Positions 1 through 64,000 of a DNA stretch of 64,000 bases are shown here, piece by piece (the stretch's first letter is position 1; the number at the start of each line of letters is the position of its first letter). The translations under genes and the position numbers were made by a program. This DNA is from Palleronia rufa. Its GTDB lineage: Bacteria > Pseudomonadota > Alphaproteobacteria > Rhodobacterales > Rhodobacteraceae. The notes under the pieces are model-generated. The model was not told the origin of the DNA. It searched no databases and saw nothing but the letters and a program-made list of their open reading frames with translations. The DNA lies in the NCBI RefSeq assembly GCF_000743715.1, contig NZ_JQEY01000004.1:161937-225936 (forward strand), read 5' to 3'.

Positions 1-290
1 AGGTAGAACCCCAGAAACGGCAGCGCGCCCATCCGGTCCTCAAGGTTGTCGCCGAAGATCCACAGGAACAGCATGTTGCCGGCCAGGTGCAGCAGGCCGC
101 CATGAAGGAACTGCGACGTCAGATAGGTCGGCGCGGAGGACAGTGCCGGGATCAGCGCCCAGTCGGCCATGAAGTGCGGATCGCCGGTGGATGCGAAGGT
201 CAGCGCGAAAACCGCGACGTTCAGCGCGATCAGCCCGTGGGTGACATAGGCCGTGCCGGTCGAAGGGTTGTGATCGCGGATCGGGAACAT
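1..290 (-). CDS. Rhomboid family intramembrane serine protease (N-terminal part, cut by window edge)
   Basis: The visible 96 residues start [10 protein letters not shown] and contain a first membrane segment (about residues 20-34) followed by the motif region [20 protein letters not shown], typical of the second transmembrane block of rhomboid proteases. The catalytic GxSG serine and the later histidine lie beyond the window start, so activity cannot be judged. Rhomboids cleave transmembrane substrates within the inner membrane. The ATG at 290 gives the classical N-terminus of the Rhodobacterales form. The gene lies on the same strand as putA, 134 bp downstream of its stop, with a palindrome in between that may mark its own promoter region. 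The family call is fairly firm; the substrate is unknown. Confidence 0.85.
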
Positions 291-366
291 GGCTCAGACG
301 TGGCCGAGCCGCCTGCCGGATGCAAGCGCCGCCCGCGCCGCCGGAACGGGCCGTGGCGGGCGGCGC

Positions 367-383
367 CTGTCCGGACCGGACAG
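367..383. repeat. Perfect 17-bp palindrome between putA and rhomboid gene
   Basis: CTGTCCGG and CCGGACAG are perfect arms around a single central A. The site is 84 bp upstream of the rhomboid start and 42 bp downstream of the putA stop. It has no following T tract, so it looks more like a protein-binding site than an intrinsic terminator. Function is not known. Confidence 0.4.
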
Positions 384-424
384 TCCGGCCGGGTCCGGCG
401 GCGGCGCCACGCCGGCGGACGGGG

Positions 425-3400
425 TCAGACGTGCGGCCCGGTGGACGGGGCCTCTCCCTTGGCGCGGGGGTCTTCCCGGGCCACCTCTGCAAGAAGCTGG
501 GCGTTGCCGCCCGACGCGGTGGTGTCGATGCAGAGATGACGCTCATGCAGCACGTCCGGCACCGTGATGGCGCCGGTCACCAGCCCCAGAAGCGGGCCCT
601 GCCGCTGCGCGAGCTCTTCGGCCAGGCGGCGGGCGGTGTCGTCGTCCCCCCACCAGACGGCCGAGCCGAACTCCGGTTCCTGGCTCAGGTCGCGCTCCGC
701 GGACCCTTCGCGCGCGGTGCCGCCCAGTCGCTCCACCGCCTTTTTCTGCGCGGCCTTGTCCTCTTCGGTCGGGCCGAGGCACAGGACCGACGGGCGCGGC
801 ACCAGGCTCAGACGGTTCGATTCGCCCGTGGGGCCGGGCAGGTCGATGGGGCTGTCGGGCACCGGGGGCTCTACGGGTTTCTGGAACCGCGGCAGGTAGA
901 ACGGGCCGCCCGCCTTGGGGCCGGTTCCCGAGAGCCCCTCGCCTCCGAACGGCTGCGAGCCGACGATGGCGCCGATCTGGTTGCGGTTGACGTAGAGGTT
1001 GCCGGCATGGATTCGGTCGGTGATATGCTGCACGCGGTCGTCGATCCGGGTGTGCAGCCCGAAGGTCAGCCCGTAGCCGGTGCTGTTGATCGCGTCGATC
1101 ACGCGGTCGATGCCGCTGGCCTTGAAGGTGGCGACATGGAGCACCGGGCCGAAGATCTCCCGGTCCATGGACTGGATGCCGTCCACCCGGACCAGCGCGG
1201 GGGCCAGGAAATGGCCGGTCTCGGGCGCCTCTATCTGATGGATCAGGCGGCCCTGATCCCGTGCGGCGTCCACGTAATCGGAGATGGCGGCATGGGCGTC
1301 GGCGTCGATGAGCGGGCCGGAGTCGGATTCCAGCATCCACGGATCTGCCGGGCGGAACGCGTCCATGGCGCCCGTCAGCATCTTCAGGAACCCGTCCTCT
1401 ATGTCGTCTTGCACATAGACGCAGCGGCAGGCAGAGCACCGCTGTCCGGCCGACTGAAAGGCCGATTGCAGCAGGTCGCGGACCGCCTGTTCGGGCAGCG
1501 CGGTGCTGTCCACGATCATCGCGTTCAGCCCGCCGGTCTCTGCGATCAGCGGCGCGCCGGGGGCGCAGTTGGCGGCCATGGCCTCCTTGATCTTGCGCGC
1601 GGTGGCGGTCGAGCCGGTGAAGGCCACGCCGTCGATCCGCGTGTCCGACGTGAGCGCCGCGCCGATCTCTCCCGATCCGGGGAGGAGTTGCAGCACCTCG
1701 CGCGGCACGCCCGCCTCATGCATGAGGCGGGCCCCGAGGTGTGAGATCAGCGGCGTCTGCTCGGCCGGTTTGGCCAGCACCGCGTTGCCGGCGGCAAGAG
1801 CGGCGGCGATCTGGCCGGTGAAGATCGCCAGGGGAAAGTTCCACGGGCTGATGCAGACGAAGCGGCCCCGGGGCTCGCTGTCGAGGCGGGCCAGTTCCTC
1901 TGCGTAGTAGTTCAGGAAATCCACCGCCTCGCGCAGTTCCGCGACGGCGTCGGGGATGGTCTTGCCGGCCTCGCGGGCGAGCACGGCGAAGATCTCTCCG
2001 AAATTCTCCTCATAGAGGTCGGCGGTGCGTTTGAGCACCCGGGCGCGCTCCTCCTTGGAGGCGGTCCAGGACCGCGCGGCGGTCAGAGCGGCCTCCACGT
2101 CCGCGGTGGAGGCGAAGCGGGTGACGCCGACCACGTCCGACGGGTCGGACGGGTTCAGGCGCTCTGCCTCGTCTTCGGGCCGGGCGTCCACGGCCAGCAG
2201 CGGCCCGGCCACGAACCGGGTGGTGCGGAACGGGGCGCGGGCCTGCTCGATCTCTTCGAGATGCTCGGCCGCGGTCAGGTCCCAGCCGCGGGAATTGCGG
2301 CGCATGGGCAGGAAGATCTCTGTTCCGGGCGTGACGGGGGCGGCATAGCCCAGCGCGGCGAACGGATCCTCGGCCACGGTTTCGGGGGGCACCTCCTCAT
2401 CCACGATCTGGTTCACGAAGGAGGAGTTGGCGCCGTTTTCCAGCAGGCGGCGCACCAGATAGGCCAGCAGGTCCTTGTGCTCGCCCACGGGGGCGTAGAT
2501 CCGGCAGCGGATCTTCTCGTCCTTCATCACCATGTCGTAGAGCGCCTCTCCCATGCCGTGGAGGCGCTGAAACTCGTATTGCTCGCGGCCCACGCCCATG
2601 GCTTTCGCCATGTGCAGCACGGTGGCGACGGTATGGGCGTTGTGGGTGGCGAATTGCGGATAGATCCGGTCGCGGCGGGCCAGCAGCTTGCGCGCGTTGG
2701 CGGCAAAGCTCACGTCCGTGGCGGGCTTGCGCGAGAATACCGGAAAGCGTTCCAGCCCTTCCTGCTGGGCCAGCTTGATCTCCGTGTCCCAGTAGGCGCC
2801 CTTGACCAGTCGCACCATCAGCTTGCGGTCGAGCCGTTCGGCCGTGTCGCCGATCCAGTCGATCGCCGCCGCGGCGCGCGGCCCGAAGGCCTGCACGACG
2901 ATGCCGAAGCCGTTCCAGCCGGCCAGGCGCTCGTCCTCCAGCACGCGCTCGATCACCTCCAGCGACAGTTCCAGCCGGTCCTGCTCCTCGGCATCGACGT
3001 TGAAGCCGATCTTGAGCTTGGCCGCCCGGGCGGCGAGGTCGCGGACCACGGGCACCAGATTTTCGAGCACGCGGTCGCGCTGGCTGACCTCATAGCGCGG
3101 ATGCAGGGCGGAGAACTTCACCGAGATGCCGGGATTGGTGGCGATGTCGCCCTTGGTCGCGGCCCTTGCGATCCTGTCGATGGCGGTGGCGTAGGCGCGG
3201 CGGTAGCGCTCTGCATCGCCATATGTGCGCGCGGCCTCTCCCAGCATGTCGTAGGAATAGGTGTAGCCCTTGGCCTCCATCTTCGCGGCGCGGTCCATGG
3301 CCTTGTCCATGGTCTCTCCCAGCACGAACTGGCGGCCCATCACCTTCATGGCCTGGCCCGTGGCGCGGCGGATCACCGGCTCTCCCATGCGCTTGACCGC

Positions 3401-3838
3401 GCCGCGCAGGGCCTTGAGCGGACGCGAGTCGCGCTCGTCCAGCACGCGGCCGGTGAACATCAGCGCCCAGGTGGAAGCGTTGACCAGCGAAGAAGAGGAA
3501 TGGCCCAGATGCTGGGACCACGCACCCGGGGCGATCTTGTCCTCGATCAGCTCATCGACGGTCTCCGCGTCGGGAACGCGCAGCAGCGCCTCTGCCAGAC
3601 ACATGAGGGCGATGCCCTCTTCCGTCGAAAGGCCGTATTCGGCCAGAAAGACCTCCATCAGGCCGGGCGAGGCGTCGGCGCGCAGGCGCTTGACCAGATC
3701 GACGGCGTGTTCCTTGATCCGGGCGCGCGCGTCCGGCGGAAGATCCGCGGTCTCGACCAGTTGCTGAAGGATCGCGTCGGGGTCGGGGTAGGGCGAAAGG
3801 GGCAGGATCGACGGCGGCAGATTGGTGTCTCTCGGCAT
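425..3838 (-). CDS. putA: Bifunctional proline dehydrogenase / L-glutamate gamma-semialdehyde dehydrogenase
   Basis: The 1137-residue protein oxidises proline to P5C with FAD (barrel domain, about residues 80-460) and then P5C/glutamate semialdehyde to glutamate with NAD (aldehyde dehydrogenase domain, about 530-1000). The aldehyde dehydrogenase nucleophile is Cys801 in GQRCSA, and CISPWNFPLAIF is the cofactor-binding segment. It lacks the N-terminal ribbon-helix-helix domain of enterobacterial PutA, so it should not regulate itself; the divergent Lrp-type gene at 3947 is the likely regulator. The start at 3838 (MPRDTNLPPS) is chosen over far-upstream in-frame ATGs because these fall in the antisense of putR and the reductase gene, and AAGGGAG lies at a proper distance. 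The enzyme is expected at the inner face of the cytoplasmic membrane, feeding electrons to quinone. Confidence 0.97.
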   Translation of the reverse strand: MPRDTNLPPSILPLSPYPDPDAILQQLVETADLPPDARARIKEHAVDLVKRLRADASPGLMEVFLAEYGLSTEEGIALMCLAEALLRVPDAETVDELIEDKIAPGAWSQHLGHSSSSLVNASTWALMFTGRVLDERDSRPLKALRGAVKRMGEPVIRRATGQAMKVMGRQFVLGETMDKAMDRAAKMEAKGYTYSYDMLGEAARTYGDAERYRRAYATAIDRIARAATKGDIATNPGISVKFSALHPRYEVSQRDRVLENLVPVVRDLAARAAKLKIGFNVDAEEQDRLELSLEVIERVLEDERLAGWNGFGIVVQAFGPRAAAAIDWIGDTAERLDRKLMVRLVKGAYWDTEIKLAQQEGLERFPVFSRKPATDVSFAANARKLLARRDRIYPQFATHNAHTVATVLHMAKAMGVGREQYEFQRLHGMGEALYDMVMKDEKIRCRIYAPVGEHKDLLAYLVRRLLENGANSSFVNQIVDEEVPPETVAEDPFAALGYAAPVTPGTEIFLPMRRNSRGWDLTAAEHLEEIEQARAPFRTTRFVAGPLLAVDARPEDEAERLNPSDPSDVVGVTRFASTADVEAALTAARSWTASKEERARVLKRTADLYEENFGEIFAVLAREAGKTIPDAVAELREAVDFLNYYAEELARLDSEPRGRFVCISPWNFPLAIFTGQIAAALAAGNAVLAKPAEQTPLISHLGARLMHEAGVPREVLQLLPGSGEIGAALTSDTRIDGVAFTGSTATARKIKEAMAANCAPGAPLIAETGGLNAMIVDSTALPEQAVRDLLQSAFQSAGQRCSACRCVYVQDDIEDGFLKMLTGAMDAFRPADPWMLESDSGPLIDADAHAAISDYVDAARDQGRLIHQIEAPETGHFLAPALVRVDGIQSMDREIFGPVLHVATFKASGIDRVIDAINSTGYGLTFGLHTRIDDRVQHITDRIHAGNLYVNRNQIGAIVGSQPFGGEGLSGTGPKAGGPFYLPRFQKPVEPPVPDSPIDLPGPTGESNRLSLVPRPSVLCLGPTEEDKAAQKKAVERLGGTAREGSAERDLSQEPEFGSAVWWGDDDTARRLAEELAQRQGPLLGLVTGAITVPDVLHERHLCIDTTASGGNAQLLAEVAREDPRAKGEAPSTGPHV

Positions 3839-3864
3839 GGCGGGCTCCCTTGCGGCTGTCCTTA

Positions 3865-3893
3865 AGGATAGGGCGAAGTCGGCAAGCTGACAG
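3865..3893 (-). promoter_or_regulatory. Possible putA promoter
   Basis: On the minus strand CTGTCA (-35 like, 3888-3893) and TATCCT (-10 like, 3865-3870) are separated by exactly 17 bp and lie 27 bp upstream of the putA start codon. The 108-bp putA-putR intergenic space must also hold PutR binding sites, but I cannot delimit them. Confidence 0.4.
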
Positions 3894-3946
3894 ACTAAGG
3901 TGCCGTCTTGTCGCGGACGAATCTCCCGGAGAAAGGGTTGCGGGCC

Positions 3947-4426
3947 ATGCAAACGAAGCGCAACGATCTGGATCGCTTTGATCGGGCGATTCTCGACATC
4001 CTGGGATCGGACGGGCGGATCAGCGTGACCGAACTGGCGGCGCGGGTCGGGTTGTCGAAAAGTCCCGTCCAGGCGCGGCTGAAGCGGCTGGAGCAGGACG
4101 GCATCATCACCGGATACCGCGCGACCATCGATCCGGTGCGCCTGGACCGCGAGCATGTGGCCTTCGTCAAGGTCAAGCTGTCGGACACGCGGGAGACGGC
4201 GCTGGCGGCGTTCAACGCCGCGGTGCAGGCGATCCCGGAGGTAGAGCAGTGCCACCTGATCGCCGGGGATTTCGACTACCTGATGAAGGTCCGGACATCG
4301 GACATGACCCGCTACCGGGCGATCCTGGCCAGCCGGATCTCGACCCTGCCGCATGTGGCGCATACCTCGACCTTCGTGGCGATGCAGGCGGTCAAGGATT
4401 CTGCCTGGGCGGTGGCGGAGGCTTAG
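3947..4426 (+). CDS. putR: Lrp/AsnC family transcriptional regulator (PutR type)
   Basis: The 159-residue protein has an AsnC-type helix-turn-helix (about residues 10-60, LDRFDRAILDILGSDGRISV then LAARVGLSKSPVQARLKRL) and a C-terminal RAM/AsnC effector domain ending SAWAVAEA. It is divergent from putA, the arrangement known from Rhodobacter and Agrobacterium where PutR activates putA in response to proline. The ATG at 3947 is preferred over the TTG at 3908 because GGAGAAAGGG stands just upstream and the family begins close to the helix-turn-helix. The regulatory target is inferred from position. Confidence 0.9.
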   Translation: MQTKRNDLDRFDRAILDILGSDGRISVTELAARVGLSKSPVQARLKRLEQDGIITGYRATIDPVRLDREHVAFVKVKLSDTRETALAAFNAAVQAIPEVEQCHLIAGDFDYLMKVRTSDMTRYRAILASRISTLPHVAHTSTFVAMQAVKDSAWAVAEA

Positions 4427-4486
4427 GCGGGAACCCGGCGGCGCCCCCGGCGCGTTGGAGGCGGACACGTCAGAAGGAGGCTCCCC

Positions 4487-5311
4487 ATGCCCGTCACGAC
4501 AATCGGCCCGGCCGCGATCCCGTCGCTGGGTCTTGGCACTTTTCAGATGGACAGCGGCAAGACCGCCGAGCTGGTCCGCGCCGCCCTGGCGGAGGGATAC
4601 CGCCATATCGACACCGCGCAGGCCTACGGGAACGAGGCCGAGGTTGGCCAGGGCATCCGCGATGCCGACGTGCCGCGCGACCAGGTGTTCCTGACCACCA
4701 AGATCCTGCCGGAGAACCACGCCGCGGACGCGTTCCGGGCCGCCGCGGAGGAGTCGCTGGAGCGGCTGGGCACCGGGCATATCGACCTGTTGCTGCTCCA
4801 CTGGCCGTCCCGGGAGGTGCCGCTGTCGGAGACGCTGCCGGTGCTCGACGCGCTCATCGACGAGGGCAAGGTGCGCTTCGGCGGCGTGTCGAACTTCACC
4901 GTGGCGCTGCTGGAAGAGGCGAGCGGCATCCTGTCCCATCCGATCGCCGCCAACCAGGTGGAGATGCATCCGTTCATCCCGCAACAGACGCTGCTGGCGG
5001 GCATGGAACGGCTGGGCATCCCGGTCGAGGCCTATTCCCCGCTGGCGCGCGGGCAGGTCATGGACGACGCGACCCTGGCCGAGATCGCCGAAGCCCATGA
5101 CGCCAGTGCCGCGCAGGTGTCGGTCGCGTGGATCCTGGCCAAGGGCGGCATCGCGATCCCCAAGACCTCGACGCCCGGGCGGCTGGCCGACAACCTGGCC
5201 TCGGCCGAGCTGTCGCTGACCGAAGACGAGATCGCCCGGATCGACGCGCTGGCGCGGCCGGACGGGCGGATCATCTCTCCGGACGGGATGGCGCCCGACT
5301 GGGACGACTGA
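4487..5311 (+). CDS. Aldo/keto reductase
   Basis: This 274-residue TIM-barrel enzyme shows the full catalytic tetrad of the family: Asp42 and Tyr47 (HIDTAQAYGNE), Lys72 (LTTKILPEN) and His105 (LLLLHWPS). The NADPH-binding loop follows near IPKTSTPGRLADNL. It matches the 2,5-diketo-gluconate reductase-like group, which reduces small aldehydes and ketones; the physiological substrate cannot be read from sequence. An excellent ribosome-binding site (AAGGAGG, six bases before the ATG) fixes the start. It follows putR by 60 bp on the same strand and may be co-transcribed, but a role in proline metabolism is not implied. Confidence 0.92.
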   Translation: MPVTTIGPAAIPSLGLGTFQMDSGKTAELVRAALAEGYRHIDTAQAYGNEAEVGQGIRDADVPRDQVFLTTKILPENHAADAFRAAAEESLERLGTGHIDLLLLHWPSREVPLSETLPVLDALIDEGKVRFGGVSNFTVALLEEASGILSHPIAANQVEMHPFIPQQTLLAGMERLGIPVEAYSPLARGQVMDDATLAEIAEAHDASAAQVSVAWILAKGGIAIPKTSTPGRLADNLASAELSLTEDEIARIDALARPDGRIISPDGMAPDWDD

Positions 5312-5379
5312 GTGCCGCTGCGTCCGGCTTTCGCCGCGGCGGCGGGCAAGGCTACATGGTCCGCGAACCGGAGGACCCC

Positions 5380-6300
5380 ATGCAGCCATTCGAGACCCTG
5401 AAGATCCCCGCCATCGCGGCCCCCATGTTCCTGACCTCCGGTCCGGACCTGGTGGTGGAATGTTGCCGGTCCGGCGTGCTGGGCACGTTCCCGGCGCTGA
5501 ACCAGCGCACCACCGAGGGGTTCGGCGACTGGCTGACCCAGATCGAGGAACGGCTGGAGGGTGAGGACGCGCCCGCCCCCTATGGCGTGAACCTCATCGT
5601 CCACGGGTCGAACAGCCGGGTGAAGCCGGACCTGGAACTGTGCGTGAAGCACAAGGTGCCGCTGGTCATCACGTCGCTGGGGGCGGTGAAGGAGGTCGTG
5701 GACGCGGTCCACTCCTACGGGGGCAGGATCTATCACGACGTGATCAAGACGCGCCACGCGGAAAAGGCCGTGGAGGCCGGGGTGGACGGGCTGATCGCCG
5801 TCTGCGCGGGCGCCGGCGGCCATGGCGGTCTGCTGTCGCCCTTCGGGTTCATCCCGGAGATCCGGTCGTTCTTCGACGGCACCATCGTGCTGTCGGGCGC
5901 CATCTCCACGGGTGCGCAGGTGGCCGCGGCCCGCGCCATGGGGGCGGACCTGGCCTATCTGGGCACGCGGTTCATCGCCACGAAGGAGGCGATGGTGTCG
6001 CAGGACAACAAGCGGATGGTGGTGGAGTCCAAGACCACCGACATCGTCTACACGCCGAAGATCTCCGGTGTGAACGCGAATTTCATGCGCCAGTCCATCG
6101 CCGCGGCGGGGCTGGATCCCGACAACCTGCCCGACCACGGACCCATGGACATGGAAAGCGAGGCCAAGGCCTGGAAGAACATCTGGTCCGCCGGCCACGG
6201 CGTCGCGGCCATCGACGATATTCCCGCCGCCGCGGATCTCTGCGCCCGACTGATCGCGGAGTACCGCGAGACCTGCGCCCGCCTGGGCGCCGAGGCGTAG
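5380..6300 (+). CDS. Nitronate monooxygenase (2-nitropropane dioxygenase family)
   Basis: The 306-residue flavoprotein carries the family landmarks: an N-terminal AAPMFLTSGPDLVVECCRSG segment, the FMN-phosphate-binding AGAGGHGG loop, and GAISTGAQVAAARAMGADLAYLGTRF near the C-terminal half. Members oxidise alkyl nitronates such as propionate 3-nitronate and act in detoxification; others of the fold have different oxidoreductase roles. The start at 5380 (MQPFETLKIP) has GGAGG five bases upstream, which decides against the longer open frame. It follows the aldo/keto reductase by 68 bp and is likely in the same transcript. Confidence 0.9.
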   Translation: MQPFETLKIPAIAAPMFLTSGPDLVVECCRSGVLGTFPALNQRTTEGFGDWLTQIEERLEGEDAPAPYGVNLIVHGSNSRVKPDLELCVKHKVPLVITSLGAVKEVVDAVHSYGGRIYHDVIKTRHAEKAVEAGVDGLIAVCAGAGGHGGLLSPFGFIPEIRSFFDGTIVLSGAISTGAQVAAARAMGADLAYLGTRFIATKEAMVSQDNKRMVVESKTTDIVYTPKISGVNANFMRQSIAAAGLDPDNLPDHGPMDMESEAKAWKNIWSAGHGVAAIDDIPAAADLCARLIAEYRETCARLGAEA

Positions 6301-6693
6301 GCGGGCGCAGTCTCCGCCCCGGTGGACCGGGCGGGTCCGGGGTCTTGCCTGGCGGCGGGATGACCGTGCGTCGCGGAACCGGCCGGACAGAGGGCGGCAC
6401 CGCGAACGGCGAGGGCGACGGCGGACGATCCGCCTCCGCCTTCGCTGGCCATCGTCCCCGGCGACCGCCGCGCGGCGCCGCCGTTGCCCCGCGCGCAAAA
6501 CAATGGGTCGGCGCGGTCGCGTGGACAGGCCCGTGGGAACCGGGGGCAGCGTCGGTGGCGGTGCCGGGCGTCGGGTTTTTGGGCCGCGGGCCGGGTCTCT
6601 TCCGGCGCCGGTTCCAACGCGCCGGCCAGACGTGCGCCGGTGCGAGGCGGGTGTGCGTCGGTCGGCCATCCGCCGTTGCCGGGCGGCCGGGTC
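6301..6693. other. Gene-free stretch between convergent genes
   Basis: No convincing coding region is visible here. Codon-position bias is absent in all frames and open frames are the usual high-GC artefacts. Around 6405-6445 there is a long imperfect inverted repeat (17-bp arms with three mismatches, left arm GCGAGGGCGACGGCGGA), which could be a bidirectional termination structure but has no T tract. Confidence 0.4.
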
Positions 6694-7542
6694 TCAGGTG
6701 CGCTGGCGGTCGATCTCTCGCGCCAGCGCGCAGAACTCCGTTAGCGACAGTTCTTCGGCGCGGCGGGTAGGGGCGATGCCGGCCGCCTCCAGCCGGGCGA
6801 CGATGTCCGGCGCCTGGCCCCTCAGCGCGGCGCGCAGCATCTTGCGGCGCTGGTTGAAGGCCGCCGCGGTCAGGCCGAAGAGCGTGGCGGCCCGCGCGGG
6901 GAAAAGCGGTTCGCTGCGGACCGTAAGATGCACCACCGAGGAGCGGACCTTGGGCGGCGGGGTGAAGGCCTCTGGCGGCAGGTCCATGACGATCCGCGCA
7001 TCGGTGCGCCACTGGCACAGGAGCGAAAGCCGGCCGTAGGCCTTGGAACCGGGGGTGGCGACGATGCGCTGCGCGACCTCCTTCTGGAACATCAGCGTCA
7101 GGCTCTGCCAGGCGGGCGGCCAGGCCGGCGGGTCGAGCCAGCGGGTCAGAAGCTCCGTTCCGACGTTGTAGGGCAGGTTGGCGACGATGCGGATCGGCGG
7201 CGTGAGATGGTCCAGCGGGTCGAGCTTCAGCGCATCGGCGTTGAGGATCCGCAGCCGGCCGGGATAGGCCGCGGCGATGTCCTGAAGCGCGGGCAGGCAG
7301 CGGGCGTCCTTTTCCACGGCCAGGACGTGTCGCGCGCCTTCGGCCAGCAGGCCGCGGGTGAGTCCGCCGGGACCGGGCCCGACTTCCAGCACGTCGGCGC
7401 CCGTCAGGTCGCCCGCCTGGCGCGCGATCTTGGCGGTCAGGTTCAGGTCCAGCAGGAAATTCTGCCCAAGCGACTTGCGCGCCGACAGCCCGTGTTCGGC
7501 GATGACCCGGCGGAGCGGCGGCAGGCCGTCGATGGCGGTCAT
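6694..7542 (-). CDS. rsmA: 16S rRNA (adenine1518-N6/adenine1519-N6)-dimethyltransferase
   Basis: RsmA (KsgA) dimethylates two adjacent adenines in the 3' helix of 16S rRNA during late 30S assembly. The 282-residue sequence has the SAM-binding motif I (GPGPGG, residues 55-60), the catalytic NLPYN (122-126), the N-terminal SLGQNFL signature and a C-terminal helical domain with [10 protein letters not shown]. The ATG at 7542 is preceded by a TCAGGA ribosome-binding site. It is the last gene of the minus-strand run that starts at lptF, and is separated from pdxA by a dispersed repeat element, so it may have reduced read-through. Confidence 0.97.
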
Positions 7543-7557
7543 TCCTGAGGTGCGGCA

Positions 7558-7614
7558 GGGGGCGCTGCCCCCCGGCCTGCGGCCGCCCCCCGGGATATTT
7601 TCAGAAAGATGAAG
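7558..7614 (-). repeat. Dispersed 3'-end repeat element, copy A
   Basis: Read on the minus strand it begins CCTTCATCTTTC, continues to AAATATCCCGGGGGG, then forms a GC hairpin and ends in a second hairpin with arms GGGGGC and GCCCCC. It lies about 80 bases downstream of the pdxA stop in the same orientation as pdxA. Copies B (48791) and C (53165) share the same order of parts. Confidence 0.75.
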
Positions 7615-7696
7615 GGGCAGGGGGCGCCCGTCCGATCGGTCGCGGGGCGGTGGCGGGCCGCGGGGCGCAACGGCCGCGGGGCGGTGGCGGGCCGCG

Positions 7697-8680
7697 TCAC
7701 GGGGCGGGTACGGCCGCGCGGGCGGCCGCCATGCGCGCCGCCAGCCGCAGCGCCGCGATGGTGGAGGCCGGATCGGCCCGGCCGGTCCCGGCGATGTCGA
7801 AAGCGGTGCCGTGATCGGGGGAGGTGCGCACAAAGGGAAGCCCCAGGGTGACGTTCACCCCGCCGGCGAAATCCACCGTCTTGATCGGGATCAGCGCCTG
7901 GTCGTGGTACATGGCCACGGCGGCGTCGTAGCGGGCGCGGGCCTCGGGGTGGAAGAGCGTGTCGGCGGAGGCGGGGCCGCGCAGATCCATCCCCTCGGCC
8001 CTGAGGGTGTCGATCACCGGAACGATGGTGTCGATCTCTTCCCGGCCCATGGCGCCGCCCTCGCCCGCATGGGGGTTCAGCCCGGCCACGGCGATCCGGG
8101 GGACGGGCAGGCCAAAGTCGCGGATCAGCGCCGCATGGGTGATGCGCAGGGTCCGTTCCAGCGATGCGCGGGTGAGGGCGCGCGGCACCTCTGCGAGGGG
8201 GATATGGACCGTGGCCGGCACGACGCGGAGCGTGTCGCAGGCCAGCATCATCACCACGTCCGCCCCCCCCGCCAGGGCCGAAAGATATTCCGTATGGCCG
8301 GGATAGGCAAAGTTCGCGCCGTCGATCAGGGCCTTCTTGTGGATCGGCAGCGTGCAGAGCGCCCGGGCCGCCCCGGCCCCGACCATCTCTACCGCGCGGG
8401 CGATGATCTCCACCACCAGGGGGGCGTGGGCGGGGTGCGGCGTGCCGGGCGTGGCGGGCGCGCCCATGTCCACGGCAAGGACGGGCAGTCCGGAGCGGGC
8501 CGCCGCGGCCGCCTCCCCGGGGGTCGCGATCAGCGCCACGGGCGCGTCCCGCGGCAGGTGCGCCGGATCGCCCAGGTAGAAGAACGGCACGGCGTCGCCA
8601 AGCGCGCGCCATGCCTTTGCGGCGATCTCCGGCCCGACCCCGGCAGGCTCGCCGCAGGTCAGCACGATGGGTGCCGTCAT
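7697..8680 (-). CDS. pdxA: 4-hydroxythreonine-4-phosphate dehydrogenase
   Basis: PdxA oxidises 4-phosphohydroxy-L-threonine with NAD in the DXP-dependent pyridoxal phosphate pathway. The 327-residue protein starts with the family signature [17 protein letters not shown], has the metal and phosphate-binding regions [38 protein letters not shown] and the C-terminal [15 protein letters not shown]. Its ATG overlaps the stop codon of the SurA-like gene by four bases (ATGA), showing translational coupling. The linkage surA-pdxA-ksgA next to lptD is an old proteobacterial arrangement. The GGCAAC of related dehydrogenases is replaced, but all PdxA landmarks are intact, so the call is firm. Confidence 0.96.
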
Positions 8681-9912
8681 TGCCGGACGATGGTGGCGTT
8701 GGCGCGAAGCTCGGCCAGCAGGTTGTCGGCCCGGCGCCCGACGCGGCGCTGGACCAGCGCGTTGCGGACCTGGCCCAGATTGGGCGCTTCGGCATCCGCG
8801 GCCCGGTAGGACCGGCCGCAGAGCATCAGGAGCACCAGCGTCTGCCCGTCGGCGCGTGTGAGGCCGGTGGAGACCTCCCCGGGGTCCAGCCGGGCCAGTT
8901 CCAGCGCCACGTCCGACGGGATTTCCGCGACGGGACGGCTGTCGCGCCGGAGCCGGGCCGGGTCGGCCCCCTGGGCCACGGCGTAGAGATCGTCGCAGGT
9001 ATCCACGCGCGCGTCGATGCGCGCGGCTTCGGCCAGGGCCTGCGGGGACCGGCCGCCGGGGATGTCATAGGCGGCGTAGTCGATGGATGTGGGCACGCCC
9101 TGGGGCACGATCTCATCGACCTGGCGGAGCTGGAAGAAGGCCAGCGCATTGGGCAGCGGGATCGGCGCGGTGACCTGTCCGGGTTCCAGGGCCAGGATCG
9201 CCTGGCCGAGCTGCGGCGGAAGGTTGGCCAGTTCCAGCCAGTCGATCCGGCCGCCGCGGGTGCGCGAGGGGGTGGCGGAATACTCCCGCGCGGCGGCGGC
9301 GAAGGCATCGAAGGAGGTGATCGAAGAAATCTGCGGCGCCAGGGACTGCGCCCGGGCGGCGCGGTCGGGGGTGTTCGCCGGAATGATCAGCTCATTGAGC
9401 AGCACCCGCAGTCGCGGCGCGGGGGGCGCGTCGGCCGCGCGCTCGACCTCGTCCTCCTCGATCCGGGTGGTGTCACCGAAGCGGGCGCGCACCACCTGGC
9501 GCCAGGCGACACCGGCGCGGACGAAATCCTCGAACGTGGTCACGTCGACGCCGCCGCGGGCGATCTGGGCCACGAACGCTTCACGGGTGAGGTTGGCGCG
9601 GCCGGCGAATTCGGTCATCCCGTCGAGCACCTCCTGGCGGGTGACCTCGATTCCCGCGCGCCGCGCTTCGGCAAGTTGCAGGCGTTCGTCGATCAGGTCG
9701 CTCAGCGCCTTGTCGCGCGTGGCGTCGGGGGCGTTGAAGAGCTGGAGCAGCTTCTGGCGCTGGTCGACCTCGAAGGCGGTGACCACGGTCTCGTCCACGG
9801 TGGCGGCCGGGGCGAACATGTTCTGCGCGGCCCCGGGCAGCGGAGCGCCCGCCGCGAGGACGGCCGCCAGCACGGCGCCGAGGGCGAGGGATCTGGGAAA
9901 GAGGGTCATCAT
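8677..9912 (-). CDS. SurA-like periplasmic peptidyl-prolyl isomerase / outer membrane protein chaperone
   Basis: The 411-residue protein has a signal peptide (about residues 1-28, hydrophobic core then PGAAQ) and a SurA N-terminal chaperone domain (VDETVVTAFEVDQRQKLLQLF onwards), followed by a diverged parvulin-type PPIC region around residues 170-270 (LLNELIIPANTPDRA). SurA escorts beta-barrel precursors such as LptD to the BAM complex. Two tandem ATGs (9912 and 9909) are equally possible starts. The gene sits directly between lptD and pdxA as surA does in many proteobacteria. The second isomerase domain of E. coli SurA is not evident, so isomerase activity is uncertain. Confidence 0.85.
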   Translation of the reverse strand: MMTLFPRSLALGAVLAAVLAAGAPLPGAAQNMFAPAATVDETVVTAFEVDQRQKLLQLFNAPDATRDKALSDLIDERLQLAEARRAGIEVTRQEVLDGMTEFAGRANLTREAFVAQIARGGVDVTTFEDFVRAGVAWRQVVRARFGDTTRIEEDEVERAADAPPAPRLRVLLNELIIPANTPDRAARAQSLAPQISSITSFDAFAAAAREYSATPSRTRGGRIDWLELANLPPQLGQAILALEPGQVTAPIPLPNALAFFQLRQVDEIVPQGVPTSIDYAAYDIPGGRSPQALAEAARIDARVDTCDDLYAVAQGADPARLRRDSRPVAEIPSDVALELARLDPGEVSTGLTRADGQTLVLLMLCGRSYRAADAEAPNLGQVRNALVQRRVGRRADNLLAELRANATIVRQ

Positions 9913-9949
9913 GCGGCTCGTTGTTCGGGCGTGACTGACTGGGGGCATA

Positions 9950-12055
9950 TCATCCCTTGCAGATCTTTCGATAGCTTTCGTCGTTCCGCCCGCTGCCGAA
10001 CCCGGCAAGGGAAACCTGGACGCCCAGGGATGTGGTCGGTTCGATCAGGGCGGTCTCCGTGAAACGGCGGTTGACGCTGAACTCGACCTCTATGCATTCG
10101 GTCCGGTAGACAAGGCCCACGCCAGCCTCTGCCGCCTGGTCGCGGTTGAAGTCGTAGCGGGATTCGAAGCTGCCGATCCAGTGCCGCGAAAGGCGCAGAT
10201 CACCGTCCAGGATCAGCTCATGGGTGTCGCGGGGGCGGTTCTCGCGCCGTTCGCCGTCGAGCCAGACATAGGCGCCTTCCAGCCCGAAGCGGTCGGTGCG
10301 CAGCGCCAGGCGGGTTTCCGTCTTCTTGGTGTCGAAGCCGGCGTTGAAGACCGATCGCGCGGTCAGGTCCAGCATGGCGCCAAAGCTGAGCCGCCCGGCC
10401 AGCAGCCAGTCCGACCGGTCGCCAGCAAGTCCGGTGCCGGGAAAGAACGCCTTGACCGCTTCGGTGCGCAGAATCCGGCCGAAGGTCAGTCCGATGCCGG
10501 TGCCGTCGGTGTTGTAGCCCGTGTAGCTGATACCGACATTGGCGCGCAGCCCGGTTTCGATGGCGTCGTCACCGGGAAAGCGGCTGAGCGCGTAGAGATT
10601 GCCCTCATCGAACTCGACCAGCTGGCTGTCCTCGTTCGGAACGGTATCGCCGCTCTGGCGCGTATAGGCCAGCTGGACCACCGGCTCGATCAGGTGATGG
10701 GTGCCGGCAGCCCCCGTGCGCTGGAGCGGCAGGCGCAGTTCCGTCGCCAGCGTTCCGGCCAGACGCATGGGCGTGGCGTCGAAGCGGCTGTCCTGCTCCA
10801 CCGCGTAGAAAGTGCCGGCCAGGCGGGCGCGGTTCTGCCAGACCAGACCCGGCCCAAGGATGTCGCGGTTGAACCAGTCGGCGTTCAGGCCGATTTCGGC
10901 CGTGTCGCGGCCCAGCTGGTCGATGTCTGAGGCGCGGTAGATCGACGCGGCGTCGAGTCCCAGGCGCAGCTCTCCCGGGCCGATCCGGTACCGGCGTTCG
11001 AGCACCAGATCGGTGACGAGAGACGGCAGCCGGTCCTCGATCGCGACCTCGCCCTCGCGCAGGGTCGTGTAGTCGGTCAGGCTGGCGCGGAAGAGCTTGT
11101 CGCGGCTGACCTTCAGGATCCGGCCTTCCGTCCTGAGGCGGTCCTTGTCGGAATAGTCGTAATCGACCAGGTAGGCCTCGTCCGACACCGCCTCGACGTC
11201 GAATTCCAGCCGGTAGTCGCGCGGCAGCGCGAAGGCCGCGTCGCCGATCACGTACCAGCGGGTCGCATCGCGGCGGATGTCGTCGCGCGACACCGCCCCC
11301 GCCACATTGATGGCGCCGAAGGACAGCGTCTGGCGGTACCGCGTCTCCAGCGTGGTCGTCCGGTTCGACAGGTAGGGCGTCAGGGTCAGGTCGGCATTGT
11401 CCCCCGCCGTCACGAACAGCGGCACCTTGGCGCCCAGCCCCAGTTGGCTGTTCGAGCGCAGGCGCGGGATCAGCACCCCGGTGACGCGGCTGCGGGTCGG
11501 GTCGGCCAGCCGCAGGCGCGGGAAATAGGCCACCGGCACACCGAAGAGCCGGAATGTCGCGCGGTCGAAATAGAGCAGCCGTTCCTGACGGTCGTGGATC
11601 ACCTTGGCCGCCCGGATTTCCCAGACCGGGGTGGGGTTTGCGGCGCATACCTCACATGAGGAGGCGACCGTGTTGGACAGCTGCACGTAGCGTTCTCCGA
11701 CCCGCGCGATCTGTGTCGCGGCCAGTTGCAGCTGCCGGTCGAGCACCAGGCGCGCCGAGCGCAGGATGCCGTTGCTGAGGTCGGGGTCGAGCGCGGCGCT
11801 GTCGGCCAGCAGCACCGAGTTCTGCCCGTCGTCCAGGGTGATCGGGCCGTCGATCAGCAGCCGGTCCGCCGACCGGTCATAGACGATCCGCGAGGCGGTC
11901 AGCAGCGCGCCCTGGTAGGCGACCTGGACGTTGCCTTCGGCGATGAGGCGGTTGTCGTTGGCGATCCGCACCGAGTCCGCCAGAAGCGTGGCGGTCTGGG
12001 CCAGGGCGCCGGCGGGCGCCAGGCACAAGAGCAGCCACAGGGCCAGCGCGCGCAT
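9950..12055 (-). CDS. lptD: LPS-assembly protein LptD
   Basis: This 701-residue outer membrane protein has a signal peptide (MRALALWLLLCLAPAGALAQ), an OstA/LptA-like beta-jellyroll (about residues 22-130: ADSVRIANDNRLIAEGNVQV) and a large C-terminal beta-barrel with alternating aromatic strands. With LptE it inserts lipopolysaccharide into the outer leaflet. A Cys pair in SSCEVCAANPTPVW, conserved in alphaproteobacterial forms, could form a disulfide. The start codon shares one base with the lptG stop (TGATG), so expression should be coupled to the inner-membrane Lpt permeases, and a SurA-like chaperone follows 37 bases downstream. Confidence 0.96.
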   Translation of the reverse strand: MRALALWLLLCLAPAGALAQTATLLADSVRIANDNRLIAEGNVQVAYQGALLTASRIVYDRSADRLLIDGPITLDDGQNSVLLADSAALDPDLSNGILRSARLVLDRQLQLAATQIARVGERYVQLSNTVASSCEVCAANPTPVWEIRAAKVIHDRQERLLYFDRATFRLFGVPVAYFPRLRLADPTRSRVTGVLIPRLRSNSQLGLGAKVPLFVTAGDNADLTLTPYLSNRTTTLETRYRQTLSFGAINVAGAVSRDDIRRDATRWYVIGDAAFALPRDYRLEFDVEAVSDEAYLVDYDYSDKDRLRTEGRILKVSRDKLFRASLTDYTTLREGEVAIEDRLPSLVTDLVLERRYRIGPGELRLGLDAASIYRASDIDQLGRDTAEIGLNADWFNRDILGPGLVWQNRARLAGTFYAVEQDSRFDATPMRLAGTLATELRLPLQRTGAAGTHHLIEPVVQLAYTRQSGDTVPNEDSQLVEFDEGNLYALSRFPGDDAIETGLRANVGISYTGYNTDGTGIGLTFGRILRTEAVKAFFPGTGLAGDRSDWLLAGRLSFGAMLDLTARSVFNAGFDTKKTETRLALRTDRFGLEGAYVWLDGERRENRPRDTHELILDGDLRLSRHWIGSFESRYDFNRDQAAEAGVGLVYRTECIEVEFSVNRRFTETALIEPTTSLGVQVSLAGFGSGRNDESYRKICKG

Positions 12056-13149
12056 CAGCCGTCCTCCCAGTGGAGCAGAAGTCCCAGCGGCAGCAGGATC
12101 GCCGCGACCGGGGGGCCCCAGGCGGCCAGTCCGGGGGGGATCTGACCGCTCTCGCCCAGGATCTGCGCGAAATTGCGGATGAAGAAAAGGACGAAGCCCA
12201 GACTCAGCGCCGAAAGCACCATCGTGCCGGCCCGCGCGACGCGGGTGTGGCGCATGGTGAACACCGCGCCGGTCAGCACCATGGCCACCAGCAGGACCGG
12301 CAGAGCCAGTTCCACCTGAAGATAGACGGCGTGGCGGCGCGCGGAGAAACCCGCGGCGCGCATCTCCGCGATGAAGCCCGGCAGGGCCCAGATCGGAACC
12401 GTCGCAGGGTCTCCGAAACTGTCGAGGATCTGGCTGGCGGTCAGCGTCGACGGCAGGCGCAGGGTTTCATGGCTCTGGGCCGATTGCTCCGGGTTCGGCG
12501 CGTCGAAGCGCCATTCCTTGGCGTCGGCGATGGTCCAGCCGCCATCCTCAAGCCGGGCGCGCGCCGCCTCGATCCGGTAGGCCGGTCCGCCGGAGGGCGT
12601 GAACCCGATGAAGCTGACGCCGGTCAGGTCGGTGCCGTCCGCATTGGCCCCGTCGGCATGGATCACCGTCTGGCCCGTGGCGCCACCCTGCCGCAGCCAG
12701 ACCCCCTCATCGGACAGAGCCAGGGTAGACCGGGTGCGCCCCTCCAGCCGGTCCTGCAGCATGTCGTACTGCCGGGTGGTGGCGGCCACGATCGGGTTGA
12801 CCACGGTCACGGCGCCGAGGCCGATCAGCAGCGTGACCACCACCGGCCCGAAGAGCGACAGATAGGCCGACCGGCCAGAGGCGCGGCTGACCACCAGTTC
12901 CGACGTGCGCGCCAGCGACAGGAAGAGCGTCAGCGTGGTGATGATGACCAGCAGCGGCAGGATCGCATAGAGCGTTTCCGGCACCGACAGCAGGGTCATG
13001 GCGGCAAGGGCCGGAAAGGAAACGCCTTCGCCTTCGAACCGGCGGACCTGCTCGACCAGATTGATGAGCACCAGGATGCCGAAGAAGACCGACATGACGA
13101 ACAGGAAGGTCGTCAGGAACCGGCGGGCGAAGTAGACGTGCAGGATCAT
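12055..13149 (-). CDS. lptG: LPS export ABC transporter permease LptG
   Basis: The 364-residue protein has the YjgP/YjgQ-family architecture: three N-terminal membrane helices (residues about 12-35, 55-78, 98-120), a periplasmic beta-jellyroll domain (about 130-265) and three C-terminal helices. The family sequence RTSELVVSRASGRS, which contacts the LptB ATPase, is present near residue 82. LptG pairs with LptF and LptB to pull lipopolysaccharide from the inner membrane. Its start overlaps the lptF end by four bases, and its stop overlaps the lptD start. Confidence 0.95.
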   Translation of the reverse strand: MILHVYFARRFLTTFLFVMSVFFGILVLINLVEQVRRFEGEGVSFPALAAMTLLSVPETLYAILPLLVIITTLTLFLSLARTSELVVSRASGRSAYLSLFGPVVVTLLIGLGAVTVVNPIVAATTRQYDMLQDRLEGRTRSTLALSDEGVWLRQGGATGQTVIHADGANADGTDLTGVSFIGFTPSGGPAYRIEAARARLEDGGWTIADAKEWRFDAPNPEQSAQSHETLRLPSTLTASQILDSFGDPATVPIWALPGFIAEMRAAGFSARRHAVYLQVELALPVLLVAMVLTGAVFTMRHTRVARAGTMVLSALSLGFVLFFIRNFAQILGESGQIPPGLAAWGPPVAAILLPLGLLLHWEDG

Positions 13150-14267
13150 GCCGGCGCCGCCGTGGCTTTGCGGCGCGTCGGCTGTCCGGCATAGATCAGC
13201 AGGCCCACCGCGACCGCCAGCGCCGCGAGGGTCGGCAGATAGAGCAGGGGCCAGGCTGCGGCGTTAGCACCCACCGCGTCGAGCGACAGGTTGTCGCCCA
13301 GATCGTAGACCACCAGCGCGACCAGCGCCGCGGCCACCTGCCGCCAGGCGGCAAAGCGCGAGAACCCGCCCAGCAGCATCACCGCAAATCCGAGCACCGG
13401 CGCGACGAGCGCCTGCGCGCCCTGCGTAGTGCGCTTGTGCAAGGTAAGTGCGATGGCGCCCGGGCCGGCGCCGGTCTCCGCACGCACGGCGTCGGGGGCG
13501 GTCAGCAACTCTGCCGAGCCGATCTGGTCCAGGTCACGGGGTCCGGCTTGAACAATGTCCACCAGGTCGCTGACGTCGAAGGAGAAGTCGTCGAACCTGG
13601 TGGTGCCGAGGCGTCCCTCGGCGGGGTCGTACCGCTGCGACATGCCGTCGAACATCACCAGGCGGGGGCCGTCGTCCCGGCGCAGCAGAAGCGCGCGCTC
13701 GGCGGTATAGACGGTCTCTGTGCCGGGCGCGCGCCGGTCCGCCAGAAAGACCGAGCGCAGCTCTCCCGCGGGCGTGATCTCACCGATGAACAGGGTGACG
13801 CCGTTGCCGGGGTTGAGGAACTGTCCTTCCGTCAGCAGGCCGGCGGTCACGTCCTCGGCGATCTCGGCGCTGCGCTGGTCCAGGCGGCCCGATGCCATGG
13901 GCGCCAGCACATGGGTCAGGATCATCGTCACCGCGCCCGCCATGACCCCGAACCCGGCCACCGCCCGGGCGCCGCGGAGCGGAGAGATGCCCGAGGCCTG
14001 GATCACCACCAGCTCTGAGTCGCCGCGCATCCGGTTGGTGGCGTAGACCGCCGCGGCGAAGGCCGCGATCGGCAGCACCACGCGAATCACGTTGGGCAAA
14101 GCCAGCGCCGAGAACTCCAGGAAGACGGCCGCGGAATGGCCGTTCTGGATCAGCCGGTCGAACAGGAGGAGCGCGCGGTTGATCCAGTAGACCGCCACCA
14201 GCACGAGGCTGAAGAACCCGAACAGGGTCAGAAGCTGCGACAGCAGGTATCTGTCGAATGTCCGCAC
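13146..14267 (-). CDS. lptF: LPS export ABC transporter permease LptF
   Basis: LptF is the partner permease of LptG; this copy has about 373 residues with the same fold: helices near the N-terminus (LLTLFGFFSLVLVAVYWINR), a periplasmic jellyroll region (about 125-260) and C-terminal helices. The LptB-contacting sequence RMRGDSELVVIQASG is seen. The start is taken as GTG at 14267 (VRTFDRYLLSQ) because the alignment of the family begins here; another GTG lies seven codons upstream and no strong ribosome-binding site decides. It is the first gene of the lpt run, divergent from pepA with about 125 bp between, where both promoters must lie. Confidence 0.93.
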   Translation of the reverse strand: MRTFDRYLLSQLLTLFGFFSLVLVAVYWINRALLLFDRLIQNGHSAAVFLEFSALALPNVIRVVLPIAAFAAAVYATNRMRGDSELVVIQASGISPLRGARAVAGFGVMAGAVTMILTHVLAPMASGRLDQRSAEIAEDVTAGLLTEGQFLNPGNGVTLFIGEITPAGELRSVFLADRRAPGTETVYTAERALLLRRDDGPRLVMFDGMSQRYDPAEGRLGTTRFDDFSFDVSDLVDIVQAGPRDLDQIGSAELLTAPDAVRAETGAGPGAIALTLHKRTTQGAQALVAPVLGFAVMLLGGFSRFAAWRQVAAALVALVVYDLGDNLSLDAVGANAAAWPLLYLPTLAALAVAVGLLIYAGQPTRRKATAAPA

Positions 14268-14392
14268 GCCGGTCTTGCCCCGTTCCACGTCTGCGCCGGA
14301 CCCTAGACCATGGGCGCGGTCGCGGGAACTGCCTTCTGGCCAAGCCCGCGGCACTGTCCTACCTGTGGGGCGCACATCGACAGGAGCCCCCC

Positions 14393-15877
14393 ATGACCCG
14401 ACCCGCCGCGATCCGCGTCCTTGCATCAGACCCCGCCGACCTGGCCGAGCGGGACGGGGTGATCGCCGTCTTCGTCGATCCGGAGGGCGGGCTGGACGCG
14501 CTGGCCCGGCGGGTGAACAAGCTGACCCGCGGCGGTGTGGAGAAGGCGCGCGCCTCCAAGGCCTGGGAAAAGGCCGAGCCCGGCGATGCCCTAGCCCTGT
14601 CCTATCCCGCGGGCCTCGCGGCGGATGCCGTCGCGGTGGTCAAGCTGCCGATGCGCGCGGGGCCGGTCAGCGCGCGCAAGGCGGGCGTGTCGGTGGCGCG
14701 GATCGCGTCGGACAAGCCGATGACCCTGGCGCTGGGCGCGCGCAAGCGGGCCGCAGAGGTGATCCTGGGCGCGGTGCTGCGCAGCTACGACTACGCCGAC
14801 CAGCGGTCGCGCCCGGCCGGAGACGGGTCCGCGGGCGCCGGGGGCGATCCGGCCGAGGTCGTGGCCATGGTCTCCAAGCCCGAGACCGTCGACGGCGCCA
14901 CCCTTTCCGCCGTGGCGGAGGGCGTGTTCTTTGCCCGCGACCTGGTGAACGATCCCGCCAACGTGCTGACCACCACCAGCTACGGCAAGCGGCTGGAGGC
15001 GCTGTCCGAACACGGGCTGGAGGTCGAGGTCCTGGAAGAGGACCGGCTGGCAGAGCTTGGCATGGGCGCGCTTTTGTCGGTGGGGCAGGGATCCGACAGC
15101 CCGTCGAAGGTCGTGGTGATGAAATGGATGGGCGGCGGCGAAGAGGCGCCCCTGGCCCTGGTCGGCAAGGGCGTCGTGTTCGACACCGGCGGAATTTCCC
15201 TCAAGCCCGCGGCGGGCATGGAGGACATGACCATGGACATGGGCGGGTCCGCCGTGGTGGCGGGGGTGATGAAGACGCTGGCGCTGCGCAAGGCAAAGGC
15301 CAACGTGGTCGGGCTGGTCGGGCTGGTCGAGAACATGCCCTCGGGCGGGGCAACGCGGCCGGGCGACGTGGTCCGTTCGATGAAGGGCGACACCATAGAG
15401 GTCATCAACACCGATGCGGAGGGCCGGCTGGTCCTGGCGGACGTGCTCTGGTACGCGCAAGAGACGTTCTCGCCCGCCGCCATCGTGGACCTTGCGACCC
15501 TGACCGGAGCGGTCATCATCGGGCTGGGTCATCACAACGCCGGCGTGCTGTCCAACGACGACGCCTTCTGCGACCGCCTGCTGGGCGCCGCCCGTGCGGA
15601 AGGAGAGGGCGCATGGCGCCTGCCGCTGGGCAAGGAATATGCCGAGCAGCTGAAATCGCGCATCGCCGACGTCAAGAACGTGGGCGGTCGGCCGGCGGGG
15701 ACCATCACCGCGGCCGAGTTCCTGCACCGCTTCATCAAGGACGGTCAGGCCTGGGCGCATATCGACATCGCCGGGGTCGCGTCGACCTCCTTCGACAGCC
15801 CGCTGGCGCCCAAGGGGGCCACGGGCTGGGGCGTGCGCGCGCTCGACCGGCTCGTGCGCGACCATTACGAGGGCTGA
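14393..15877 (+). CDS. pepA: Leucyl aminopeptidase (M17 cytosol aminopeptidase)
   Basis: The 494-residue enzyme removes N-terminal residues from peptides using two metal ions. The family signature NTDAEGRL is intact at residues 339-346, and the metal-binding VGKGVVFDTGGISLKPAAGM precedes it; the C-terminal catalytic domain (about 180-490) is complete. The N-terminal domain is diverged, as usual in the family. The ATG at 14393 has AGGAG seven bases before it. holC follows almost immediately, a linkage also known from gamma- and alphaproteobacteria, so the two are probably co-transcribed. Confidence 0.96.
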   Translation: MTRPAAIRVLASDPADLAERDGVIAVFVDPEGGLDALARRVNKLTRGGVEKARASKAWEKAEPGDALALSYPAGLAADAVAVVKLPMRAGPVSARKAGVSVARIASDKPMTLALGARKRAAEVILGAVLRSYDYADQRSRPAGDGSAGAGGDPAEVVAMVSKPETVDGATLSAVAEGVFFARDLVNDPANVLTTTSYGKRLEALSEHGLEVEVLEEDRLAELGMGALLSVGQGSDSPSKVVVMKWMGGGEEAPLALVGKGVVFDTGGISLKPAAGMEDMTMDMGGSAVVAGVMKTLALRKAKANVVGLVGLVENMPSGGATRPGDVVRSMKGDTIEVINTDAEGRLVLADVLWYAQETFSPAAIVDLATLTGAVIIGLGHHNAGVLSNDDAFCDRLLGAARAEGEGAWRLPLGKEYAEQLKSRIADVKNVGGRPAGTITAAEFLHRFIKDGQAWAHIDIAGVASTSFDSPLAPKGATGWGVRALDRLVRDHYEG

Positions 15878-15879
15878 GA

Positions 15880-16341
15880 TTGGGCGAGGCCTATTTCTAC
15901 CACCTGACCCGCCGCAGCCTGGAGGACGTGCTGCCGCCGCTTCTGGAACGCGCGCTGGGCAACGGCTGGCGGGTGCTGGTGCGCGGGCGCAACCCGCGGC
16001 GGATGGAACATCTGGACGAGCGGCTCTGGACCCACCCGGAGGACGGGTTTCTGCCCCACGGGATGGCGGGCGGCGAGGATGACGCCCTACAGCCCGTCCT
16101 GCTGGACTGCGGCACCGGCCCCGCCGACCGCCCCTGCGTGATGAGCGTGGAGGGCGCGGAGGTCACCGTCCAGGAGGTCGCGGCGGCCGAACGGGTTTGC
16201 GTTATCTTCGACGGCGCCGACCCGGCCGCGCTGGAGCGCGCCCGGGCACAGTGGCGCGACCTGACCCGCGCCGGTGCCGCTGCGCAATACTGGTCCGAGG
16301 AGAGCGGAAGCTGGCAGAAGAAGGCCGATAGCCGGGCGTGA
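15880..16341 (+). CDS. holC: DNA polymerase III subunit chi
   Basis: HolC (chi) links the clamp-loader complex, through psi where present, to single-strand DNA-binding protein. The 153-residue protein begins GEAYFYHLTRRSLEDVLPPLL and contains the family core of ALGNGWRVLVRGRNPRRMEHL and LDERLWTHPEDGFLPHG, ending with YWSEESGSWQKKA. The likely start is TTG at 15880, only two bases after the pepA stop; no ATG or GTG is available before the conserved region. Position directly downstream of pepA supports the call. Confidence 0.92.
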   Translation: MGEAYFYHLTRRSLEDVLPPLLERALGNGWRVLVRGRNPRRMEHLDERLWTHPEDGFLPHGMAGGEDDALQPVLLDCGTGPADRPCVMSVEGAEVTVQEVAAAERVCVIFDGADPAALERARAQWRDLTRAGAAAQYWSEESGSWQKKADSRA

Positions 16342-16610
16342 CACGCCTCGATGTGCCGCTGTCGCTCTGGCGGGGCAGGAGGTCTGTCCGATCCGGTCCA
16401 TCGCCCTGTGAGCGCCGTACCCTACGACTCGCGGCAGTGCCGCCGGAACGCGGACGCGCCGCCTCTTCGGACGTCGCGGATCCGCCGCTCCCGCGTGTCA
16501 GCCGCCGCGACCGGCGCGGCTGCCAGGGGGTGCGGCCTCCCCGTGTCCCCGGATCGGGTCGCACCGGGGTGTGAAAGGCGGGACAGGCAGAGGCGGCGCT
16601 TCGGGCGCCG

Positions 16611-17198
16611 CTACGGCGTCAGGGTCAGCACGCCGTTCTCGATGGAGATCTTTCCGAAGCGCGACAGATAGCTCATCCCCAGCAATGAGCCGAACATGTC
16701 GCCGCCGTTGACGCTGGCGCCCACGTCGCGCTCGACCGCCGGACCGAATGCCACGCTGTCCAGCACGACGCGGGCCATGGGAACGGTGCCGTTGGCGGTA
16801 TAGGCGGTCCCCAGATAGGCCAGCGTGTCCGGGTCGATCCCGACCGCGCGCGCGTCCTGCTGGCTCAGCACCATGTCGGACGCGCCGGTATCGACCACGA
16901 AGCGGACGGGCTGCCCGTTCACGTCCAGCGTGACGCGGTAATGGCCGTCGCCGCTCTGCGGAACCTGCAGGCTGCCGGTCGCGGTCATGCTCTGACGGGG
17001 CGCGACCGTGCCGCGGATCTGCGGCCACAGTCCGGCCACGGCGATGGCCCCCAGAAAGATCAGCCCCCAGAGCGCCAGTTGCCGCAGCGCCGTGCCCATG
17101 TTCTGCCGGTTCGCGGCGATGAAATATCCAAAGATCGCAAGCCCGAGGAGCGAGAGATAGAGGATCGAGGCTACGGAATCACCGGTCATGCCCTGCAT
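16611..17198 (-). CDS. Membrane-anchored retropepsin-like aspartic protease (TIGR02281 type)
   Basis: The 195-residue protein has two N-terminal membrane helices (about 10-29 and 42-59) and a single retropepsin-type domain with the active-site motif VVDTGASDMVLS (Asp103). A protein with one such domain must dimerise to be active. The second half, GSLLGMSYLSRFGKISIENG, corresponds to the conserved C-terminal hydrophobic-hydrophobic-Gly region. Two in-frame ATGs (17198, 17189) are possible starts. The substrate is unknown in this family. It precedes, on the other side, 269 bp without genes, and lies 27 bp downstream of marC on the same strand. Confidence 0.85.
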   Translation of the reverse strand: MQGMTGDSVASILYLSLLGLAIFGYFIAANRQNMGTALRQLALWGLIFLGAIAVAGLWPQIRGTVAPRQSMTATGSLQVPQSGDGHYRVTLDVNGQPVRFVVDTGASDMVLSQQDARAVGIDPDTLAYLGTAYTANGTVPMARVVLDSVAFGPAVERDVGASVNGGDMFGSLLGMSYLSRFGKISIENGVLTLTP

Positions 17199-17225
17199 AT
17201 GGGGGCACCGGGGCCGCTTGCAAAG

Positions 17226-17855
17226 TCAGGCCAGAAGGCCGGTGTTGGCCAGCCCGTCCAGCACGAACTGCACCGACAGAGCCGCCAGCAGCATCCCCAG
17301 AAGGCGCGTCACCACAAGGATGCCGGTGGGTCCGAGCGCGCGCTCGATGACCTCCGACACCAGAAACAGCATCAGGACGATGGCGAAGATGACGGTCGTC
17401 ACGCCGAAGATGCCGGCCATCGCCCAGGGCGCGCCGCTGGTCTGGTCGGTCAGCAGGATGATCGACGCGATCCCGCCCGGCCCCGACAGCAGCGGGATCG
17501 ACAGCGGAAAGATCGACGGATCGTCCTCCGGTCCGCTGTCGTCGACCTCTGACTGGTCCTGCCGGCGCCGGGTGCGGCGGCCGAACAGCATCTCCAGCGC
17601 GGTCAGGAACAGCAGCAGCCCCCCGGCGATGCGGAAGGCCGGCATGGAGATCCCGATGAATCCCAGCAGCGCCTCTCCGAACAGTCCGAAGAGGAACAGG
17701 ATGGCGATGGCGGTCACGCAGGCGCGGACCGCGATCGCCCGGCGCCGGCCGCGGGTCATCCCCTGGGTCAGCGCGACGAAGATCGGCGTTGTGCCGATCG
17801 GGTCGATGACCACGAAGAGGGTCACGAAGGCGGTGACGTAGAATTCCGGGGTCAA
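17226..17855 (-). CDS. MarC family integral membrane protein
   Basis: This 209-residue protein has six predicted membrane helices and the family signature FVVIDPIGTTPIFVALTQGM at the N-terminus; residues near the centre (about 90-115, RRTRRRQDQSEVDDSGPEDD) form a charged cytoplasmic loop. MarC-type proteins have no established transport function despite the historical multiple-antibiotic-resistance name. The only start consistent with the signature is TTG at 17855, with no evident ribosome-binding site. It lies downstream of the ABC-F gene and upstream of the aspartic protease on one strand. Confidence 0.88.
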   Translation of the reverse strand: MTPEFYVTAFVTLFVVIDPIGTTPIFVALTQGMTRGRRRAIAVRACVTAIAILFLFGLFGEALLGFIGISMPAFRIAGGLLLFLTALEMLFGRRTRRRQDQSEVDDSGPEDDPSIFPLSIPLLSGPGGIASIILLTDQTSGAPWAMAGIFGVTTVIFAIVLMLFLVSEVIERALGPTGILVVTRLLGMLLAALSVQFVLDGLANTGLLA

Positions 17856-17889
17856 CGGCGCGCGTCGCCGGCGCAGGGGCGGTGCGCGC

Positions 17890-19746
17890 TCACGCCTCGG
17901 CCCTCTCCAGCTTTTCCAGAGCCGACATCCACAGGGATTCGGCGCGTTCCATCGCGGTCATGACCTCGGCGTATTTGCGGTTCCAGGTCTCCAGTTCCCC
18001 CACGCGGCCGTCGTCGTAGAGCGCCGGATCGGCCAGTTTGCGCGCCAGCCTGTCGCGCATCTCGGCCAGTTTCTCGACCCGCGCCTCGGACTTGCGGACC
18101 TCGGACTTCAGGGCCAGCACCTGATCGCGCGACGGTTTCGGCGCGGCGGGGGCCACGGCGCGCGGCTTGGCGGCGCTCTCCCGGTCGTCGCCCTGCAGCA
18201 GCATCCGGCGATAGGCCTGCAGATCGTCGTCATAGGGCGTGACCCGGCCATCCTTGACCAGCCACAGCCGGTCGGCCACCAGGCTGAGCAGATGCATGTC
18301 GTGGCTGACCAGGATCACCGCGCCCGAATAGGCGGTCAGCGCCTCGACCAGCGCCTCGCGGCTCTCGATGTCCAGGTGGTTGGTCGGCTCGTCCAGGATC
18401 AGCATGTGCGGCGCGTCGATGGTGGCGATCAGCAGCGACAGCCGCGCCTTCTGGCCGCCCGACAGCCTTGCCACAAGCGTGTCGGCCTGGTCGGCGGTCA
18501 GGCCGAACCCGGCCAGGCGCGCGCGCAGCCGGGCCGGCGTCTCCGTCGGGCGGAGACGCCGGATGTGGTCGAGCGGGGTCTCATCGACATGCAACTCATC
18601 GACCTGGTGCTGCGCGAAATAGCCCACGCGCAGCTTCGACGCCTTGGTAACGCGCCCGCCCATGGGTTGAAGCCTGTCCGACAACAGCTTGGAAAGCGTG
18701 GACTTCCCCTCACCGTTGCGACCCAGAAGAGCGATCCGGTCGTCCTGGTCGATCCTGAGGGTCAGCTTGCCCAGCACCACCTTGTCGCCATAGCCGACCG
18801 ACGCGCTCTCGGTGTTGACGATGGGCGGCGACAGCTCCTCCGGCTCCGGGAAGGTGAAGGCGCGCAGGGCGGCCTCCTGCGGGGTCTGGATGGTCTCCAT
18901 CTTCTCGATCATCTTCAGGCGGGACTGCGCCTGCTTGGCCTTGGTCGCCTTGGCCCGGAACCGGTCGACGAAGCTTTGCAGATGCGCGCGGCGGTCGTCC
19001 TGCTTCTTGATCTGCGCCTCCTTCGCGGCCAGCCGGGCGGCGCGGGTGCGCGCGAACGTGTCGTAGCTGCCCTGATAGAGCGTCAGCTTGCGGTCTTCGA
19101 GGTGCAGGATCGACCCGACGGAGCGGTTCAGCAGCCCCCGGTCGTGGGAGATCACGATCACGGTGTGGGGATAGCGCGCAAGATAGCTTTCCAGCCAGAG
19201 CGCGCCTTCCAGGTCCAGATAGTTCGTCGGCTCGTCCAGCAGCAGGATGTCGGGCGCGGAGAAGAGCACGCCGGCCAGGGCCACGCGCATCCGCCAGCCC
19301 CCCGAGAAGGCCGAGCAGGGTTGCAGCGTCTCCCCTTGGGTGAACCCCAGACCGCGCAGGAGCTGGGTGGCGCGGGCCTCCCCGGACCAGGCGTCGATGT
19401 CCGCCAGACGGGTCTGGACCTCAGCGATGCGGGCGGGGTCGGTGGCGGTTTCGGCCTCCGCCATTAGGGCGTTGCGCTCCTGATCCGCGGACAGCACCGT
19501 GTCGAGCAGCGAGGTGTCGGAACTTGGCACCTCCTGCCGCACGCCGCCGATCCGGGCCTGTTTCGGCAGGTCGATGGCGCCGCCTTCCAACGCGATCTCT
19601 CCGCGGATCAGGCGGAAGAGCGTCGTCTTGCCGGTGCCGTTGCGCCCGACCACGCCGACCTTGTGGCCGTCGGGGATGTCGGCTGAGGCGGATTCGAACA
19701 ACGGGCGGCCGGCGACCGAATAGGTGATGTCACGGATGCGGAGCAT
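17890..19746 (-). CDS. ABC-F family ATP-binding protein
   Basis: The 618-residue protein has two ATPase domains in one chain and no membrane segments. Domain 1 has Walker A GRNGTGKTT, signature FSGGWRM and Walker B LLLLDEPTNYLD; domain 2 has GRNGEGKST, RLSGGQKARLSL and LILDEPTNHLD. The inter-domain linker (about 235-300, rich in Ala, Lys, Arg) is the P-site tRNA interaction motif region, and the last 100 residues form a coiled coil as in Uup/YheS-like members. ABC-F proteins act on ribosomes rather than in transport. The ATG at 19746 is chosen over an upstream GTG because MLRIRDITYS is the usual N-terminus. Confidence 0.93.
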   Translation of the reverse strand: MLRIRDITYSVAGRPLFESASADIPDGHKVGVVGRNGTGKTTLFRLIRGEIALEGGAIDLPKQARIGGVRQEVPSSDTSLLDTVLSADQERNALMAEAETATDPARIAEVQTRLADIDAWSGEARATQLLRGLGFTQGETLQPCSAFSGGWRMRVALAGVLFSAPDILLLDEPTNYLDLEGALWLESYLARYPHTVIVISHDRGLLNRSVGSILHLEDRKLTLYQGSYDTFARTRAARLAAKEAQIKKQDDRRAHLQSFVDRFRAKATKAKQAQSRLKMIEKMETIQTPQEAALRAFTFPEPEELSPPIVNTESASVGYGDKVVLGKLTLRIDQDDRIALLGRNGEGKSTLSKLLSDRLQPMGGRVTKASKLRVGYFAQHQVDELHVDETPLDHIRRLRPTETPARLRARLAGFGLTADQADTLVARLSGGQKARLSLLIATIDAPHMLILDEPTNHLDIESREALVEALTAYSGAVILVSHDMHLLSLVADRLWLVKDGRVTPYDDDLQAYRRMLLQGDDRESAAKPRAVAPAAPKPSRDQVLALKSEVRKSEARVEKLAEMRDRLARKLADPALYDDGRVGELETWNRKYAEVMTAMERAESLWMSALEKLERAEA

Positions 19747-20019
19747 GGCGCGCACCTAGCAGAGCGCCGGGCCGGGGAAAAGCCGTGTCGGGGGGGCAGG
19801 GCGGTCGCCGCCACCCGCGGGGCTGGCGCAGACCGGCGCGGAGGGCTGGCCGGACCGCATGCGGCCGCGGGCGCCCGGCGCGACGCGGCGGTGCGGCCTG
19901 CGCGGTGGTCGCGGGAAAGGCGCAGCCCTTGCCGGGTTTTACTTGCGCGGTGCGCGTGGTAGCAGGACGCCGAATAAAGCGGTCCGCATGGGGCGGGCCG
20001 GTCAAGAATGAGGCATCCC

Positions 20020-20442
20020 ATGGCCACCGAGCGCACCCTTTCGATCATCAAGCCCGACGCGACGCGCCGCAACCTTACCGGCAAGATCAACGCCAAGTTC
20101 GAGGACGCGGGCCTCAGGATCGTTGCGCAGAAGCGGATCCACCTGACCGAAGCCCAGGCGCGCACGTTCTACAAGGTCCATGCCGACCGGCCGTTCTACG
20201 AAGAGCTCTGCACCTTCATGGCGTCCGAACCGGTGGTCGTGCAGGTCCTGGAGGGCGACAACGCCATCGCCAAGAACCGTGAGGTCATGGGCGCGACGAA
20301 TCCCGCCGATGCGGATGCGGGCACGATCCGCGCCGAATTCGCCGAAAGCGTGGGCGAGAATTCGGTCCATGGCTCCGACGCGCCCGAAACGGCGCGGGAC
20401 GAGATCTCTTACTTCTTCTCGGGGCTCGAGCTCGTCGGCTGA
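20020..20442 (+). CDS. ndk: Nucleoside-diphosphate kinase
   Basis: Ndk transfers the gamma-phosphate from ATP to nucleoside diphosphates through a phospho-histidine. The protein is exactly the usual 140 residues; the phosphorylated residue is His117 in [12 protein letters not shown], and the nucleotide-binding Lys11 (IIKPDA) is present. The ATG at 20020 is preferred to an ATG four codons upstream, as [14 protein letters not shown] is the family N-terminus. A strong intrinsic terminator follows 25 bases after the stop, so it forms a single-gene transcript. Confidence 0.98.
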
Positions 20443-20466
20443 CCGGACCGCCGGGGACGCAGCACG

Positions 20467-20498
20467 GCCCGCATCGGCTAAGCCGGTGCGGGCTTTTT
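20467..20498 (+). terminator. Intrinsic terminator of ndk
   Basis: A 12-bp stem (20467-20478 with 20482-20493, one T-G wobble) closes a three-base loop and is followed directly by TTTTT. It ends nine bases before the stop codon of the convergent DUF4112 gene, so it may also limit antisense reading into that gene. Confidence 0.92.
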
Positions 20499-20506
20499 CG
20501 TGGCCA

Positions 20507-20941
20507 TCAGCCTTTTGCGGAACGATCGACCGTACCGGCGATCGTGGGGTGGTGAGAGGCCAGCGCGCCGTCGCCGGCGGATGCGCCGGCGCGAAGCTGC
20601 GCATCGACATGGCCGCGCAGCAGGTTCACGTTGCGCATGTTGGCCTTGTAGCCCACGTCGAAGATGTCGCCGATTAGCGGCACCGCGCCGAATCCGACGT
20701 CGATGAGGATGTTGCCCACCTGTCTGGCCAGAATGCTCCGCGGCGCGCCCATCCGGTGGCTTTCCATCACGATCCAGGCCGCCGGGGCCGCCGCCGCCAC
20801 GTCGCCCACGCCGGGTATCAGCCCCAGCAGCGAATCGTAGCCTATTCGGATGCCGGTTCCGGGGATGCGAAAGGCGCGGTCCATGCGCCGGGCAAGTCGG
20901 TCGAGCCGTTCGAGGCGTGCGTGGTGGGGGTGCTGATCCAT
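20507..20941 (-). CDS. DUF4112 domain-containing protein
   Basis: This 144-residue protein contains a complete DUF4112 domain: FRIPGTGIRIGYDSLLGLIPGVGD, a hydrophobic segment, then VGNILIDVGFGAVPLIGDIFDVGYKANMRN. The two glycine/proline-rich GxxPxxGD blocks and hydrophobic stretches suggest membrane association. No biochemical function is established for the family. The start at 20941 (MDQHPHHARLERLDRLARRMD) is the only ATG before the domain. It lies convergent to ndk. A 251-bp stretch without recognised genes separates it from the 38-residue gene upstream. Confidence 0.85.
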   Translation of the reverse strand: MDQHPHHARLERLDRLARRMDRAFRIPGTGIRIGYDSLLGLIPGVGDVAAAAPAAWIVMESHRMGAPRSILARQVGNILIDVGFGAVPLIGDIFDVGYKANMRNVNLLRGHVDAQLRAGASAGDGALASHHPTIAGTVDRSAKG

Positions 20942-21193
20942 GGCAGCGAAACATCCGTGTCATGGGCCGGGTTCCCGACCGAACCGGCACGGATGCCGGT
21001 CCGCGGGCCACCGGCCGAAGCGTACCGCGGGACGCGGACCCGCTGTCGGCGCGCCGGCGGGCCGCTGGCGGACCTCCGTCGTGCGGCGGATCTGTGGCGG
21101 GCCGGTGCCGCTGCGGTCCCATGGACGCCGCTCAGAGAGCCGGGATCGCGTCGCGCCATCCTTCGACAGCGCGCTGCGGGATCGTCGGACCCC

Positions 21194-21310
21194 TCAGATC
21201 GCGGCCCAGTCGGCAAAGCGGACCGGGGACTGCTTGACCGGACCCTGGGCGGGAGGCTGCTGTGCGGTGGGCCCGGACGGTGCGGGCTTTTTGTTGTTCT
21301 GACGTTCCAT
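21194..21310 (-). CDS. Small 38-residue hypothetical protein
   Basis: This short frame (start MERQNNKKPAPSGP, end SPVRFADWAAI) is preceded by a good ribosome-binding site, TAGGAGA, eight bases before the ATG at 21310, which is stronger than most in the window. It is hydrophilic, rich in Pro and Gln, with no membrane segment or signal. The last residues, SPVRFADW, recall the DPVRYGDWE terminus of the SDHAF4/DUF1674 family, but the glycine-rich core of that family is absent, so I do not assign it. No neighbours suggest a role. It could be a genuine small protein. Confidence 0.5.
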   Translation of the reverse strand: MERQNNKKPAPSGPTAQQPPAQGPVKQSPVRFADWAAI

Positions 21311-21427
21311 GGCGCGTCTCCTACGTGGCGTGATGTCACCATCAAGCGCAAAACGGGCGCGCTGAGGGCGTTCGGGATCACATCGTCGGGAGGTTAGCGA
21401 CCGCGGCTATTCTGCCACAAGGCGCGC

Positions 21428-23638
21428 TCAGCAGGCATCCGGGCTAGACCCATCCAGAAGCTCTATGATTTTTCGCCGGTCGAGGGGCTTGGGGACCAGA
21501 GTCACCCCCGCCGCCCGGCAGGCATCGGCGATGTCCTGGCGCCGGCTTGCCGAAATCACACGTGCCGGGACCGCCCCGTGACGGGACCGCAGGCGGTCCA
21601 GCACTTCCGTTCCGGTCATGCCACCGCCAAGCTGGTAGTCCAGCAGCGCGCGGTCCGGGGTAATGTCGATCTCATCCAGCAGCGCCAGGGCGCCTTCTCC
21701 GGTTTCGGCGTGGATGACGTGGCTGCCCCAGCTTTCGATCATCAGCGTGAGCGCGCCGGCCATTTCCGGGTCGTTCTCGACCAGCAGGACCACCAGGTTG
21801 CGGGTCCGGGGGCGAAGATCGTCCACGGGGTGGGCGGGGGCGGGCTCGTTTCCGACCTGTCCCAGCCGCGGCGCGGAGACGGCGAAGCAGGATCCCCGGC
21901 CGCGCGTGGAGTCGAGCGACAGCGGATGACCCAGCATCGCGCAGGCGCGTTCCACGATGGTCAGCCCCAGCCCCAGCCCCTTGGAGCCGGAGGCGGACTT
22001 GCCCAGCTGCCGGAACTCCTGGAAGACGGTGCGCTGGTCCTGGGGCGCGATGCCGGGACCGGTGTCGCGCACCTCGATCCGCGTATCGGAACCGCTGCGG
22101 CGGACCCCGACCAGCACCTTGCCGGTGTCGGTGTAGCGGATCGCATTGGTCACCAGGTTCTGCAGGATCCGGCGCAGGAACACCGGGTCCGAACGCACGA
22201 CGTGCGAGCTGTCCACCATCCTCAGCGTCAGCCCCTTGGCGTCGGCCAGCGGCGTCAGCTCCGAACGAAGAGAGGTCAGGATGCGGCTGAGCGGCACCTC
22301 CTGGAGGCTCATCGCGGCCTGCCCGGAGTCGAGCTTGGAGATGTCCAGAAGCGCCTCGATGATCTCTTCGACGGAGGCCAGGGCCGACACCGCCTTGGCC
22401 GCCGTCACCCGCGCGGTGTCGTCCTGGGCGCGGTCCTCCAGGTAGGAGACGAAGAGCTTGGCGGCAGACAGCGGCTGCAGCAGGTCGTGGGACGCGGCGG
22501 CGACGAAGCGGGTCTTCGACGCGTTCGCCCGGCGCGCCTGGTCCAGCGCGTCGCCCAGCTCGTTGGTGCGCTCCTCCACCCGGCGCTCCAGAGTCTCGTT
22601 CACGTCGCGCAGGGCGCGCTCTGCCTCCCGCTCCGACGTCACGTCCGAAAAAGAGATCACGAAGCCGCGGTCGGGCATCTCCTGGGCGAAGACGGACAGG
22701 GTCTGCTGGCCCTGGCGAACCTCGAACGTGATCGGGCTGCGGGGCCGGGTCCGCTCGGCCCAGGCGGTCAGATCCGCCCGCGTGAACTGGCGCGAGAACG
22801 TGATCTGGTCGTCCAGGCGGACGAGCAGCGCGTCGAAGGAAATGCCCAGGACCTGCCCGTCTACGGGACGGGCCAGCAGCTTTTCCATGCGGTGGTTCCA
22901 GCCCACCAGCCGCCGTCCGGCGTCGAAGATGCACACCCCCTGGTTCAGATGGTCGAGGGTGGCGCGCAGGATCTGCGCCTGCTGGTCCATCATCCGGTCG
23001 CGCTTGGCCCGTTCGGCCCGCATGATGTCGGAGACGTCGGTCTGCAGGATCACGGTGCCGCCGTTGGCGGTCCGGTGCTCGCCCACCTGCAGCCAGCGGT
23101 CGCGGGTCAGGCGGACGTTGAAAATCACACTGTCGTCGGCATGGCGGCTCATGCGGCCGTGGCGCCAGCTGGCGGGCGTTTCGCCCTCGGACAGGTCGAG
23201 ATAGACCGAGGTGGAGACCAGGCGCACGTAGTCGCCGAACCCGAGCCCCGGCTCGATCCGCACGGCGATATCGGCCAGGTCGCGGCAGAAGCGCGAATTC
23301 GACATCACCAGCCGGTCCTCCGCGTCGAAGAGCGCAAAACCCTCCCGCACCGATTCGACCGCCTCTGCCAGGTTGGCGCGGGCCGATTCCGCCGCTGCGT
23401 TGGCGACGCCCAGCCGGGCGTTGGCCTCATGCAGAAGGTCCAGCGTGCGCTCCAGATCCAGCGTGCGCTGGCGGACCTGCGCCTCCAGCAGAGTGGCGCG
23501 CTCGAACTGGGCATAGGCCAGGCCCGGATGGTCGCCGGCCTGCTCGACCTTGCGCATCAGCACGTCCGCGATGCGGACCAGCCGGGCGTGCTGGCGTTCC
23601 AGCGGTTCCGACGGATCGACCAGCCCCGGCAGCGTCAT
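21428..23638 (-). CDS. Hybrid histidine kinase with PAS domains and C-terminal receiver
   Basis: The 736-residue protein has no membrane segments. An N-terminal coiled coil (about 30-90) leads to two PAS domains (about 85-210 and 215-335; ESVREGFALFDAEDRL and LDHLNQGVCIFDAGRRLVGW), a second coiled coil, a HisKA domain with phospho-acceptor His384 (ASHDLLQPLSAAK), a HATPase domain (NLVTNAIRYTDTG, DTGPGIAPQDQ, GLGLGLTIV), and a receiver with Asp667 (LLDYQLGG). This architecture matches the NahK/ErcS' and FlhS-like cytoplasmic kinases. Its ATG overlaps the stop of the FIST gene by four bases, so the FIST protein is its likely sensory partner and the LuxR-type regulator upstream its likely output. 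The signal is unknown. Confidence 0.9.
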   Translation of the reverse strand: MTLPGLVDPSEPLERQHARLVRIADVLMRKVEQAGDHPGLAYAQFERATLLEAQVRQRTLDLERTLDLLHEANARLGVANAAAESARANLAEAVESVREGFALFDAEDRLVMSNSRFCRDLADIAVRIEPGLGFGDYVRLVSTSVYLDLSEGETPASWRHGRMSRHADDSVIFNVRLTRDRWLQVGEHRTANGGTVILQTDVSDIMRAERAKRDRMMDQQAQILRATLDHLNQGVCIFDAGRRLVGWNHRMEKLLARPVDGQVLGISFDALLVRLDDQITFSRQFTRADLTAWAERTRPRSPITFEVRQGQQTLSVFAQEMPDRGFVISFSDVTSEREAERALRDVNETLERRVEERTNELGDALDQARRANASKTRFVAAASHDLLQPLSAAKLFVSYLEDRAQDDTARVTAAKAVSALASVEEIIEALLDISKLDSGQAAMSLQEVPLSRILTSLRSELTPLADAKGLTLRMVDSSHVVRSDPVFLRRILQNLVTNAIRYTDTGKVLVGVRRSGSDTRIEVRDTGPGIAPQDQRTVFQEFRQLGKSASGSKGLGLGLTIVERACAMLGHPLSLDSTRGRGSCFAVSAPRLGQVGNEPAPAHPVDDLRPRTRNLVVLLVENDPEMAGALTLMIESWGSHVIHAETGEGALALLDEIDITPDRALLDYQLGGGMTGTEVLDRLRSRHGAVPARVISASRRQDIADACRAAGVTLVPKPLDRRKIIELLDGSSPDAC

Positions 23639-24813
23639 GGGCGGCGTCCCCCCGCGGCGGGCGGATAGAGAGCCACGCCGGTCATGGTGTGGTTGATATG
23701 GATCGGGCCGATCTGCTCGCCGTAGGTGGAAAAGCCCACCACCCGGTGGCGCGCCAGAACGTCGGACACGGCGCGGCTCTGCTGTCCCTCCTCGGCCTCG
23801 ATCCGGCGCAGGATGCAGTCGCAACCCAGGATGTCCGACGGGGCGGTGTGGACCGACAGGGCGGAGAGCTCCCGCTCCAGGTGTTCGGCCATGTCCTCGG
23901 ACCGGGCGACGGACAGCACCATCCCCTCATCTATGGCGGAGAAAAAGACCAGATCGCCCTCAGGGGTGACGCGCTGGATGGCGCGGACGTGATGCGCGTC
24001 GCCCAGCCGCACCACGACGGGGTGCGCCGCGAAGGCGAAGGTGTCGAGCTGGTCGGGATCGCGGCCCACCACGCGGGCGTATTCGCGGGCGGCGGGGGCG
24101 GCGTTGATCTCCTTGACGGTACGGGTCTCGGGATCTGCCGCCGTGACGACCATGCGGGTTTCGGTGGGGGTGAGATGGTCCAGGCTGAACACCTGCGCGC
24201 GGCAATCCGTGGCCACCAGCGTGACCACGGCGGCGCCGTCCAGCACATCGCCGTTCACGGCCATGCGCGTCCGGCCGAAGGCCCGCCCGTCGCCGGTGGA
24301 CCCGCCGAAGAGCGACATGTGCCCCAGGGCGGGGGCAAGGGCCGCGACCAGCGCATCCTCGCGCCGCGACAGCCCATCGATCAGCGCGAAGGCGAAGAGC
24401 GTGGGAAAGGCCTGCGCGCGCGCGGCCAGGTCGATGCGGGTGCGCACCATCCGGTCGGCCAGCGCGGCCCCGTCGAACGCCGCAAGGTCCGGGACGACCA
24501 GAAGCTCGGTCGCGAAATGGGCGGCGGGCAGGCCGACGGCGATGATCGCGTCCTCGGCATAGCCGTCCGGGCCGATTTCGCCCGCGGTCGAACAGGCGAC
24601 CGTATGGCAGCCGGGAAAGGCGCGGGCGGCGTCCCGGGCCACCCGGTCGAAATCGGCGCGGGGGCTGACGAAGAGAAACAGCTGCGACAGGTCGGTGCCG
24701 GCGAACCGCCGGGCCAGCGCGGCCATGGAGGCGTCATGGGCCACCGCGGCGCGCAGCAGCAGGCCCGTGTCGCGGGCTGCCGTTCCGGGCCGTGTCTCGG
24801 TAATCCGCGCGAT
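23635..24813 (-). CDS. FIST N/FIST C domain sensory protein (NosP-like)
   Basis: About 390 residues form a FIST N domain (LFLFVSPRADFDRVARDAARAFPGC..STAGEIGPDGY) and a FIST C domain (about 210-370, ending GEQIGPIHINHTMTGVALYP). FIST proteins sense small ligands; the NosP branch binds haem and NO and acts on a co-encoded kinase, which here overlaps by four bases downstream. The start is a problem: no ATG, GTG or TTG lies in the proper window. A strong GGGGAGG stands nine bases before ATC at 24813, and the first GTG (24744) and ATG (24726) cut into the first conserved helix. I give 24813 as the best estimate of the N-terminus. Confidence 0.8.
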   Translation of the reverse strand: MARITETRPGTAARDTGLLLRAAVAHDASMAALARRFAGTDLSQLFLFVSPRADFDRVARDAARAFPGCHTVACSTAGEIGPDGYAEDAIIAVGLPAAHFATELLVVPDLAAFDGAALADRMVRTRIDLAARAQAFPTLFAFALIDGLSRREDALVAALAPALGHMSLFGGSTGDGRAFGRTRMAVNGDVLDGAAVVTLVATDCRAQVFSLDHLTPTETRMVVTAADPETRTVKEINAAPAAREYARVVGRDPDQLDTFAFAAHPVVVRLGDAHHVRAIQRVTPEGDLVFFSAIDEGMVLSVARSEDMAEHLERELSALSVHTAPSDILGCDCILRRIEAEEGQQSRAVSDVLARHRVVGFSTYGEQIGPIHINHTMTGVALYPPAAGGRRP

Positions 24814-24844
24814 GGCCGGTGTCCTCCCCGCCGCGCAGGATGGG

Positions 24845-25531
24845 TCAGCCGTCGCGGGTTGGCAAGATCGACGCGAACTTGGCCTGTTGCGCCACCAGCA
24901 CCGCCTGGGTGCGGGACTGCACGGCCAGCTTGCGCATGATGGCGGTGACATGCGCCTTGACCGTGGTTTCGGCGATCGACAGGTCGTAGGCGATCTGCTT
25001 GTTCAGCTTGCCGTCGCAGATCAGCTCCAGGATGCGGGCCTGCTGCGCGGTCAGCGACGACAGCCGCGTGACCGCGTTCGCCCGGTCCGACGGCTGCGGG
25101 CAGTCCACGAAGTTCTCCGGCAGGTAGGTGCGGCCCGCGAGGATCGCCTCCAGCGCGGCGCGGAACTCCGCATGGGGGCTGTGTTTGGGCACGAAACCGG
25201 AGGCCCCGGCTTCCATCGCTGCGGCGATCATCGCGTTGTCGGCCATGGAGGAGACCACGATAACGGGCGTGTCGGGGGCCTGCGTCTTAAGACGGATCAG
25301 CCCGTCCAACCCGGTGACGTCCGGCAGGTTCAGGTCCAGCACGATGACATCGCGGCGTCCGTCGCGGGACAGGATCTCAAGCCCGCCGGACAGGGTGTCG
25401 GCGGTGGCGATATCCTGGCACTGGGCGGCGTTCTTCAACGTCAGCTCCAGCGCGTCGCAGAACAGCGGGTGGTCGTCGATGACGAGCGCCGAGCGGGTCT
25501 GTGTCGCGGTGGGACTCTGGTGTGCCTGCAT
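24845..25531 (-). CDS. LuxR/NarL family response regulator
   Basis: The 228-residue protein has a receiver domain (residues 14-130, acidic pair Asp19-Asp20, phospho-acceptor Asp66 in VLDLNLP, conserved Lys near residue 117 in VPKHSP) and a LuxR helix-turn-helix (about 160-212, LTAQQARILELICDGKLNKQ then AETTVKAHVTAIMRKL). It is related to the AgmR/ErbR, PedR and FlhR regulators of alcohol and formaldehyde oxidation, which pair with kinases like the one downstream. It is the first gene of the three-gene signalling operon; its start codon at 25531 has no clear ribosome-binding site. Confidence 0.88.
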   Translation of the reverse strand: MQAHQSPTATQTRSALVIDDHPLFCDALELTLKNAAQCQDIATADTLSGGLEILSRDGRRDVIVLDLNLPDVTGLDGLIRLKTQAPDTPVIVVSSMADNAMIAAAMEAGASGFVPKHSPHAEFRAALEAILAGRTYLPENFVDCPQPSDRANAVTRLSSLTAQQARILELICDGKLNKQIAYDLSIAETTVKAHVTAIMRKLAVQSRTQAVLVAQQAKFASILPTRDG

Positions 25532-25686
25532 TGTGGCACGATAGCCCGGCGCGCGGGGCGCGTCATGGGGGAAAAAGGTCGGGTGCGGGGACGGCGCCGG
25601 GGTGCGTCCGGCGGCGCGCGGAGCCCGCATCTCGTCCTGCTGTCTGCCACCCGGGGGAAGCCGGTGCCGTTCCGGCGGCCTGCATC

Positions 25687-26070
25687 TTGACGGCGGCGCC
25701 GGCGCAGACCCTGCCGAAGCTGTCCGCTGCGGCCTTGGAATTCGGCACCCTGAACCGGGAGCCCGGCGCGGGCTTGTCTTCGATCCGGCCGCCTTGGACA
25801 GTCCGCGGTTTTCTGCGCTGTATCGCCGGACTCGACCGCGGGTATCCCGGCCGGATCGACGCGCCCGAGGCGGTGGCGACGATCTTTCAGGAACCCGCGC
25901 GCCCGCCGTGGCGGACGCTGGCCGATGAGATAATGGCGCTTTTCGTGCGCCTGCGCGACGAGACCGAAGCCACGACGGTATTGGTCACCCGTGCGGCGGA
26001 GGCGCAGCGCCTCGCCACCCGGGCGGTGGGTCCGGACGGCCCGCCGGCCCGGGTCATGTCCGACCGGGTG
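25687..26070 (+). pseudogene. Remnant of a NitT/TauT (nitrate/sulfonate/taurine) ABC transporter ATPase
   Basis: One reading frame retains ordered pieces of an SsuB/TauB-like ATPase: LSAAALEFG near the start (25720), then FLRCIAGLDRGYPGRID (25807), VATIFQEPARPPWRTLADEI (25873), and directly after it ALFVRLRDETEATTVLVT and ATRAVGPDGPPARVM. The Walker A motif is destroyed and roughly 80 residues between the Q-loop region and the H-loop region, including signature and Walker B, are missing. The H-loop His itself is replaced by Arg. Family consensus is from memory. The remnant lies on the plus strand between two minus-strand genes, and a matching permease remnant is found at 32.7 kb. Confidence 0.75.
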
Positions 26071-26121
26071 AACCGTCCGATGGCGCCCGCGCGCCGACAG
26101 GCGCCGCGGCGCGGGCGGCCA

Positions 26122-26910
26122 TCAGCCCTTGCGGCGAACAAGGCCGCGGGCCGGGTCGTATCCCCACAGGGCGAGCGCGGCGAAGGCCAGCGTGGCCAGC
26201 AGCGTCCAGAGCAGCGCCGCCGCGTTGAGTTCCGTGTAAAGAGCGAAGCGGATCAGCTCGACCGCGTGGGAGAACGGGTTGGCCGCGCTGACATCGCGCA
26301 GGAGCGGAGAGGATTCCGCCATCTTCCAAAGGGGGTACAGGGCGGAGCTGAGAAAGAACATCGGGAAGATGACGAAGTTCATGACGCCCGCGAAATTCTC
26401 AAGCTGCTTGACGAGGGACGACAGCGCCAGCCCGAGCGCGCCCAGCATCAGCCCCGCAAGAACCAGGGCCGGCAAGACGGTGAGATAGCCCCAAGGCGGC
26501 ATCTCGATCCCGAAGGCCAGGGCGATGGCGAGGAACGCGTAGACCTGCAGGACCGAAATGGCGGTCGAGGCGATCAGCTTGGACAGCAGCAGCCACCAGC
26601 GCGGCAGAGGGGCCGTGAGCAGGAGGCGCATGGATCCCATCTCGCGGTCGTAGACGAGAGAGAGCGACGACTGCATCCCGTTGAAAAGCAGGATCATGCC
26701 GCAGAGCCCCGGCACGATGTAGGTCTCATATGTGATGTAGGTCTGGTAGGGCGGCAGGATCGACAGGCCCAGCGCGGCCCGGAACCCGGCGGCGAAGACC
26801 AGCAGCCAGACCAGCGGACGGACGAGGGCGGCGAGGAAGCGTTCGCGCTGATGCAGGAACCGCAGACCTTCGCGGGCGACGATGGCCCGCAGGGCGATCA
26901 GCCAGGTCAC
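26122..26910 (-). CDS. ABC-2 type transporter permease (PedC-like, alcohol-catabolism associated)
   Basis: The 262-residue protein has six membrane helices and the ABC-2 family signature FLHQRERFLAALVRPLVWLLVFAAGF near the N-terminus; NGMQSSLSLVYDREMGSMRLLLTAPLPRWW follows the second helix and FPMFFLSSALYPL lies in the fifth. It closely recalls the permeases that accompany PQQ-dependent alcohol oxidation loci (PedC of Pseudomonas). Start is GTG at 26910 or GTG at 26943; family length favours the shorter. With the ATPase encoded 115 bp upstream on the same strand it should form an exporter; the substrate is not known. Confidence 0.87.
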   Translation of the reverse strand: MTWLIALRAIVAREGLRFLHQRERFLAALVRPLVWLLVFAAGFRAALGLSILPPYQTYITYETYIVPGLCGMILLFNGMQSSLSLVYDREMGSMRLLLTAPLPRWWLLLSKLIASTAISVLQVYAFLAIALAFGIEMPPWGYLTVLPALVLAGLMLGALGLALSSLVKQLENFAGVMNFVIFPMFFLSSALYPLWKMAESSPLLRDVSAANPFSHAVELIRFALYTELNAAALLWTLLATLAFAALALWGYDPARGLVRRKG

Positions 26911-27025
26911 CGGACGGATCCGGCAATCGCGCCCCCGGCGCACGGCGCGGCCTGTGCGGCGCGGTGCGCAGGTTGCCCAGGTCCGCGACCGCGGCGGGTC
27001 CGCGCGGACGCCGATCCCTCCCGTC

Positions 27026-27766
27026 TCATGGACCGACCCGGTCCGCAGCGTCGGGCGCGCCGGTCAGCGCCAGGAACCTGTCGGACAGGTCCACGCCTTC
27101 GGCGATCCGCGAAGCTGTGCCGTCGCGCAGGATGCGGCCCTGGTGCAGGACCAGGAGGTGGTCGTCGGGGCGAATCTCATCGGTCAGGTGGGTGGCCCAG
27201 AGCACCGTCAGCCCGTCGCGCGCCAGGTCGTGCACATGGGCCGTGATCGCGTGCCGGGAGGCCGCGTCCAGCCCCACCGTGGGCTCATCGCACAGCAGCA
27301 CGGACGGCGCGTGGATCAGGGCGCGGGCCAGTTCCGTCCGCCGGCGGTGGCCGCCGTTGAGGTCGCGGACCCGCTCGCCCGCGCGCTCGGCCATGGAAAG
27401 GCGGTCGAGGCTCCGGTCGATCCTGACGCGGGCATCGCGCCCGGACAGGCCGTGGAGCGCCGCGAAATAGTGCAGGTTCTGATGCACGGTCAGATCCAGG
27501 TCCAGCGTCGGCTGCTGGAACACGATTCCCATGCGGCCCAGCGCGCGGCGCGGATGGCGCGACAGGTCGTGACCGGCGATCGTCACCGTGCCGGACGGGG
27601 TGGTGAACAGCCGGGTGAGCAACGCGAACAAGGTGGATTTGCCGGCCCCGTTCGGCCCCAGAAGAGCCGTGAACCTGCCCGGCGCACAGGCAAAGGATAC
27701 CCCGTCCAGCGCCCGCCGGGCGCCATAGGAGAACGACAGATCTGCGACGGTGAGGCCTTGGGTCAT
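27026..27766 (-). CDS. ABC transporter ATP-binding protein (PQQ/alcohol-catabolism associated type)
   Basis: The 246-residue ATPase has Walker A GPNGAGKST (about 37-45), Q-loop FQQPTLDLDLTVHQN, Walker B SVLLCDEPTVGLD and an H-loop (WATHL). Its signature is LNGGHRRRTELARAL instead of LSGGQ, a variant I recall as characteristic for the exporter ATPases found next to PQQ alcohol dehydrogenase and XoxF loci. It pairs with the ABC-2 permease downstream. The ATG at 27766 (MTQGLTVADLSFSYGARR) is the family N-terminus. Its promoter must lie in the 246 bp shared with divergent coxG. Confidence 0.9.
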   Translation of the reverse strand: MTQGLTVADLSFSYGARRALDGVSFACAPGRFTALLGPNGAGKSTLFALLTRLFTTPSGTVTIAGHDLSRHPRRALGRMGIVFQQPTLDLDLTVHQNLHYFAALHGLSGRDARVRIDRSLDRLSMAERAGERVRDLNGGHRRRTELARALIHAPSVLLCDEPTVGLDAASRHAITAHVHDLARDGLTVLWATHLTDEIRPDDHLLVLHQGRILRDGTASRIAEGVDLSDRFLALTGAPDAADRVGP

Positions 27767-28012
27767 GGCGCGATGAAAGGCGATTCCGGCGGCCAGCGGA
27801 AGGGCCGCGGAACGCGACCAAGGTGCCGGGTCGGGGCGCGGCGGATCCGCCGTAGGGCAAGGTTTTGCGCGGGGAAGCGGCGGCGGCACGGTCCGCGAGG
27901 TGGGGGCAGCCCCCCGGCGTGCGGCCCCACCCGAGTGCGCACCCTATCCATAGGTCTAATATCGCTTGCCGCATGGACCGCCCTAGCCTCCGGCAAAAGG
28001 GGAGAACGTCGT

Positions 28013-28546
28013 ATGGAGCTGAGCGGACACCGTATCGTCGACGCCCCGCGCGCAGAGGTCTGGGCGGCACTCCTGAATCCGGACGTGCTGAAGGACTGCG
28101 TGCCCGGCTGCCAGGAGATGACGGGAAACCCCGAGGACGGGTTCGCCGCGACCGTGGTGCAGAAGGTCGGCCCGGTAAAGGCGACGTTCAAGGGCGTCGT
28201 GACCCTGGAAGACATGAACGAGCCGGAAAGCCTGACGCTGAACGGCGAGGGCAAGGGCGGTGCGGCCGGCTTCGCCAAGGGCGGCGCGAAATGCGTGCTG
28301 TCGGAGGAAGGCGCGGGCCAGACCCGGCTGGAATACGATGTGGAAGCCAAGGTGGGGGGCAAGCTCGCGCAGCTGGGCAGCCGCATCATCGACGGCTTCG
28401 CCAAGAAGATGGCCGACCAGTTCTTCGAGGACTTCAAGGCCCGGGTCGAGGGCGGCGGTACCTCGGCGGCGCCCGCGGCGGCGGATGCGGCATCCGCAGA
28501 GCCGGCGCAGAAGAAATCGTGGTTCGGCCGCCGGTCGGCCGAGTGA
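28013..28546 (+). CDS. coxG: CoxG family SRPBCC protein (CO dehydrogenase subunit G)
   Basis: The 177-residue protein has a START/SRPBCC-type CoxG domain (residues 1-145: [39 protein letters not shown]) and a low-complexity Ala-rich linker ending in [11 protein letters not shown]. CoxG was shown in Oligotropha to recruit CO dehydrogenase to the membrane, and recent work on mycobacterial CoxG implicates quinone transport. A GGGGAGAA ribosome-binding site precedes the ATG at 28013. It is the first gene of the coxG-S-L-M operon, with 25 bp to coxS. Confidence 0.9.
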
Positions 28547-28571
28547 TGACAGGACCCGTAGGGAGGATTTG

Positions 28572-29057
<486 letters not shown>

Positions 29058-29073
29058 AGATTATCGTATAAGA

Positions 29074-29099
29074 GAACGATTTTTCTGCGAAAATCGTTC
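29074..29099 (+). repeat. Perfect stem-loop between coxS and coxL
   Basis: GAACGATTTT and AAAATCGTTC are exact inverted arms around a six-base loop TCTGCG, lying in the 59-bp gap between coxS and coxL and just before the coxL ribosome-binding site. It is AT-rich in a very GC-rich setting. No T tract follows outside the stem, so it is more likely an mRNA-stability or processing element, or a regulator site, than a terminator. Confidence 0.6.
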
Positions 29100-29116
29100 C
29101 ACAGGGAGGCTACCAC

Positions 29117-31498
29117 ATGCCCAAAGACGGCGGTATCGGCGCCAGCACGAAACGGCGCGAGGACGTTCGGTTCCTGAGCGGGACGGGACAGTACACGGAT
29201 GACATCAACCTGCACGGACAAGCCCACGCCTATTTCCTGCGCTCCGATGTCGCCCACGGGACGATCAACGGTATCGACACGGAGGCGGCCGAGGCGATGC
29301 CCGGCGTGCTGAAGGTCTTTACCGCCAAGGATTTCGAGGGGGTGGGCGGCGTGCCCTGCGGCTGGCAGGTCACCGACCGGTTCGGAGAGGTGATGCAGGA
29401 GCCCAAGCACCCGGTCCTGGCCGAAGGCCGGGTCCGCCACGTGGGCGATCCGATCGCCGTGGTCGTGGCCGAGACGCTGGCCCAGGCCCGCGACGCGGCC
29501 GAGGCCATCGTGCCCGACATATCCGATCTGCCGGCCGTCGTGGACCTCAAGGCGGCGCTGGAGGACGGTGCGCAGAAGGTGCACGAAGAGCTTAAATCGA
29601 ACCTCTGTTACGACTGGGGCTTCGTCGAGGACAACCGCGACGCGGTGGACGAGGCGATCCGGAACGCCCATCACGTCACCACGCTGGAGCTCAGGAACAA
29701 CCGGCTGATCGCCAACCCGATGGAGCCGCGCGTGGCCGTGGGCGACTACAACCGCGCCAATGATGAGCATACGCTCTACACCACCTCGCAGAATCCCCAT
29801 GTGATCCGCCTGTTGATGGGTGCGTTCGTTCTGGGCATCCCCGAGCACAAGCTGCGCGTGGTGGCGCCCGATGTGGGCGGCGGTTTCGGCGCCAAGATCT
29901 ATCACTACGCGGAAGAGGCGTTCTGCACCTTTGCCGCGAAGGCCCTCGGGCGTCCCGTGAAATGGACCTCATCGCGGTCGGAAGCCTTCATGTCCGACGC
30001 GCACGGCCGCGACCACGTGACCAAGATCGAACTGGCGCTGGACAAGGACAACAACTTCACGGCGCTCAGGACGGAAACCTACGCCAACATGGGCGCGTAT
30101 CTGTCGACCTTCGCGCCGTCGATCCCCACCTGGCTGCACGGCACGCTCATGGCGGGCAACTACAAGACGCCGCTGATCTACGTGAACGTGAAGGCGGTGT
30201 TCACCAACACCGTGCCGGTGGACGCCTATCGCGGTGCCGGACGGCCGGAGGCCACCTATCAGCTGGAGCGCGTCGTGGACCAGGCGGCGCGGGAGCTGGG
30301 CGTCAGCCCGATCGAGCTGCGCCGCCAGAACTTCATCACGGAGTTTCCCTACGCCACCCCGGTGGCGGTCGAATACGACACCGGCGACTATCACGCGACG
30401 ATGGACAAGCTGTTGGAGATGACCGACCACGCCGGGTTCGAGGCCCGTGCGGCGGAGTCCAAGAAGAACGGCAAGCTGCGCGGTTTCGGCCTGGCCCACT
30501 ACATCGAGGCTTGCGGCATCGCGCCGTCGAACCTGGTGGGACAGCTGGGCGCCCGGGCGGGTCTTTACGAAAGCGCCACCGTGCGGGTGAACGCCACCGG
30601 CTCGATCAGCGTGATGACCGGCTCTCATTCACACGGGCAGGGGCATGAGACGACCTTCGCGCAGGTGATCTCGGAGATGATCGGGATCGACGCGAACCAG
30701 GTCGACATCATTCACGGCGACACGGGCCGCGGGCCCATGGGCATGGGCACCTATGGCTCCCGCTCGATCGCGGTGGGCGGGTCGGCCATGGTCCGCGCGG
30801 CGGAGAAGGTCATCAACAAGGCCAAGAAGATCGCCGCCCATCTGATGGAAGCCTCGGAGGGCGACATCGAGCTGAAGGACGGCAAGTTCTCTGTCGCCGG
30901 GACCGATAAGGAGGTCGCCTGGGGCGATGTCACACTGGCCGCCTACGTGCCCCACAACTACCCGCTGGAAGACATCGAGCCGGGCCTGGAAGAGACGGCC
31001 TTCTACGATCCGGCCAACTTCACCTATCCCTCCGGCGCCTATGGCTGCGAGGTCGAGGTCGATCCCGAGACCGGCAAGGTCGAGATCGTGGGCTTTGCCG
31101 CGGCGGACGATTTCGGCAATGTCATCAATCCGATGATCGTCGAGGGTCAGGTCCACGGCGGGCTGGCGCAGGGCATCGGACAGGCGCTGATGGAGAATTG
31201 CGCCTATGACGCGGACGGTCAGCTGATCTCGGCCAGCTACATGGACTATGCCATGCCGCGCTCTTCGGATCTGCCGATGTTCAAGGTGGACCATTCCTGC
31301 GTGACGCCCTGCACCCACAATCCTCTGGGCGTGAAGGGCTGCGGCGAGGCAGGGGCCATCGGTTCGCCGCCCGCGGTCGTCAACGCCGTGCTCGACGCGC
31401 TGAATCGCGGCGGGCACAAGGTCGCCCATATCGACATGCCGACCAGCCCGGCGCGGGTCTGGGCGGCGATGAACAAGACCCCGATGGCCGCGGAATAG
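29117..31498 (+). CDS. coxL: Molybdopterin-containing large subunit of xanthine/CO dehydrogenase family (form II CoxL-like)
   Basis: The 793-residue catalytic subunit has the aldehyde oxidase/xanthine dehydrogenase a/b hammerhead (residues about 20-135) and the Mo-cofactor-binding domains. The active-site loop reads AYRGAGR (370-376), the hallmark of form II; true form I CO dehydrogenase has AYRCSFR with the copper-binding cysteine. VGGGFGAK and the C-terminal GCGEAGAIG with the catalytic Glu are intact. Form II enzymes have uncertain substrates, and CO oxidation at low rate has been reported for some only. It has its own GGGAGG site 10 bases upstream. The gene is complete and looks functional. 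Confidence 0.93.
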
Positions 31499-31510
31499 GG
31501 AGAAGCGGAG

Positions 31511-32299
31511 ATGTACGATTTCGAATTCGAGCGGCCCAGATCCATCGCCGATGCGGTGAAGGCCCTGAAGACCGAAGAGGCCATTGCCTTTTCCGGCGGG
31601 CAGACCCTGATGCCGACCATGAAGCAGCGTCTGGCGATGCCGTCCAAGGTCGTGTCGCTGACGGCGATCGAGGAGATGCGGGGGGTCCGGCAGGACGGCT
31701 CCGGCATCTGGATCGGCGGTGCGACCACCCACGCCACCGTGGCGCGGGAGACCAAAGACAGCTACCCGGCGCTGTCGTCGCTGGCTGCGCGGATCGGCGA
31801 TCCGGCGGTGCGCGCGCGCGGCACCATCGGCGGATCGGTGGCCAACAACGACCCCTCCGCCTGCTATCCGGCGGGGGTTCTGGCCTCCCGTGGGGTGATC
31901 GTGACCGACCGGCGGGAGATCCCGGCGGACGATTTCTTCGAGGGCATGTTCATGACCGCCCTGGAAGAGGGAGAGATCGTCACCGCGGTCAAGGTCGAGG
32001 TTCCGGAGACGGCCCATTATGCCAAGTTCATCCAGCCGGCGTCCCGTTTCCCGCTGACGGCGGTGTTCGTGGCGAAATACGGCGATGGCGTCCGGGTCGC
32101 GGTCACCGGCGCCTCGGAAAGCGGCGTCTTCCGCTGGACAGAGGCAGAGGACGCGCTGTCGGGCGACTGGTCCGCAGATGCCGTCGACGGTCTGTCTGCA
32201 CCGGACGGGTCCGACATGATCTCGGACCTGCACGGAACGGGCGACTACCGTGCGCATCTGGTCAAGGTGATGACGAAACGCGCGGTCGCGGCCTGCTGA
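31511..32299 (+). CDS. coxM: Xanthine/CO dehydrogenase family FAD-binding medium subunit
   Basis: The 262-residue subunit carries FAD: the family motifs AFSGGQTLMP (residues about 29-38) and GTIGGSVANNDPSACYPA (about 103-120) are both present, followed by the CO dehydrogenase flavoprotein C-terminal domain. It passes electrons from the CoxS clusters to an acceptor, possibly quinone. It starts 12 bp after coxL with GGGAGAAG upstream. The order S-L-M differs from the M-S-L order of classical form I cox operons, which agrees with the form II active-site loop of CoxL. Confidence 0.92.
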   Translation: MYDFEFERPRSIADAVKALKTEEAIAFSGGQTLMPTMKQRLAMPSKVVSLTAIEEMRGVRQDGSGIWIGGATTHATVARETKDSYPALSSLAARIGDPAVRARGTIGGSVANNDPSACYPAGVLASRGVIVTDRREIPADDFFEGMFMTALEEGEIVTAVKVEVPETAHYAKFIQPASRFPLTAVFVAKYGDGVRVAVTGASESGVFRWTEAEDALSGDWSADAVDGLSAPDGSDMISDLHGTGDYRAHLVKVMTKRAVAAC

Positions 32300-32689
32300 A
32301 CGGCACTGAAAGGCTCGACATCGGTCAGGTGGCGCGGTCCGGCGGAGGGGGCGCTGTCGGTGCCCGCGGATGCGTCCTGGTGGGCGGTGCCGCATTTGGG
32401 GAGCACACGGGGACCGGACGCCCGCCGGGATCGCCGGAGGCGGGTCCAACCCGAAAGGTCGGGGGGCCGCACGATGGGACGAGAATCGCGCTGTCGGTCG
32501 CGAACCTCCAGCGACCCGTAGCGCCCCGGTACGCCCCAAAGCCGGACGGCCTGACCATCGCCCTGTCGCCGGGCGGGCTCGTGGCCCCTTGGCCGGTCAC
32601 CGCCTAAATACCGGCGGCCGGGCGTTTGGCGCATCGTCTGTTCAGAGGCGGCGAAGGGCGATCCGTGTGTTCACATCGGGTGAACGCTC
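32300..32689. other. Gene-free stretch after coxM
   Basis: No coding region is recognisable. Both strands are open for about 90 codons around 32325-32607, but compositions are Pro/Gly/Arg-biased in the manner of non-coding high-GC DNA. A short inverted repeat (GTTCAC and GTGAAC, five bases apart) occurs at about 32668-32684. Confidence 0.35.
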
Positions 32690-33240
32690 TTCCGGGTCGC
32701 GGCGGGATCTTCGATCGGCATGGTTCTGGGCCTCGCACTGGGACATGTGCCGCGGCTGGAACCGCTGTTTCGGGCCGTGAGTCGCCGTGGCCCTGAACGT
32801 GCCCGCCCCGGTGTTGATCGTGTTCTGCTATCTCTGGGTCGGTCTTAGCGACGGGGCGTCGATCACCATCCTATCGGTAAACGGGGCGGCCATCGTCGCG
32901 GTTCACATCCGTGAGCGCGTCTCGCCGCTGGACCCGAAGCTGGACGCCATGGCGCGGGCGTTCCGCATGTCGCGGCACCGCTTTGGCGCATCGTCCTTCC
33001 GCAGCGCGGGCCCTTCGTCGCGGCCTCCACCCGCAGCGGACTGGCCATCATCTGGCGGTGGAATTTCTGCGCCGGTCCGTGATCGGGTTTCACATCTATC
33101 GCTGTCTCCCGCTTTTCGAAGTCGGTGACGTGACGGCCTGCAGCCTCTGCGCCGTGGGTGCGATGGTTGCCATCGAATATCTGCTGCTCCAAACCGGGGA
33201 GCCGCGCACGACCCGGCGGCGTACCTGTCGGCGGCTGGGC
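32690..33240 (+). pseudogene. Frameshifted remnant of a NitT/TauT-type ABC transporter permease
   Basis: Pieces of an SsuC/TauC/NrtB-like permease follow each other in three frames: LFRVAAGSSIGMVLGLALGH with PRLEPLFRAV (about 32690-32775), ALNVPAPVLIVFCYLWVGLS and IRERVSPLDPKLDAMARAFR (32790-32970), RGPFVAASTRSGLAIIW (about 33005-33055), and GFHIYRCLPLFEVGDVTACS then VAIEYLLLQ (about 33090-33195). The order and spacing follow the family from membrane helix 2 to the C-terminus, with the EAA-loop region (LDAMARAFRMSRHR) recognisable. At least three frameshifts make it non-functional. It pairs with the ATPase remnant at 25.7 kb on the same strand. Confidence 0.8.
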
Positions 33241-33460
33241 GCGCGCGAAGGGTTCGTGACTGGGCCGGGCGCCGCCGTCGGCGGGATTGTGCATTTGGAT
33301 CGGCGCCCCCATGCGCGCCGTCCCCGCCGTTTCGGGCGACCGGGCGCCGGTCGTGCGGCGGGCGCGCGGCAGGGGATGACGGGGCGGGGCAGGGCGTGAT
33401 GGATGGTCTGGCCGGACCGGAAACATCCGGGCGGTCAACCTTCAGACAGGAGAAGACCAG

Positions 33461-33727
33461 ATGAAAACCACCACCACCCTGGCAACCCTCGCCGCGATGG
33501 CGACCTTCGTGCCCGCCGCGCTGATGGCGCAGGACGCCCAACTGGATGCCAACATGGACGGCGTCGTCACCTATGACGAGGCCGCGATGGCCATGCCGGA
33601 CCTGACGGAGGACGCGTTCATGCAGATGGACGCCAATTCCGATGGCGTGCTCGACGCGGACGAGCTTGCCATGGCGCGCGATGGCGGCATGTTGCCCGAT
33701 GGCGCGGCCGCGCCCGACGCCGGGTAG
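33461..33727 (+). CDS. Small periplasmic EF-hand protein
   Basis: The 88-residue precursor has a signal peptide (MKTTTTLATLAAMATFVPAA then LMAQDA) and two EF-hand calcium loops: DANMDGVVTYDE (about residues 29-40) and DANSDGVLDADE (about 58-69), both with canonical Asp at positions 1, 3/5 and an acidic residue at 12. The mature part is very acidic, about 65 residues. Calcium binding in the periplasm is likely; the partner is unknown. AGGAGAAG lies before the ATG. A hairpin follows 8 bases after the stop. Confidence 0.85.
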   Translation: MKTTTTLATLAAMATFVPAALMAQDAQLDANMDGVVTYDEAAMAMPDLTEDAFMQMDANSDGVLDADELAMARDGGMLPDGAAAPDAG

Positions 33728-33734
33728 AACCCAA

Positions 33735-33765
33735 TGCACCGGTCGGGCATGTCCCTGCCGGTGCA
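33735..33765 (+). terminator. Hairpin downstream of EF-hand gene
   Basis: TGCACCGG (33735-33742) pairs perfectly with CCGGTGCA (33758-33765), and an inner GGG/CCC pairing extends the stem. There is no T run, so it may be a weak or Rho-assisted terminator or a 3'-end protecting structure. Confidence 0.5.
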
Positions 33766-33891
33766 ACCCCGGGCGTCCCGACCCGGCACCCTCCGGCGGG
33801 CGTTGCGGCGAACCCCGCCGCGCAATACGCTGCCGCAGGGGTGCGACGGCACCGGGCCGCGCGGGGGTTCCGGTCAGGGCGCCGCCCCGGA

Positions 33892-34449
33892 TCAGCCTCG
33901 GCCGAGCGCCGCGACACCCGTGCGCGCCATTTCGGTCAGGCCCAGGGGGCGCATCAGTTCCGCGAACGCATCGATCTTCTGCGGACTGCCGGTGATCTCG
34001 AATGTGAAATTGGCAAGGGTGGAATCCACGACGCTGGCACGGAACACATCCGCCATGCGCAGCGCCTCTACCCGCTTGTCGCCTTCGCCCGCGACCTTGA
34101 AAAGTGCCAGTTCGCGTTCGACGCACGGACCTTCGACGGTCAGATCGTGGACTTCGTGAACCGGTACGATGCGGCCGAGCTGCGCCTTGATCTGCTCGAT
34201 CACATGGGGCGTGCCGGTGGTGACGATGGTGATGCGCGAGGTATGGCCGGTGTGATCGATCTCGGCCACCGTCAGGCTCTCGATGTTGTAGCCGCGCCCA
34301 GAGAACAGGCCGATCACCCGTGCCAGCACGCCGGCCTCATTGTCCACAACGACCGCCAGGGTATGGCGCTCGATCGCATCGGAATTCGGGTTGCGCAGGT
34401 CATAGGCGGAATGCCGGGACGAGCCCTTCTTGATGTTCAATGCGGTCAT
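33892..34449 (-). CDS. ilvH: Acetolactate synthase small (regulatory) subunit
   Basis: IlvH binds valine for feedback control and stimulates the catalytic IlvI/B subunit in branched-chain amino acid synthesis. The 185-residue protein has an N-terminal ACT domain (about 28-100: HTLAVVVDNEAGVLARVIGLFSGRGYNIESL) and the conserved C-terminal ALS_ss domain ending LGLTEMARTGVAALGRG. The start at 34449 has CGGGAGAAA upstream. In most bacteria it follows the large subunit directly; here a porin gene is placed in between, so co-transcription with ilvI would have to cross it. Confidence 0.96.
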   Translation of the reverse strand: MTALNIKKGSSRHSAYDLRNPNSDAIERHTLAVVVDNEAGVLARVIGLFSGRGYNIESLTVAEIDHTGHTSRITIVTTGTPHVIEQIKAQLGRIVPVHEVHDLTVEGPCVERELALFKVAGEGDKRVEALRMADVFRASVVDSTLANFTFEITGSPQKIDAFAELMRPLGLTEMARTGVAALGRG

Positions 34450-34520
34450 GGCGTTTCTCCCGGTGTTCGGGGCCTTATCGCCGGTGGCGGGGGGTGGGGC
34501 AAGCCGGTTGCCGGGCGGGC

Positions 34521-35762
<1,242 letters not shown>

Positions 35763-35865
35763 TTACCTGAGCGTGACGTCTCGTTCACTTTGCGTCAAGC
35801 GCGATCCGCGCTCCTTTCGCCGTTCCGCGAATGCGTCCGGGGGCGATGCCCCCGGTCCGGCCCTG

Positions 35866-37620
35866 TCAGACCAGCACCGCGCCCGGCGCCGTGATCTGGC
35901 CTTGCGTCTCTGCGTTGGGCAGCAGCATCTTGTTGTGGGCTTCGCCGCTCGGGATCATCGGAAAGCAGTTCTCATGCTTCTCGACCAGACAGTCGAAGAT
36001 CACCGGCCCGTCGTGGTTCACCATCTCAAGGATCGCGTCGTCGAGATCGGCGGGGTCCTTGCACTGGATGCCCTTGGCGCCGAACGCCTCGGCCAGCTTG
36101 ACGAAATCGGGCAGCGCCTCGGACCAGCTCTGGGAATAGCGCTCTCCGTGCAGCAACTCCTGCCACTGGCGGACCATGCCCAGACGCTCGTTGTTGAGGA
36201 TGAACTGCTTTACCGGCAGATGGTACTGCACCATCGTGCCCATCTCCTGCATGTTCATCAGCCAAGACGCCTCGCCGGCGACGTTGATCACCAGCGCCTC
36301 CGGATGCGCCAGCTGCACGCCCATGGCGGCGGGCTGGCCGTAGCCCATGGTTCCCAGGCCGCCGCTGGTCATCCAGCGGTTCGGCTCATCGAACCGCAGG
36401 TACTGGGCGGCCCACATCTGATGCTGGCCGACCTCCGTGCAGATGTAGCGGTCGTGGCCGCGGGTGAGCTCTTCAAGGCGCTGCACCGCGTGCTGTGGCT
36501 TGATGACCGTGTCCGATCCGGTAAAGCCCAGGCAGTCGACCGCCCGCCATTCGTCGATCTGCGCCCACCATTTTTTGAGCGCGGCCTTGTCGGTCCCGCG
36601 TCCCTGGCTGCGCCAGATCCGAAGCAGGTCCTCCAGCACATGGGCCACGTCGCCGATGATCGGCAGGTCCACATGGATGACCTTGTTGATCGACGACGGG
36701 TCAATGTCGATATGCGCCTTCATCGAGTTCGGTGAGAAATCCTGAAGCCGCCCCGTGATGCGGTCGTCGAAGCGCGCGCCGATATTGATCATCAGATCGC
36801 AGCCGTGCATGGCCAGATTCGCCTCGTAGAGGCCGTGCATCCCCAGCATTCCCAGCCAGTTCTTGCCAGATGCCGGGTAGGCCCCCAGGCCCATCAACGT
36901 GGAGGTGATGGGAAAGCCGGTCTCTTCCACCAGTTCGCGCAGCAGATGGCTGGCCGCCTTGCCGGAGTTGATGACCCCGCCGCCGGAATAGATGACCGGC
37001 CGCTTGGCGTGGCGGATCGCATCGGCCAGCGCCTCGATCGTGGCCAGGTCGCCCTTCAGGCGGGGCTGGTAGCGCGACAGGTTGGCCCGCGCCTTCGGCG
37101 TATAGGTGCCGGCCGCGAACTGGACGTCCTTGGGGATGTCCACCAGGACCGGTCCGGGGCGGCCGGACCGCGCGACGTGGAACGCCTCGTGAATGACGCC
37201 GGAGAGCCTGTCGGTGTCCTTGACCAGCCAGTTGTGCTTGGTGCAGGGGCGGGTGATGCCCACGGTGTCGGCCTCCTGAAAACCGTCGGTGCCGATCATG
37301 AAGGTCGGAACCTGTCCCGTCAGCACGACGATGGGGATCGAATCCATCAGCGCGTCGGTCAGGCCGGTGACGGCGTTGGTGGCACCCGGTCCCGACGTCA
37401 CCAGCGCCACGCCCACCTTGCCGGTGGAGCGGGCGTAGCCTTCGGCCGCGTGGACCGCGGCCTGCTCGTGGCGGACCAGGATGTGCCGGATCTCGTTCTG
37501 GAGGAAGATCTCGTCGTAGATCGGCAGCACCGCGCCGCCGGGATAGCCGAACACGACATCGACGCCCTGGTCCTTGAGGGCCTGAACAACCATCTGCGCG
37601 CCGGTGATGGGCTTGGTCAT
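35866..37620 (-). CDS. ilvI: Acetolactate synthase large (catalytic) subunit
   Basis: The 584-residue ThDP enzyme condenses pyruvate to acetolactate or with 2-oxobutyrate to acetohydroxybutyrate, the first common step for Val, Leu and Ile. The catalytic Glu51 lies in RHEQAAVHAAEGYAR; FAD-binding region is around GCDLMINIGARFDDRITG, and the ThDP/Mg motif reads GEASWLMN followed by ILNNERLGMVRQWQ. The start at 37620 has GGAGACG at a good distance. It is preceded by an unusually clear promoter and an intrinsic terminator in the leader, which suggests transcription attenuation. Confidence 0.96.
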   Translation of the reverse strand: MTKPITGAQMVVQALKDQGVDVVFGYPGGAVLPIYDEIFLQNEIRHILVRHEQAAVHAAEGYARSTGKVGVALVTSGPGATNAVTGLTDALMDSIPIVVLTGQVPTFMIGTDGFQEADTVGITRPCTKHNWLVKDTDRLSGVIHEAFHVARSGRPGPVLVDIPKDVQFAAGTYTPKARANLSRYQPRLKGDLATIEALADAIRHAKRPVIYSGGGVINSGKAASHLLRELVEETGFPITSTLMGLGAYPASGKNWLGMLGMHGLYEANLAMHGCDLMINIGARFDDRITGRLQDFSPNSMKAHIDIDPSSINKVIHVDLPIIGDVAHVLEDLLRIWRSQGRGTDKAALKKWWAQIDEWRAVDCLGFTGSDTVIKPQHAVQRLEELTRGHDRYICTEVGQHQMWAAQYLRFDEPNRWMTSGGLGTMGYGQPAAMGVQLAHPEALVINVAGEASWLMNMQEMGTMVQYHLPVKQFILNNERLGMVRQWQELLHGERYSQSWSEALPDFVKLAEAFGAKGIQCKDPADLDDAILEMVNHDGPVIFDCLVEKHENCFPMIPSGEAHNKMLLPNAETQGQITAPGAVLV

Positions 37621-37655
37621 CTGTCTCGTCTCCGTCTCTGCGCGATCCGCGCAAC

Positions 37656-37684
37656 AAAAAGCCCCCGAGGGTCAGGTCGGGGGC
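37656..37684 (-). terminator. Attenuator-like terminator in the ilvI leader
   Basis: On the minus strand GCCCCCGA and TCGGGGGC (37677-37684 and 37661-37668) form a perfect 8-bp stem with an 8-base loop, followed by TTTTTGTTG. It lies between the promoter at 37.8 kb and the ilvI start codon, 36 bases before the ATG, so full-length ilvI mRNA needs read-through. A leader frame (MTLLDVERRNRRAG, ATG at about 37752) precedes it. Confidence 0.75.
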
Positions 37685-37782
37685 GCGTCGTGACATGAGC
37701 TGGCTGGATCAGCCCGCGCGCCTGTTTCGCCTCTCTACGTCAAGAAGGGTCATCGGCCGCACTCCCGCATGTCGATCTTTCC

Positions 37783-37811
37783 CGGATAGTGTGCGCGCGA
37801 CATGGGGTCAA
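37783..37811 (-). promoter_or_regulatory. Promoter of ilvI
   Basis: TTGACC (-35, 37806-37811) and TATCCG (-10, 37783-37788) are separated by exactly 17 bp on the minus strand, the best sigma-70-like pair I see in the window. Transcription would begin near 37776, about 155 bases upstream of the ilvI start codon, leaving a leader with a short open frame and the terminator. Confidence 0.6.
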
Positions 37812-37957
37812 CCGCGAAAGCGGGCCGAAAGTGTCGCACGGGCCGGGATTTCGGATCGAAAGTTGCGCCGCGGCGGGGCAACGGCAATGGCTGCGTAATT
37901 CGGAACACGGACGGCGGCGGGGTGTTTCCGAACGGCAAGGGATGATCGGAGGATCAC

Positions 37958-38806
37958 ATGGCCAGGATGCTCACACTGGGGCGACGGATCAAGGAAGAGA
38001 TGGACCGCACCAAGCTGACGCTCATCGCTGCGGGTGTGGCGTTCTACGGTCTTCTGGCGCTCTTTCCCGGTATCGGGGCGCTGATGGCCATGGCGGGGCT
38101 GGTCGCCGATCCCGCCCAGGTGTCCGACACGCTGGCGGTCCTTGGGCAGGTCATGCCGGCAGCCGCGGCAGAGATCATCACCGGCCAGGCACAGCAGGTG
38201 GCGGGAAGTTCCGGCAACAGCCTTGGCGTGGTGGCGGCGGTCGGACTGCTGCTGACGCTCTATTCCGCCTCAAAGGGCATGCAGGCGCTCATCGACGGGC
38301 TGAACGTCGTCAACGATCGCGAGGACGACCGCGGCTTCATCCGTCAGACCGCGCTGAAACTGGCGCTGACCTTCGGTTTGCTGATAGGCGTGCTGCTCTG
38401 CGTCGCGGTGGCGGTGGGCGTTCCGGTCGCGCTGAGCTGGCTGCCTCTGGCGCCCGATACGGAATGGGCGGTGAACGCGGCCCGCTGGCCCGTCCTGCTG
38501 GTGATCGCGGGGATGGGAATTGCGCTGACCTATCGGGTTGGGCCGGCGGGCGAGCGTACGCCATGGGGCGCGATCCTGCCCGGCGCCGCGCTGGCCTGCG
38601 TGCTCTGGCTGGCCGGGACGGCGGCCTTCGCGGCCTATGTGCGCATGTTCGGATCCTACCAGGAGACGTTCGGCGCGCTGGGCGGGGTGGTGATCCTGCT
38701 GATGTGGCTCTGGGTGTCGGCCAGTGTCTTGCTCCTGGGCGGTCTCACGGCGCGGCTGATCCGGTCCCGCCCGGACGGGGATGAGGATGCCGGTCGCGCC
38801 GCGTGA
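37958..38806 (+). CDS. YihY/BrkB family inner membrane protein
   Basis: The 282-residue protein has six membrane helices and the family features AAGVAFYGLLALFPGIGALM near the N-terminus, SASKGMQALIDGLNVVND in the second third, and PWGAILPGAALACVLWLAGTAAFAAYV. YihY members were once called RNase BN, which is wrong; the true role is unknown. GGAGG precedes the ATG by five bases. The gene is alone, divergent from ilvI, with the YihY promoter somewhere in the 146 bp after the ilv promoter. Confidence 0.9.
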   Translation: MARMLTLGRRIKEEMDRTKLTLIAAGVAFYGLLALFPGIGALMAMAGLVADPAQVSDTLAVLGQVMPAAAAEIITGQAQQVAGSSGNSLGVVAAVGLLLTLYSASKGMQALIDGLNVVNDREDDRGFIRQTALKLALTFGLLIGVLLCVAVAVGVPVALSWLPLAPDTEWAVNAARWPVLLVIAGMGIALTYRVGPAGERTPWGAILPGAALACVLWLAGTAAFAAYVRMFGSYQETFGALGGVVILLMWLWVSASVLLLGGLTARLIRSRPDGDEDAGRAA

Positions 38807-38965
38807 TCGGTTCCTTCATGGGTCACGGTCGTTTGTGGTCCATTTGCCATGTTTTCAGGCCGTATCGGCGAAGTTTCGTGTTTTCACCCGGTCGGCGGGC
38901 GGCTAGGTTTCGGCCACCAACAATGCGCCGCATCCGAAATGACGGCGAAACCGGGAGGATAACAC

Positions 38966-40048
38966 ATGGACCGACGCTCGTTTCTGAGGACATCCGCGCT
39001 GGGCGGTTCCGCCGCGGCCGCATCGACTCTGGCCGCACCGGCCTATGCGCAGGGCAACCGTACCTTGACGATGGTCACCACCTGGGGCCGCGGCCTTGCC
39101 GGTGTCCACGACGCGGCACAGCATGTCGCGGACTCGATCACCTCGATGACCGACGGCGCCCTGACCGTGGACGTCAAGGCCGCCGGTGAGCTCGTCGGCG
39201 CGTTCGAGGTCTTCGATGCGGTGACCTCCGGTCAGGCGGACATGTATCACGGCGCGGATTACTACTTCGTGGGTCAGCATCCGGCCTATGCGTTTTTCAC
39301 CACCGTCCCCTTCGGCATGACGGCGCAGGAGACGCTGAACTGGTACTACTTCGGCGGCGGCATGGAGGCCCACGACCAGCTTGGCGAAATCTTCGGGCTG
39401 AAATCGTTTCTGGCGGGCAATACCGGCGCGCAGGCCGGCGGCTGGTTCAGGAAGGAAATCACAAGCCCGGAGGACTTCAACGGGCTGAAGTTCAGAATGC
39501 CCGGTCTGGGCGGAGAGGTTCTGGGCAAGCTGGGCGCATCGGTTCAGAACATTCCCGGCGCCGAGGTTTACCAGGCGCTGTCCTCCGGCGCTCTCGACGG
39601 GACAGAGTGGATCGGCCCTTGGGCGGACGAGAAGGCCGGGTTCCAGGAGATCACCAAGATCTATTATCCCGCCGGTTTCCATGAGCCCGGCGCGGCGCTG
39701 AGCCTGGCCACCAACCGGGAGGTCTTCGACAGCCTCACACCGTCCCAGCAGGCGATCATCAAGACGGCCGCGCTGGAAAGCCATCAGTGGAGCCTGGCGC
39801 AGTTCCTGTCGAACAACGGCGCCGCGCTCCAGCGGCTCCAGTCGGCCGGTGTCCAGATCAACGAATTCCCCGATCCGGTCTGGGATGCGTTCGGCAGGGC
39901 CTCCAAGGAAGTGCTCGACGGATACATGGACGACGACATCTTCTCGGAGATCCGCACCTCTACGAACGAGAGCATGCGTGCGTCCTCGAGCTGGATCCAG
40001 CGTTCCGAAGGCCTGTATCGCGAACAGCGCGACCGCGTCCTGGGTTGA
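38966..40048 (+). CDS. TRAP transporter substrate-binding protein (DctP family)
   Basis: The 360-residue precursor has a Tat signal (RRSFLRTSALGG, cleavage near AYAQ), then a DctP fold: TMVTTWGRGLAG, the ligand-binding segment KFRMPGLGGEVLGKLGA with the conserved Arg (about 176), and QALSSGALDGTEWIGPWADEKAGF. The Trp/Glu pattern and gene context resemble the keto-acid and FcbT1-like branch. It delivers a carboxylate-type substrate to the membrane subunits encoded next. GGGAGG seven bases before the ATG fixes the start. The substrate is not determined. Confidence 0.92.
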   Translation: MDRRSFLRTSALGGSAAAASTLAAPAYAQGNRTLTMVTTWGRGLAGVHDAAQHVADSITSMTDGALTVDVKAAGELVGAFEVFDAVTSGQADMYHGADYYFVGQHPAYAFFTTVPFGMTAQETLNWYYFGGGMEAHDQLGEIFGLKSFLAGNTGAQAGGWFRKEITSPEDFNGLKFRMPGLGGEVLGKLGASVQNIPGAEVYQALSSGALDGTEWIGPWADEKAGFQEITKIYYPAGFHEPGAALSLATNREVFDSLTPSQQAIIKTAALESHQWSLAQFLSNNGAALQRLQSAGVQINEFPDPVWDAFGRASKEVLDGYMDDDIFSEIRTSTNESMRASSSWIQRSEGLYREQRDRVLG

Positions 40049-40149
40049 GGCGACCGGCGCCCGTCGCGATCCGTCCCCGGCGCAGGTGCCGGGGGCGGGT
40101 TTCCCGCGGCGCGGCCGGGATCTGACCGGGATCTGCTGGAGAAAGTGTC

Positions 40150-41034
40150 GTGATCGACTTTATCGTCTGGGTCCTGACCAACATCGCCATGTCGTTCTGG
40201 CGGATCGCCTGGACGATCACGCACCCCGGCCAGTGGCTGGACTGGTCGAACGGTGAATCGCTCGTCCGGTTCATCTATTATGGCGGATCGGTGGAGTTCT
40301 TCTTCGCCGTATTCACCGCGGTGCTGGTGTTCACGATCTTCGGGCTGTGGAACCGCGCGCTTCTCTGGGGGGCGGTGCGCGGCCTCGAAGGGTTCGCCAA
40401 TACGGTGGGCCGGATCTTTGCCTGGGCCGGCCTGCTCATGGTGCTCCAGCAGATCGTCATCATCTTCTCGCAGCGGGTCTTTGCCGCGTCGGAACTGGGC
40501 TTCGGCTTCGGAGCCACGCTCACCTTCGATCTGAGCTGGTGGTCGGAAGAGCTGAAGCTCTACAACGCGCTGATCGTCGCGCTCTGCTGCGCCTATACCT
40601 TCGTGCAGAAGGGCCATGTCCGCGTCGATCTGCTCTACGCCCCGGCCAGCTACCGCACCAAGCGGATGATCGACATGATCGGCAGCTTGATGTTCATGGT
40701 CCCGATGGCCGTGCTGATCTGGATGTACGCCTGGTTCTTCATGTGGCGCCATCTGGTGACGCCCAAGGTCTCTGCCTCCGACAAACTGGACCTGATGCTG
40801 CGCAAGGCGACGATCCTGCGCTGGAACGTGGAAACCATCGGCTTTTCGCCCAACGGGTTCAACGCGTATTTCCTGTTCAAGGTGCTGCTGGTGGTCTTCA
40901 GCGCCATGGTCTTTCTGCAGGCGATCGCCTTCTTCTACCGCTCGTTTCTGGAATGGAGCGAAGGACCGGCGTCCGAGGACCGCTACCTCGACCGCGACGT
41001 GACCGAAACCGGCGCGACCGATGCCGCCCATTGA
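40150..41034 (+). CDS. TRAP transporter small permease (DctQ, FcbT2-like)
   Basis: The 294-residue protein has four core membrane helices (about 50-75, 95-115, 135-155, 185-205) plus extra N- and C-terminal segments, making it longer than the ordinary 160-200 residues of DctQ and typical of the mannitol/chloroaromatic branch. QKGHVRVDLLYAPAS is the DctQ signature region. The start is GTG at 40150 with GGAGAAAG upstream. It is 101 bp after the binding protein and 15 bp before the large permease, in one operon. Confidence 0.9.
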   Translation: MIDFIVWVLTNIAMSFWRIAWTITHPGQWLDWSNGESLVRFIYYGGSVEFFFAVFTAVLVFTIFGLWNRALLWGAVRGLEGFANTVGRIFAWAGLLMVLQQIVIIFSQRVFAASELGFGFGATLTFDLSWWSEELKLYNALIVALCCAYTFVQKGHVRVDLLYAPASYRTKRMIDMIGSLMFMVPMAVLIWMYAWFFMWRHLVTPKVSASDKLDLMLRKATILRWNVETIGFSPNGFNAYFLFKVLLVVFSAMVFLQAIAFFYRSFLEWSEGPASEDRYLDRDVTETGATDAAH

Positions 41035-41049
41035 TATGAGGCCTGCCTG

Positions 41050-43404
41050 ATGCTCTTCGGACTGGATGGGGTCGAGATCGGCCTGATCATCGTGTTCCTG
41101 TGCCTCTTCGGGGGGATCCTGTCGGGGTTCCCGGTCGCTTTCGCGATCGGCGGAGCGGCGGTCATCTCCTTCGGGATCATCGCGGCGCTCGACGCTGGGG
41201 GCATCCTGATCCACCAGGCGGTCGACACCGGTTCGGAAGGCTTTCGCGCGCTGGTCGCCGATGGCGTGCGGTCAGAGGAGATATCCAAGTTCCGCTATCC
41301 CGACCTGCCGCGGATCTCGGAATCGCTCTTTCCGGGCGGGTGGGAGCTGGCGCTGGACCGCAACATCTCTTTCATCGTGAACCGGATCAATGAGCGCGTG
41401 CTGGCCGGCCAGTCGATCGAGACGCTGCTGGCCGTCCTGATGTTCGTCCTCATGGGCATCACGCTGGAGCGCAGCCGCATCGCCAACGACCTGCTGACCA
41501 CGATGGCGCGGGTGTTCGGGCCGCTTCCGGGCGGGCTGGCGGTGTCGGTGGTGATCGTGGGCGCGTTCCTGGCCGCCTCAACGGGCATCGTCGGCGCGAC
41601 CGTGGTGACCATGGGACTGCTGTCCCTGCCCACGATGCTGCGCAACAACTACTCGCCGGAACTGGCCACCGGTGTCATCGCGGCCAGCGGGACACTGGGC
41701 CAGATCATTCCGCCGTCCATCGTGATCGTGCTGCTTGGCACGCTTGCCGGGGATCTCTACGCCACCGCGCAGGAGACCCGCGCGCAATCGCTGGGCTGTT
41801 CGGACGCGCTCACCTATCTGGGCGAGGCGGCGGTGGTTTCGGTGGGAACGCTTTTCCAGGCGGCATTGCTGCCCGGCATCTTTCTCGCGCTGCTCTACGG
41901 GCTCTACGCATTCGGCTATGCGGTGTTGAACCCGGCCAAGGCCCCGCCCGTCACCGGCGATGGCGCGACGGGCGAATACATCACGCGCAATGAGGCGCTG
42001 ACCTGGTTTCTGGCCGTACCCGTCTCCATGGTCGCCGCGGTGGTCATCGGCTCGGCCGCCGGTCTCGTCGGCAGCCAGTCCACCGCCATCGACTCCTTTT
42101 CGCAGCAGCAGGAGGGCGCATCCCTGCGCACCAATGTGTCGCCAGATTGCCAGGAGGCGATGATCGACCTTCACGGCCAGGGCGCATGGGACCGCGCGGT
42201 GGCCGAGCAGGCGGCCATCGACGAGACAGGCGGAATGCAGCGCGCCGAGCGGCTGACGGCAGATGAGCGCGTGGTCGCGCGGGACGCCATGATCGCCGGC
42301 GCCGCTCCCATCGGCACCGGGATCGCGGTGTTCTTTCTGCTGGCGGCGCTTGTGCTGGCAGGAGCGCGCGGGATCGCGCCCTCCGACGATCCGCGCCCGC
42401 TGGCGCTGGGAGGGCTGGGCGTGGTGCTGGCGCTTCTGGCGGACATCGCGCTGCTCTCGCCGGTCACCAGCCCCGGCGTGACCTCCCTTGTCCTGGCTCT
42501 GCCGTTCCTTCTGGTGCTGTGGTCGCTGCGGGAGGCCGCGGCGCGACTGGGCCGCAACGACCTGGTGCGGGTGGTCTTTCCGCCGCTGGTGCTGATCGTC
42601 GCGGTCCTTGGCTCGATCCTGGGAGGGATCACCAACCCCACGCCGGCCGCGGCCCTTGGGGCGGGCGGCGCGATCATGCTTGCGGCCTATCGCAAGCTTG
42701 CCGACGACGGGCGTTCCCCCCGGATCATCATCCTGGCGTCGCTGGCGGTGGTGCTGATGATCCTGATCGGCGTGAACTTCGATCTGCGCGTCGGCGTGGG
42801 GCAGACCAGCTTCGAGCAATGGGTCGCCTACAGCATCGCCCAGGCCGCCTATCTCTTCGCCATCTTCGGACTGGTCTATGCCTGCGTGATCCTGTGGCTG
42901 GGCGGTGTGCTGACCCCGGTGGTGCGCGAGACGGCAAAGGTCACCAGCATGGTCTTTACCATCCTGATCGGCAGCCAGCTTCTGAACCTGGTGGTGATTT
43001 CCTTCGGCGGTGAGGAATACATCCAGACCTTCCTGCGCAGCTTCGACAATGAGATGGTCGTTTTCCTGATCGTCATGCTCGTGCTCTTCGTGCTGGGCTT
43101 CGTGCTCGACTTTCTGGAAATCATCTACATCGTGATCCCCATCGTCGGGCCCGTCATCTACGGCGGCACGATGGACCCGAAGTGGGTGACAATCATGATT
43201 GCGGTGAACCTGCAGACCTCGTTTTTGACACCGCCTTTCGGCTTTGCGCTGTTCTATCTGCGCGGCGTGGCGCCCAAAGAAGTCACGACCGGCCATATCT
43301 ACCGCGGCGTGGTCCCCTTTGTGCTGATCCAGGTGGTGGGGCTGGGGATACTCTGGGCGTTCCCGTCCATCGTGACCATCGTGCCCGACCTGTTCCCGAA
43401 CTGA
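41050..43404 (+). CDS. TRAP transporter large permease (DctM, FcbT3-like)
   Basis: At 784 residues this is nearly twice the common DctM length. The N-terminal half holds the DctM helices (FPVAFAIGGAAVISFGIIAA, VSVVIVGAFLAASTGIVGATV, SGTLGQIIPPSIVIVLLG); a long central insertion (about 300-500) with an acidic soluble segment and additional helices precedes a C-terminal half with SFGGEEYIQTFL and FLTPPFGFALFYLRGVAP. This layout defines the mannitol/chloroaromatic compound group (COG4664). It performs sodium-driven import with DctQ. The insertion may alter partner or ligand choice. Confidence 0.9.
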   Translation: MLFGLDGVEIGLIIVFLCLFGGILSGFPVAFAIGGAAVISFGIIAALDAGGILIHQAVDTGSEGFRALVADGVRSEEISKFRYPDLPRISESLFPGGWELALDRNISFIVNRINERVLAGQSIETLLAVLMFVLMGITLERSRIANDLLTTMARVFGPLPGGLAVSVVIVGAFLAASTGIVGATVVTMGLLSLPTMLRNNYSPELATGVIAASGTLGQIIPPSIVIVLLGTLAGDLYATAQETRAQSLGCSDALTYLGEAAVVSVGTLFQAALLPGIFLALLYGLYAFGYAVLNPAKAPPVTGDGATGEYITRNEALTWFLAVPVSMVAAVVIGSAAGLVGSQSTAIDSFSQQQEGASLRTNVSPDCQEAMIDLHGQGAWDRAVAEQAAIDETGGMQRAERLTADERVVARDAMIAGAAPIGTGIAVFFLLAALVLAGARGIAPSDDPRPLALGGLGVVLALLADIALLSPVTSPGVTSLVLALPFLLVLWSLREAAARLGRNDLVRVVFPPLVLIVAVLGSILGGITNPTPAAALGAGGAIMLAAYRKLADDGRSPRIIILASLAVVLMILIGVNFDLRVGVGQTSFEQWVAYSIAQAAYLFAIFGLVYACVILWLGGVLTPVVRETAKVTSMVFTILIGSQLLNLVVISFGGEEYIQTFLRSFDNEMVVFLIVMLVLFVLGFVLDFLEIIYIVIPIVGPVIYGGTMDPKWVTIMIAVNLQTSFLTPPFGFALFYLRGVAPKEVTTGHIYRGVVPFVLIQVVGLGILWAFPSIVTIVPDLFPN

Positions 43405-43405
43405 T

Positions 43406-43762
43406 GTGGGACTGCCACCGCGATTAAACCCGGTCCGTGGACGGGGCGAATGGGTGGCGACGGTCCCAGGACTGGGTCGGCTGGCGGTCGTACATCACTC
43501 ACGCACCGACTTCAGGACTCTGACCTACCGCGACCCTTTCGAGGGCATTCAGCCCCGATCGGGTCGATTGCGCGGCTTCAAGCAAGCTCTGGTGGACAAT
43601 CCCGGTCTTGTCCTCATGCAGAGAGACAAACCAAAGCGAAAAGCGACCGGTCCGCTTGATAGCGATGGATACATCGGTGTTTGGGAAATTGCCGAACCCG
43701 GCTGGGAAGAGGATGGATCCCTGTCGTTCAAGTTCATCCGCCGGTTGAAGATGAGGTTCTGA
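43406..43762 (+). CDS. Hypothetical protein of unknown function
   Basis: The frame after the TRAP operon codes up to 118 residues from GTG 43406, or 48 residues from ATG 43616 (MQRDKPKRKATGPLDSDGYI). The C-terminal part, GYIGVWEIAEPGWEEDG followed by LSFKFIRRLKMRF, has a natural protein composition, whereas the first 40 codons look weaker. Base composition is visibly lower in GC and third-position GC than in the neighbours, a sign of foreign origin or decay. I do not recognise a family. It is convergent with bpt, ending seven bases before its stop codon. Confidence 0.4.
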   Translation: MGLPPRLNPVRGRGEWVATVPGLGRLAVVHHSRTDFRTLTYRDPFEGIQPRSGRLRGFKQALVDNPGLVLMQRDKPKRKATGPLDSDGYIGVWEIAEPGWEEDGSLSFKFIRRLKMRF

Positions 43763-43768
43763 TCCGCC

Positions 43769-44602
43769 TCAGTCGTGCCGGGACATGGAATCTGGCAGGT
43801 CCAGCCGGGCGACCTGTTCGGCAATGGGGTCGGTCGAGAGGGGGTGAACTTCTGCCTCGTGTGCGGATGGATCGCGAAGGGGTTGCCAGCGACCGCCCTT
43901 GTAGATCTCCAGCGCGCCGAAGCGGGACTTGTATCCCATCTTGGCCGATCCCGGCACCCAGTAGCCCAGGTAAACGTAGGGAAGTCCTGCCTCTCTGGCG
44001 ATCTCAACATGATCTAGGATCGCGTAGGTGCCGAGAGACCGGCTTCGATCCGACGGGTCGTAGAAGGAATAGACCATCGACAGCCCGTCATCGAGCACGT
44101 CGGTCAGGCAGACCGCCATCAGATCCGCGCGCTCTGTGTCGGGATCGGGCAGGCCGTACTCGACCACACGGCTGCGGATTGGCGTTTCCTCGATCATCGC
44201 GGCGAACTCGAAGATGTCCATGTCGGCCATGCCGCCATCGGCGTGGCGGCTGTCGAGATAGGTGCGGAAGAGATCGTATTGTTCCTCCGTCGCCCAGGGC
44301 GAGTTGGCGCTGCGCCTGAGCCCGTCATTGCGCCGCAGGATCCGCCGCTGGGTTCGCGACGGCCGGAAATCCGCCACGCGGATCCGGGCCGACAGGCAGG
44401 CCGCGCAATCCGCGCAGGACGGACGATAGAGCACGTTCTGGCTGCGGCGGAATCCCTGCTTGGACAGCGAGTCATTCAGAAGTTGCGCATCCTCCCCCTG
44501 GAGCGCCGTGAACAGCTTTCGCTCCACCCGATCCGACAGGTAGGGACAGGGTTGCGGCGCGGTCACGTAGAACTGGGGCGCGATGGGAAGGGTGTGTCGC
44601 AT
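43769..44602 (-). CDS. bpt: Aspartate/glutamate leucyltransferase (Bpt)
   Basis: Bpt moves leucine from leucyl-tRNA to N-terminal Asp or Glu of proteins, making them N-degrons for ClpAP. The 277-residue protein has the arginyl-transferase-type N domain ([16 protein letters not shown], then [19 protein letters not shown] with its Cys cluster) and the C domain with [28 protein letters not shown] and [18 protein letters not shown]. Length and motifs agree with alphaproteobacterial members, formerly called Ate. It is convergent with the unknown gene and follows the RDD gene by 70 bp. Confidence 0.94.
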
Positions 44603-44672
44603 GGGCTTCCGGGCTGGTCGATCCGGAAAACCTAGCGTGGGACAGGGGCCGCGCCAACCCCCCCGGATCGTC

Positions 44673-45128
44673 TCAGTCGAGCGCCGCGCGGTTGATCGCC
44701 GCCGACCCCAGAACCAGGTCCGTAAGCCCCTGGCCCCGCGCCGTCCCGATCATCAGCGCCGCGGAGATGAGTTGCAGCGGAAACATGAGCACGGACGCGG
44801 TGTAGCCGATCGTGTGCAGCCCCGCCCCGGCCAGGTCGAACCGGTCTCCGCCGGCGTCGCGCAACTCGATGGACATGAGGCGCATTCCCGGCGTGCCCGA
44901 CCAGCGCGCGATGGTGGCCGTGCGGTAGGCCATGCCGACGCAGAGATAGAAGAGCGGGAACCAGAGCAGCGACGTGAACAGCGTCAGCGGCGTCAGCAGG
45001 ATGGACAGTACCGTGATGGCGATGACGTCAACGACCCAGGCGAGCGCCCGCTTGACCGCCGTGTCGCGGTAGAAGTCGGCGTCGCGAAACGGGTCGGGCA
45101 GGCCGCCGTGATTGTAGGTCTCTGACAT
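44673..45128 (-). CDS. RDD family membrane protein
   Basis: The 151-residue protein has the RDD domain: [22 protein letters not shown] carries the Arg/Asp residues, and two to three further helices follow ([32 protein letters not shown]), with [19 protein letters not shown] between. RDD proteins have been linked to sodium/proton exchange in a few cases, generally unknown. The ATG at 45128 is preferred to 45140 because the latter overlaps the GGAGAAAG ribosome-binding site. A very stable hairpin separates it from the DUF2852 gene upstream. Confidence 0.87.
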
Positions 45129-45147
45129 CGCTTTCTCCATGTGGTGT

Positions 45148-45178
45148 GGCCCCCGCCCGGCGATAAGGGGCGGGGGCC
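45148..45178 (-). other. Very stable GC hairpin between DUF2852 and RDD genes
   Basis: Arms GGCCCCCGCCC and GGGCGGGGGCC pair over 11 G-C pairs with a nine-base loop. No T tract follows on either strand. It starts right after the DUF2852 stop and ends about 20 bases upstream of the RDD start, so it may protect the upstream mRNA 3' end or set a ratio between the two genes. Confidence 0.6.
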
Positions 45179-45199
45179 GGTCGATCGGCAAACGGCCTG

Positions 45200-45592
45200 T
45201 CAGGCCTCCGACGTGTCCGACCGGCGGGCGCGGTCTTCCATGAACTGGTCGAACTCGGACTTGTCGCGGGCCTCGCGCAGACGCTTCAGGAAGTCCTCGA
45301 AGGCGGCTTGCTCATCCTCCAGCCGACGGATCGTCTCTGCCCGGTAGGCGTCGAAGGCGGCGTTGCCGGAGGCGCCGCGCAGGTTGGTCCGGCGCTTGCG
45401 CGCGCATCCGCCCATGGCGAACTTGTCCTGCCAGACCATGTAGCCAAGAAAGGCCAGCCCGACCGGCCAGAACAGAATGAACCCGAGCACCATGGCGAAG
45501 ATCCACGCGAAGCGGCCGCGCTGGTCGAGCCACGTTTCTGCCCGCACAAGAGGGTTCGGCCGTTGTACGGGAGTGTCTGCGAAGCTGGTCAT
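45200..45592 (-). CDS. DUF2852 domain-containing membrane protein
   Basis: The 130-residue protein has one or two membrane helices (WIFAMVLGFILFWPVGLAFLGYMVW, about residues 29-53), a short basic Cys-containing stretch and a C-terminal helical tail rich in Arg and Glu (AYRAETIRRLEDEQAAFEDF) likely to form a coiled coil. This matches DUF2852, common in Rhodobacterales and Rhizobiales and without a known role. The CAGGAGACG sequence before the ATG is a good ribosome-binding site. It is divergent from glnE with about 75-155 bp between. Confidence 0.88.
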   Translation of the reverse strand: MTSFADTPVQRPNPLVRAETWLDQRGRFAWIFAMVLGFILFWPVGLAFLGYMVWQDKFAMGGCARKRRTNLRGASGNAAFDAYRAETIRRLEDEQAAFEDFLKRLREARDKSEFDQFMEDRARRSDTSEA

Positions 45593-45748
45593 GATCGTCT
45601 CCTGACTATGTTAATGCCTTTCACATGATCTAGGTGGGAAGGGCCGCCTGCCGGGTCAAGAGGGAATGTGAAAGGTTTTTACATTGGCGGCGTCGGACCT
45701 CCCTTTGGGGCGGTTGACGCGGCGGACGACCCGGCAGACCGTGCGGCC

Positions 45749-48517
45749 ATGGCCTCCCTTGCCTCCAGCATCGCGCGCACGCCGCGCCCCCATGACCGGG
45801 ACCGGGCAGCCGAGGCGCGCGATCTCTTCTCGGACGCGCCGTCCCGACTCCGCGACCTGCTCGCCGGGATTTCCGGGTGCAGCCCCTATCTGAAGGGGCT
45901 GGCCGAGCGGGAGGCCGACTGGCTGCGCGAGGTCTGGGACGATGCGCCCCAGGACACGTTGCACCGGATCCTGTCGGCGACAGGGGACGACACCGTGGAT
46001 CTGGGCGTAGCACTTCGCAGGGCCAAGCGGCGCGTGGCCCTTCTGGTCGGGCTTTGCGATTGCGGCGGGGTATGGTCGCTCGACCAGGTGACCGGCGCCC
46101 TGACCCGTCTGGCCGACCTTTCCGTGTCCCGCGGCCTTGAGCGCGAGCTTGAGGTCGAAACCCGCCGCGGCCGCCTGCCGGATCACAGCGCCTCCGCCGC
46201 CGGGGGCATGGTGGCGCTGGCCATGGGCAAGATGGGCGCATTCGAACTCAACTATTCGTCGGACATCGACCTGATCTGCCTCTTCGACGAAGCCGCCTAC
46301 GATCCCGGTGACGTGATGACGGCCCGTGCGTCGCTGGTAAAGGCCACGCGAAGGCTCTGCGCGCTGCTTGGCGACACCACCGCCGAAGGCTACGTGTTCC
46401 GCACCGACCTGCGCCTGCGGCCGGACCCGTCGGTAACCCCGGTCTGCCTGGGCATGGACGCGGCAGAGCGCTACTATGAGAGCCTGGGCCGAACCTGGGA
46501 GCGCGCCGCCCACATCAAGGCGCGGCCCTGCGCGGGCGATGTGGCCGCCGGGGAGCGATACCTCGACCGGTTGCGCCCGTTCATCTGGCGGCGGCATCTC
46601 GATTTCGCCGCCATCGACGACGCCCATGCCATGCGCCAGCGGATCCGCGACCACAAGGGGCTGGGGGGGCGTCTCACCCTCAAGGGCCACGACATGAAAC
46701 TGGGGACCGGCGGCATCCGCGAGATCGAGTTCTTCACGCAGACCCGGCAGATCATCGCCGGCGGACGGGACGAATCGCTCCGGGTGCGCGGCACGGTAGA
46801 GGGGCTGGCGCGCCTCGCCGCCGCGGGCTGGGTGCCGAAGGAGACCGCGCGCCAGCTTGTCCGGGACTACCGCGACCACCGGGAGGTCGAGCACCGCTTG
46901 CAGATGATCGCCGACCGACAGACCCATACGCTTCCCGAAGACCCGGACGGGTTCGCGCGCCTGGCCGCGTTCCTCGACCGCGACCCTGCGGCGCTGAAGA
47001 CGGAGCTGACCGCGCGTCTCGAGCGGGTGGCCGACCTGACGGAGGCGTTCTTCGCCCCCGCCCGGCCGCATGCGAAGGGCCCAGAGCTCACAGCGGCGCA
47101 GGCCGAGCTGGTTCAGGGCTGGCGCAGCCTGCCGGCGCTGCGGTCCGAGCGCGCTCTCGACATCTTCGACCGGATCCGTCCGGCGCTGCTGACGCGCCTC
47201 CTGGCCAGCCCGCGCCCGGAGCGGGCCCTGGCCCATTTCGACGGTTTCCTGCGCGGCCTGCCGGCGGGGGTTCAACTCTTCTCGCTCTTCGAAGCCAGCC
47301 CCGAGCTTCTGGACCTGATCGCGGATATCGCAGGAACGACGCCGGAGCTTGCAACCTACCTGTCCCGCAATGCCGCGGTGCTGGACGCGGTGCTGGGCGG
47401 ACAGTTCTTCGCGGACTGGCCGGGAATGGCGGCGCTGAACACGGGTCTCAGCCGCCGGCTCGAAGCGGCGCCCGACTACGAGGCCAAGCTCGACGCCGCC
47501 CGGAACTGGACGCGGGACTGGCATTTCCGCATCGGCGTGCATCATCTGCGGGGCCTGATCGACGGTGCCGTGGCCGGGGGGCAGTATGCCGAACTGGCCG
47601 AAGCCGTCGTCGCCGCCCTGTGGCCCGTGGTCGTGACGGAGTTCTCCGCCCGTCACGGACCGCCGCCCGGCGCGGGGGCCATGGTTCTGGCGATGGGATC
47701 GCTCGGGGCAGGGCGGCTGACCGCCCGGTCGGATCTGGACCTGATCGTGATCTACGACGATGCCGGACAGGAGACCTCGACCGGGCCGCGCCCCTTGCCC
47801 GCGCGCAGCTACTTCGCGCGTCTGACCCAGGGACTTGTCACCGCGCTCTCCGCTCCGACGGCCCAGGGGCGCCTCTATGAGGTCGACATGCGCCTGCGGC
47901 CGTCGGGCAAGCAAGGCCCCGTGGCCACCGCGCTCGCGTCCTTCGACCGCTACCAGCGTCAGGATGCCTGGACCTGGGAGCATCTGGCCCTGACCCGCGC
48001 ACGGGCCATTGCCGGGCCCCACGCGCTCTGTGCAGCGGTCGAAGCCGTGCGCGGCGCGGTGCTCGCCGCGGATCGCGACCCCGACAGGCTGCGCGCGGAC
48101 GTCTCGGCCATGCGCGACCGTCTGGCGGGCCAGCGTTCGGGCGGCACGTGGGACCTCAAGGCCGGGCCTGGCAGGCTGACGGAGGTAGAGCTTGCCGCGA
48201 GCGCCCTGGGCCTGCTCTCCAGGTCGGACGCGCGCGCCGCCCGGGACCAGATCGCCGCCGCGGCCAGGGCCGGTCTGGTGGCGCAATCCACCGCGACGGA
48301 ACTCGCCGATCTGCACGGGCGCTTTCACCGCCTGCAGGTCGCCGTCCGGCTGCTGGCGCCGCAGGGGGTCTCCCCCGACGACCTCGGCGCGTCGGGAGAG
48401 GCGATGCTCTTGCGTGAAAGCGGCGTCGGGACCATGTCGGACCTGGCCGCAGAGATCGCCGCCTGGGCCGAGCGCGGGGCCAGGGCGGTGGAAGAGGTGC
48501 TTCATGCGCAACACTGA
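45749..48517 (+). CDS. glnE: Bifunctional glutamine synthetase adenylyltransferase / adenylyl-removing enzyme
   Basis: GlnE adjusts glutamine synthetase by adding or removing AMP under control of PII. About 922 residues hold two nucleotidyltransferase domains: the N-terminal removase with LNYSSDIDLICLFDE and the C-terminal transferase with LTARSDLDLIVIYDD, each followed by a GlnD PII-uridylyltransferase-like helical domain. The start is uncertain: ATG 45749 (MASLASSIARTPRPHDRD) fits the family N-terminus, whereas GTG 45668 would add 27 residues but its GAGGG is only three bases away. The stop overlaps the next small gene by 14 bases. Confidence 0.94.
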   Translation: MASLASSIARTPRPHDRDRAAEARDLFSDAPSRLRDLLAGISGCSPYLKGLAEREADWLREVWDDAPQDTLHRILSATGDDTVDLGVALRRAKRRVALLVGLCDCGGVWSLDQVTGALTRLADLSVSRGLERELEVETRRGRLPDHSASAAGGMVALAMGKMGAFELNYSSDIDLICLFDEAAYDPGDVMTARASLVKATRRLCALLGDTTAEGYVFRTDLRLRPDPSVTPVCLGMDAAERYYESLGRTWERAAHIKARPCAGDVAAGERYLDRLRPFIWRRHLDFAAIDDAHAMRQRIRDHKGLGGRLTLKGHDMKLGTGGIREIEFFTQTRQIIAGGRDESLRVRGTVEGLARLAAAGWVPKETARQLVRDYRDHREVEHRLQMIADRQTHTLPEDPDGFARLAAFLDRDPAALKTELTARLERVADLTEAFFAPARPHAKGPELTAAQAELVQGWRSLPALRSERALDIFDRIRPALLTRLLASPRPERALAHFDGFLRGLPAGVQLFSLFEASPELLDLIADIAGTTPELATYLSRNAAVLDAVLGGQFFADWPGMAALNTGLSRRLEAAPDYEAKLDAARNWTRDWHFRIGVHHLRGLIDGAVAGGQYAELAEAVVAALWPVVVTEFSARHGPPPGAGAMVLAMGSLGAGRLTARSDLDLIVIYDDAGQETSTGPRPLPARSYFARLTQGLVTALSAPTAQGRLYEVDMRLRPSGKQGPVATALASFDRYQRQDAWTWEHLALTRARAIAGPHALCAAVEAVRGAVLAADRDPDRLRADVSAMRDRLAGQRSGGTWDLKAGPGRLTEVELAASALGLLSRSDARAARDQIAAAARAGLVAQSTATELADLHGRFHRLQVAVRLLAPQGVSPDDLGASGEAMLLRESGVGTMSDLAAEIAAWAERGARAVEEVLHAQH

Positions 48518-48779
48518 CGCGGCGGATCCCAAGGGACTCATCGCCGAAAGCTTCGAGATCGACGGCATTACACCGGCTGATTGTCGAACGATCTTTCTGG
48601 ACTGGGCGCTGTCGCTGCCGGCGGATCTGTCCGCGGACCGCGCGCTGCGCCGTTTGCTGTCGCGCCATCAGGACAAGCCGCGCGACCATCCGATGCAGAC
48701 CGTCCTGCGAGAGGCGCTGGCCTCCGCGCCTGTGCCGCGCCGTCGCGGCGGCTGGGCCGCCCGACACCGCGACGGCTGA
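48504..48779 (+). CDS. Small conserved protein downstream of glnE
   Basis: The 91-residue protein (start MRNTDAADPKGLIAESFEID) overlaps the end of glnE by 14 bases and has GAAGAGG before its ATG, showing translational coupling. It is helical and charged, with no membrane segment: LDWALSLPADLSADRALRRLL is an amphipathic core and the tail is Arg-rich. I recall similar short genes after glnE in Rhodobacterales, but no function. The coupling suggests a link to nitrogen control. Copy B of the dispersed element follows 11 bases after the stop. Confidence 0.7.
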   Translation: MRNTDAADPKGLIAESFEIDGITPADCRTIFLDWALSLPADLSADRALRRLLSRHQDKPRDHPMQTVLREALASAPVPRRRGGWAARHRDG

Positions 48780-48790
48780 TCCGGGCCGCT

Positions 48791-48852
48791 CCTTCATCTT
48801 TCCCCAAATATCCCGGGGGAGGTCGCCGCAGGCGGCCGGGGGCGGCGCCCCC
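48791..48852 (+). repeat. Dispersed 3'-end repeat element, copy B
   Basis: It begins CCTTCATCTTTCC, has the AAATATCCCGGGGG core, a first hairpin (GGTCGCC/GGCGGCC type with GCA loop) and the closing GGGGGC-GGC-GCCCCC hairpin. It lies 11 bases after the stop of the glnE partner gene, in the same orientation, and ends nine bases before the stop of convergent eda. Confidence 0.8.
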
Positions 48853-48861
48853 AAACCTGCG

Positions 48862-49512
48862 TCAGCCGCGCGGCAGCCGCGACGCCTCCCGCGCCAGGGC
48901 GGTGATCGCGTCCCAGTCGCCCGCCCGCATTTTGTCGGCCGGCGCGACCCATGACCCCCCGACGCAAAGCGTGTTCGCAAGACCCAGATAGACGCCTACG
49001 TTGGACGGGCTCACCCCGCCGGTGGGGCAGAAGCGGATCTGCGGCAGCGGCGCGCCGATGGCCTTCAAGGCGGGCGCGCCGCCACTGGCCTCGGCCGGAA
49101 AGAACTTCTGCACCGTATAGCCACGCTCCAGAAGCCGCATCGCCTCGGTCGCCGTCGCGGCACCCGGCAGCAACGGCAGGTCGGCATCCTCGGCGGCGTC
49201 CAGAAGCCGGTCCGTCGCCCCGGGGGATACGCCGAACCGCGCCCCGGCCTCTACCGCGCGGGTGATGTCGTCGGGCGTCAGCAGGGTACCCGCGCCGACC
49301 GTTCCGCCTTCGACCCGGGCCATCTCGGCGATCACCTCAAGGGCCGCGGGCGTCCGCAGCGTGACCTCCAGCGCGGGCAGGCCCCCGGCAACCAGCGCCT
49401 GCGCCAGAGGCCGGGCGTGGGCCGGGTCGTCCACCACCAGGACCGGGATCACGGGGGCAAGGCGGCAGATCGCCTCCGAGGCTTGGCTGACATCGTGCGG
49501 GGTCATGGGCAT
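48862..49512 (-). CDS. eda: KDPG aldolase (2-dehydro-3-deoxy-phosphogluconate aldolase)
   Basis: Eda splits 2-keto-3-deoxy-6-phosphogluconate into pyruvate and glyceraldehyde-3-phosphate in the Entner-Doudoroff pathway. The 216-residue barrel has the general-base Glu49 (ALEVTLRT), the phosphate-binding GAGTLL and FCPTGGVSPSN regions, and the Schiff-base Lys136 (VQKFFPAE). A GAAGGA site sits just before the ATG at 49512; ATG 49506 is a second choice. It follows edd by 18 bp, so both are one transcript. Confidence 0.97.
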   Translation of the reverse strand: MPMTPHDVSQASEAICRLAPVIPVLVVDDPAHARPLAQALVAGGLPALEVTLRTPAALEVIAEMARVEGGTVGAGTLLTPDDITRAVEAGARFGVSPGATDRLLDAAEDADLPLLPGAATATEAMRLLERGYTVQKFFPAEASGGAPALKAIGAPLPQIRFCPTGGVSPSNVGVYLGLANTLCVGGSWVAPADKMRAGDWDAITALAREASRLPRG

Positions 49513-49530
49513 TGGTCCTTCGCGAATGGA

Positions 49531-51336
<1,806 letters not shown>

Positions 51337-51380
51337 GTCTTGTCTCCCTTTCAGGTCTCCGCCTCACGCCTAACATAGCC

Positions 51381-51396
51381 CCGCTAGCGCTACCAG
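51381..51396. promoter_or_regulatory. LacI-type operator upstream of edd
   Basis: The sequence around TAGCGCTA (51385-51392) extends to a near-palindrome GCTAGCGCTACC, close to the TGGTAGCGCTACCA-type sites of LacI-family sugar regulators. On the minus strand it lies directly upstream of TATGTT (51372-51377), a fair -10 hexamer for edd, so a bound repressor would block the promoter. No LacI gene is in the window. Confidence 0.5.
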
Positions 51397-51442
51397 ACAG
51401 GGGCCGCTTTTATCTGGCGCGAAATGCGCCTATCGCGGGGCC

Positions 51443-52633
51443 ATGACCGACACCCGACCGACGCTCCGCCTGATGCCGAAATCCAAGCCGCAGGCGATCC
51501 GCCACGGCTTTCCCTGGGTCTATGCCAATGAGGTCGTGATGGACCGGCGCACCCGCGCTTTGGCGCCCGGCACGCTGGCGGTGCTGGAGGACCCGGACCG
51601 CCGCGCCATGGGGCTGGTCACGGTGAACCCGGACTCGAAGATCGTCGGCCGCATGCTCGACCGCGACCCGGCGGCCCGGATCGACGAAAGCTGGCTCCGC
51701 GCCCGCATCGCCCGTGCGCTGTCGCATCGCGCGCGGCTCTACGACCGGCCGTTCTACCGGCTCATCCACGCAGAGGCGGACGGCTTGCCCGGCGTGGTCA
51801 TCGACCGCTTCGGCGACGCCGCCGTGATCCAGCCCAATGCCGCCTGGGCCGAGCGCCATCTGAACCTGCTGGTCTCCGCGCTGATGGCCGAAACCGGGAT
51901 CGACGCCGTGTTGAAAGGCGCCGGCGGCCGCGCCCGCGCGCTCGAAGGGCTGGACGACGCCGACGCGGTGCTGGCCGGCGGTGTCGAAGGCCCGGTCGAT
52001 GTCGAGATGAACGGCGCGATCTACAAGGCCGACCTGACCGGGGGGCAAAAGACCGGTCTCTACTACGACCAGCGCGACAACCACGCCACGGTGGCAGGGC
52101 TGTCCCGCGGTGCGCGGGTGCTCGATGTTTTCTCCCATGTCGGCGGCTTCGCGTTGGCGGCCCTGGCGGCCGGGGCCAAAAGCGCGCTGGCCGTCGACGG
52201 CTCCGCCCCCGCCCTGTCCCTGGCGCAGGCCGGCGCGGAGGCCACGGGTGTCGCGGACCGCTTCGCCACGCGGCAGGGCGACGCTTTCGCGGCCCTCGCG
52301 GCGCTGGCCGACGAAGCCGCGCGCTTCGATGTGGTGATCTGCGACCCGCCTGCCTTCGCGCCGTCGAAATCCGCGCGCGACGCCGGGCTGCGTGCCTATG
52401 AGCGCGTCGCGCGCGCGGCCGCTCCCCTGGTCGAACCGGGTGGCTATCTTGCGCTTTGCTCCTGTTCCCATGCCGCTGACCTGGCCGCTTTCCGCGCCGC
52501 CTGCACGGCCGGGATCGGCAAGGCGGGCAGGGCGGGGCAGATCGTACACACCGGATTCGCCGCGCCGGACCATCCGCTGCTGCCGCAACTGGCCGAGTCC
52601 GGTTATCTCAAGGCGCTGGTCTACCGGCTGTGA
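51443..52633 (+). CDS. Class I SAM-dependent RNA methyltransferase (RlmI-like, RSP_2647 family)
   Basis: The 396-residue protein has an N-terminal PUA-type domain (about 8-85: LRLMPKSKPQAIRHGFPWVYANEVV), an EEHEE-like middle region, and a Rossmann methyltransferase domain with the characteristic GGQKTGLYYDQRDNH, motif I VLDVFSHVGGFALAALAAGA and the DPPAF active-site motif (about 298). This arrangement fits 23S rRNA m5C methyltransferases such as RlmI, although the target base cannot be read out. I recall the Rhodobacter equivalent as RSP_2647. Its last four bases overlap the PIN gene start. Confidence 0.9.
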   Translation: MTDTRPTLRLMPKSKPQAIRHGFPWVYANEVVMDRRTRALAPGTLAVLEDPDRRAMGLVTVNPDSKIVGRMLDRDPAARIDESWLRARIARALSHRARLYDRPFYRLIHAEADGLPGVVIDRFGDAAVIQPNAAWAERHLNLLVSALMAETGIDAVLKGAGGRARALEGLDDADAVLAGGVEGPVDVEMNGAIYKADLTGGQKTGLYYDQRDNHATVAGLSRGARVLDVFSHVGGFALAALAAGAKSALAVDGSAPALSLAQAGAEATGVADRFATRQGDAFAALAALADEAARFDVVICDPPAFAPSKSARDAGLRAYERVARAAAPLVEPGGYLALCSCSHAADLAAFRAACTAGIGKAGRAGQIVHTGFAAPDHPLLPQLAESGYLKALVYRL

Positions 52634-53163
52634 AAGTGTTCATGGACGCCTGCGTTCTCTACCCGACGGTCCTGCGCGAGATCCTGATCGGCGTCGCCGC
52701 ACGCGGTCTCTACAGCCCGGCCTGGAGTCCCCGCGTGCTGGAAGAGTGGGCCCGCGCCGCCGCGCGGCTTGGCCCAGAGGGCGACGCCGTGGCCCGGGCA
52801 GAGATCGCCGCCCTCCGCGACCGCTTCCCCGGCGCAGAGGCGCATCCCCGCGGCGCCGACCTTGCGCGCCTTCACCTGCCGGACCCCGACGACATCCACG
52901 TCCTCGCTGCCGCCATAGCCTCCGGCGCGGACGCCATCTGTACCTTCAACGCGCGCGATTTCCCCCGCCGCACCTTGGCGCATGAAGGGTTGGAGCGCGT
53001 CGATCCCGACCAGCTCCTACGCCGCCTCGGCCCCGACCCGGCAATCGGAGACACCGTCCGCAGCGTCCACGCCACCGCCGAACGCCTGTCGGGCGAGGAT
53101 CTGCCGATGCGTCTGCTCCTCAAGCGCGCGCGTCTGCCGAAACTGGGCAAGACGCTCGCCTGA
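52630..53163 (+). CDS. PIN domain protein (RSP_2648 family)
   Basis: The 177-residue protein opens with a PIN signature MKVFMDACVLYPTVLREIL (Asp6 in the first metal site) and has later acidic residues in LPDPDDIHVLAAAIASGAD and TFNARDFPRRTL, the order of a PIN nuclease. Starting at GTG 52630 it overlaps the methyltransferase stop by four bases (GTGA), so both are made together. There is no antitoxin gene next to it, unlike VapC toxins; a C-terminal helical extension (about 130-177) may take that place. A role in RNA processing is inferred from the partner. Copy C of the dispersed element follows two bases after the stop. Confidence 0.85.
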   Translation: MKVFMDACVLYPTVLREILIGVAARGLYSPAWSPRVLEEWARAAARLGPEGDAVARAEIAALRDRFPGAEAHPRGADLARLHLPDPDDIHVLAAAIASGADAICTFNARDFPRRTLAHEGLERVDPDQLLRRLGPDPAIGDTVRSVHATAERLSGEDLPMRLLLKRARLPKLGKTLA

Positions 53164-53164
53164 T

Positions 53165-53226
53165 CCTTCATCTTTCCGCAAATATCCCGGGGGGCCTGCC
53201 GCCAGGCAGGCGGGGGCAGCGCCCCC
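53165..53226 (+). repeat. Dispersed 3'-end repeat element, copy C
   Basis: The element reads CCTTCATCTTTCCGC then AAATATCCCGGGGGG, a hairpin with arms CCTGCC and GGCAGG, and the closing hairpin GGGGGC-AGC-GCCCCC. It starts one base after the stop codon of the PIN gene, same orientation, between convergent genes. Confidence 0.8.
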
Positions 53227-53245
53227 TCAGCCCCCCCCCGCCCCC

Positions 53246-53932
53246 TCAGCCGCCCAGCCAGGCGCGTTCGTTGGCCTCGATCGCCGCGATCCGGTCCGCG
53301 CTGTCGGGGTGGCTCATCATCCAGGCCGGCGCTGCCGCCCCGTTCGCGCCGGTCAGCCGGTCGAGCTTGCCGAACAGGGACTTCTGCGCCCCGGCCCCGA
53401 TACCGGCCTTGATGAGCAGCGCGGTCGCGTAGGCGTCGGCCTCATACTCGTCGGAGCGCGACAGGCGCGCCGCCAGAAGCGTCGCAAGCGCATTTGCGAT
53501 GAGCAGGCCGACACCGGGGATGAGCCGCCCCAGCACCATGGCCAGCGCGGTCCGCAGCGCGTTCTGCCCCGAAAAGTCGATCATCCGCCGCCGCGAATGC
53601 CCCAGGGCCACGTGGCCCAGCTCGTGTGCGATGACGCTGGCGAGCTCCTCCGCGCTCACCGCGCCCGCCCGGTAGCGATCGTAGAACCCGCGCGTGATGA
53701 AGATCCGCCCGTCCGGAGCGGCCAGCCCGTTGACCGGCGCGACCTCATAGATATGCACGCGGATCCGTTCCAGATCGAGCGCCTGGGCCATCCGGTCGCA
53801 CAGCGCCCGCAGACGTCCATCGGCGAGTTCGGTGGATTTCGCGTCGAGCTCCCGCGCCGTGCGCCAGGCCGAAAAGCGATACATCGCCAGCCCGTAGAGG
53901 ATCGCCAGAAGGATCGGTGTGAACTTCAACAT
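53246..53932 (-). CDS. M48 family metalloprotease
   Basis: The 228-residue protein has an N-terminal membrane anchor (MLKFTPILLAILYGLAMYRF) and an M48 zinc protease domain with HELGH (103-107) and a third ligand in SDEYEADAYA (Glu162); the region VAPVNGLAAPDGRIFITRGF precedes it as in Ste24/HtpX relatives. A second hydrophobic segment occurs around 125-155. It may act in membrane-protein quality control. It lies 120 bp downstream of the osmC gene, past a strong terminator, so it needs its own promoter. Confidence 0.9.
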   Translation of the reverse strand: MLKFTPILLAILYGLAMYRFSAWRTARELDAKSTELADGRLRALCDRMAQALDLERIRVHIYEVAPVNGLAAPDGRIFITRGFYDRYRAGAVSAEELASVIAHELGHVALGHSRRRMIDFSGQNALRTALAMVLGRLIPGVGLLIANALATLLAARLSRSDEYEADAYATALLIKAGIGAGAQKSLFGKLDRLTGANGAAAPAWMMSHPDSADRIAAIEANERAWLGG

Positions 53933-53993
53933 GACCGGAAGATGGGGCCGGGACAGGGCGGGCGCAATGCGGCCGCCGTTTCGGTCCGCTCAC

Positions 53994-54028
53994 GAAAAAG
54001 GCCGCCCCCGCCCGAAGGCGGAAGCGGC
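53994..54028 (-). terminator. Intrinsic terminator of osmC
   Basis: On the minus strand a 12-bp stem (54017-54028 with 54001-54012, two G-T wobbles) is closed by a TTCG tetraloop and followed by CTTTTTCG. It lies 27 bases after the osmC stop and upstream of the M48 protease gene. Confidence 0.9.
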
Positions 54029-54054
54029 GCGAACCTGGCCGGCGGCCGCCGGGC

Positions 54055-54483
54055 TCAGGCCATCTTCGCATCCATCGTGATGTCGGCGCCGGCCAGCACC
54101 TTGGAGACCGGGCAGCCCTCCTTGGCGGCCTGCGTCGCCTCCCTGAATTGCTCGTCGGTCGCGTCGGGGATCGAGGCGGTGACGTCGAGATGAATCTTGG
54201 TGATCGCAAACCCGCCATCCACCTCTTCCAGGCTCACCGTCGCCTTGGTGTCGATGCTGGACGCCTCCAGGTCGTGCTGGCCCAGGATCATCGACAGCGC
54301 CATGGAGTAGCAGGCCGCATGGGCCGCGCCGATCAGCTCTTCGGGGTTGGTGTTGGTCCCGCCCTCGAACCGCGACTTGAACCCGTAGTTGGCCTGGTCG
54401 AGCACGCCGGTCTGGGTGCTCACGGTGCCGGTGCCTTCTTTCAGGCTGCCTTTCCAGTTGGCGGATCCGGTTTTCTTGATCAT
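54055..54483 (-). CDS. OsmC family peroxiredoxin
   Basis: OsmC proteins reduce organic hydroperoxides with a pair of cysteines. Here they are Cys58 or so in GAAHAACYSMALSMILG and the second in AAKEGCPVSKVLAGADI, both conserved, with the early Arg in the FKSRFEGG loop. The 142-residue length and N-terminus IKKTGSANWKG match the OsmC rather than Ohr branch. ATG 54483 is preceded by GGGAGAC; a GTG one codon earlier is possible. It has its own intrinsic terminator and a 136-bp upstream gap after the VWA gene. Confidence 0.93.
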   Translation of the reverse strand: MIKKTGSANWKGSLKEGTGTVSTQTGVLDQANYGFKSRFEGGTNTNPEELIGAAHAACYSMALSMILGQHDLEASSIDTKATVSLEEVDGGFAITKIHLDVTASIPDATDEQFREATQAAKEGCPVSKVLAGADITMDAKMA

Positions 54484-54619
54484 CACTGTCTCCCTGTGGT
54501 GTGAATGGGTCGGTCCGGAAACGCCAGGGGGCCGGTCCTGTTCCGCAGCGCCGCCGTCGCTCTGCGATGCCCGGCGGCAGGTCCGGTCCCGGCCGATCCT
54601 TCATCCAGCAACCCGCGGT

Positions 54620-55804
54620 TCACGTCAGCAGCTTCATGCCCCGTGTCAGCCCGTCCAGCGTCATCGGAACCATCCTGTCGGCGCCGAAGATCTCCTGCAC
54701 CATCTGCGTGGACTGCGTGTAGCCCCAGGCGGTCTCCTGCACCGGGTTGATCCACAGATGCGCCGGCCACTGGTCGCGCGCGCGGGCCAGCCAGACATGG
54801 CCGGCCTCCGCGTTCCAGTGCTCGTTCGCCCCGCCCGGCATGGCGATCTCATAGGGGCTCATGGCCGCGTCGCCGACGAAGATGCAGCGCCATTCGGGAC
54901 CGTAGGTGCGCAGGATGTCCCAGGTCGGCACCTGCTCTGTCCAGCGTCGGCTGTTGTCGCGCCAGACACCTTCGTACAGGCAGTTGTGGAAATAGACCTG
55001 CTCGAGGTGCCGGAATTCCGACCTGGCGGCGGAAAAGAGGTCGGAGACCACTTTCACGTGATCGTCCATGGACCCGCCCACGTCCAGAAACAGCAGGACA
55101 CGGACGGCGTTGCGCCGTTCGGGGCGGGTCTTGACGTCGAGATAGCCGTTCGACGCCGTCGCGCGGATGGTCGACGGCAGGTCGAGTTCCTCGTGCGCGC
55201 CGTCGCGGGCCCAGCGGCGCAGGCGCTTCAGCGCGACCTTGATGTTGCGGGTGCCGATCTCCCGGTCGTCCTCGAAATCGCGGAACTCCCGCTTGTCCCA
55301 GACCTTGATCGCGCGGCGGTGGCGAGAGCCGTCCTGCCCGATGCGCACGCCTTCGGGATTGTAGCCATAGGCCCCGAACGGAGACGTGCCCGCGGTGCCG
55401 ATCCATTTCGACCCGCCCTGGTGGCGCGCCTGCTGTTCCTTCAGACGCGCGCGCAGCGTCTCCATCAGCTTGTCGAACCCGCCCATCGCCTCTATCCCGG
55501 CGCGCTCTTCCGGGCTCAGGTGCTTTTCGGCCATCTTGCGCAGCCAGTCCTCGGGCAGGTCCATGGCCTCGACCACGGCGGCATCCGGGATCGCCTCCAC
55601 GCCACGGAACGCCGCCGCGAAGGCCTGATCGAACCGGTCTATATGACGCTCGTCCTTGACCAGGGCGGTGCGGGCGACGTGGTAGAACGCATCCACGTCA
55701 TAGGTGACCAGTCCCGCCCGGAGCGCAGCCAGGAAGTCCAGGAATTCGCGGAGGGAGGTCGGGACGCGGTGGCGGCGAAGTTCTTCGAAGAAGGGGAGAA
55801 ACAT
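54620..55804 (-). CDS. VWA domain protein of the CoxE family
   Basis: The 394-residue protein belongs to the CoxE/COG3552-like VWA group: an N-terminal helical part (FFEELRRHRVPTSLREFLDFL), a linker with GTAGTSPFGAYGYNP, then a VWA domain with the metal-site motif FLDVGGSMDDH (first position Asp, DVGGS instead of DxSxS) and YFHNCLYEGVWRD. In Oligotropha, CoxE acts with the MoxR-type ATPase CoxD to insert copper and sulfur in CO dehydrogenase; relatives serve other insertase tasks. A MoxR gene is encoded 2.7 kb upstream. Its start overlaps the stop of the small membrane protein gene by one base. Confidence 0.88.
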   Translation of the reverse strand: MFLPFFEELRRHRVPTSLREFLDFLAALRAGLVTYDVDAFYHVARTALVKDERHIDRFDQAFAAAFRGVEAIPDAAVVEAMDLPEDWLRKMAEKHLSPEERAGIEAMGGFDKLMETLRARLKEQQARHQGGSKWIGTAGTSPFGAYGYNPEGVRIGQDGSRHRRAIKVWDKREFRDFEDDREIGTRNIKVALKRLRRWARDGAHEELDLPSTIRATASNGYLDVKTRPERRNAVRVLLFLDVGGSMDDHVKVVSDLFSAARSEFRHLEQVYFHNCLYEGVWRDNSRRWTEQVPTWDILRTYGPEWRCIFVGDAAMSPYEIAMPGGANEHWNAEAGHVWLARARDQWPAHLWINPVQETAWGYTQSTQMVQEIFGADRMVPMTLDGLTRGMKLLT

Positions 55805-55971
55805 CAGGTGGCCAGGTTCTCGATGACGATGGTCGCCACCAGCCCGCCCAGGGTCCCGGCGATCGCGCAGGCCAGGGCGTACTGAACCATGTCGGCCCGC
55901 GTGCCGCCATGGCGCCTGGCCAGCCGCGCGCCGAGAACGGCGCCGATGAGCAATCCGGCAAGTACGATCAT
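55804..55971 (-). CDS. Small membrane protein (55 residues) in the VWA operon
   Basis: The short frame (MIVLAGLLIGAVLGARLARR at the start, IENLAT at the end) encodes two membrane helices, residues 2-15 and 33-51, joined by a basic loop. Its ATG overlaps the DUF2927 stop by four bases and its stop overlaps the VWA start by one base, which is strong evidence that it is a real gene in an operon. The glycine-rich first helix is like that of small channel or scaffold peptides. No family is known to me; it may anchor the VWA or ATPase partners at the membrane. Confidence 0.8.
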   Translation of the reverse strand: MIVLAGLLIGAVLGARLARRHGGTRADMVQYALACAIAGTLGGLVATIVIENLAT

Positions 55972-57350
55972 GATGCAGGCTCCGCTGGAATGGGTGCGAT
56001 CGCCGCGATCTCATCGGCGCGTCGCAGCACCTCGCGGGGGTCGCCGTAGCCGTAGCGCGCCCAGCCCAGGGCGTCGGCGCGCAGACGGTCGGATTCGGTC
56101 CTGCGGCCCAGGTCCCTCAGCGCGGTCGCCTTGATCATGAGCAGCGTGGACAGGAGCGACGCGTTCTCCGCCGCGACCACGGCGGGCGTATTGGCGTCGA
56201 CGATGGCCAGCGCCGATTGCGGCTGGCCGGAGGATAGCGCGAAGGCGGCCAGCTGCACGGCGATATGGGCGCCGTGGACCGACGTGGCCGGGTCGCGGGC
56301 GTAGATGCTGGCCGCTTCCAGGAACGCCGCCAGCGCCACGTCGTCATTGCCGTCCAGCGACAGCCGTGCCAGCGCAAACAGTGAGAACGCAAGGCGGTTG
56401 TCGTTCCAGCCGCCCGCGCGCGCGATCGCGACGGCGCGGCGGGCAGCGCGCTTGCGGGCGGCCGGCCGACCCCGGGGGCCGAGCGCGCGCTCGATCTCGT
56501 CGATCCAGGCCCGGCTGGTCGGCGGCCGGGGTGCGGCGCCCCGGCCCGCGCCGGCCGGGTTCAGCCGCGCCAGGATCGCGGGCAGGCGCGCGGCCACGTC
56601 CGACCGGCTCATGCCGGAGCGCAGCTCGGGCGCGTAGGTGGCGCGCAGGATCAGCATGTCGAAGCCGGTCAGCACGGTATGGAAGTTGTCGTCGTTGAAC
56701 ACGGAATCGGTCAGGCGGTAGAGGTCGTTGAGCGGTCCCAGCGCCTGCGCCAGTTCCTCATGCAGGCAATCCCGCACCTCCTGGGGGGGCACGTCGCCGG
56801 GGATGAAGACGGCCACGGTGTCACGCGTGCGCAGGGTGCTCCAGTCGAGCGCCCCGCTGCGCCGATTGGCCATGAAGTCGCCCCAGGAGGTCACGCGGGG
56901 CACGACGAAGCAGGCGGCCTCCGGCACGGCGCGCTGGAGCGTGGCGCGGGGAACGACCTCTACGGTGATGTTGGCGCGGTCCGCGGCCGGGGTTCTGGCG
57001 ATGTCGATCCCGGCCTCGGTTCGGAAGCGGGCCAGAAGCCGCGCCAGGTCGCCCTCAAGGCTGGCGGGCGCGGGCCCCAGGACGCGCAGGGCGATCGGCC
57101 CCTCGAAGCGGGTCATGACCGGCAGCGCGCGGCCCGACTCAAGCATGAAGGTCAGATCCAGGAAATCCCGCGCGATCTCGGGGTTGGGACGTGCCGGACG
57201 GGTCACCTGCGGTCCGGCGAAGACCTTCATGGGCGGCAACGGCGCCATCTCTCCGGTCGCGCGGCGCTGCGGCGGCGCGTCGGGCGTGCCGCAGGCGGAC
57301 AGCGCCAGGAGGGCAGCCGTAAGGAGGGCGAGGTTTCGCATCCGCGGCAT
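55968..57350 (-). CDS. DUF2927 domain lipoprotein
   Basis: The 460-residue precursor has a signal peptide with lipobox (LLALSACG, Cys near residue 20), so it should be lipid-anchored in the envelope. Residues about 55-270 form DUF2927 (FLDLTFMLESGRALPVMTRFEGPI, then DCLHEELAQALGPLNDLYRLTDSVFNDDN with a HExxx..D pattern resembling a metalloprotease-like site). The C-terminal half (about 280-440) is helical and repeat-like, of TPR type. Start MPRMRNLALL or MRNLALL. It is the first gene of the coupled DUF2927-small protein-VWA operon. Function is unknown. Confidence 0.85.
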   Translation of the reverse strand: MPRMRNLALLTAALLALSACGTPDAPPQRRATGEMAPLPPMKVFAGPQVTRPARPNPEIARDFLDLTFMLESGRALPVMTRFEGPIALRVLGPAPASLEGDLARLLARFRTEAGIDIARTPAADRANITVEVVPRATLQRAVPEAACFVVPRVTSWGDFMANRRSGALDWSTLRTRDTVAVFIPGDVPPQEVRDCLHEELAQALGPLNDLYRLTDSVFNDDNFHTVLTGFDMLILRATYAPELRSGMSRSDVAARLPAILARLNPAGAGRGAAPRPPTSRAWIDEIERALGPRGRPAARKRAARRAVAIARAGGWNDNRLAFSLFALARLSLDGNDDVALAAFLEAASIYARDPATSVHGAHIAVQLAAFALSSGQPQSALAIVDANTPAVVAAENASLLSTLLMIKATALRDLGRRTESDRLRADALGWARYGYGDPREVLRRADEIAAIAPIPAEPAS

Positions 57351-57586
57351 TGAATCCTACCCGGAGCGGAATGCCAACCGGTCTTGGGGCGGCCCTGCCG
57401 AAAGTTGATCCTGATGCGACTCGAAGGTGACGCCGCAGCACCGTCCGACAGAGCCAGGGTATTCGCGGACCGCGATATTTGCGGCGACACGAAGCGGGTC
57501 GCTGCGGCTTGTCCGCGCCCGCCGGCGGTCCGCCCGCGTCACGGGGCGATGCCGCGCCCCGGCCAGGCGGCAGGTTGCACGCGCCC

Positions 57587-58009
57587 TCAGAGGCGGGCGT
57601 CGCCCAGCAGGCCGGCCAGCGGACCGCCGGGGACATGGCGCCAGCGGGGCTCCGGCCGGCGGCGCAGCCAGCGCAGGTCGGCCGCGCCGAGCGTTTCGGC
57701 CTCTTCGCGCACCGTATCGACCAGCCGGCGCCCTATTCCCAGGCCGCGCGAGTCCGCGCAGACATAGAGATCCTGCAGGTAGCAGACCGGTGGCGCCATC
57801 CATCCGTGGGTGTGGACGATGAAATGCACCAGGCCCACGGGGCGGCCGTCGCGCACGGCCAAGCGGCCGGCAGCGGGGTGGCCGTCCATCAGCCGCGCCC
57901 ATTGGGCGGCGTAGATCTCATCGGGAAGGTCGGTCTTGCAAGACACCAGGAACGCGCGCCAGAGGCGGGTCCAGGCGGTTCGGTCGTGGGGTGTCAGGGC
58001 GCGGATCAC
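57587..58009 (-). CDS. GNAT family N-acetyltransferase, C-terminus unusual
   Basis: The 140-residue protein has the GNAT fold to motif A: TRLWRAFLVSCKTDLPDEIY, PVGLVHFIVHTHGWMAPPVCYLQDLYVCADSRGLGIGRRLVDTVREEAETLGA, with the acetyl-CoA loop RGLGIGRRL. After residue about 110 the usual segment containing an Asn-Ala-x-ArgxLY motif is replaced by an Arg/Pro-rich tail (LRWLRRRPEPRWRH), which suggests a frameshift near 57680, so it may be damaged. The start is GTG at 58009. The substrate is unknown. Confidence 0.75.
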   Translation of the reverse strand: MIRALTPHDRTAWTRLWRAFLVSCKTDLPDEIYAAQWARLMDGHPAAGRLAVRDGRPVGLVHFIVHTHGWMAPPVCYLQDLYVCADSRGLGIGRRLVDTVREEAETLGAADLRWLRRRPEPRWRHVPGGPLAGLLGDARL

Positions 58010-58468
58010 GGGCGGCAGTCCTCTGCGGAGGGGCCGGTGGCGCCTCCTGCTGCGATGCGCCGCCTATAGGGCCCGGCCGCCGATCCGGCCAGCGGTTTGT
58101 TGCCGGGGTCGGCGGGGCCTTGCCGGCGGTCGTCGCCAGCCCCCTCGTCGTTGGGCAGCCCGGTGGGGGTCACTGCCCGGTCGGGGGCTGGCCAGGGCGT
58201 TCGACCTCTGTCCGAATCCATGGATGCAACGGTCCCTCCCAGATCTGCGGATGGATCGTGCCGGGTCCCGCTGATGCTCCCCGGCCCGCGGGGACCGGAT
58301 CAAAAGGAGACGGTCGCGCAAGCGGGCGCGCGCGAGACGCGGCCGAATGATCATCTGCGACGCGGTCTCCTGCGGCAAGGCATTCGCCATACCGGTCGCT
58401 CTAGCGGGCGACCACCTTCGTACATGCGGCATGGCGCATCATTCCGTCGGCGCGGATGCCCCGGTCCG
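58010..58468. other. Gene-free stretch upstream of GNAT gene
   Basis: I see no gene in these 459 bases. The frames on both strands are short and biased to Arg, Pro and Gly. The stretch follows the moxR stop and contains no clear terminator. Confidence 0.35.
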
Positions 58469-59320
58469 TCAGCCCCTCTGGCGGCGGGCCATGAAGGCCA
58501 GGCGCTCGAACAGATGCACGTCCTGCTCGTTCTTCAGCAGCGCGCCGTGCAGCTTCGGCAACGCGTCGGCACCGTCGCGCCTGAGGTCTTCCGGCGTCAG
58601 ATCCTCTGCCAGCAGCAGCTTGAGCCAGTCGATCACCTCCGAGGTCGAGGGCTTCTTCTTCAGCCCCTGCTGGTCGCGGATCTCGTAGAACTGGGTCAGC
58701 GCGGTGGTCAGCAGCGCGTCCTTGATCCCCGGGTGGTGCACCGCGACGATCCGCTTGAGCGTCTCCATGTCGGGAAACCGGATGTAGTGGAAGAAGCAGC
58801 GGCGCAGGAAGGCGTCCGGCAGCTCCTTTTCGTTGTTCGAGGTGATGATGACGATCGGGCGCAAGCCGGCGCGGACGGTCTGGCCGGTCTCGTAGACGTG
58901 GAACTCCATCCGGTCGAGCTCTTGCAGCAGGTCGTTGGGAAACTCGATATCGGCCTTGTCGATCTCGTCGATGAGGAGCACGCAGCGGCCCTGATCGGCG
59001 GTGCGCTCGAACGCCTCCCAGAGCTTGCCGCGGCGAATGTAGTTCGCCACGTCGTGGACCCGCTCATCGCCCAGTTGGCTGTCGCGGAGCCGGCTGACGG
59101 CATCGTATTCGTAAAGCCCCTGCTGCGCGCGGGTAGTCGATTTCACGTGCCATTCGATCATCGGCAGGCCCAGCGACAGGCTCACCTGACGGGCCAGTTC
59201 GGTCTTGCCGGTTCCGGGCTCGCCCTTCACCAGAAGCGGGCGTTCCAGCGTGATCGCGGCGTTGACCGCGATCTCCAGATCGTCTGTGGCGACATAGCCG
59301 TCGGTCGAGCTGAACTGCAT
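58469..59320 (-). CDS. MoxR-type AAA ATPase (CoxD-like)
   Basis: The 283-residue AAA+ protein has Walker A GEPGTGKT (33-40), Walker B LLIDEIDKAD (about 119-128), sensor 1 (VIITSNNEKELPDAFLRRC with the Arg finger) and an AAA_5/AAA lid domain ending VHLFERLAFMARRQRG. It belongs to the branch that works with CoxE-like VWA proteins as a metal- or cofactor-insertion chaperone pair. The VWA gene lies further down the same strand behind the GNAT and DUF2927 genes. The ATG at 59320 is the family start (MQFSSTDGYVATDDLEIAVN). Confidence 0.9.
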   Translation of the reverse strand: MQFSSTDGYVATDDLEIAVNAAITLERPLLVKGEPGTGKTELARQVSLSLGLPMIEWHVKSTTRAQQGLYEYDAVSRLRDSQLGDERVHDVANYIRRGKLWEAFERTADQGRCVLLIDEIDKADIEFPNDLLQELDRMEFHVYETGQTVRAGLRPIVIITSNNEKELPDAFLRRCFFHYIRFPDMETLKRIVAVHHPGIKDALLTTALTQFYEIRDQQGLKKKPSTSEVIDWLKLLLAEDLTPEDLRRDGADALPKLHGALLKNEQDVHLFERLAFMARRQRG

Positions 59321-59485
59321 CTTGATCCTGTCGGGAAGGTCCGGTCGGGCGCGACCTTAGGCATGGGCCGAGACGGGCACAAGCCTTGCCAGATGGTGCG
59401 TGACAAGTCGGGGCCCATCGGATATGCGCCCGCCCAAGACCACGACAGACCGGGATACGGGACAGTTACTGGGGAGTGACAATTG

Positions 59486-59908
59486 ATGAAGGTCGAAACC
59501 TTCCTACCGGACGATTACCGTCCCGCAGAGGACGAACCGTTCATGAACGAGCGTCAGCTCGAATACTTCCGGCGCAAGCTGACTGACTGGAGACATGAGC
59601 TTCTCGATGAGGGTCGCTCCACCATCGAGGGTCTTCAGGACGGCACCCGCAACATCCCCGACATGGCCGACCGCGCCAGCGAAGAGACCGATCGATCCAT
59701 CGAACTGCGGACCCGCGACCGTCAGCGCAAGCTGGTGGCCAAGATCGATTCCGCGCTGCGCCGGATCGACAACGGCGAATACGGCTATTGCGAGGTGACG
59801 GGTGAGCCGATCTCGCTCAAGCGGCTTGATGCGCGTCCCATCGCGACCCTGAGCCTGGAGGCCCAGGAACGCCATGAGCGCCGCGAAAAGGTGCACCGGG
59901 ACGACTGA
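59486..59908 (+). CDS. dksA: RNA polymerase-binding transcription factor DksA, single-cysteine type
   Basis: DksA binds in the RNA polymerase secondary channel and, with ppGpp, tunes rRNA and stress promoters. The 140-residue protein has the coiled coil with tip residues Asp59, Asp62 and Ala64 (DMADRA) needed for function. The zinc-finger cysteines are reduced to C-T-S-A: Cys102, Thr105, Ser123, Ala126, so zinc cannot be bound in the classical way. I recall the same C-T-S-A pattern in the functional Rhodobacter sphaeroides DksA (RSP2654). Start ATG 59486, after GGGGAG. It is divergent from moxR. Confidence 0.95.
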   Translation: MKVETFLPDDYRPAEDEPFMNERQLEYFRRKLTDWRHELLDEGRSTIEGLQDGTRNIPDMADRASEETDRSIELRTRDRQRKLVAKIDSALRRIDNGEYGYCEVTGEPISLKRLDARPIATLSLEAQERHERREKVHRDD

Positions 59909-60087
59909 GATGGCGGTGCCGGGTCGGCCGACGACGCGCGCGCGTCCGGCGGCTGGACCTCGGCGCCGGCGCAGCCCGGATCCGGCCTGAGCCGCGTGCG
60001 GATCGCAGCGGCCCGACGCTAGTCGCGGCAGGGTTTCGGGTCGGTGCGGGGGAGGGGGCAGAGCCGCGTTGCCGCCCCTGCCGATCG

Positions 60088-60843
60088 TCAGGCGCCGTCG
60101 AGCGCCCTGACGATGCCGCCGAAATCGGCCGCCTTGAGAGAGGCGCCGCCGACCAGCGCGCCGTCCACGTTCTCGACCGCGAAGATCTCCGACGCGTTGT
60201 CGGGCTTCACCGATCCGCCGTAGAGGATCCGGACCGACTTGGCCACGCCGGCGCCGAAGCGTCGTTCCAGCGTGCTGCGGATGTCGGAATGCACTTCCCC
60301 GATCTCATCCGTAGTGGGCACCTTGCCGGTGCCGATGGCCCAGACCGGCTCATAGGCGATGACGAGGTTATGGCCCGTGGCCTGATCGGGCAGGGACCCG
60401 GCGATCTGTCCGCGGATGATCTGCAGCGTGTTCGAGCTTTCGCGTTCGGCCAGGGTTTCACCGACGCAGACGATGGCCGTCAGCCCCGCCGCCCAGGCGG
60501 CGTCACATTTGTCGCGAACCATGCGGTCGGTCTCGGCATGGTCGGCGCGGCGTTCGGAATGGCCCAGGATGACATGGGTGGCGCCGGCATCCTTCAGCAT
60601 CGCGGCGGAGACATCGCCGGTATGGGCGCCGGTCTCCTCCCAGTGGCAATCCTGTCCGCCGACGCCGAGCGCGGAGCCATCCGCGGCGCGCGCCATCCGC
60701 TCCACCAGCGTATGGGGAGGGCAGAGGAGAAGCTCCGACCGGGTGTCACCATGCGCGGCGATCAGCGCGTCGAGCTCCGACAGGGCGGCGGCGGTGCCGT
60801 TCATCTTCCAGTTCCCGGCGGCAAGGCTGCGGCGGTCGGTCAT
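60088..60843 (-). CDS. tpiA: Triose-phosphate isomerase
   Basis: TpiA interconverts dihydroxyacetone phosphate and glyceraldehyde-3-phosphate. The 251-residue barrel has Lys13 (GNWKMNG), the electrophile His95 (ILGHSERR), the catalytic Glu165 in AYEPVWAIGTGK with its mobile loop, and the phosphate-binding YGGSVKPDN. Nothing is missing. GGAGACG precedes the ATG at 60843. The gene stands alone between dksA (convergent) and a 348-bp gene-free stretch. Confidence 0.98.
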   Translation of the reverse strand: MTDRRSLAAGNWKMNGTAAALSELDALIAAHGDTRSELLLCPPHTLVERMARAADGSALGVGGQDCHWEETGAHTGDVSAAMLKDAGATHVILGHSERRADHAETDRMVRDKCDAAWAAGLTAIVCVGETLAERESSNTLQIIRGQIAGSLPDQATGHNLVIAYEPVWAIGTGKVPTTDEIGEVHSDIRSTLERRFGAGVAKSVRILYGGSVKPDNASEIFAVENVDGALVGGASLKAADFGGIVRALDGA

Positions 60844-61191
60844 CTGTCACGTCTCCGTCTTGGGTCTTGCAAGGAGCTAGCGCGTTTGCGCGCCGGGCAA
60901 ACGGGCCGGGTCGGACCCCCGCGCTGTCCGCCTCATCGACATCGCAACAGGCCCGCCGCGCCGCGATCGCGCCGTGTCCGGGGGGCCCGGGCCGCTGGCA
61001 GCCCTGTCCGCGCCGATCCCATGGGGCCATGTCGCCACGCGCCGGACACGTCGCGGGGGCGCGGCTTGACGTCGCGCCAAACCGTGAAGGGTCTCGCCGG
61101 GTGACCGCGGCGTTCGCGGTGCCGCGATGTTGACGCCGCCGCGTACCGGGCGCAGTCAGGCGCCGTATCGGGAAGGCGGGGAGAGAACGAC
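60844..61191. other. Gene-free stretch between tpiA and aminotransferase
   Basis: This divergent intergenic region must hold the promoters of tpiA and the aminotransferase gene, but I find no convincing hexamer pairs. There is a GCGCG-rich block at about 60880-60900. No coding potential is seen. Confidence 0.4.
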
Positions 61192-62334
61192 ATGCGGCTG
61201 TCGGCGCGGGGCGCGGTGGATCCGTTCATCGTGATGGACGTGATGGAAAAGGCCCGCGCGGCGGAGGCGGCGGGACGGCGGGTGATCCACATGGAGGTCG
61301 GCCAGCCGGGCACGCCCGCGCCCCTCGGCGCGCGGACCGCGGTGGCGGAGGCCATGGCGGGCGGTTCGCTGGGCTATACGGTGGCCCTGGGTCTGCCGGC
61401 GCTGCGGGCGCGGATCGCCCGGCACTATCGCGCCCGGCACGGCGTGGACCTGGACCCCGCCCGCGTGATCGTGACCTCCGGGGCGTCGGCGGGGTTCGTG
61501 CTGGCCTTCACCGCGCTTTTCGAGGCGGGAGAGCGGGTCGGCCTGGGCCTGCCCGGCTATCCCAGCTACCGCCACATCCTGTCGGCGCTGAGCCTGCGCC
61601 CGGTGGGCATCGAGACAACGCTGGAGGACCGCTTTCAGCCCCGGCCCGAGGCGCTGGGGGCCGATCTGGCAGGGCTGATCCTGGCCAGCCCAGGCAACCC
61701 GGCGGGGACCATGCTGGACCCTCCGTCCCTGTCGGCCCTGGTCGCGCGCTGCCGCGACGCCGGGATCGCGCTGATCTCGGACGAGATCTATCACGGAATC
61801 GAATACGACCGGCCCGCCGTCAGCGCGCTGGAGGTGGGCGACGATGTCTATGTGATCAACTCCTTCTCCAAGTACTTTTCCATGACCGGCTGGCGGGTCG
61901 GCTGGATGGTCGTGCCGGCGGATCACCTCCGCACCGTCGAGCGTCTGGCGCAGAACCTCTACATCTGTCCGCCCCATCCGAGTCAGATCGCCGCGCTGGC
62001 CGCCATGGACTGCCGCGATGAGCTCGACGCCAACCTGTCCGTCTATGCCGCCAATCGCCGGCTGGTCGTCGACGGCCTGGCGCGGGCGGGGTTCTCACGC
62101 TTCGCACCGCCGGACGGCGCGTTCTATGTCTATGCGGACGCGTCGCATCTGGGCGCCGACGCGCTCAGCCTTTCGGGACGGATCCTGGACGAGGCCGGCG
62201 TCGCGGTCACGCCGGGGATAGATTTCGACCCGTCGCGGGGCGGTGACATGCTGCGGTTTTCCTACGCGGGATCGACGGCCGACATTGCCGAGGGCATGGA
62301 GCGTCTGGCCGAATGGGCCGCCCGCGCAGGCTGA
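61192..62334 (+). CDS. Pyridoxal-phosphate class I/II aminotransferase
   Basis: The 380-residue enzyme has the fold-type I landmarks: GQPGTPAP near the N-terminus, LGYTVALGLPALR, ASPGNPAGTML (Asn for PLP O3'), DEIYHGIEY (Asp and Tyr), and the Schiff-base Lys in NSFSKYFSMTGWRVGW (about residue 227), with the carboxylate-binding Arg in MLRFSYAG. It resembles alphaproteobacterial aspartate/tyrosine/aromatic-type aminotransferases; the donor cannot be specified. A GGGGAGAG site supports the start at 61192. Confidence 0.9.
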   Translation: MRLSARGAVDPFIVMDVMEKARAAEAAGRRVIHMEVGQPGTPAPLGARTAVAEAMAGGSLGYTVALGLPALRARIARHYRARHGVDLDPARVIVTSGASAGFVLAFTALFEAGERVGLGLPGYPSYRHILSALSLRPVGIETTLEDRFQPRPEALGADLAGLILASPGNPAGTMLDPPSLSALVARCRDAGIALISDEIYHGIEYDRPAVSALEVGDDVYVINSFSKYFSMTGWRVGWMVVPADHLRTVERLAQNLYICPPHPSQIAALAAMDCRDELDANLSVYAANRRLVVDGLARAGFSRFAPPDGAFYVYADASHLGADALSLSGRILDEAGVAVTPGIDFDPSRGGDMLRFSYAGSTADIAEGMERLAEWAARAG

Positions 62335-62426
62335 TTTGCCTTCATAACCGGCGCGTTTGCTGCTAGTGTGGTCGCAGATCAGGGGCGCCAAGACCCCGCA
62401 AGGCAGTATATTCGAGGCAAGGGCGG

Positions 62427-63008
62427 ATGGAGTTCCGACGACTGGTATCCGGGGCACTGCTCCTGGGTGTCCTGCTGGCGCCGTCCGAGGCGCAAACCCC
62501 AAGGAACGACACGGCCATGCCGTCGAGTGGGTTTGCCCGCGTCGAACCGGAGACCAGCCGGATCGAGGACTTTGGCTCCGATCTCCATGTGGAGTTGACG
62601 CTGACCCGGCCGGTGCCCTGGCAGGTCTATACGCTGGACGATCCGCGCCGCGTGGTGCTCGATTTCAGCGAGATTGCGCTGTTGCCCGACGCGTTCCGGC
62701 AGGTCCTGAACAGCGACATCGTCTCCGATCTGCGATTCTACCGTGTCCGAGAGGGCTGGTCGCGGCTGGTGCTGGATCTCGACCGCCCCATGCGGATCGA
62801 AACCGCGGGGCTGGCAACGGGGACAGCCCAGGGCGCCGTTCTGAAGATGCAGCTTGCCCCCACCAGCGCCGGCGATTTCGCCGCCCGATCGGGCGCGCCG
62901 CAGAACAGCCTGTTCGACCCCGAAACCCGCAGCGAGGGGAGGGTCCGCGGACCGGCGGCGCCCGCGCGGCTGGCGCTGGGGTCCGTCGACGCGGCGCCGG
63001 GCCGATGA
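62427..63008 (+). pseudogene. N-acetylmuramoyl-L-alanine amidase reduced to its AMIN domain
   Basis: The 193-residue product has a signal sequence (MEFRRLVSGALLLGVLLAPSEA) and a complete AMIN domain (about 45-145: VELTLTRPVPWQVYTLDDPRRVVLDFSEI, then DLRFYRVREGWSRLVLDL), followed by a Gly/Ala/Arg linker. The expected Amidase_3 zinc domain (about 200 residues) is absent, and no trace of it is found in the 145 bases before mrcA. In related genomes amiC lies directly before mrcA with both domains. Loss of the catalytic part is therefore likely, although the AMIN domain alone could still be exported. Confidence 0.65.
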
Positions 63009-63153
63009 GCCGCGCGAACCGCTGCGGCCGTCTGCCGCGCCGGCGATCACGGCACCGTCAGCGGCGGCATGTCCCGGCCGATGGCTTTTGCGTCCCGCGC
63101 CCAATCGCTGTAGAAGACCCCATCGCTAGCACAGCCATACGGGAGACGCGCCG

Positions 63154-64000
63154 GTGATCCGTGCCATCCTTGCCGTCTTCGGCGGACTCTTCACGACCCT
63201 GACGCTGGGCGCGCTGGCCATGGCGCTCAGCATCGGCGCGATCTTCTGGATCTATTCCAGCGACTTGCCGGACACCGAGCAGTTGGCCAGCTATACGCCG
63301 CCGACCATCAGCCGGATCTATTCCGCCGAGGGACGGATCATCGACGAATTCGCCGAGGAGCGGCGCCTGTTCACACCGGCCGCGGAGATACCCGACCTGG
63401 TCAAGCAGGCGTTCATCTCGGCCGAGGACAAGAATTTCTATACCCACCGGGGCTACGACCCGCGCGGCATGATGGCCGCCGCCCTGGACGCGGCCAAGGG
63501 TGGGGCGGTGCGCGGCGCATCGACGATCACCCAGCAGGTGATGAAGAATTTCCTTCTGGGCGGCGAACGGTCTGCGGAGCGCAAGGTGAAGGAGCTGATC
63601 CTGGCTGCGCGGATCGAGGATACGCTGTCCAAGGAGAAGATCCTGGAACTCTACCTCAATGAGATCTTCCTGGGGCAGAACTCCTTTGGCGTGACCGCCG
63701 CGGCGCAGAGTTACTTCAACAAGTCGCTGACGGAGCTGGAACCGCAGGAGGCCGCCTATCTGGCCGCCCTGCCCAAGGCGCCGTCGACCTATCACCCGGT
63801 CCGCGCGACCGAGCGGGCCATCAGTCGCCGCAACTTCGTGCTGCGGGAGATGTTCGAGAACGGATATCTCTCCGAGGAACAGTACCGCACGGCCCGTATC
63901 GCACCGCTCAGGACGGTGCAGGGCGGCGACATGGAAAGCTTTCGCGACGAGATCCCGCCCCGCGACTATTTCACCGACGAGATCCGCCGCCAGCTTAGCC
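63154..64000 (+). CDS. mrcA: Penicillin-binding protein 1A (N-terminal part, cut by window edge)
   Basis: The visible 282 residues start at GTG 63154 after GGGAG and comprise a membrane anchor (about 3-32) and most of a GT51 peptidoglycan glycosyltransferase domain: catalytic Glu91 in SAEDKNFYTHRGYDPRG, GASTITQQVMKN, RKVKELILAARIE, LYLNEIFLGQNSFGV and AAYLAALPKAPSTYHP. The transpeptidase domain lies beyond the window. It polymerises and, with the missing part, cross-links glycan strands. Confidence 0.96.
   Translation, partial: MIRAILAVFGGLFTTLTLGALAMALSIGAIFWIYSSDLPDTEQLASYTPPTISRIYSAEGRIIDEFAEERRLFTPAAEIPDLVKQAFISAEDKNFYTHRGYDPRGMMAAALDAAKGGAVRGASTITQQVMKNFLLGGERSAERKVKELILAARIEDTLSKEKILELYLNEIFLGQNSFGVTAAAQSYFNKSLTELEPQEAAYLAALPKAPSTYHPVRATERAISRRNFVLREMFENGYLSEEQYRTARIAPLRTVQGGDMESFRDEIPPRDYFTDEIRRQLS

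Follow-up and report, generated by a model that had tools for sequence, protein, structure and literature searches.

MoxR-VWA pairs serve as ATP-driven assembly factors. The locus described here raises the question of what such a pair acts on when the genes of a small membrane protein and of a lipoprotein lie between its own. The window, i. e. the whole stretch of 64,000 nucleotides analysed (Palleronia rufa, contig NZ_JQEY01000004.1), had been given a preliminary description in which the pair was taken for CoxD/CoxE and, from the overlap of the genes, a complex spanning cytoplasm, membrane and periplasm was proposed. We examined the gene order, the identity of the pair and the two additional proteins in turn.

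Gene order at the locus

Table 1. Genes at the MoxR-VWA locus of the window and their immediate neighbours
Feature	Position	Strand	Family match or remark
moxR, MoxR-type AAA+ ATPase, 283 aa	58469..59320	-	AAA, 47.5 bits
GNAT acetyltransferase	57587..58009	-	Acetyltransf_1, 44.4 bits; between moxR and DUF2927
DUF2927 lipoprotein, 460 aa	55968..57350	-	PF11150, 169.6 bits (gathering score 26.2)
55-aa two-helix membrane protein (hairpin)	55804..55971	-	HMM matches in 76/80 loci
VWA protein, 394 aa	54620..55804	-	PF05762 (VWA_CoxE), 36.7 bits
M48 peptidase	53246..53932	-	PF01435, 89.7 bits; 3' of the VWA gene, same strand
DksA-family gene	59483..59908	+	DksA_N, 107.4 bits; divergent from moxR

The four genes of the preliminary description are all present on the minus strand, and the last three overlap as described (ATGA between DUF2927 and the small ORF, TGATG between the small ORF and the VWA gene). 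The four are not contiguous, however, because the GNAT gene, which had been missed, separates moxR from DUF2927, leaving gaps of 459 bases on the moxR side and 236 on the other. Where moxR is upstream in the same orientation, its distance to DUF2927 has a median of 486 bases and is 50 bases or less in only 1 of 62 loci; moxR is not tightly coupled to DUF2927. The exact overlaps are kept in only 10 (DUF2927/small ORF) and 12 (small ORF/VWA) of 59 loci.

These counts come from 80 Rhodobacteraceae-type loci, the top-scoring ones for the window VWA and hence biased to close relatives; they were assigned to the family from record titles, and one title (L042, Nocardioides marinus) is probably a mislabelling. 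Seven further Rhodobacteraceae genomes belong to an even draw, the 200-genome Pseudomonadota sample. Outside the family, 39 loci were fetched from 51 VWA genomes of a 142-genome alphaproteobacterial sample, and the 200-genome sample supplied 24 of its 27 from other classes, plus 4 more that are alphaproteobacterial.

A GNAT-like gene is found in 33 of the 80 Rhodobacteraceae-type loci and, outside Rhodobacteraceae, between moxR and VWA in three (L155, L162, L163); the acetyltransferase is a neighbour and at most a putative member of the system. The same can be said of the M48 peptidase, a conserved neighbour that is encoded downstream in the same orientation in 47 of the 72 loci with 4.5 kb of downstream sequence. 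The DksA-family gene is present in 60 of the 80 fetched loci, and its place beside moxR is probably old synteny. Scanning found no promoter-like site, and two overlapping terminator-like sites at 54001-54028, no more than shuffled sequences give.

The MoxR-VWA pair and its identity

It is well supported that MoxR and the VWA protein form one obligate pair, distinct from CoxD/CoxE and PA2707-like. Across the 142 alphaproteobacterial genomes, all 53 genomes with the VWA protein also hold the window-type MoxR, and 53 of the 54 with this MoxR hold the VWA protein; in the single exception a contig edge cuts the locus. The MoxR orthologues are 66-90% identical to the window MoxR (alignment of 35 sequences) and form a discrete group, the weakest member having E 2.6e-111 and the next paralogue E 3.0e-37. 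The pair was found in 60 of the 200 sampled Pseudomonadota genomes. In other classes moxR lies upstream of VWA on the same strand in 24/24 loci examined, and in the alphaproteobacterial loci outside Rhodobacteraceae it lies within 6.4 kb of VWA in 36 of 39. In these 39 loci the most recurrent frames besides moxR resemble alaS (11) and recA (10), as named by eye without a family search, and no metabolic partner gene is prominent.

Frequent separation of the genes in other genomes would, according to the preliminary description, have spoken against its complex. The linkage of DUF2927, small ORF and VWA proved to be conserved, but by this yardstick moxR partly falls short, having no upstream same-strand copy in 13 of the 69 loci with 6 kb of upstream sequence: it is inverted inside the locus in 2 and located elsewhere in the genome in 11, one of these displaced matches (G332) spanning residues 1-185 only.

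The distribution of the pair also bears on a reading of the locus as an anti-phage or conflict system similar to MadB/MadC or to the ternary systems. A single VWA match per genome (53/53) and the retention of the pair in two genomes of about 1.4 Mb argue against it, as does PADLOC, in which MoxR matched IetA only weakly, over a P-loop stretch, and VWA and DUF2927 matched nothing. MoxR-VWA pairs do form the core of conflict systems (PMC7159879), and the window MoxR scores 111.4 bits with MadB_ATPase; this is, however, far under the NCBIfam cut-off of 475. With so little support, we dismiss this reading as extremely improbable.

The Cox label needs closer attention. As stated in the preliminary description, the Cox-type enzyme of the window (29117-31498, 23 kb from the MoxR-VWA locus) is form II-like: it carries AYRGAGR and scores 631.4 bits against a CO-dehydrogenase cut-off of 991.15. 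The suspicion that the pair has a target other than a Cox-type enzyme is probably correct. The naming of the window pair itself as CoxD/CoxE, on the other hand, was mistaken, for a much better CoxE match is found on another contig (C9:52941-53606, 204 bits as against 37 bits for the window VWA). This CoxE adjoins a CoxD-type ATPase sharing 50-52% identity with those encoded immediately next to form I coxL in four other genomes, and these four genomes carry a window-type MoxR-VWA pair elsewhere as well.

One could still imagine that the window pair, displaced from the structural genes, is the insertase of a molybdenum hydroxylase, be it CO-dehydrogenase-like or of another kind. The window VWA does exceed the 26.4-bit threshold of PF05762, scoring 36.7 bits over positions 7-98 of the 222 in the profile, and CoxL-family enzymes occur in 41 of 53 VWA genomes as opposed to 22 of 89 others (Fisher p 1e-9, odds ratio 10.4). 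When genomes are compared by size, however, this association is lost in the two larger classes (p 0.49 for 2.35-3.45 Mb and p 1.0 for bigger genomes), while p is 0.06 in the class under 2.35 Mb, which contains just 5 VWA genomes. At E<=1e-100, 12 of the 53 VWA genomes give no CoxL-family match, and 49 of the 53 lack a form I enzyme over the cut-off. The CoxD-type ATPase moreover stands 81-163 bases from coxL in four of the five form I genomes; in the fifth (G070) the matches to the two are on different contigs. We therefore regard a displaced insertase as highly unlikely. The window pair resembles CoxD/CoxE (APE2220 subfamily) in domain make-up and in the weak PF05762 match, but its ATPase is only 34-35% identical to those beside form I coxL in the four genomes, it is unlinked to coxL, and its metal site is different, DxGG[ST]M instead of the DxSGSM of all four coxL-linked CoxE frames and the DISGSM of the C9 CoxE. 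On the strength of the separate paralogues, the metal site and the missing coxL link we reject the CoxD/CoxE identity; judged by sequence, the window pair is not the carbon-monoxide-dehydrogenase assembly pair. The label would mislead annotation and is corrected here.

The VWA protein consists of a helical N-terminal part and a VWA domain at about 232-394. Its metal site, DVGGSM plus GDA, is of the form DxGG[ST]M in 73/73 window-type VWA proteins, in place of the canonical DxSxS, and D241, G243, G244, M246 and D312 are found in all 73; a further conserved segment reads Y271-F-H-N...Y277...W281...R286. As a whole the AF2 model is of low quality (pLDDT 67.6), with values of 68-94 for blocks within the VWA part. 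Its best Foldseek match is NorD of the NorQD complex (9qhe_G, E 7.3e-4), a weak one with TM 0.38 and rmsd 9.5. A PDB sequence search with the VWA profile found no convincing relative, and the search with the MoxR profile ranked midasin first.

The hairpin and the DUF2927 lipoprotein

The small ORF stands beside VWA in 76 of the 80 Rhodobacteraceae-type loci; as the 60 training sequences of the HMM came from 59 of these loci and from the window, 17 of the 76 matches are new. It was also detected in 7/7 further Rhodobacteraceae genomes and on a Paracoccus megaplasmid, and was not detected in L064, where DUF2927 and VWA are present. The protein is a conserved two-helix hairpin with a basic loop: helix 1 contains GxxxG, the loop motif is A-[RK]-[RK]-R-x-G-x-x-x-D-x-x-Q-[YWF], and G14, A18, G23 and D27 are found in 60/60 aligned sequences and Q30 in 57/60. 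In 77 of the 80 loci DUF2927 is encoded upstream of VWA, in the same orientation and at most 700 bases away. With such counts (77/80, 76/80), the DUF2927-small-VWA linkage in Rhodobacteraceae is not chance.

Neither protein was found beside VWA in 67/67 loci examined outside Rhodobacteraceae, where the hairpin HMM scan covered the 900 bases upstream of VWA. Hence they cannot be core parts; they are Rhodobacteraceae-specific add-ons to the MoxR-VWA pair.

The AF2 model of the DUF2927 lipoprotein (pLDDT 92.9) has two predicted domains, a matrixin-like one (about 56-264) and a TPR-like C-terminal one (about 277-450). The predicted model of the former matches karilysin (2xs4_A), with 143 of 167 residues aligned at Z 11.3 and rmsd 2.9, and 1g05_B (Z 11.2). 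The latter matches TPR proteins with Z up to 13.1; a Z of about 13 may reflect merely a common helical arrangement. Foldseek matched the model to matrixins with E 0.013-0.044 and found nothing under E 0.001; no metzincin match was found by sequence, and no convincing relative in a PDB sequence search with the DUF2927 profile. At the place of the metzincin HExxHxxGxxH, all 54 window-type DUF2927 sequences have EExxQxxGxxND, a register derived from the helix end and the motif and not from a residue-level structural alignment; E198, E199, Q202, G205 and D209 are present in 54/54 of these and in 14/14 other DUF2927 sequences. The protein is thus predicted to combine a matrixin-like fold, its metal-binding residues replaced, with TPR. 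It would share with matrixins (karilysin, MMPs) the fold and, by motif, the position of the zinc helix; unlike them it has E, Q and N where they have the three zinc histidines, presumably has Phe for the methionine of the Met-turn, and is a lipoprotein fused to TPR. As the usual zinc ligands are missing, the domain is probably one that binds, but does not cleave, a peptide or protein. The term DUF2927 was not found in the literature searched, and the family gains herewith a predicted fold and a testable pseudo-matrixin reading. DalA was considered as a DUF2927 protein and rejected by size: it is an 18 kDa lipoprotein (PMC10470522), as against 460 aa.

The lipobox Cys20 is kept in 52/54 sequences. 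It is followed by Gly in the window protein and mostly by Ala or Val in relatives, not by Asp. According to the Lol rule, a residue other than Asp after the lipobox Cys directs a lipoprotein to the outer membrane; DUF2927 may therefore reside there, away from the hairpin.

It is possible, although we doubt it, that DUF2927 and the hairpin form an independent envelope unit which shares the operon with VWA by chance, and that the client of MoxR-VWA is cytoplasmic as in other bacteria. The fact that neither was found beside VWA in the 67 outside-family loci and the outer-membrane-like lipobox would fit, as would three genomes with VWA elsewhere in which the hairpin is still beside DUF2927. Yet the hairpin stays beside VWA in Paracoccus pFER4 and G305, the two loci in which no DUF2927 adjoins it, and the linkage persists while GNAT, OsmC, M48 and TPI come and go.

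A possible machine and its relatives

The reading that we prefer, and to which we give about an even chance, is that of a NorQD-like remodelling ATPase which the hairpin docks at the membrane, with the DUF2927 lipoprotein as the extracytoplasmic member of the pathway. By analogy with its family, MoxR would form a hexameric ATPase ring and the VWA protein would serve it as adaptor, inserting a finger segment into the ring pore as proposed for NorQD; the altered metal site (DxGGxM) and the helical N-terminal part would hold the client. In the Rhodobacteraceae lineage the basic loop of the hairpin would face the cytoplasm and the hairpin would dock VWA-MoxR at the inner membrane; alternatively it could serve as an adaptor on the client side. 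If the hairpin docks the machine or adapts the client, the client would be a membrane or envelope protein. DUF2927 could be the extracytoplasmic arm, its matrixin-like domain binding a peptide or protein and its TPR domain a second partner, and it may touch the hairpin or work on the same client from the opposite side.

A bolder version is a trans-envelope machine in which the ATPase ring is connected via the glycine-zipper hairpin to the periplasmic pseudo-matrixin/TPR lipoprotein and remodels or inspects an envelope client; DUF2927 proteins would then be pseudo-metalloproteases whose replaced zinc site is conserved for a new purpose. This we consider unlikely. Co-translation of genes does not guarantee complex formation, and of the earlier proposal of a complex from cytoplasm to periplasm the conserved linkage stands, while the inference from gene overlap is weakened, because the partners were not found beside VWA in the 67 outside-family loci, the overlaps are rarely exact and the lipoprotein is maybe in the outer membrane. 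Taken together, the locus looks like a widespread two-protein ATP-driven remodelling machine that in Rhodobacteraceae is genetically tied to a hairpin and a pseudo-metalloprotease-like lipoprotein. This version hints where the target may be, namely near a membrane hairpin and an envelope lipoprotein.

Among known systems, the PA2707 subfamily is close. The order PA2709/PA2707/PA2705 is described for Pseudomonas (PMC12800425); PA2705 would by its position be the VWA partner gene of PA2707. In both Pseudomonas-like loci examined (L136 and L141, two of seven fetched, all of one family, f154) the order is cysK-MoxR-VWA, with cysK over the cut-off. The likeness consists in this cysK-MoxR-(GFA)-VWA arrangement and in a MoxR 69-71% identical to that of the window; the difference is that Rhodobacteraceae insert DUF2927 and the hairpin, often GNAT too, between moxR and VWA. 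The window MoxR is PA2707-like, its tie to PA2707 itself being one of synteny only. In the accessible parts of the literature searched, including transposon fitness and Acinetobacter work, no target of the PA2707 MoxR subfamily is named and no function of the window-type pair was found. In the literature searched, PA2705 and PA2706 figure only as entries of an expression list (PMC6546240) and as an operon bound by AlgR (PMC9600179). Rhodobacter sphaeroides RSP_1024, a CenR-linked 'putative MoxR family protein' (PMC9275681), could not be assigned to the window-type orthologue group.

With NorQ/NorD the locus would share a MoxR ring and a VWA adaptor, and NorD is the best structural match of the VWA model; the match is weak, however, and the window VWA differs in having DxGGxM instead of DxSxS.

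Layout of the locus

Transcription on the minus strand runs in the order moxR, GNAT acetyltransferase, DUF2927 lipoprotein, 55-residue two-helix membrane protein (hairpin) and VWA protein. The preliminary description had placed the MoxR, lipoprotein, hairpin and VWA genes on one strand with the last three overlapping, and this was confirmed: the DUF2927 and hairpin genes share 4 bases, the hairpin and VWA genes 1 base. However, it overlooked the GNAT gene. Intergenic stretches of 459 and 236 bases flank this gene, and the coupling of moxR to the other three is not tight. Promoter and terminator scans of the locus were uninformative.

Features of the window (window positions)
Feature	Position	Strand	Remark
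moxR	59320-58469	minus	
GNAT acetyltransferase	58009-57587	minus	
DUF2927 lipoprotein	57350-55968	minus	
55-aa protein (hairpin)	55971-55804	minus	
VWA protein	55804-54620	minus	
OsmC-like gene	54055-54486	minus	3' of VWA gene
M48 peptidase	53246-53932	minus	3' of VWA gene
rlmI-like and PIN-like ORFs	51443-53163	plus	resemblance by eye
dksA-family gene	59483-59908		divergent from moxR
CoxL, form II-like	29117-31498		

The neighbourhood was compared in 80 loci, the best matches to the window VWA protein from a genome collection. In 47/72 loci with enough downstream sequence, the M48 peptidase gene comes after the VWA gene and has the same orientation; on Paracoccus ferrooxidans pFER4 it begins 27 bases past the VWA gene. 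The rlmI-like and PIN-like ORFs share the block of the VWA gene in 46/80 loci. The dksA-family gene was present in the fetched locus in 60/80, and in 6/39 alphaproteobacterial loci outside the window's family, the Rhodobacteraceae. The small enzyme separating moxR and the VWA gene varies by lineage: it is GNAT in Rhodobacteraceae, the window included, and in three loci of another alphaproteobacterial family (L155, L162, L163), and GFA in a Pseudomonas-like genome (L141:8551-8955).

The MoxR-VWA pair and its relation to CoxD/CoxE

Co-occurrence was determined in 142 alphaproteobacterial genomes, mostly one per family. The VWA protein was found in 53 of them and the window-type MoxR in 54 (weakest member E 2.6e-111, next paralogue 3.0e-37); all 53 VWA genomes have MoxR, and 53/54 hold in reverse. 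In the one extra MoxR genome (G052) the match runs off the end of its contig, in the direction in which the VWA gene would be expected. Both proteins are retained in two genomes of ~1.4 Mb (G008, G049). Outside the window's family, 36 of the 39 fetched alphaproteobacterial loci have moxR no more than 6.4 kb upstream of the VWA gene and in the same orientation; in 24/24 loci of other classes it is likewise upstream on that strand. In a family (f154) called Pseudomonas-like on synteny, the order is cysK, MoxR, (GFA), VWA (two loci examined of seven fetched), which is matched by the arrangement of PA2709, PA2707 and PA2705 in a section of PMC12800425. A section of PMC3893208 names PA2707 a MoxR subfamily separate from APE2220, where CoxD is placed.

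The earlier reading of the two genes as a CoxD/CoxE-like pair had to be abandoned. The window VWA protein matches PF05762 (VWA_CoxE) with 36.7 bits at profile positions 7-98 of 222, whereas the genome's own CoxE, a 204-bit match, sits on another contig (C9:52941-53606) and adjoins a MoxR-type ATPase that is ~34-35% identical to the window MoxR. The form I CO dehydrogenase large subunit scored above cut-off in 5/142 genomes. In four of these (G087, G107, G096, G022) the coxL match is separated by 81 to 163 bases from a MoxR match of the other, CoxD-type kind; in the fifth (G070) the two matches are on different contigs. Identity to the four coxL-adjacent ATPases is 50-52% for the C9 ATPase and 34-35% for the window MoxR. 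Next to each of these ATPases is a frame that the C9 CoxE matches with 30-41% identity (E at most 3e-30), and the window VWA protein matches only one of these frames (E 5e-5). The four coxL-linked frames and the C9 CoxE carry DxSGSM as metal site, and 73/73 window-type VWA proteins carry DxGG[ST]M. CoxL-family genes occur in 41/53 genomes with the VWA protein vs 22/89 without, a raw correlation over the 142 genomes that is absent above 2.35 Mb genome size (10/15 vs 9/17, and 29/33 vs 9/10) and borderline below it (2/5 vs 4/62). MoxR and the VWA protein very probably form a single machine distinct from CoxDE.

The Cox-type enzyme of the window is form II-like, as described before, and carries the motif AYRGAGR; its top NCBIfam match is glyceraldehyde dehydrogenase alpha (646.5 bits, below the cut-off of 790). 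On C9, the CoxD/CoxE-type pair (7864-11820 of locus L126, G000:C9:45000-62000) has XdhC-like, GMC-oxidoreductase-like and glyoxalase-like neighbours within 861-11820, all under their family cut-offs. C9 carries none of the five CoxL-family matches found.

DUF2927 and the hairpin as additions in Rhodobacteraceae

The proposed linkage of all four genes held in part. In 77 of the 80 loci DUF2927 has the orientation of the VWA gene and lies no more than 700 bases upstream of it; a hidden Markov model found the hairpin in 76 (59 of them training sequences). An even draw of seven further genomes of the family gave DUF2927 adjacent in 6/7 and the hairpin in 7/7. Outside the family neither DUF2927 nor the hairpin was found beside the VWA gene in 67 loci (39 + 4 alphaproteobacterial, 24 of other classes). 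Of the 69 loci that extend 6 kb upstream, 13 lack moxR upstream on the VWA strand: it is inverted inside the locus in two (L003, L061) and elsewhere in the genome in 11. By coordinates, a DUF2927 match adjoins the VWA gene in only two of the 53 VWA genomes (the window's own and G022), and 12/53 have a match anywhere.

The hairpin adjoins DUF2927 with the VWA gene located elsewhere in the genomes of L017, L030 and L073. G305 and the Paracoccus ferrooxidans megaplasmid (the part of that genome that was searched) have it beside the VWA gene, with DUF2927 not adjacent. In L064, with DUF2927 and VWA present, no hairpin was detected. The exact overlaps are retained in 10/59 (DUF2927/hairpin) and 12/59 (hairpin/VWA) loci; the former gap is at most 50 bases in 56/59, the latter at most 20 bases in 49/59 and above 100 bases in 7/59. 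Elsewhere in the window's genome (L172, G000:C2:224000-231000, at 2654-3748) lies a further DUF2927 gene, which is of another type and likewise has EExxQxxGxxND, and two DUF2927 matches were found in 8/9 genomes of the family checked.

In 60 aligned hairpins G14, A18, G23 and D27 are invariant and G10 (59/60), G43 (58/60) and Q30 (57/60) nearly so. No Pfam or NCBIfam family matched; at lax limits there were weak matches far below cut-offs, some to glycine-zipper families. A basic loop lies between two hydrophobic stretches and is predicted by the positive-inside rule to face the cytoplasm. The hairpin may dock the MoxR-VWA machine onto the membrane in Rhodobacteraceae, a tentative proposal. 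That it also couples the DUF2927 lipoprotein to the ATPase seems unlikely.

Comparison with metzincins and NorQD

The AlphaFold2 model of the DUF2927 lipoprotein (mean pLDDT 92.9) gave no Foldseek match with E <0.001; TPR proteins were found, and MMP-13 and karilysin with E 0.013 and 0.044. VIA-align superimposed karilysin (2xs4_A) on model residues 65-242 with Z 11.3 and rmsd 2.9 (143/167 aligned), and TPR proteins, mostly on the C-terminal half, with Z up to 13.1, which for helical repeats can reflect mere common arrangement. The model helix 189-204 stops right ahead of an invariant glycine, and the metzincin zinc helix likewise ends just ahead of a glycine. Where metzincins have HExxHxxGxxH, DUF2927 has E198-E199-x-x-Q202-x-x-G205-x-x-N208-D209, a register that is our reading from helix end and motif, not a residue-level structural alignment. 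EExxQxxGxxND is kept in 54/54 window-type sequences; in DUF2927 of the other type or other families E, E, Q, G and D are kept in 14/14 and N in 13/14. C147 and C195, invariant in 54/54 window-type sequences, would suit a periplasmic disulphide. Judging from the model, the lipoprotein likely carries a non-catalytic matrixin-like domain.

Overall the model of the VWA protein is poor (pLDDT 67.6); the exceptions are the VWA domain and some stretches of the N-terminal helices. Its top Foldseek match is NorD in the NorQD complex (E 7.3e-4, TM only 0.38). The comparisons made here indicate no client of the MoxR-VWA machine. Y271, F272, H273, N274, Y277, W281 and R286 are invariant in 73/73 VWA proteins, and we infer that the segment Y271-R286 may be the counterpart of the NorD finger, which a section of PMC9976466 proposes to enter the NorQ pore. 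The MoxR ring with the VWA protein as its adaptor would, quite probably, act in the manner of NorQD.
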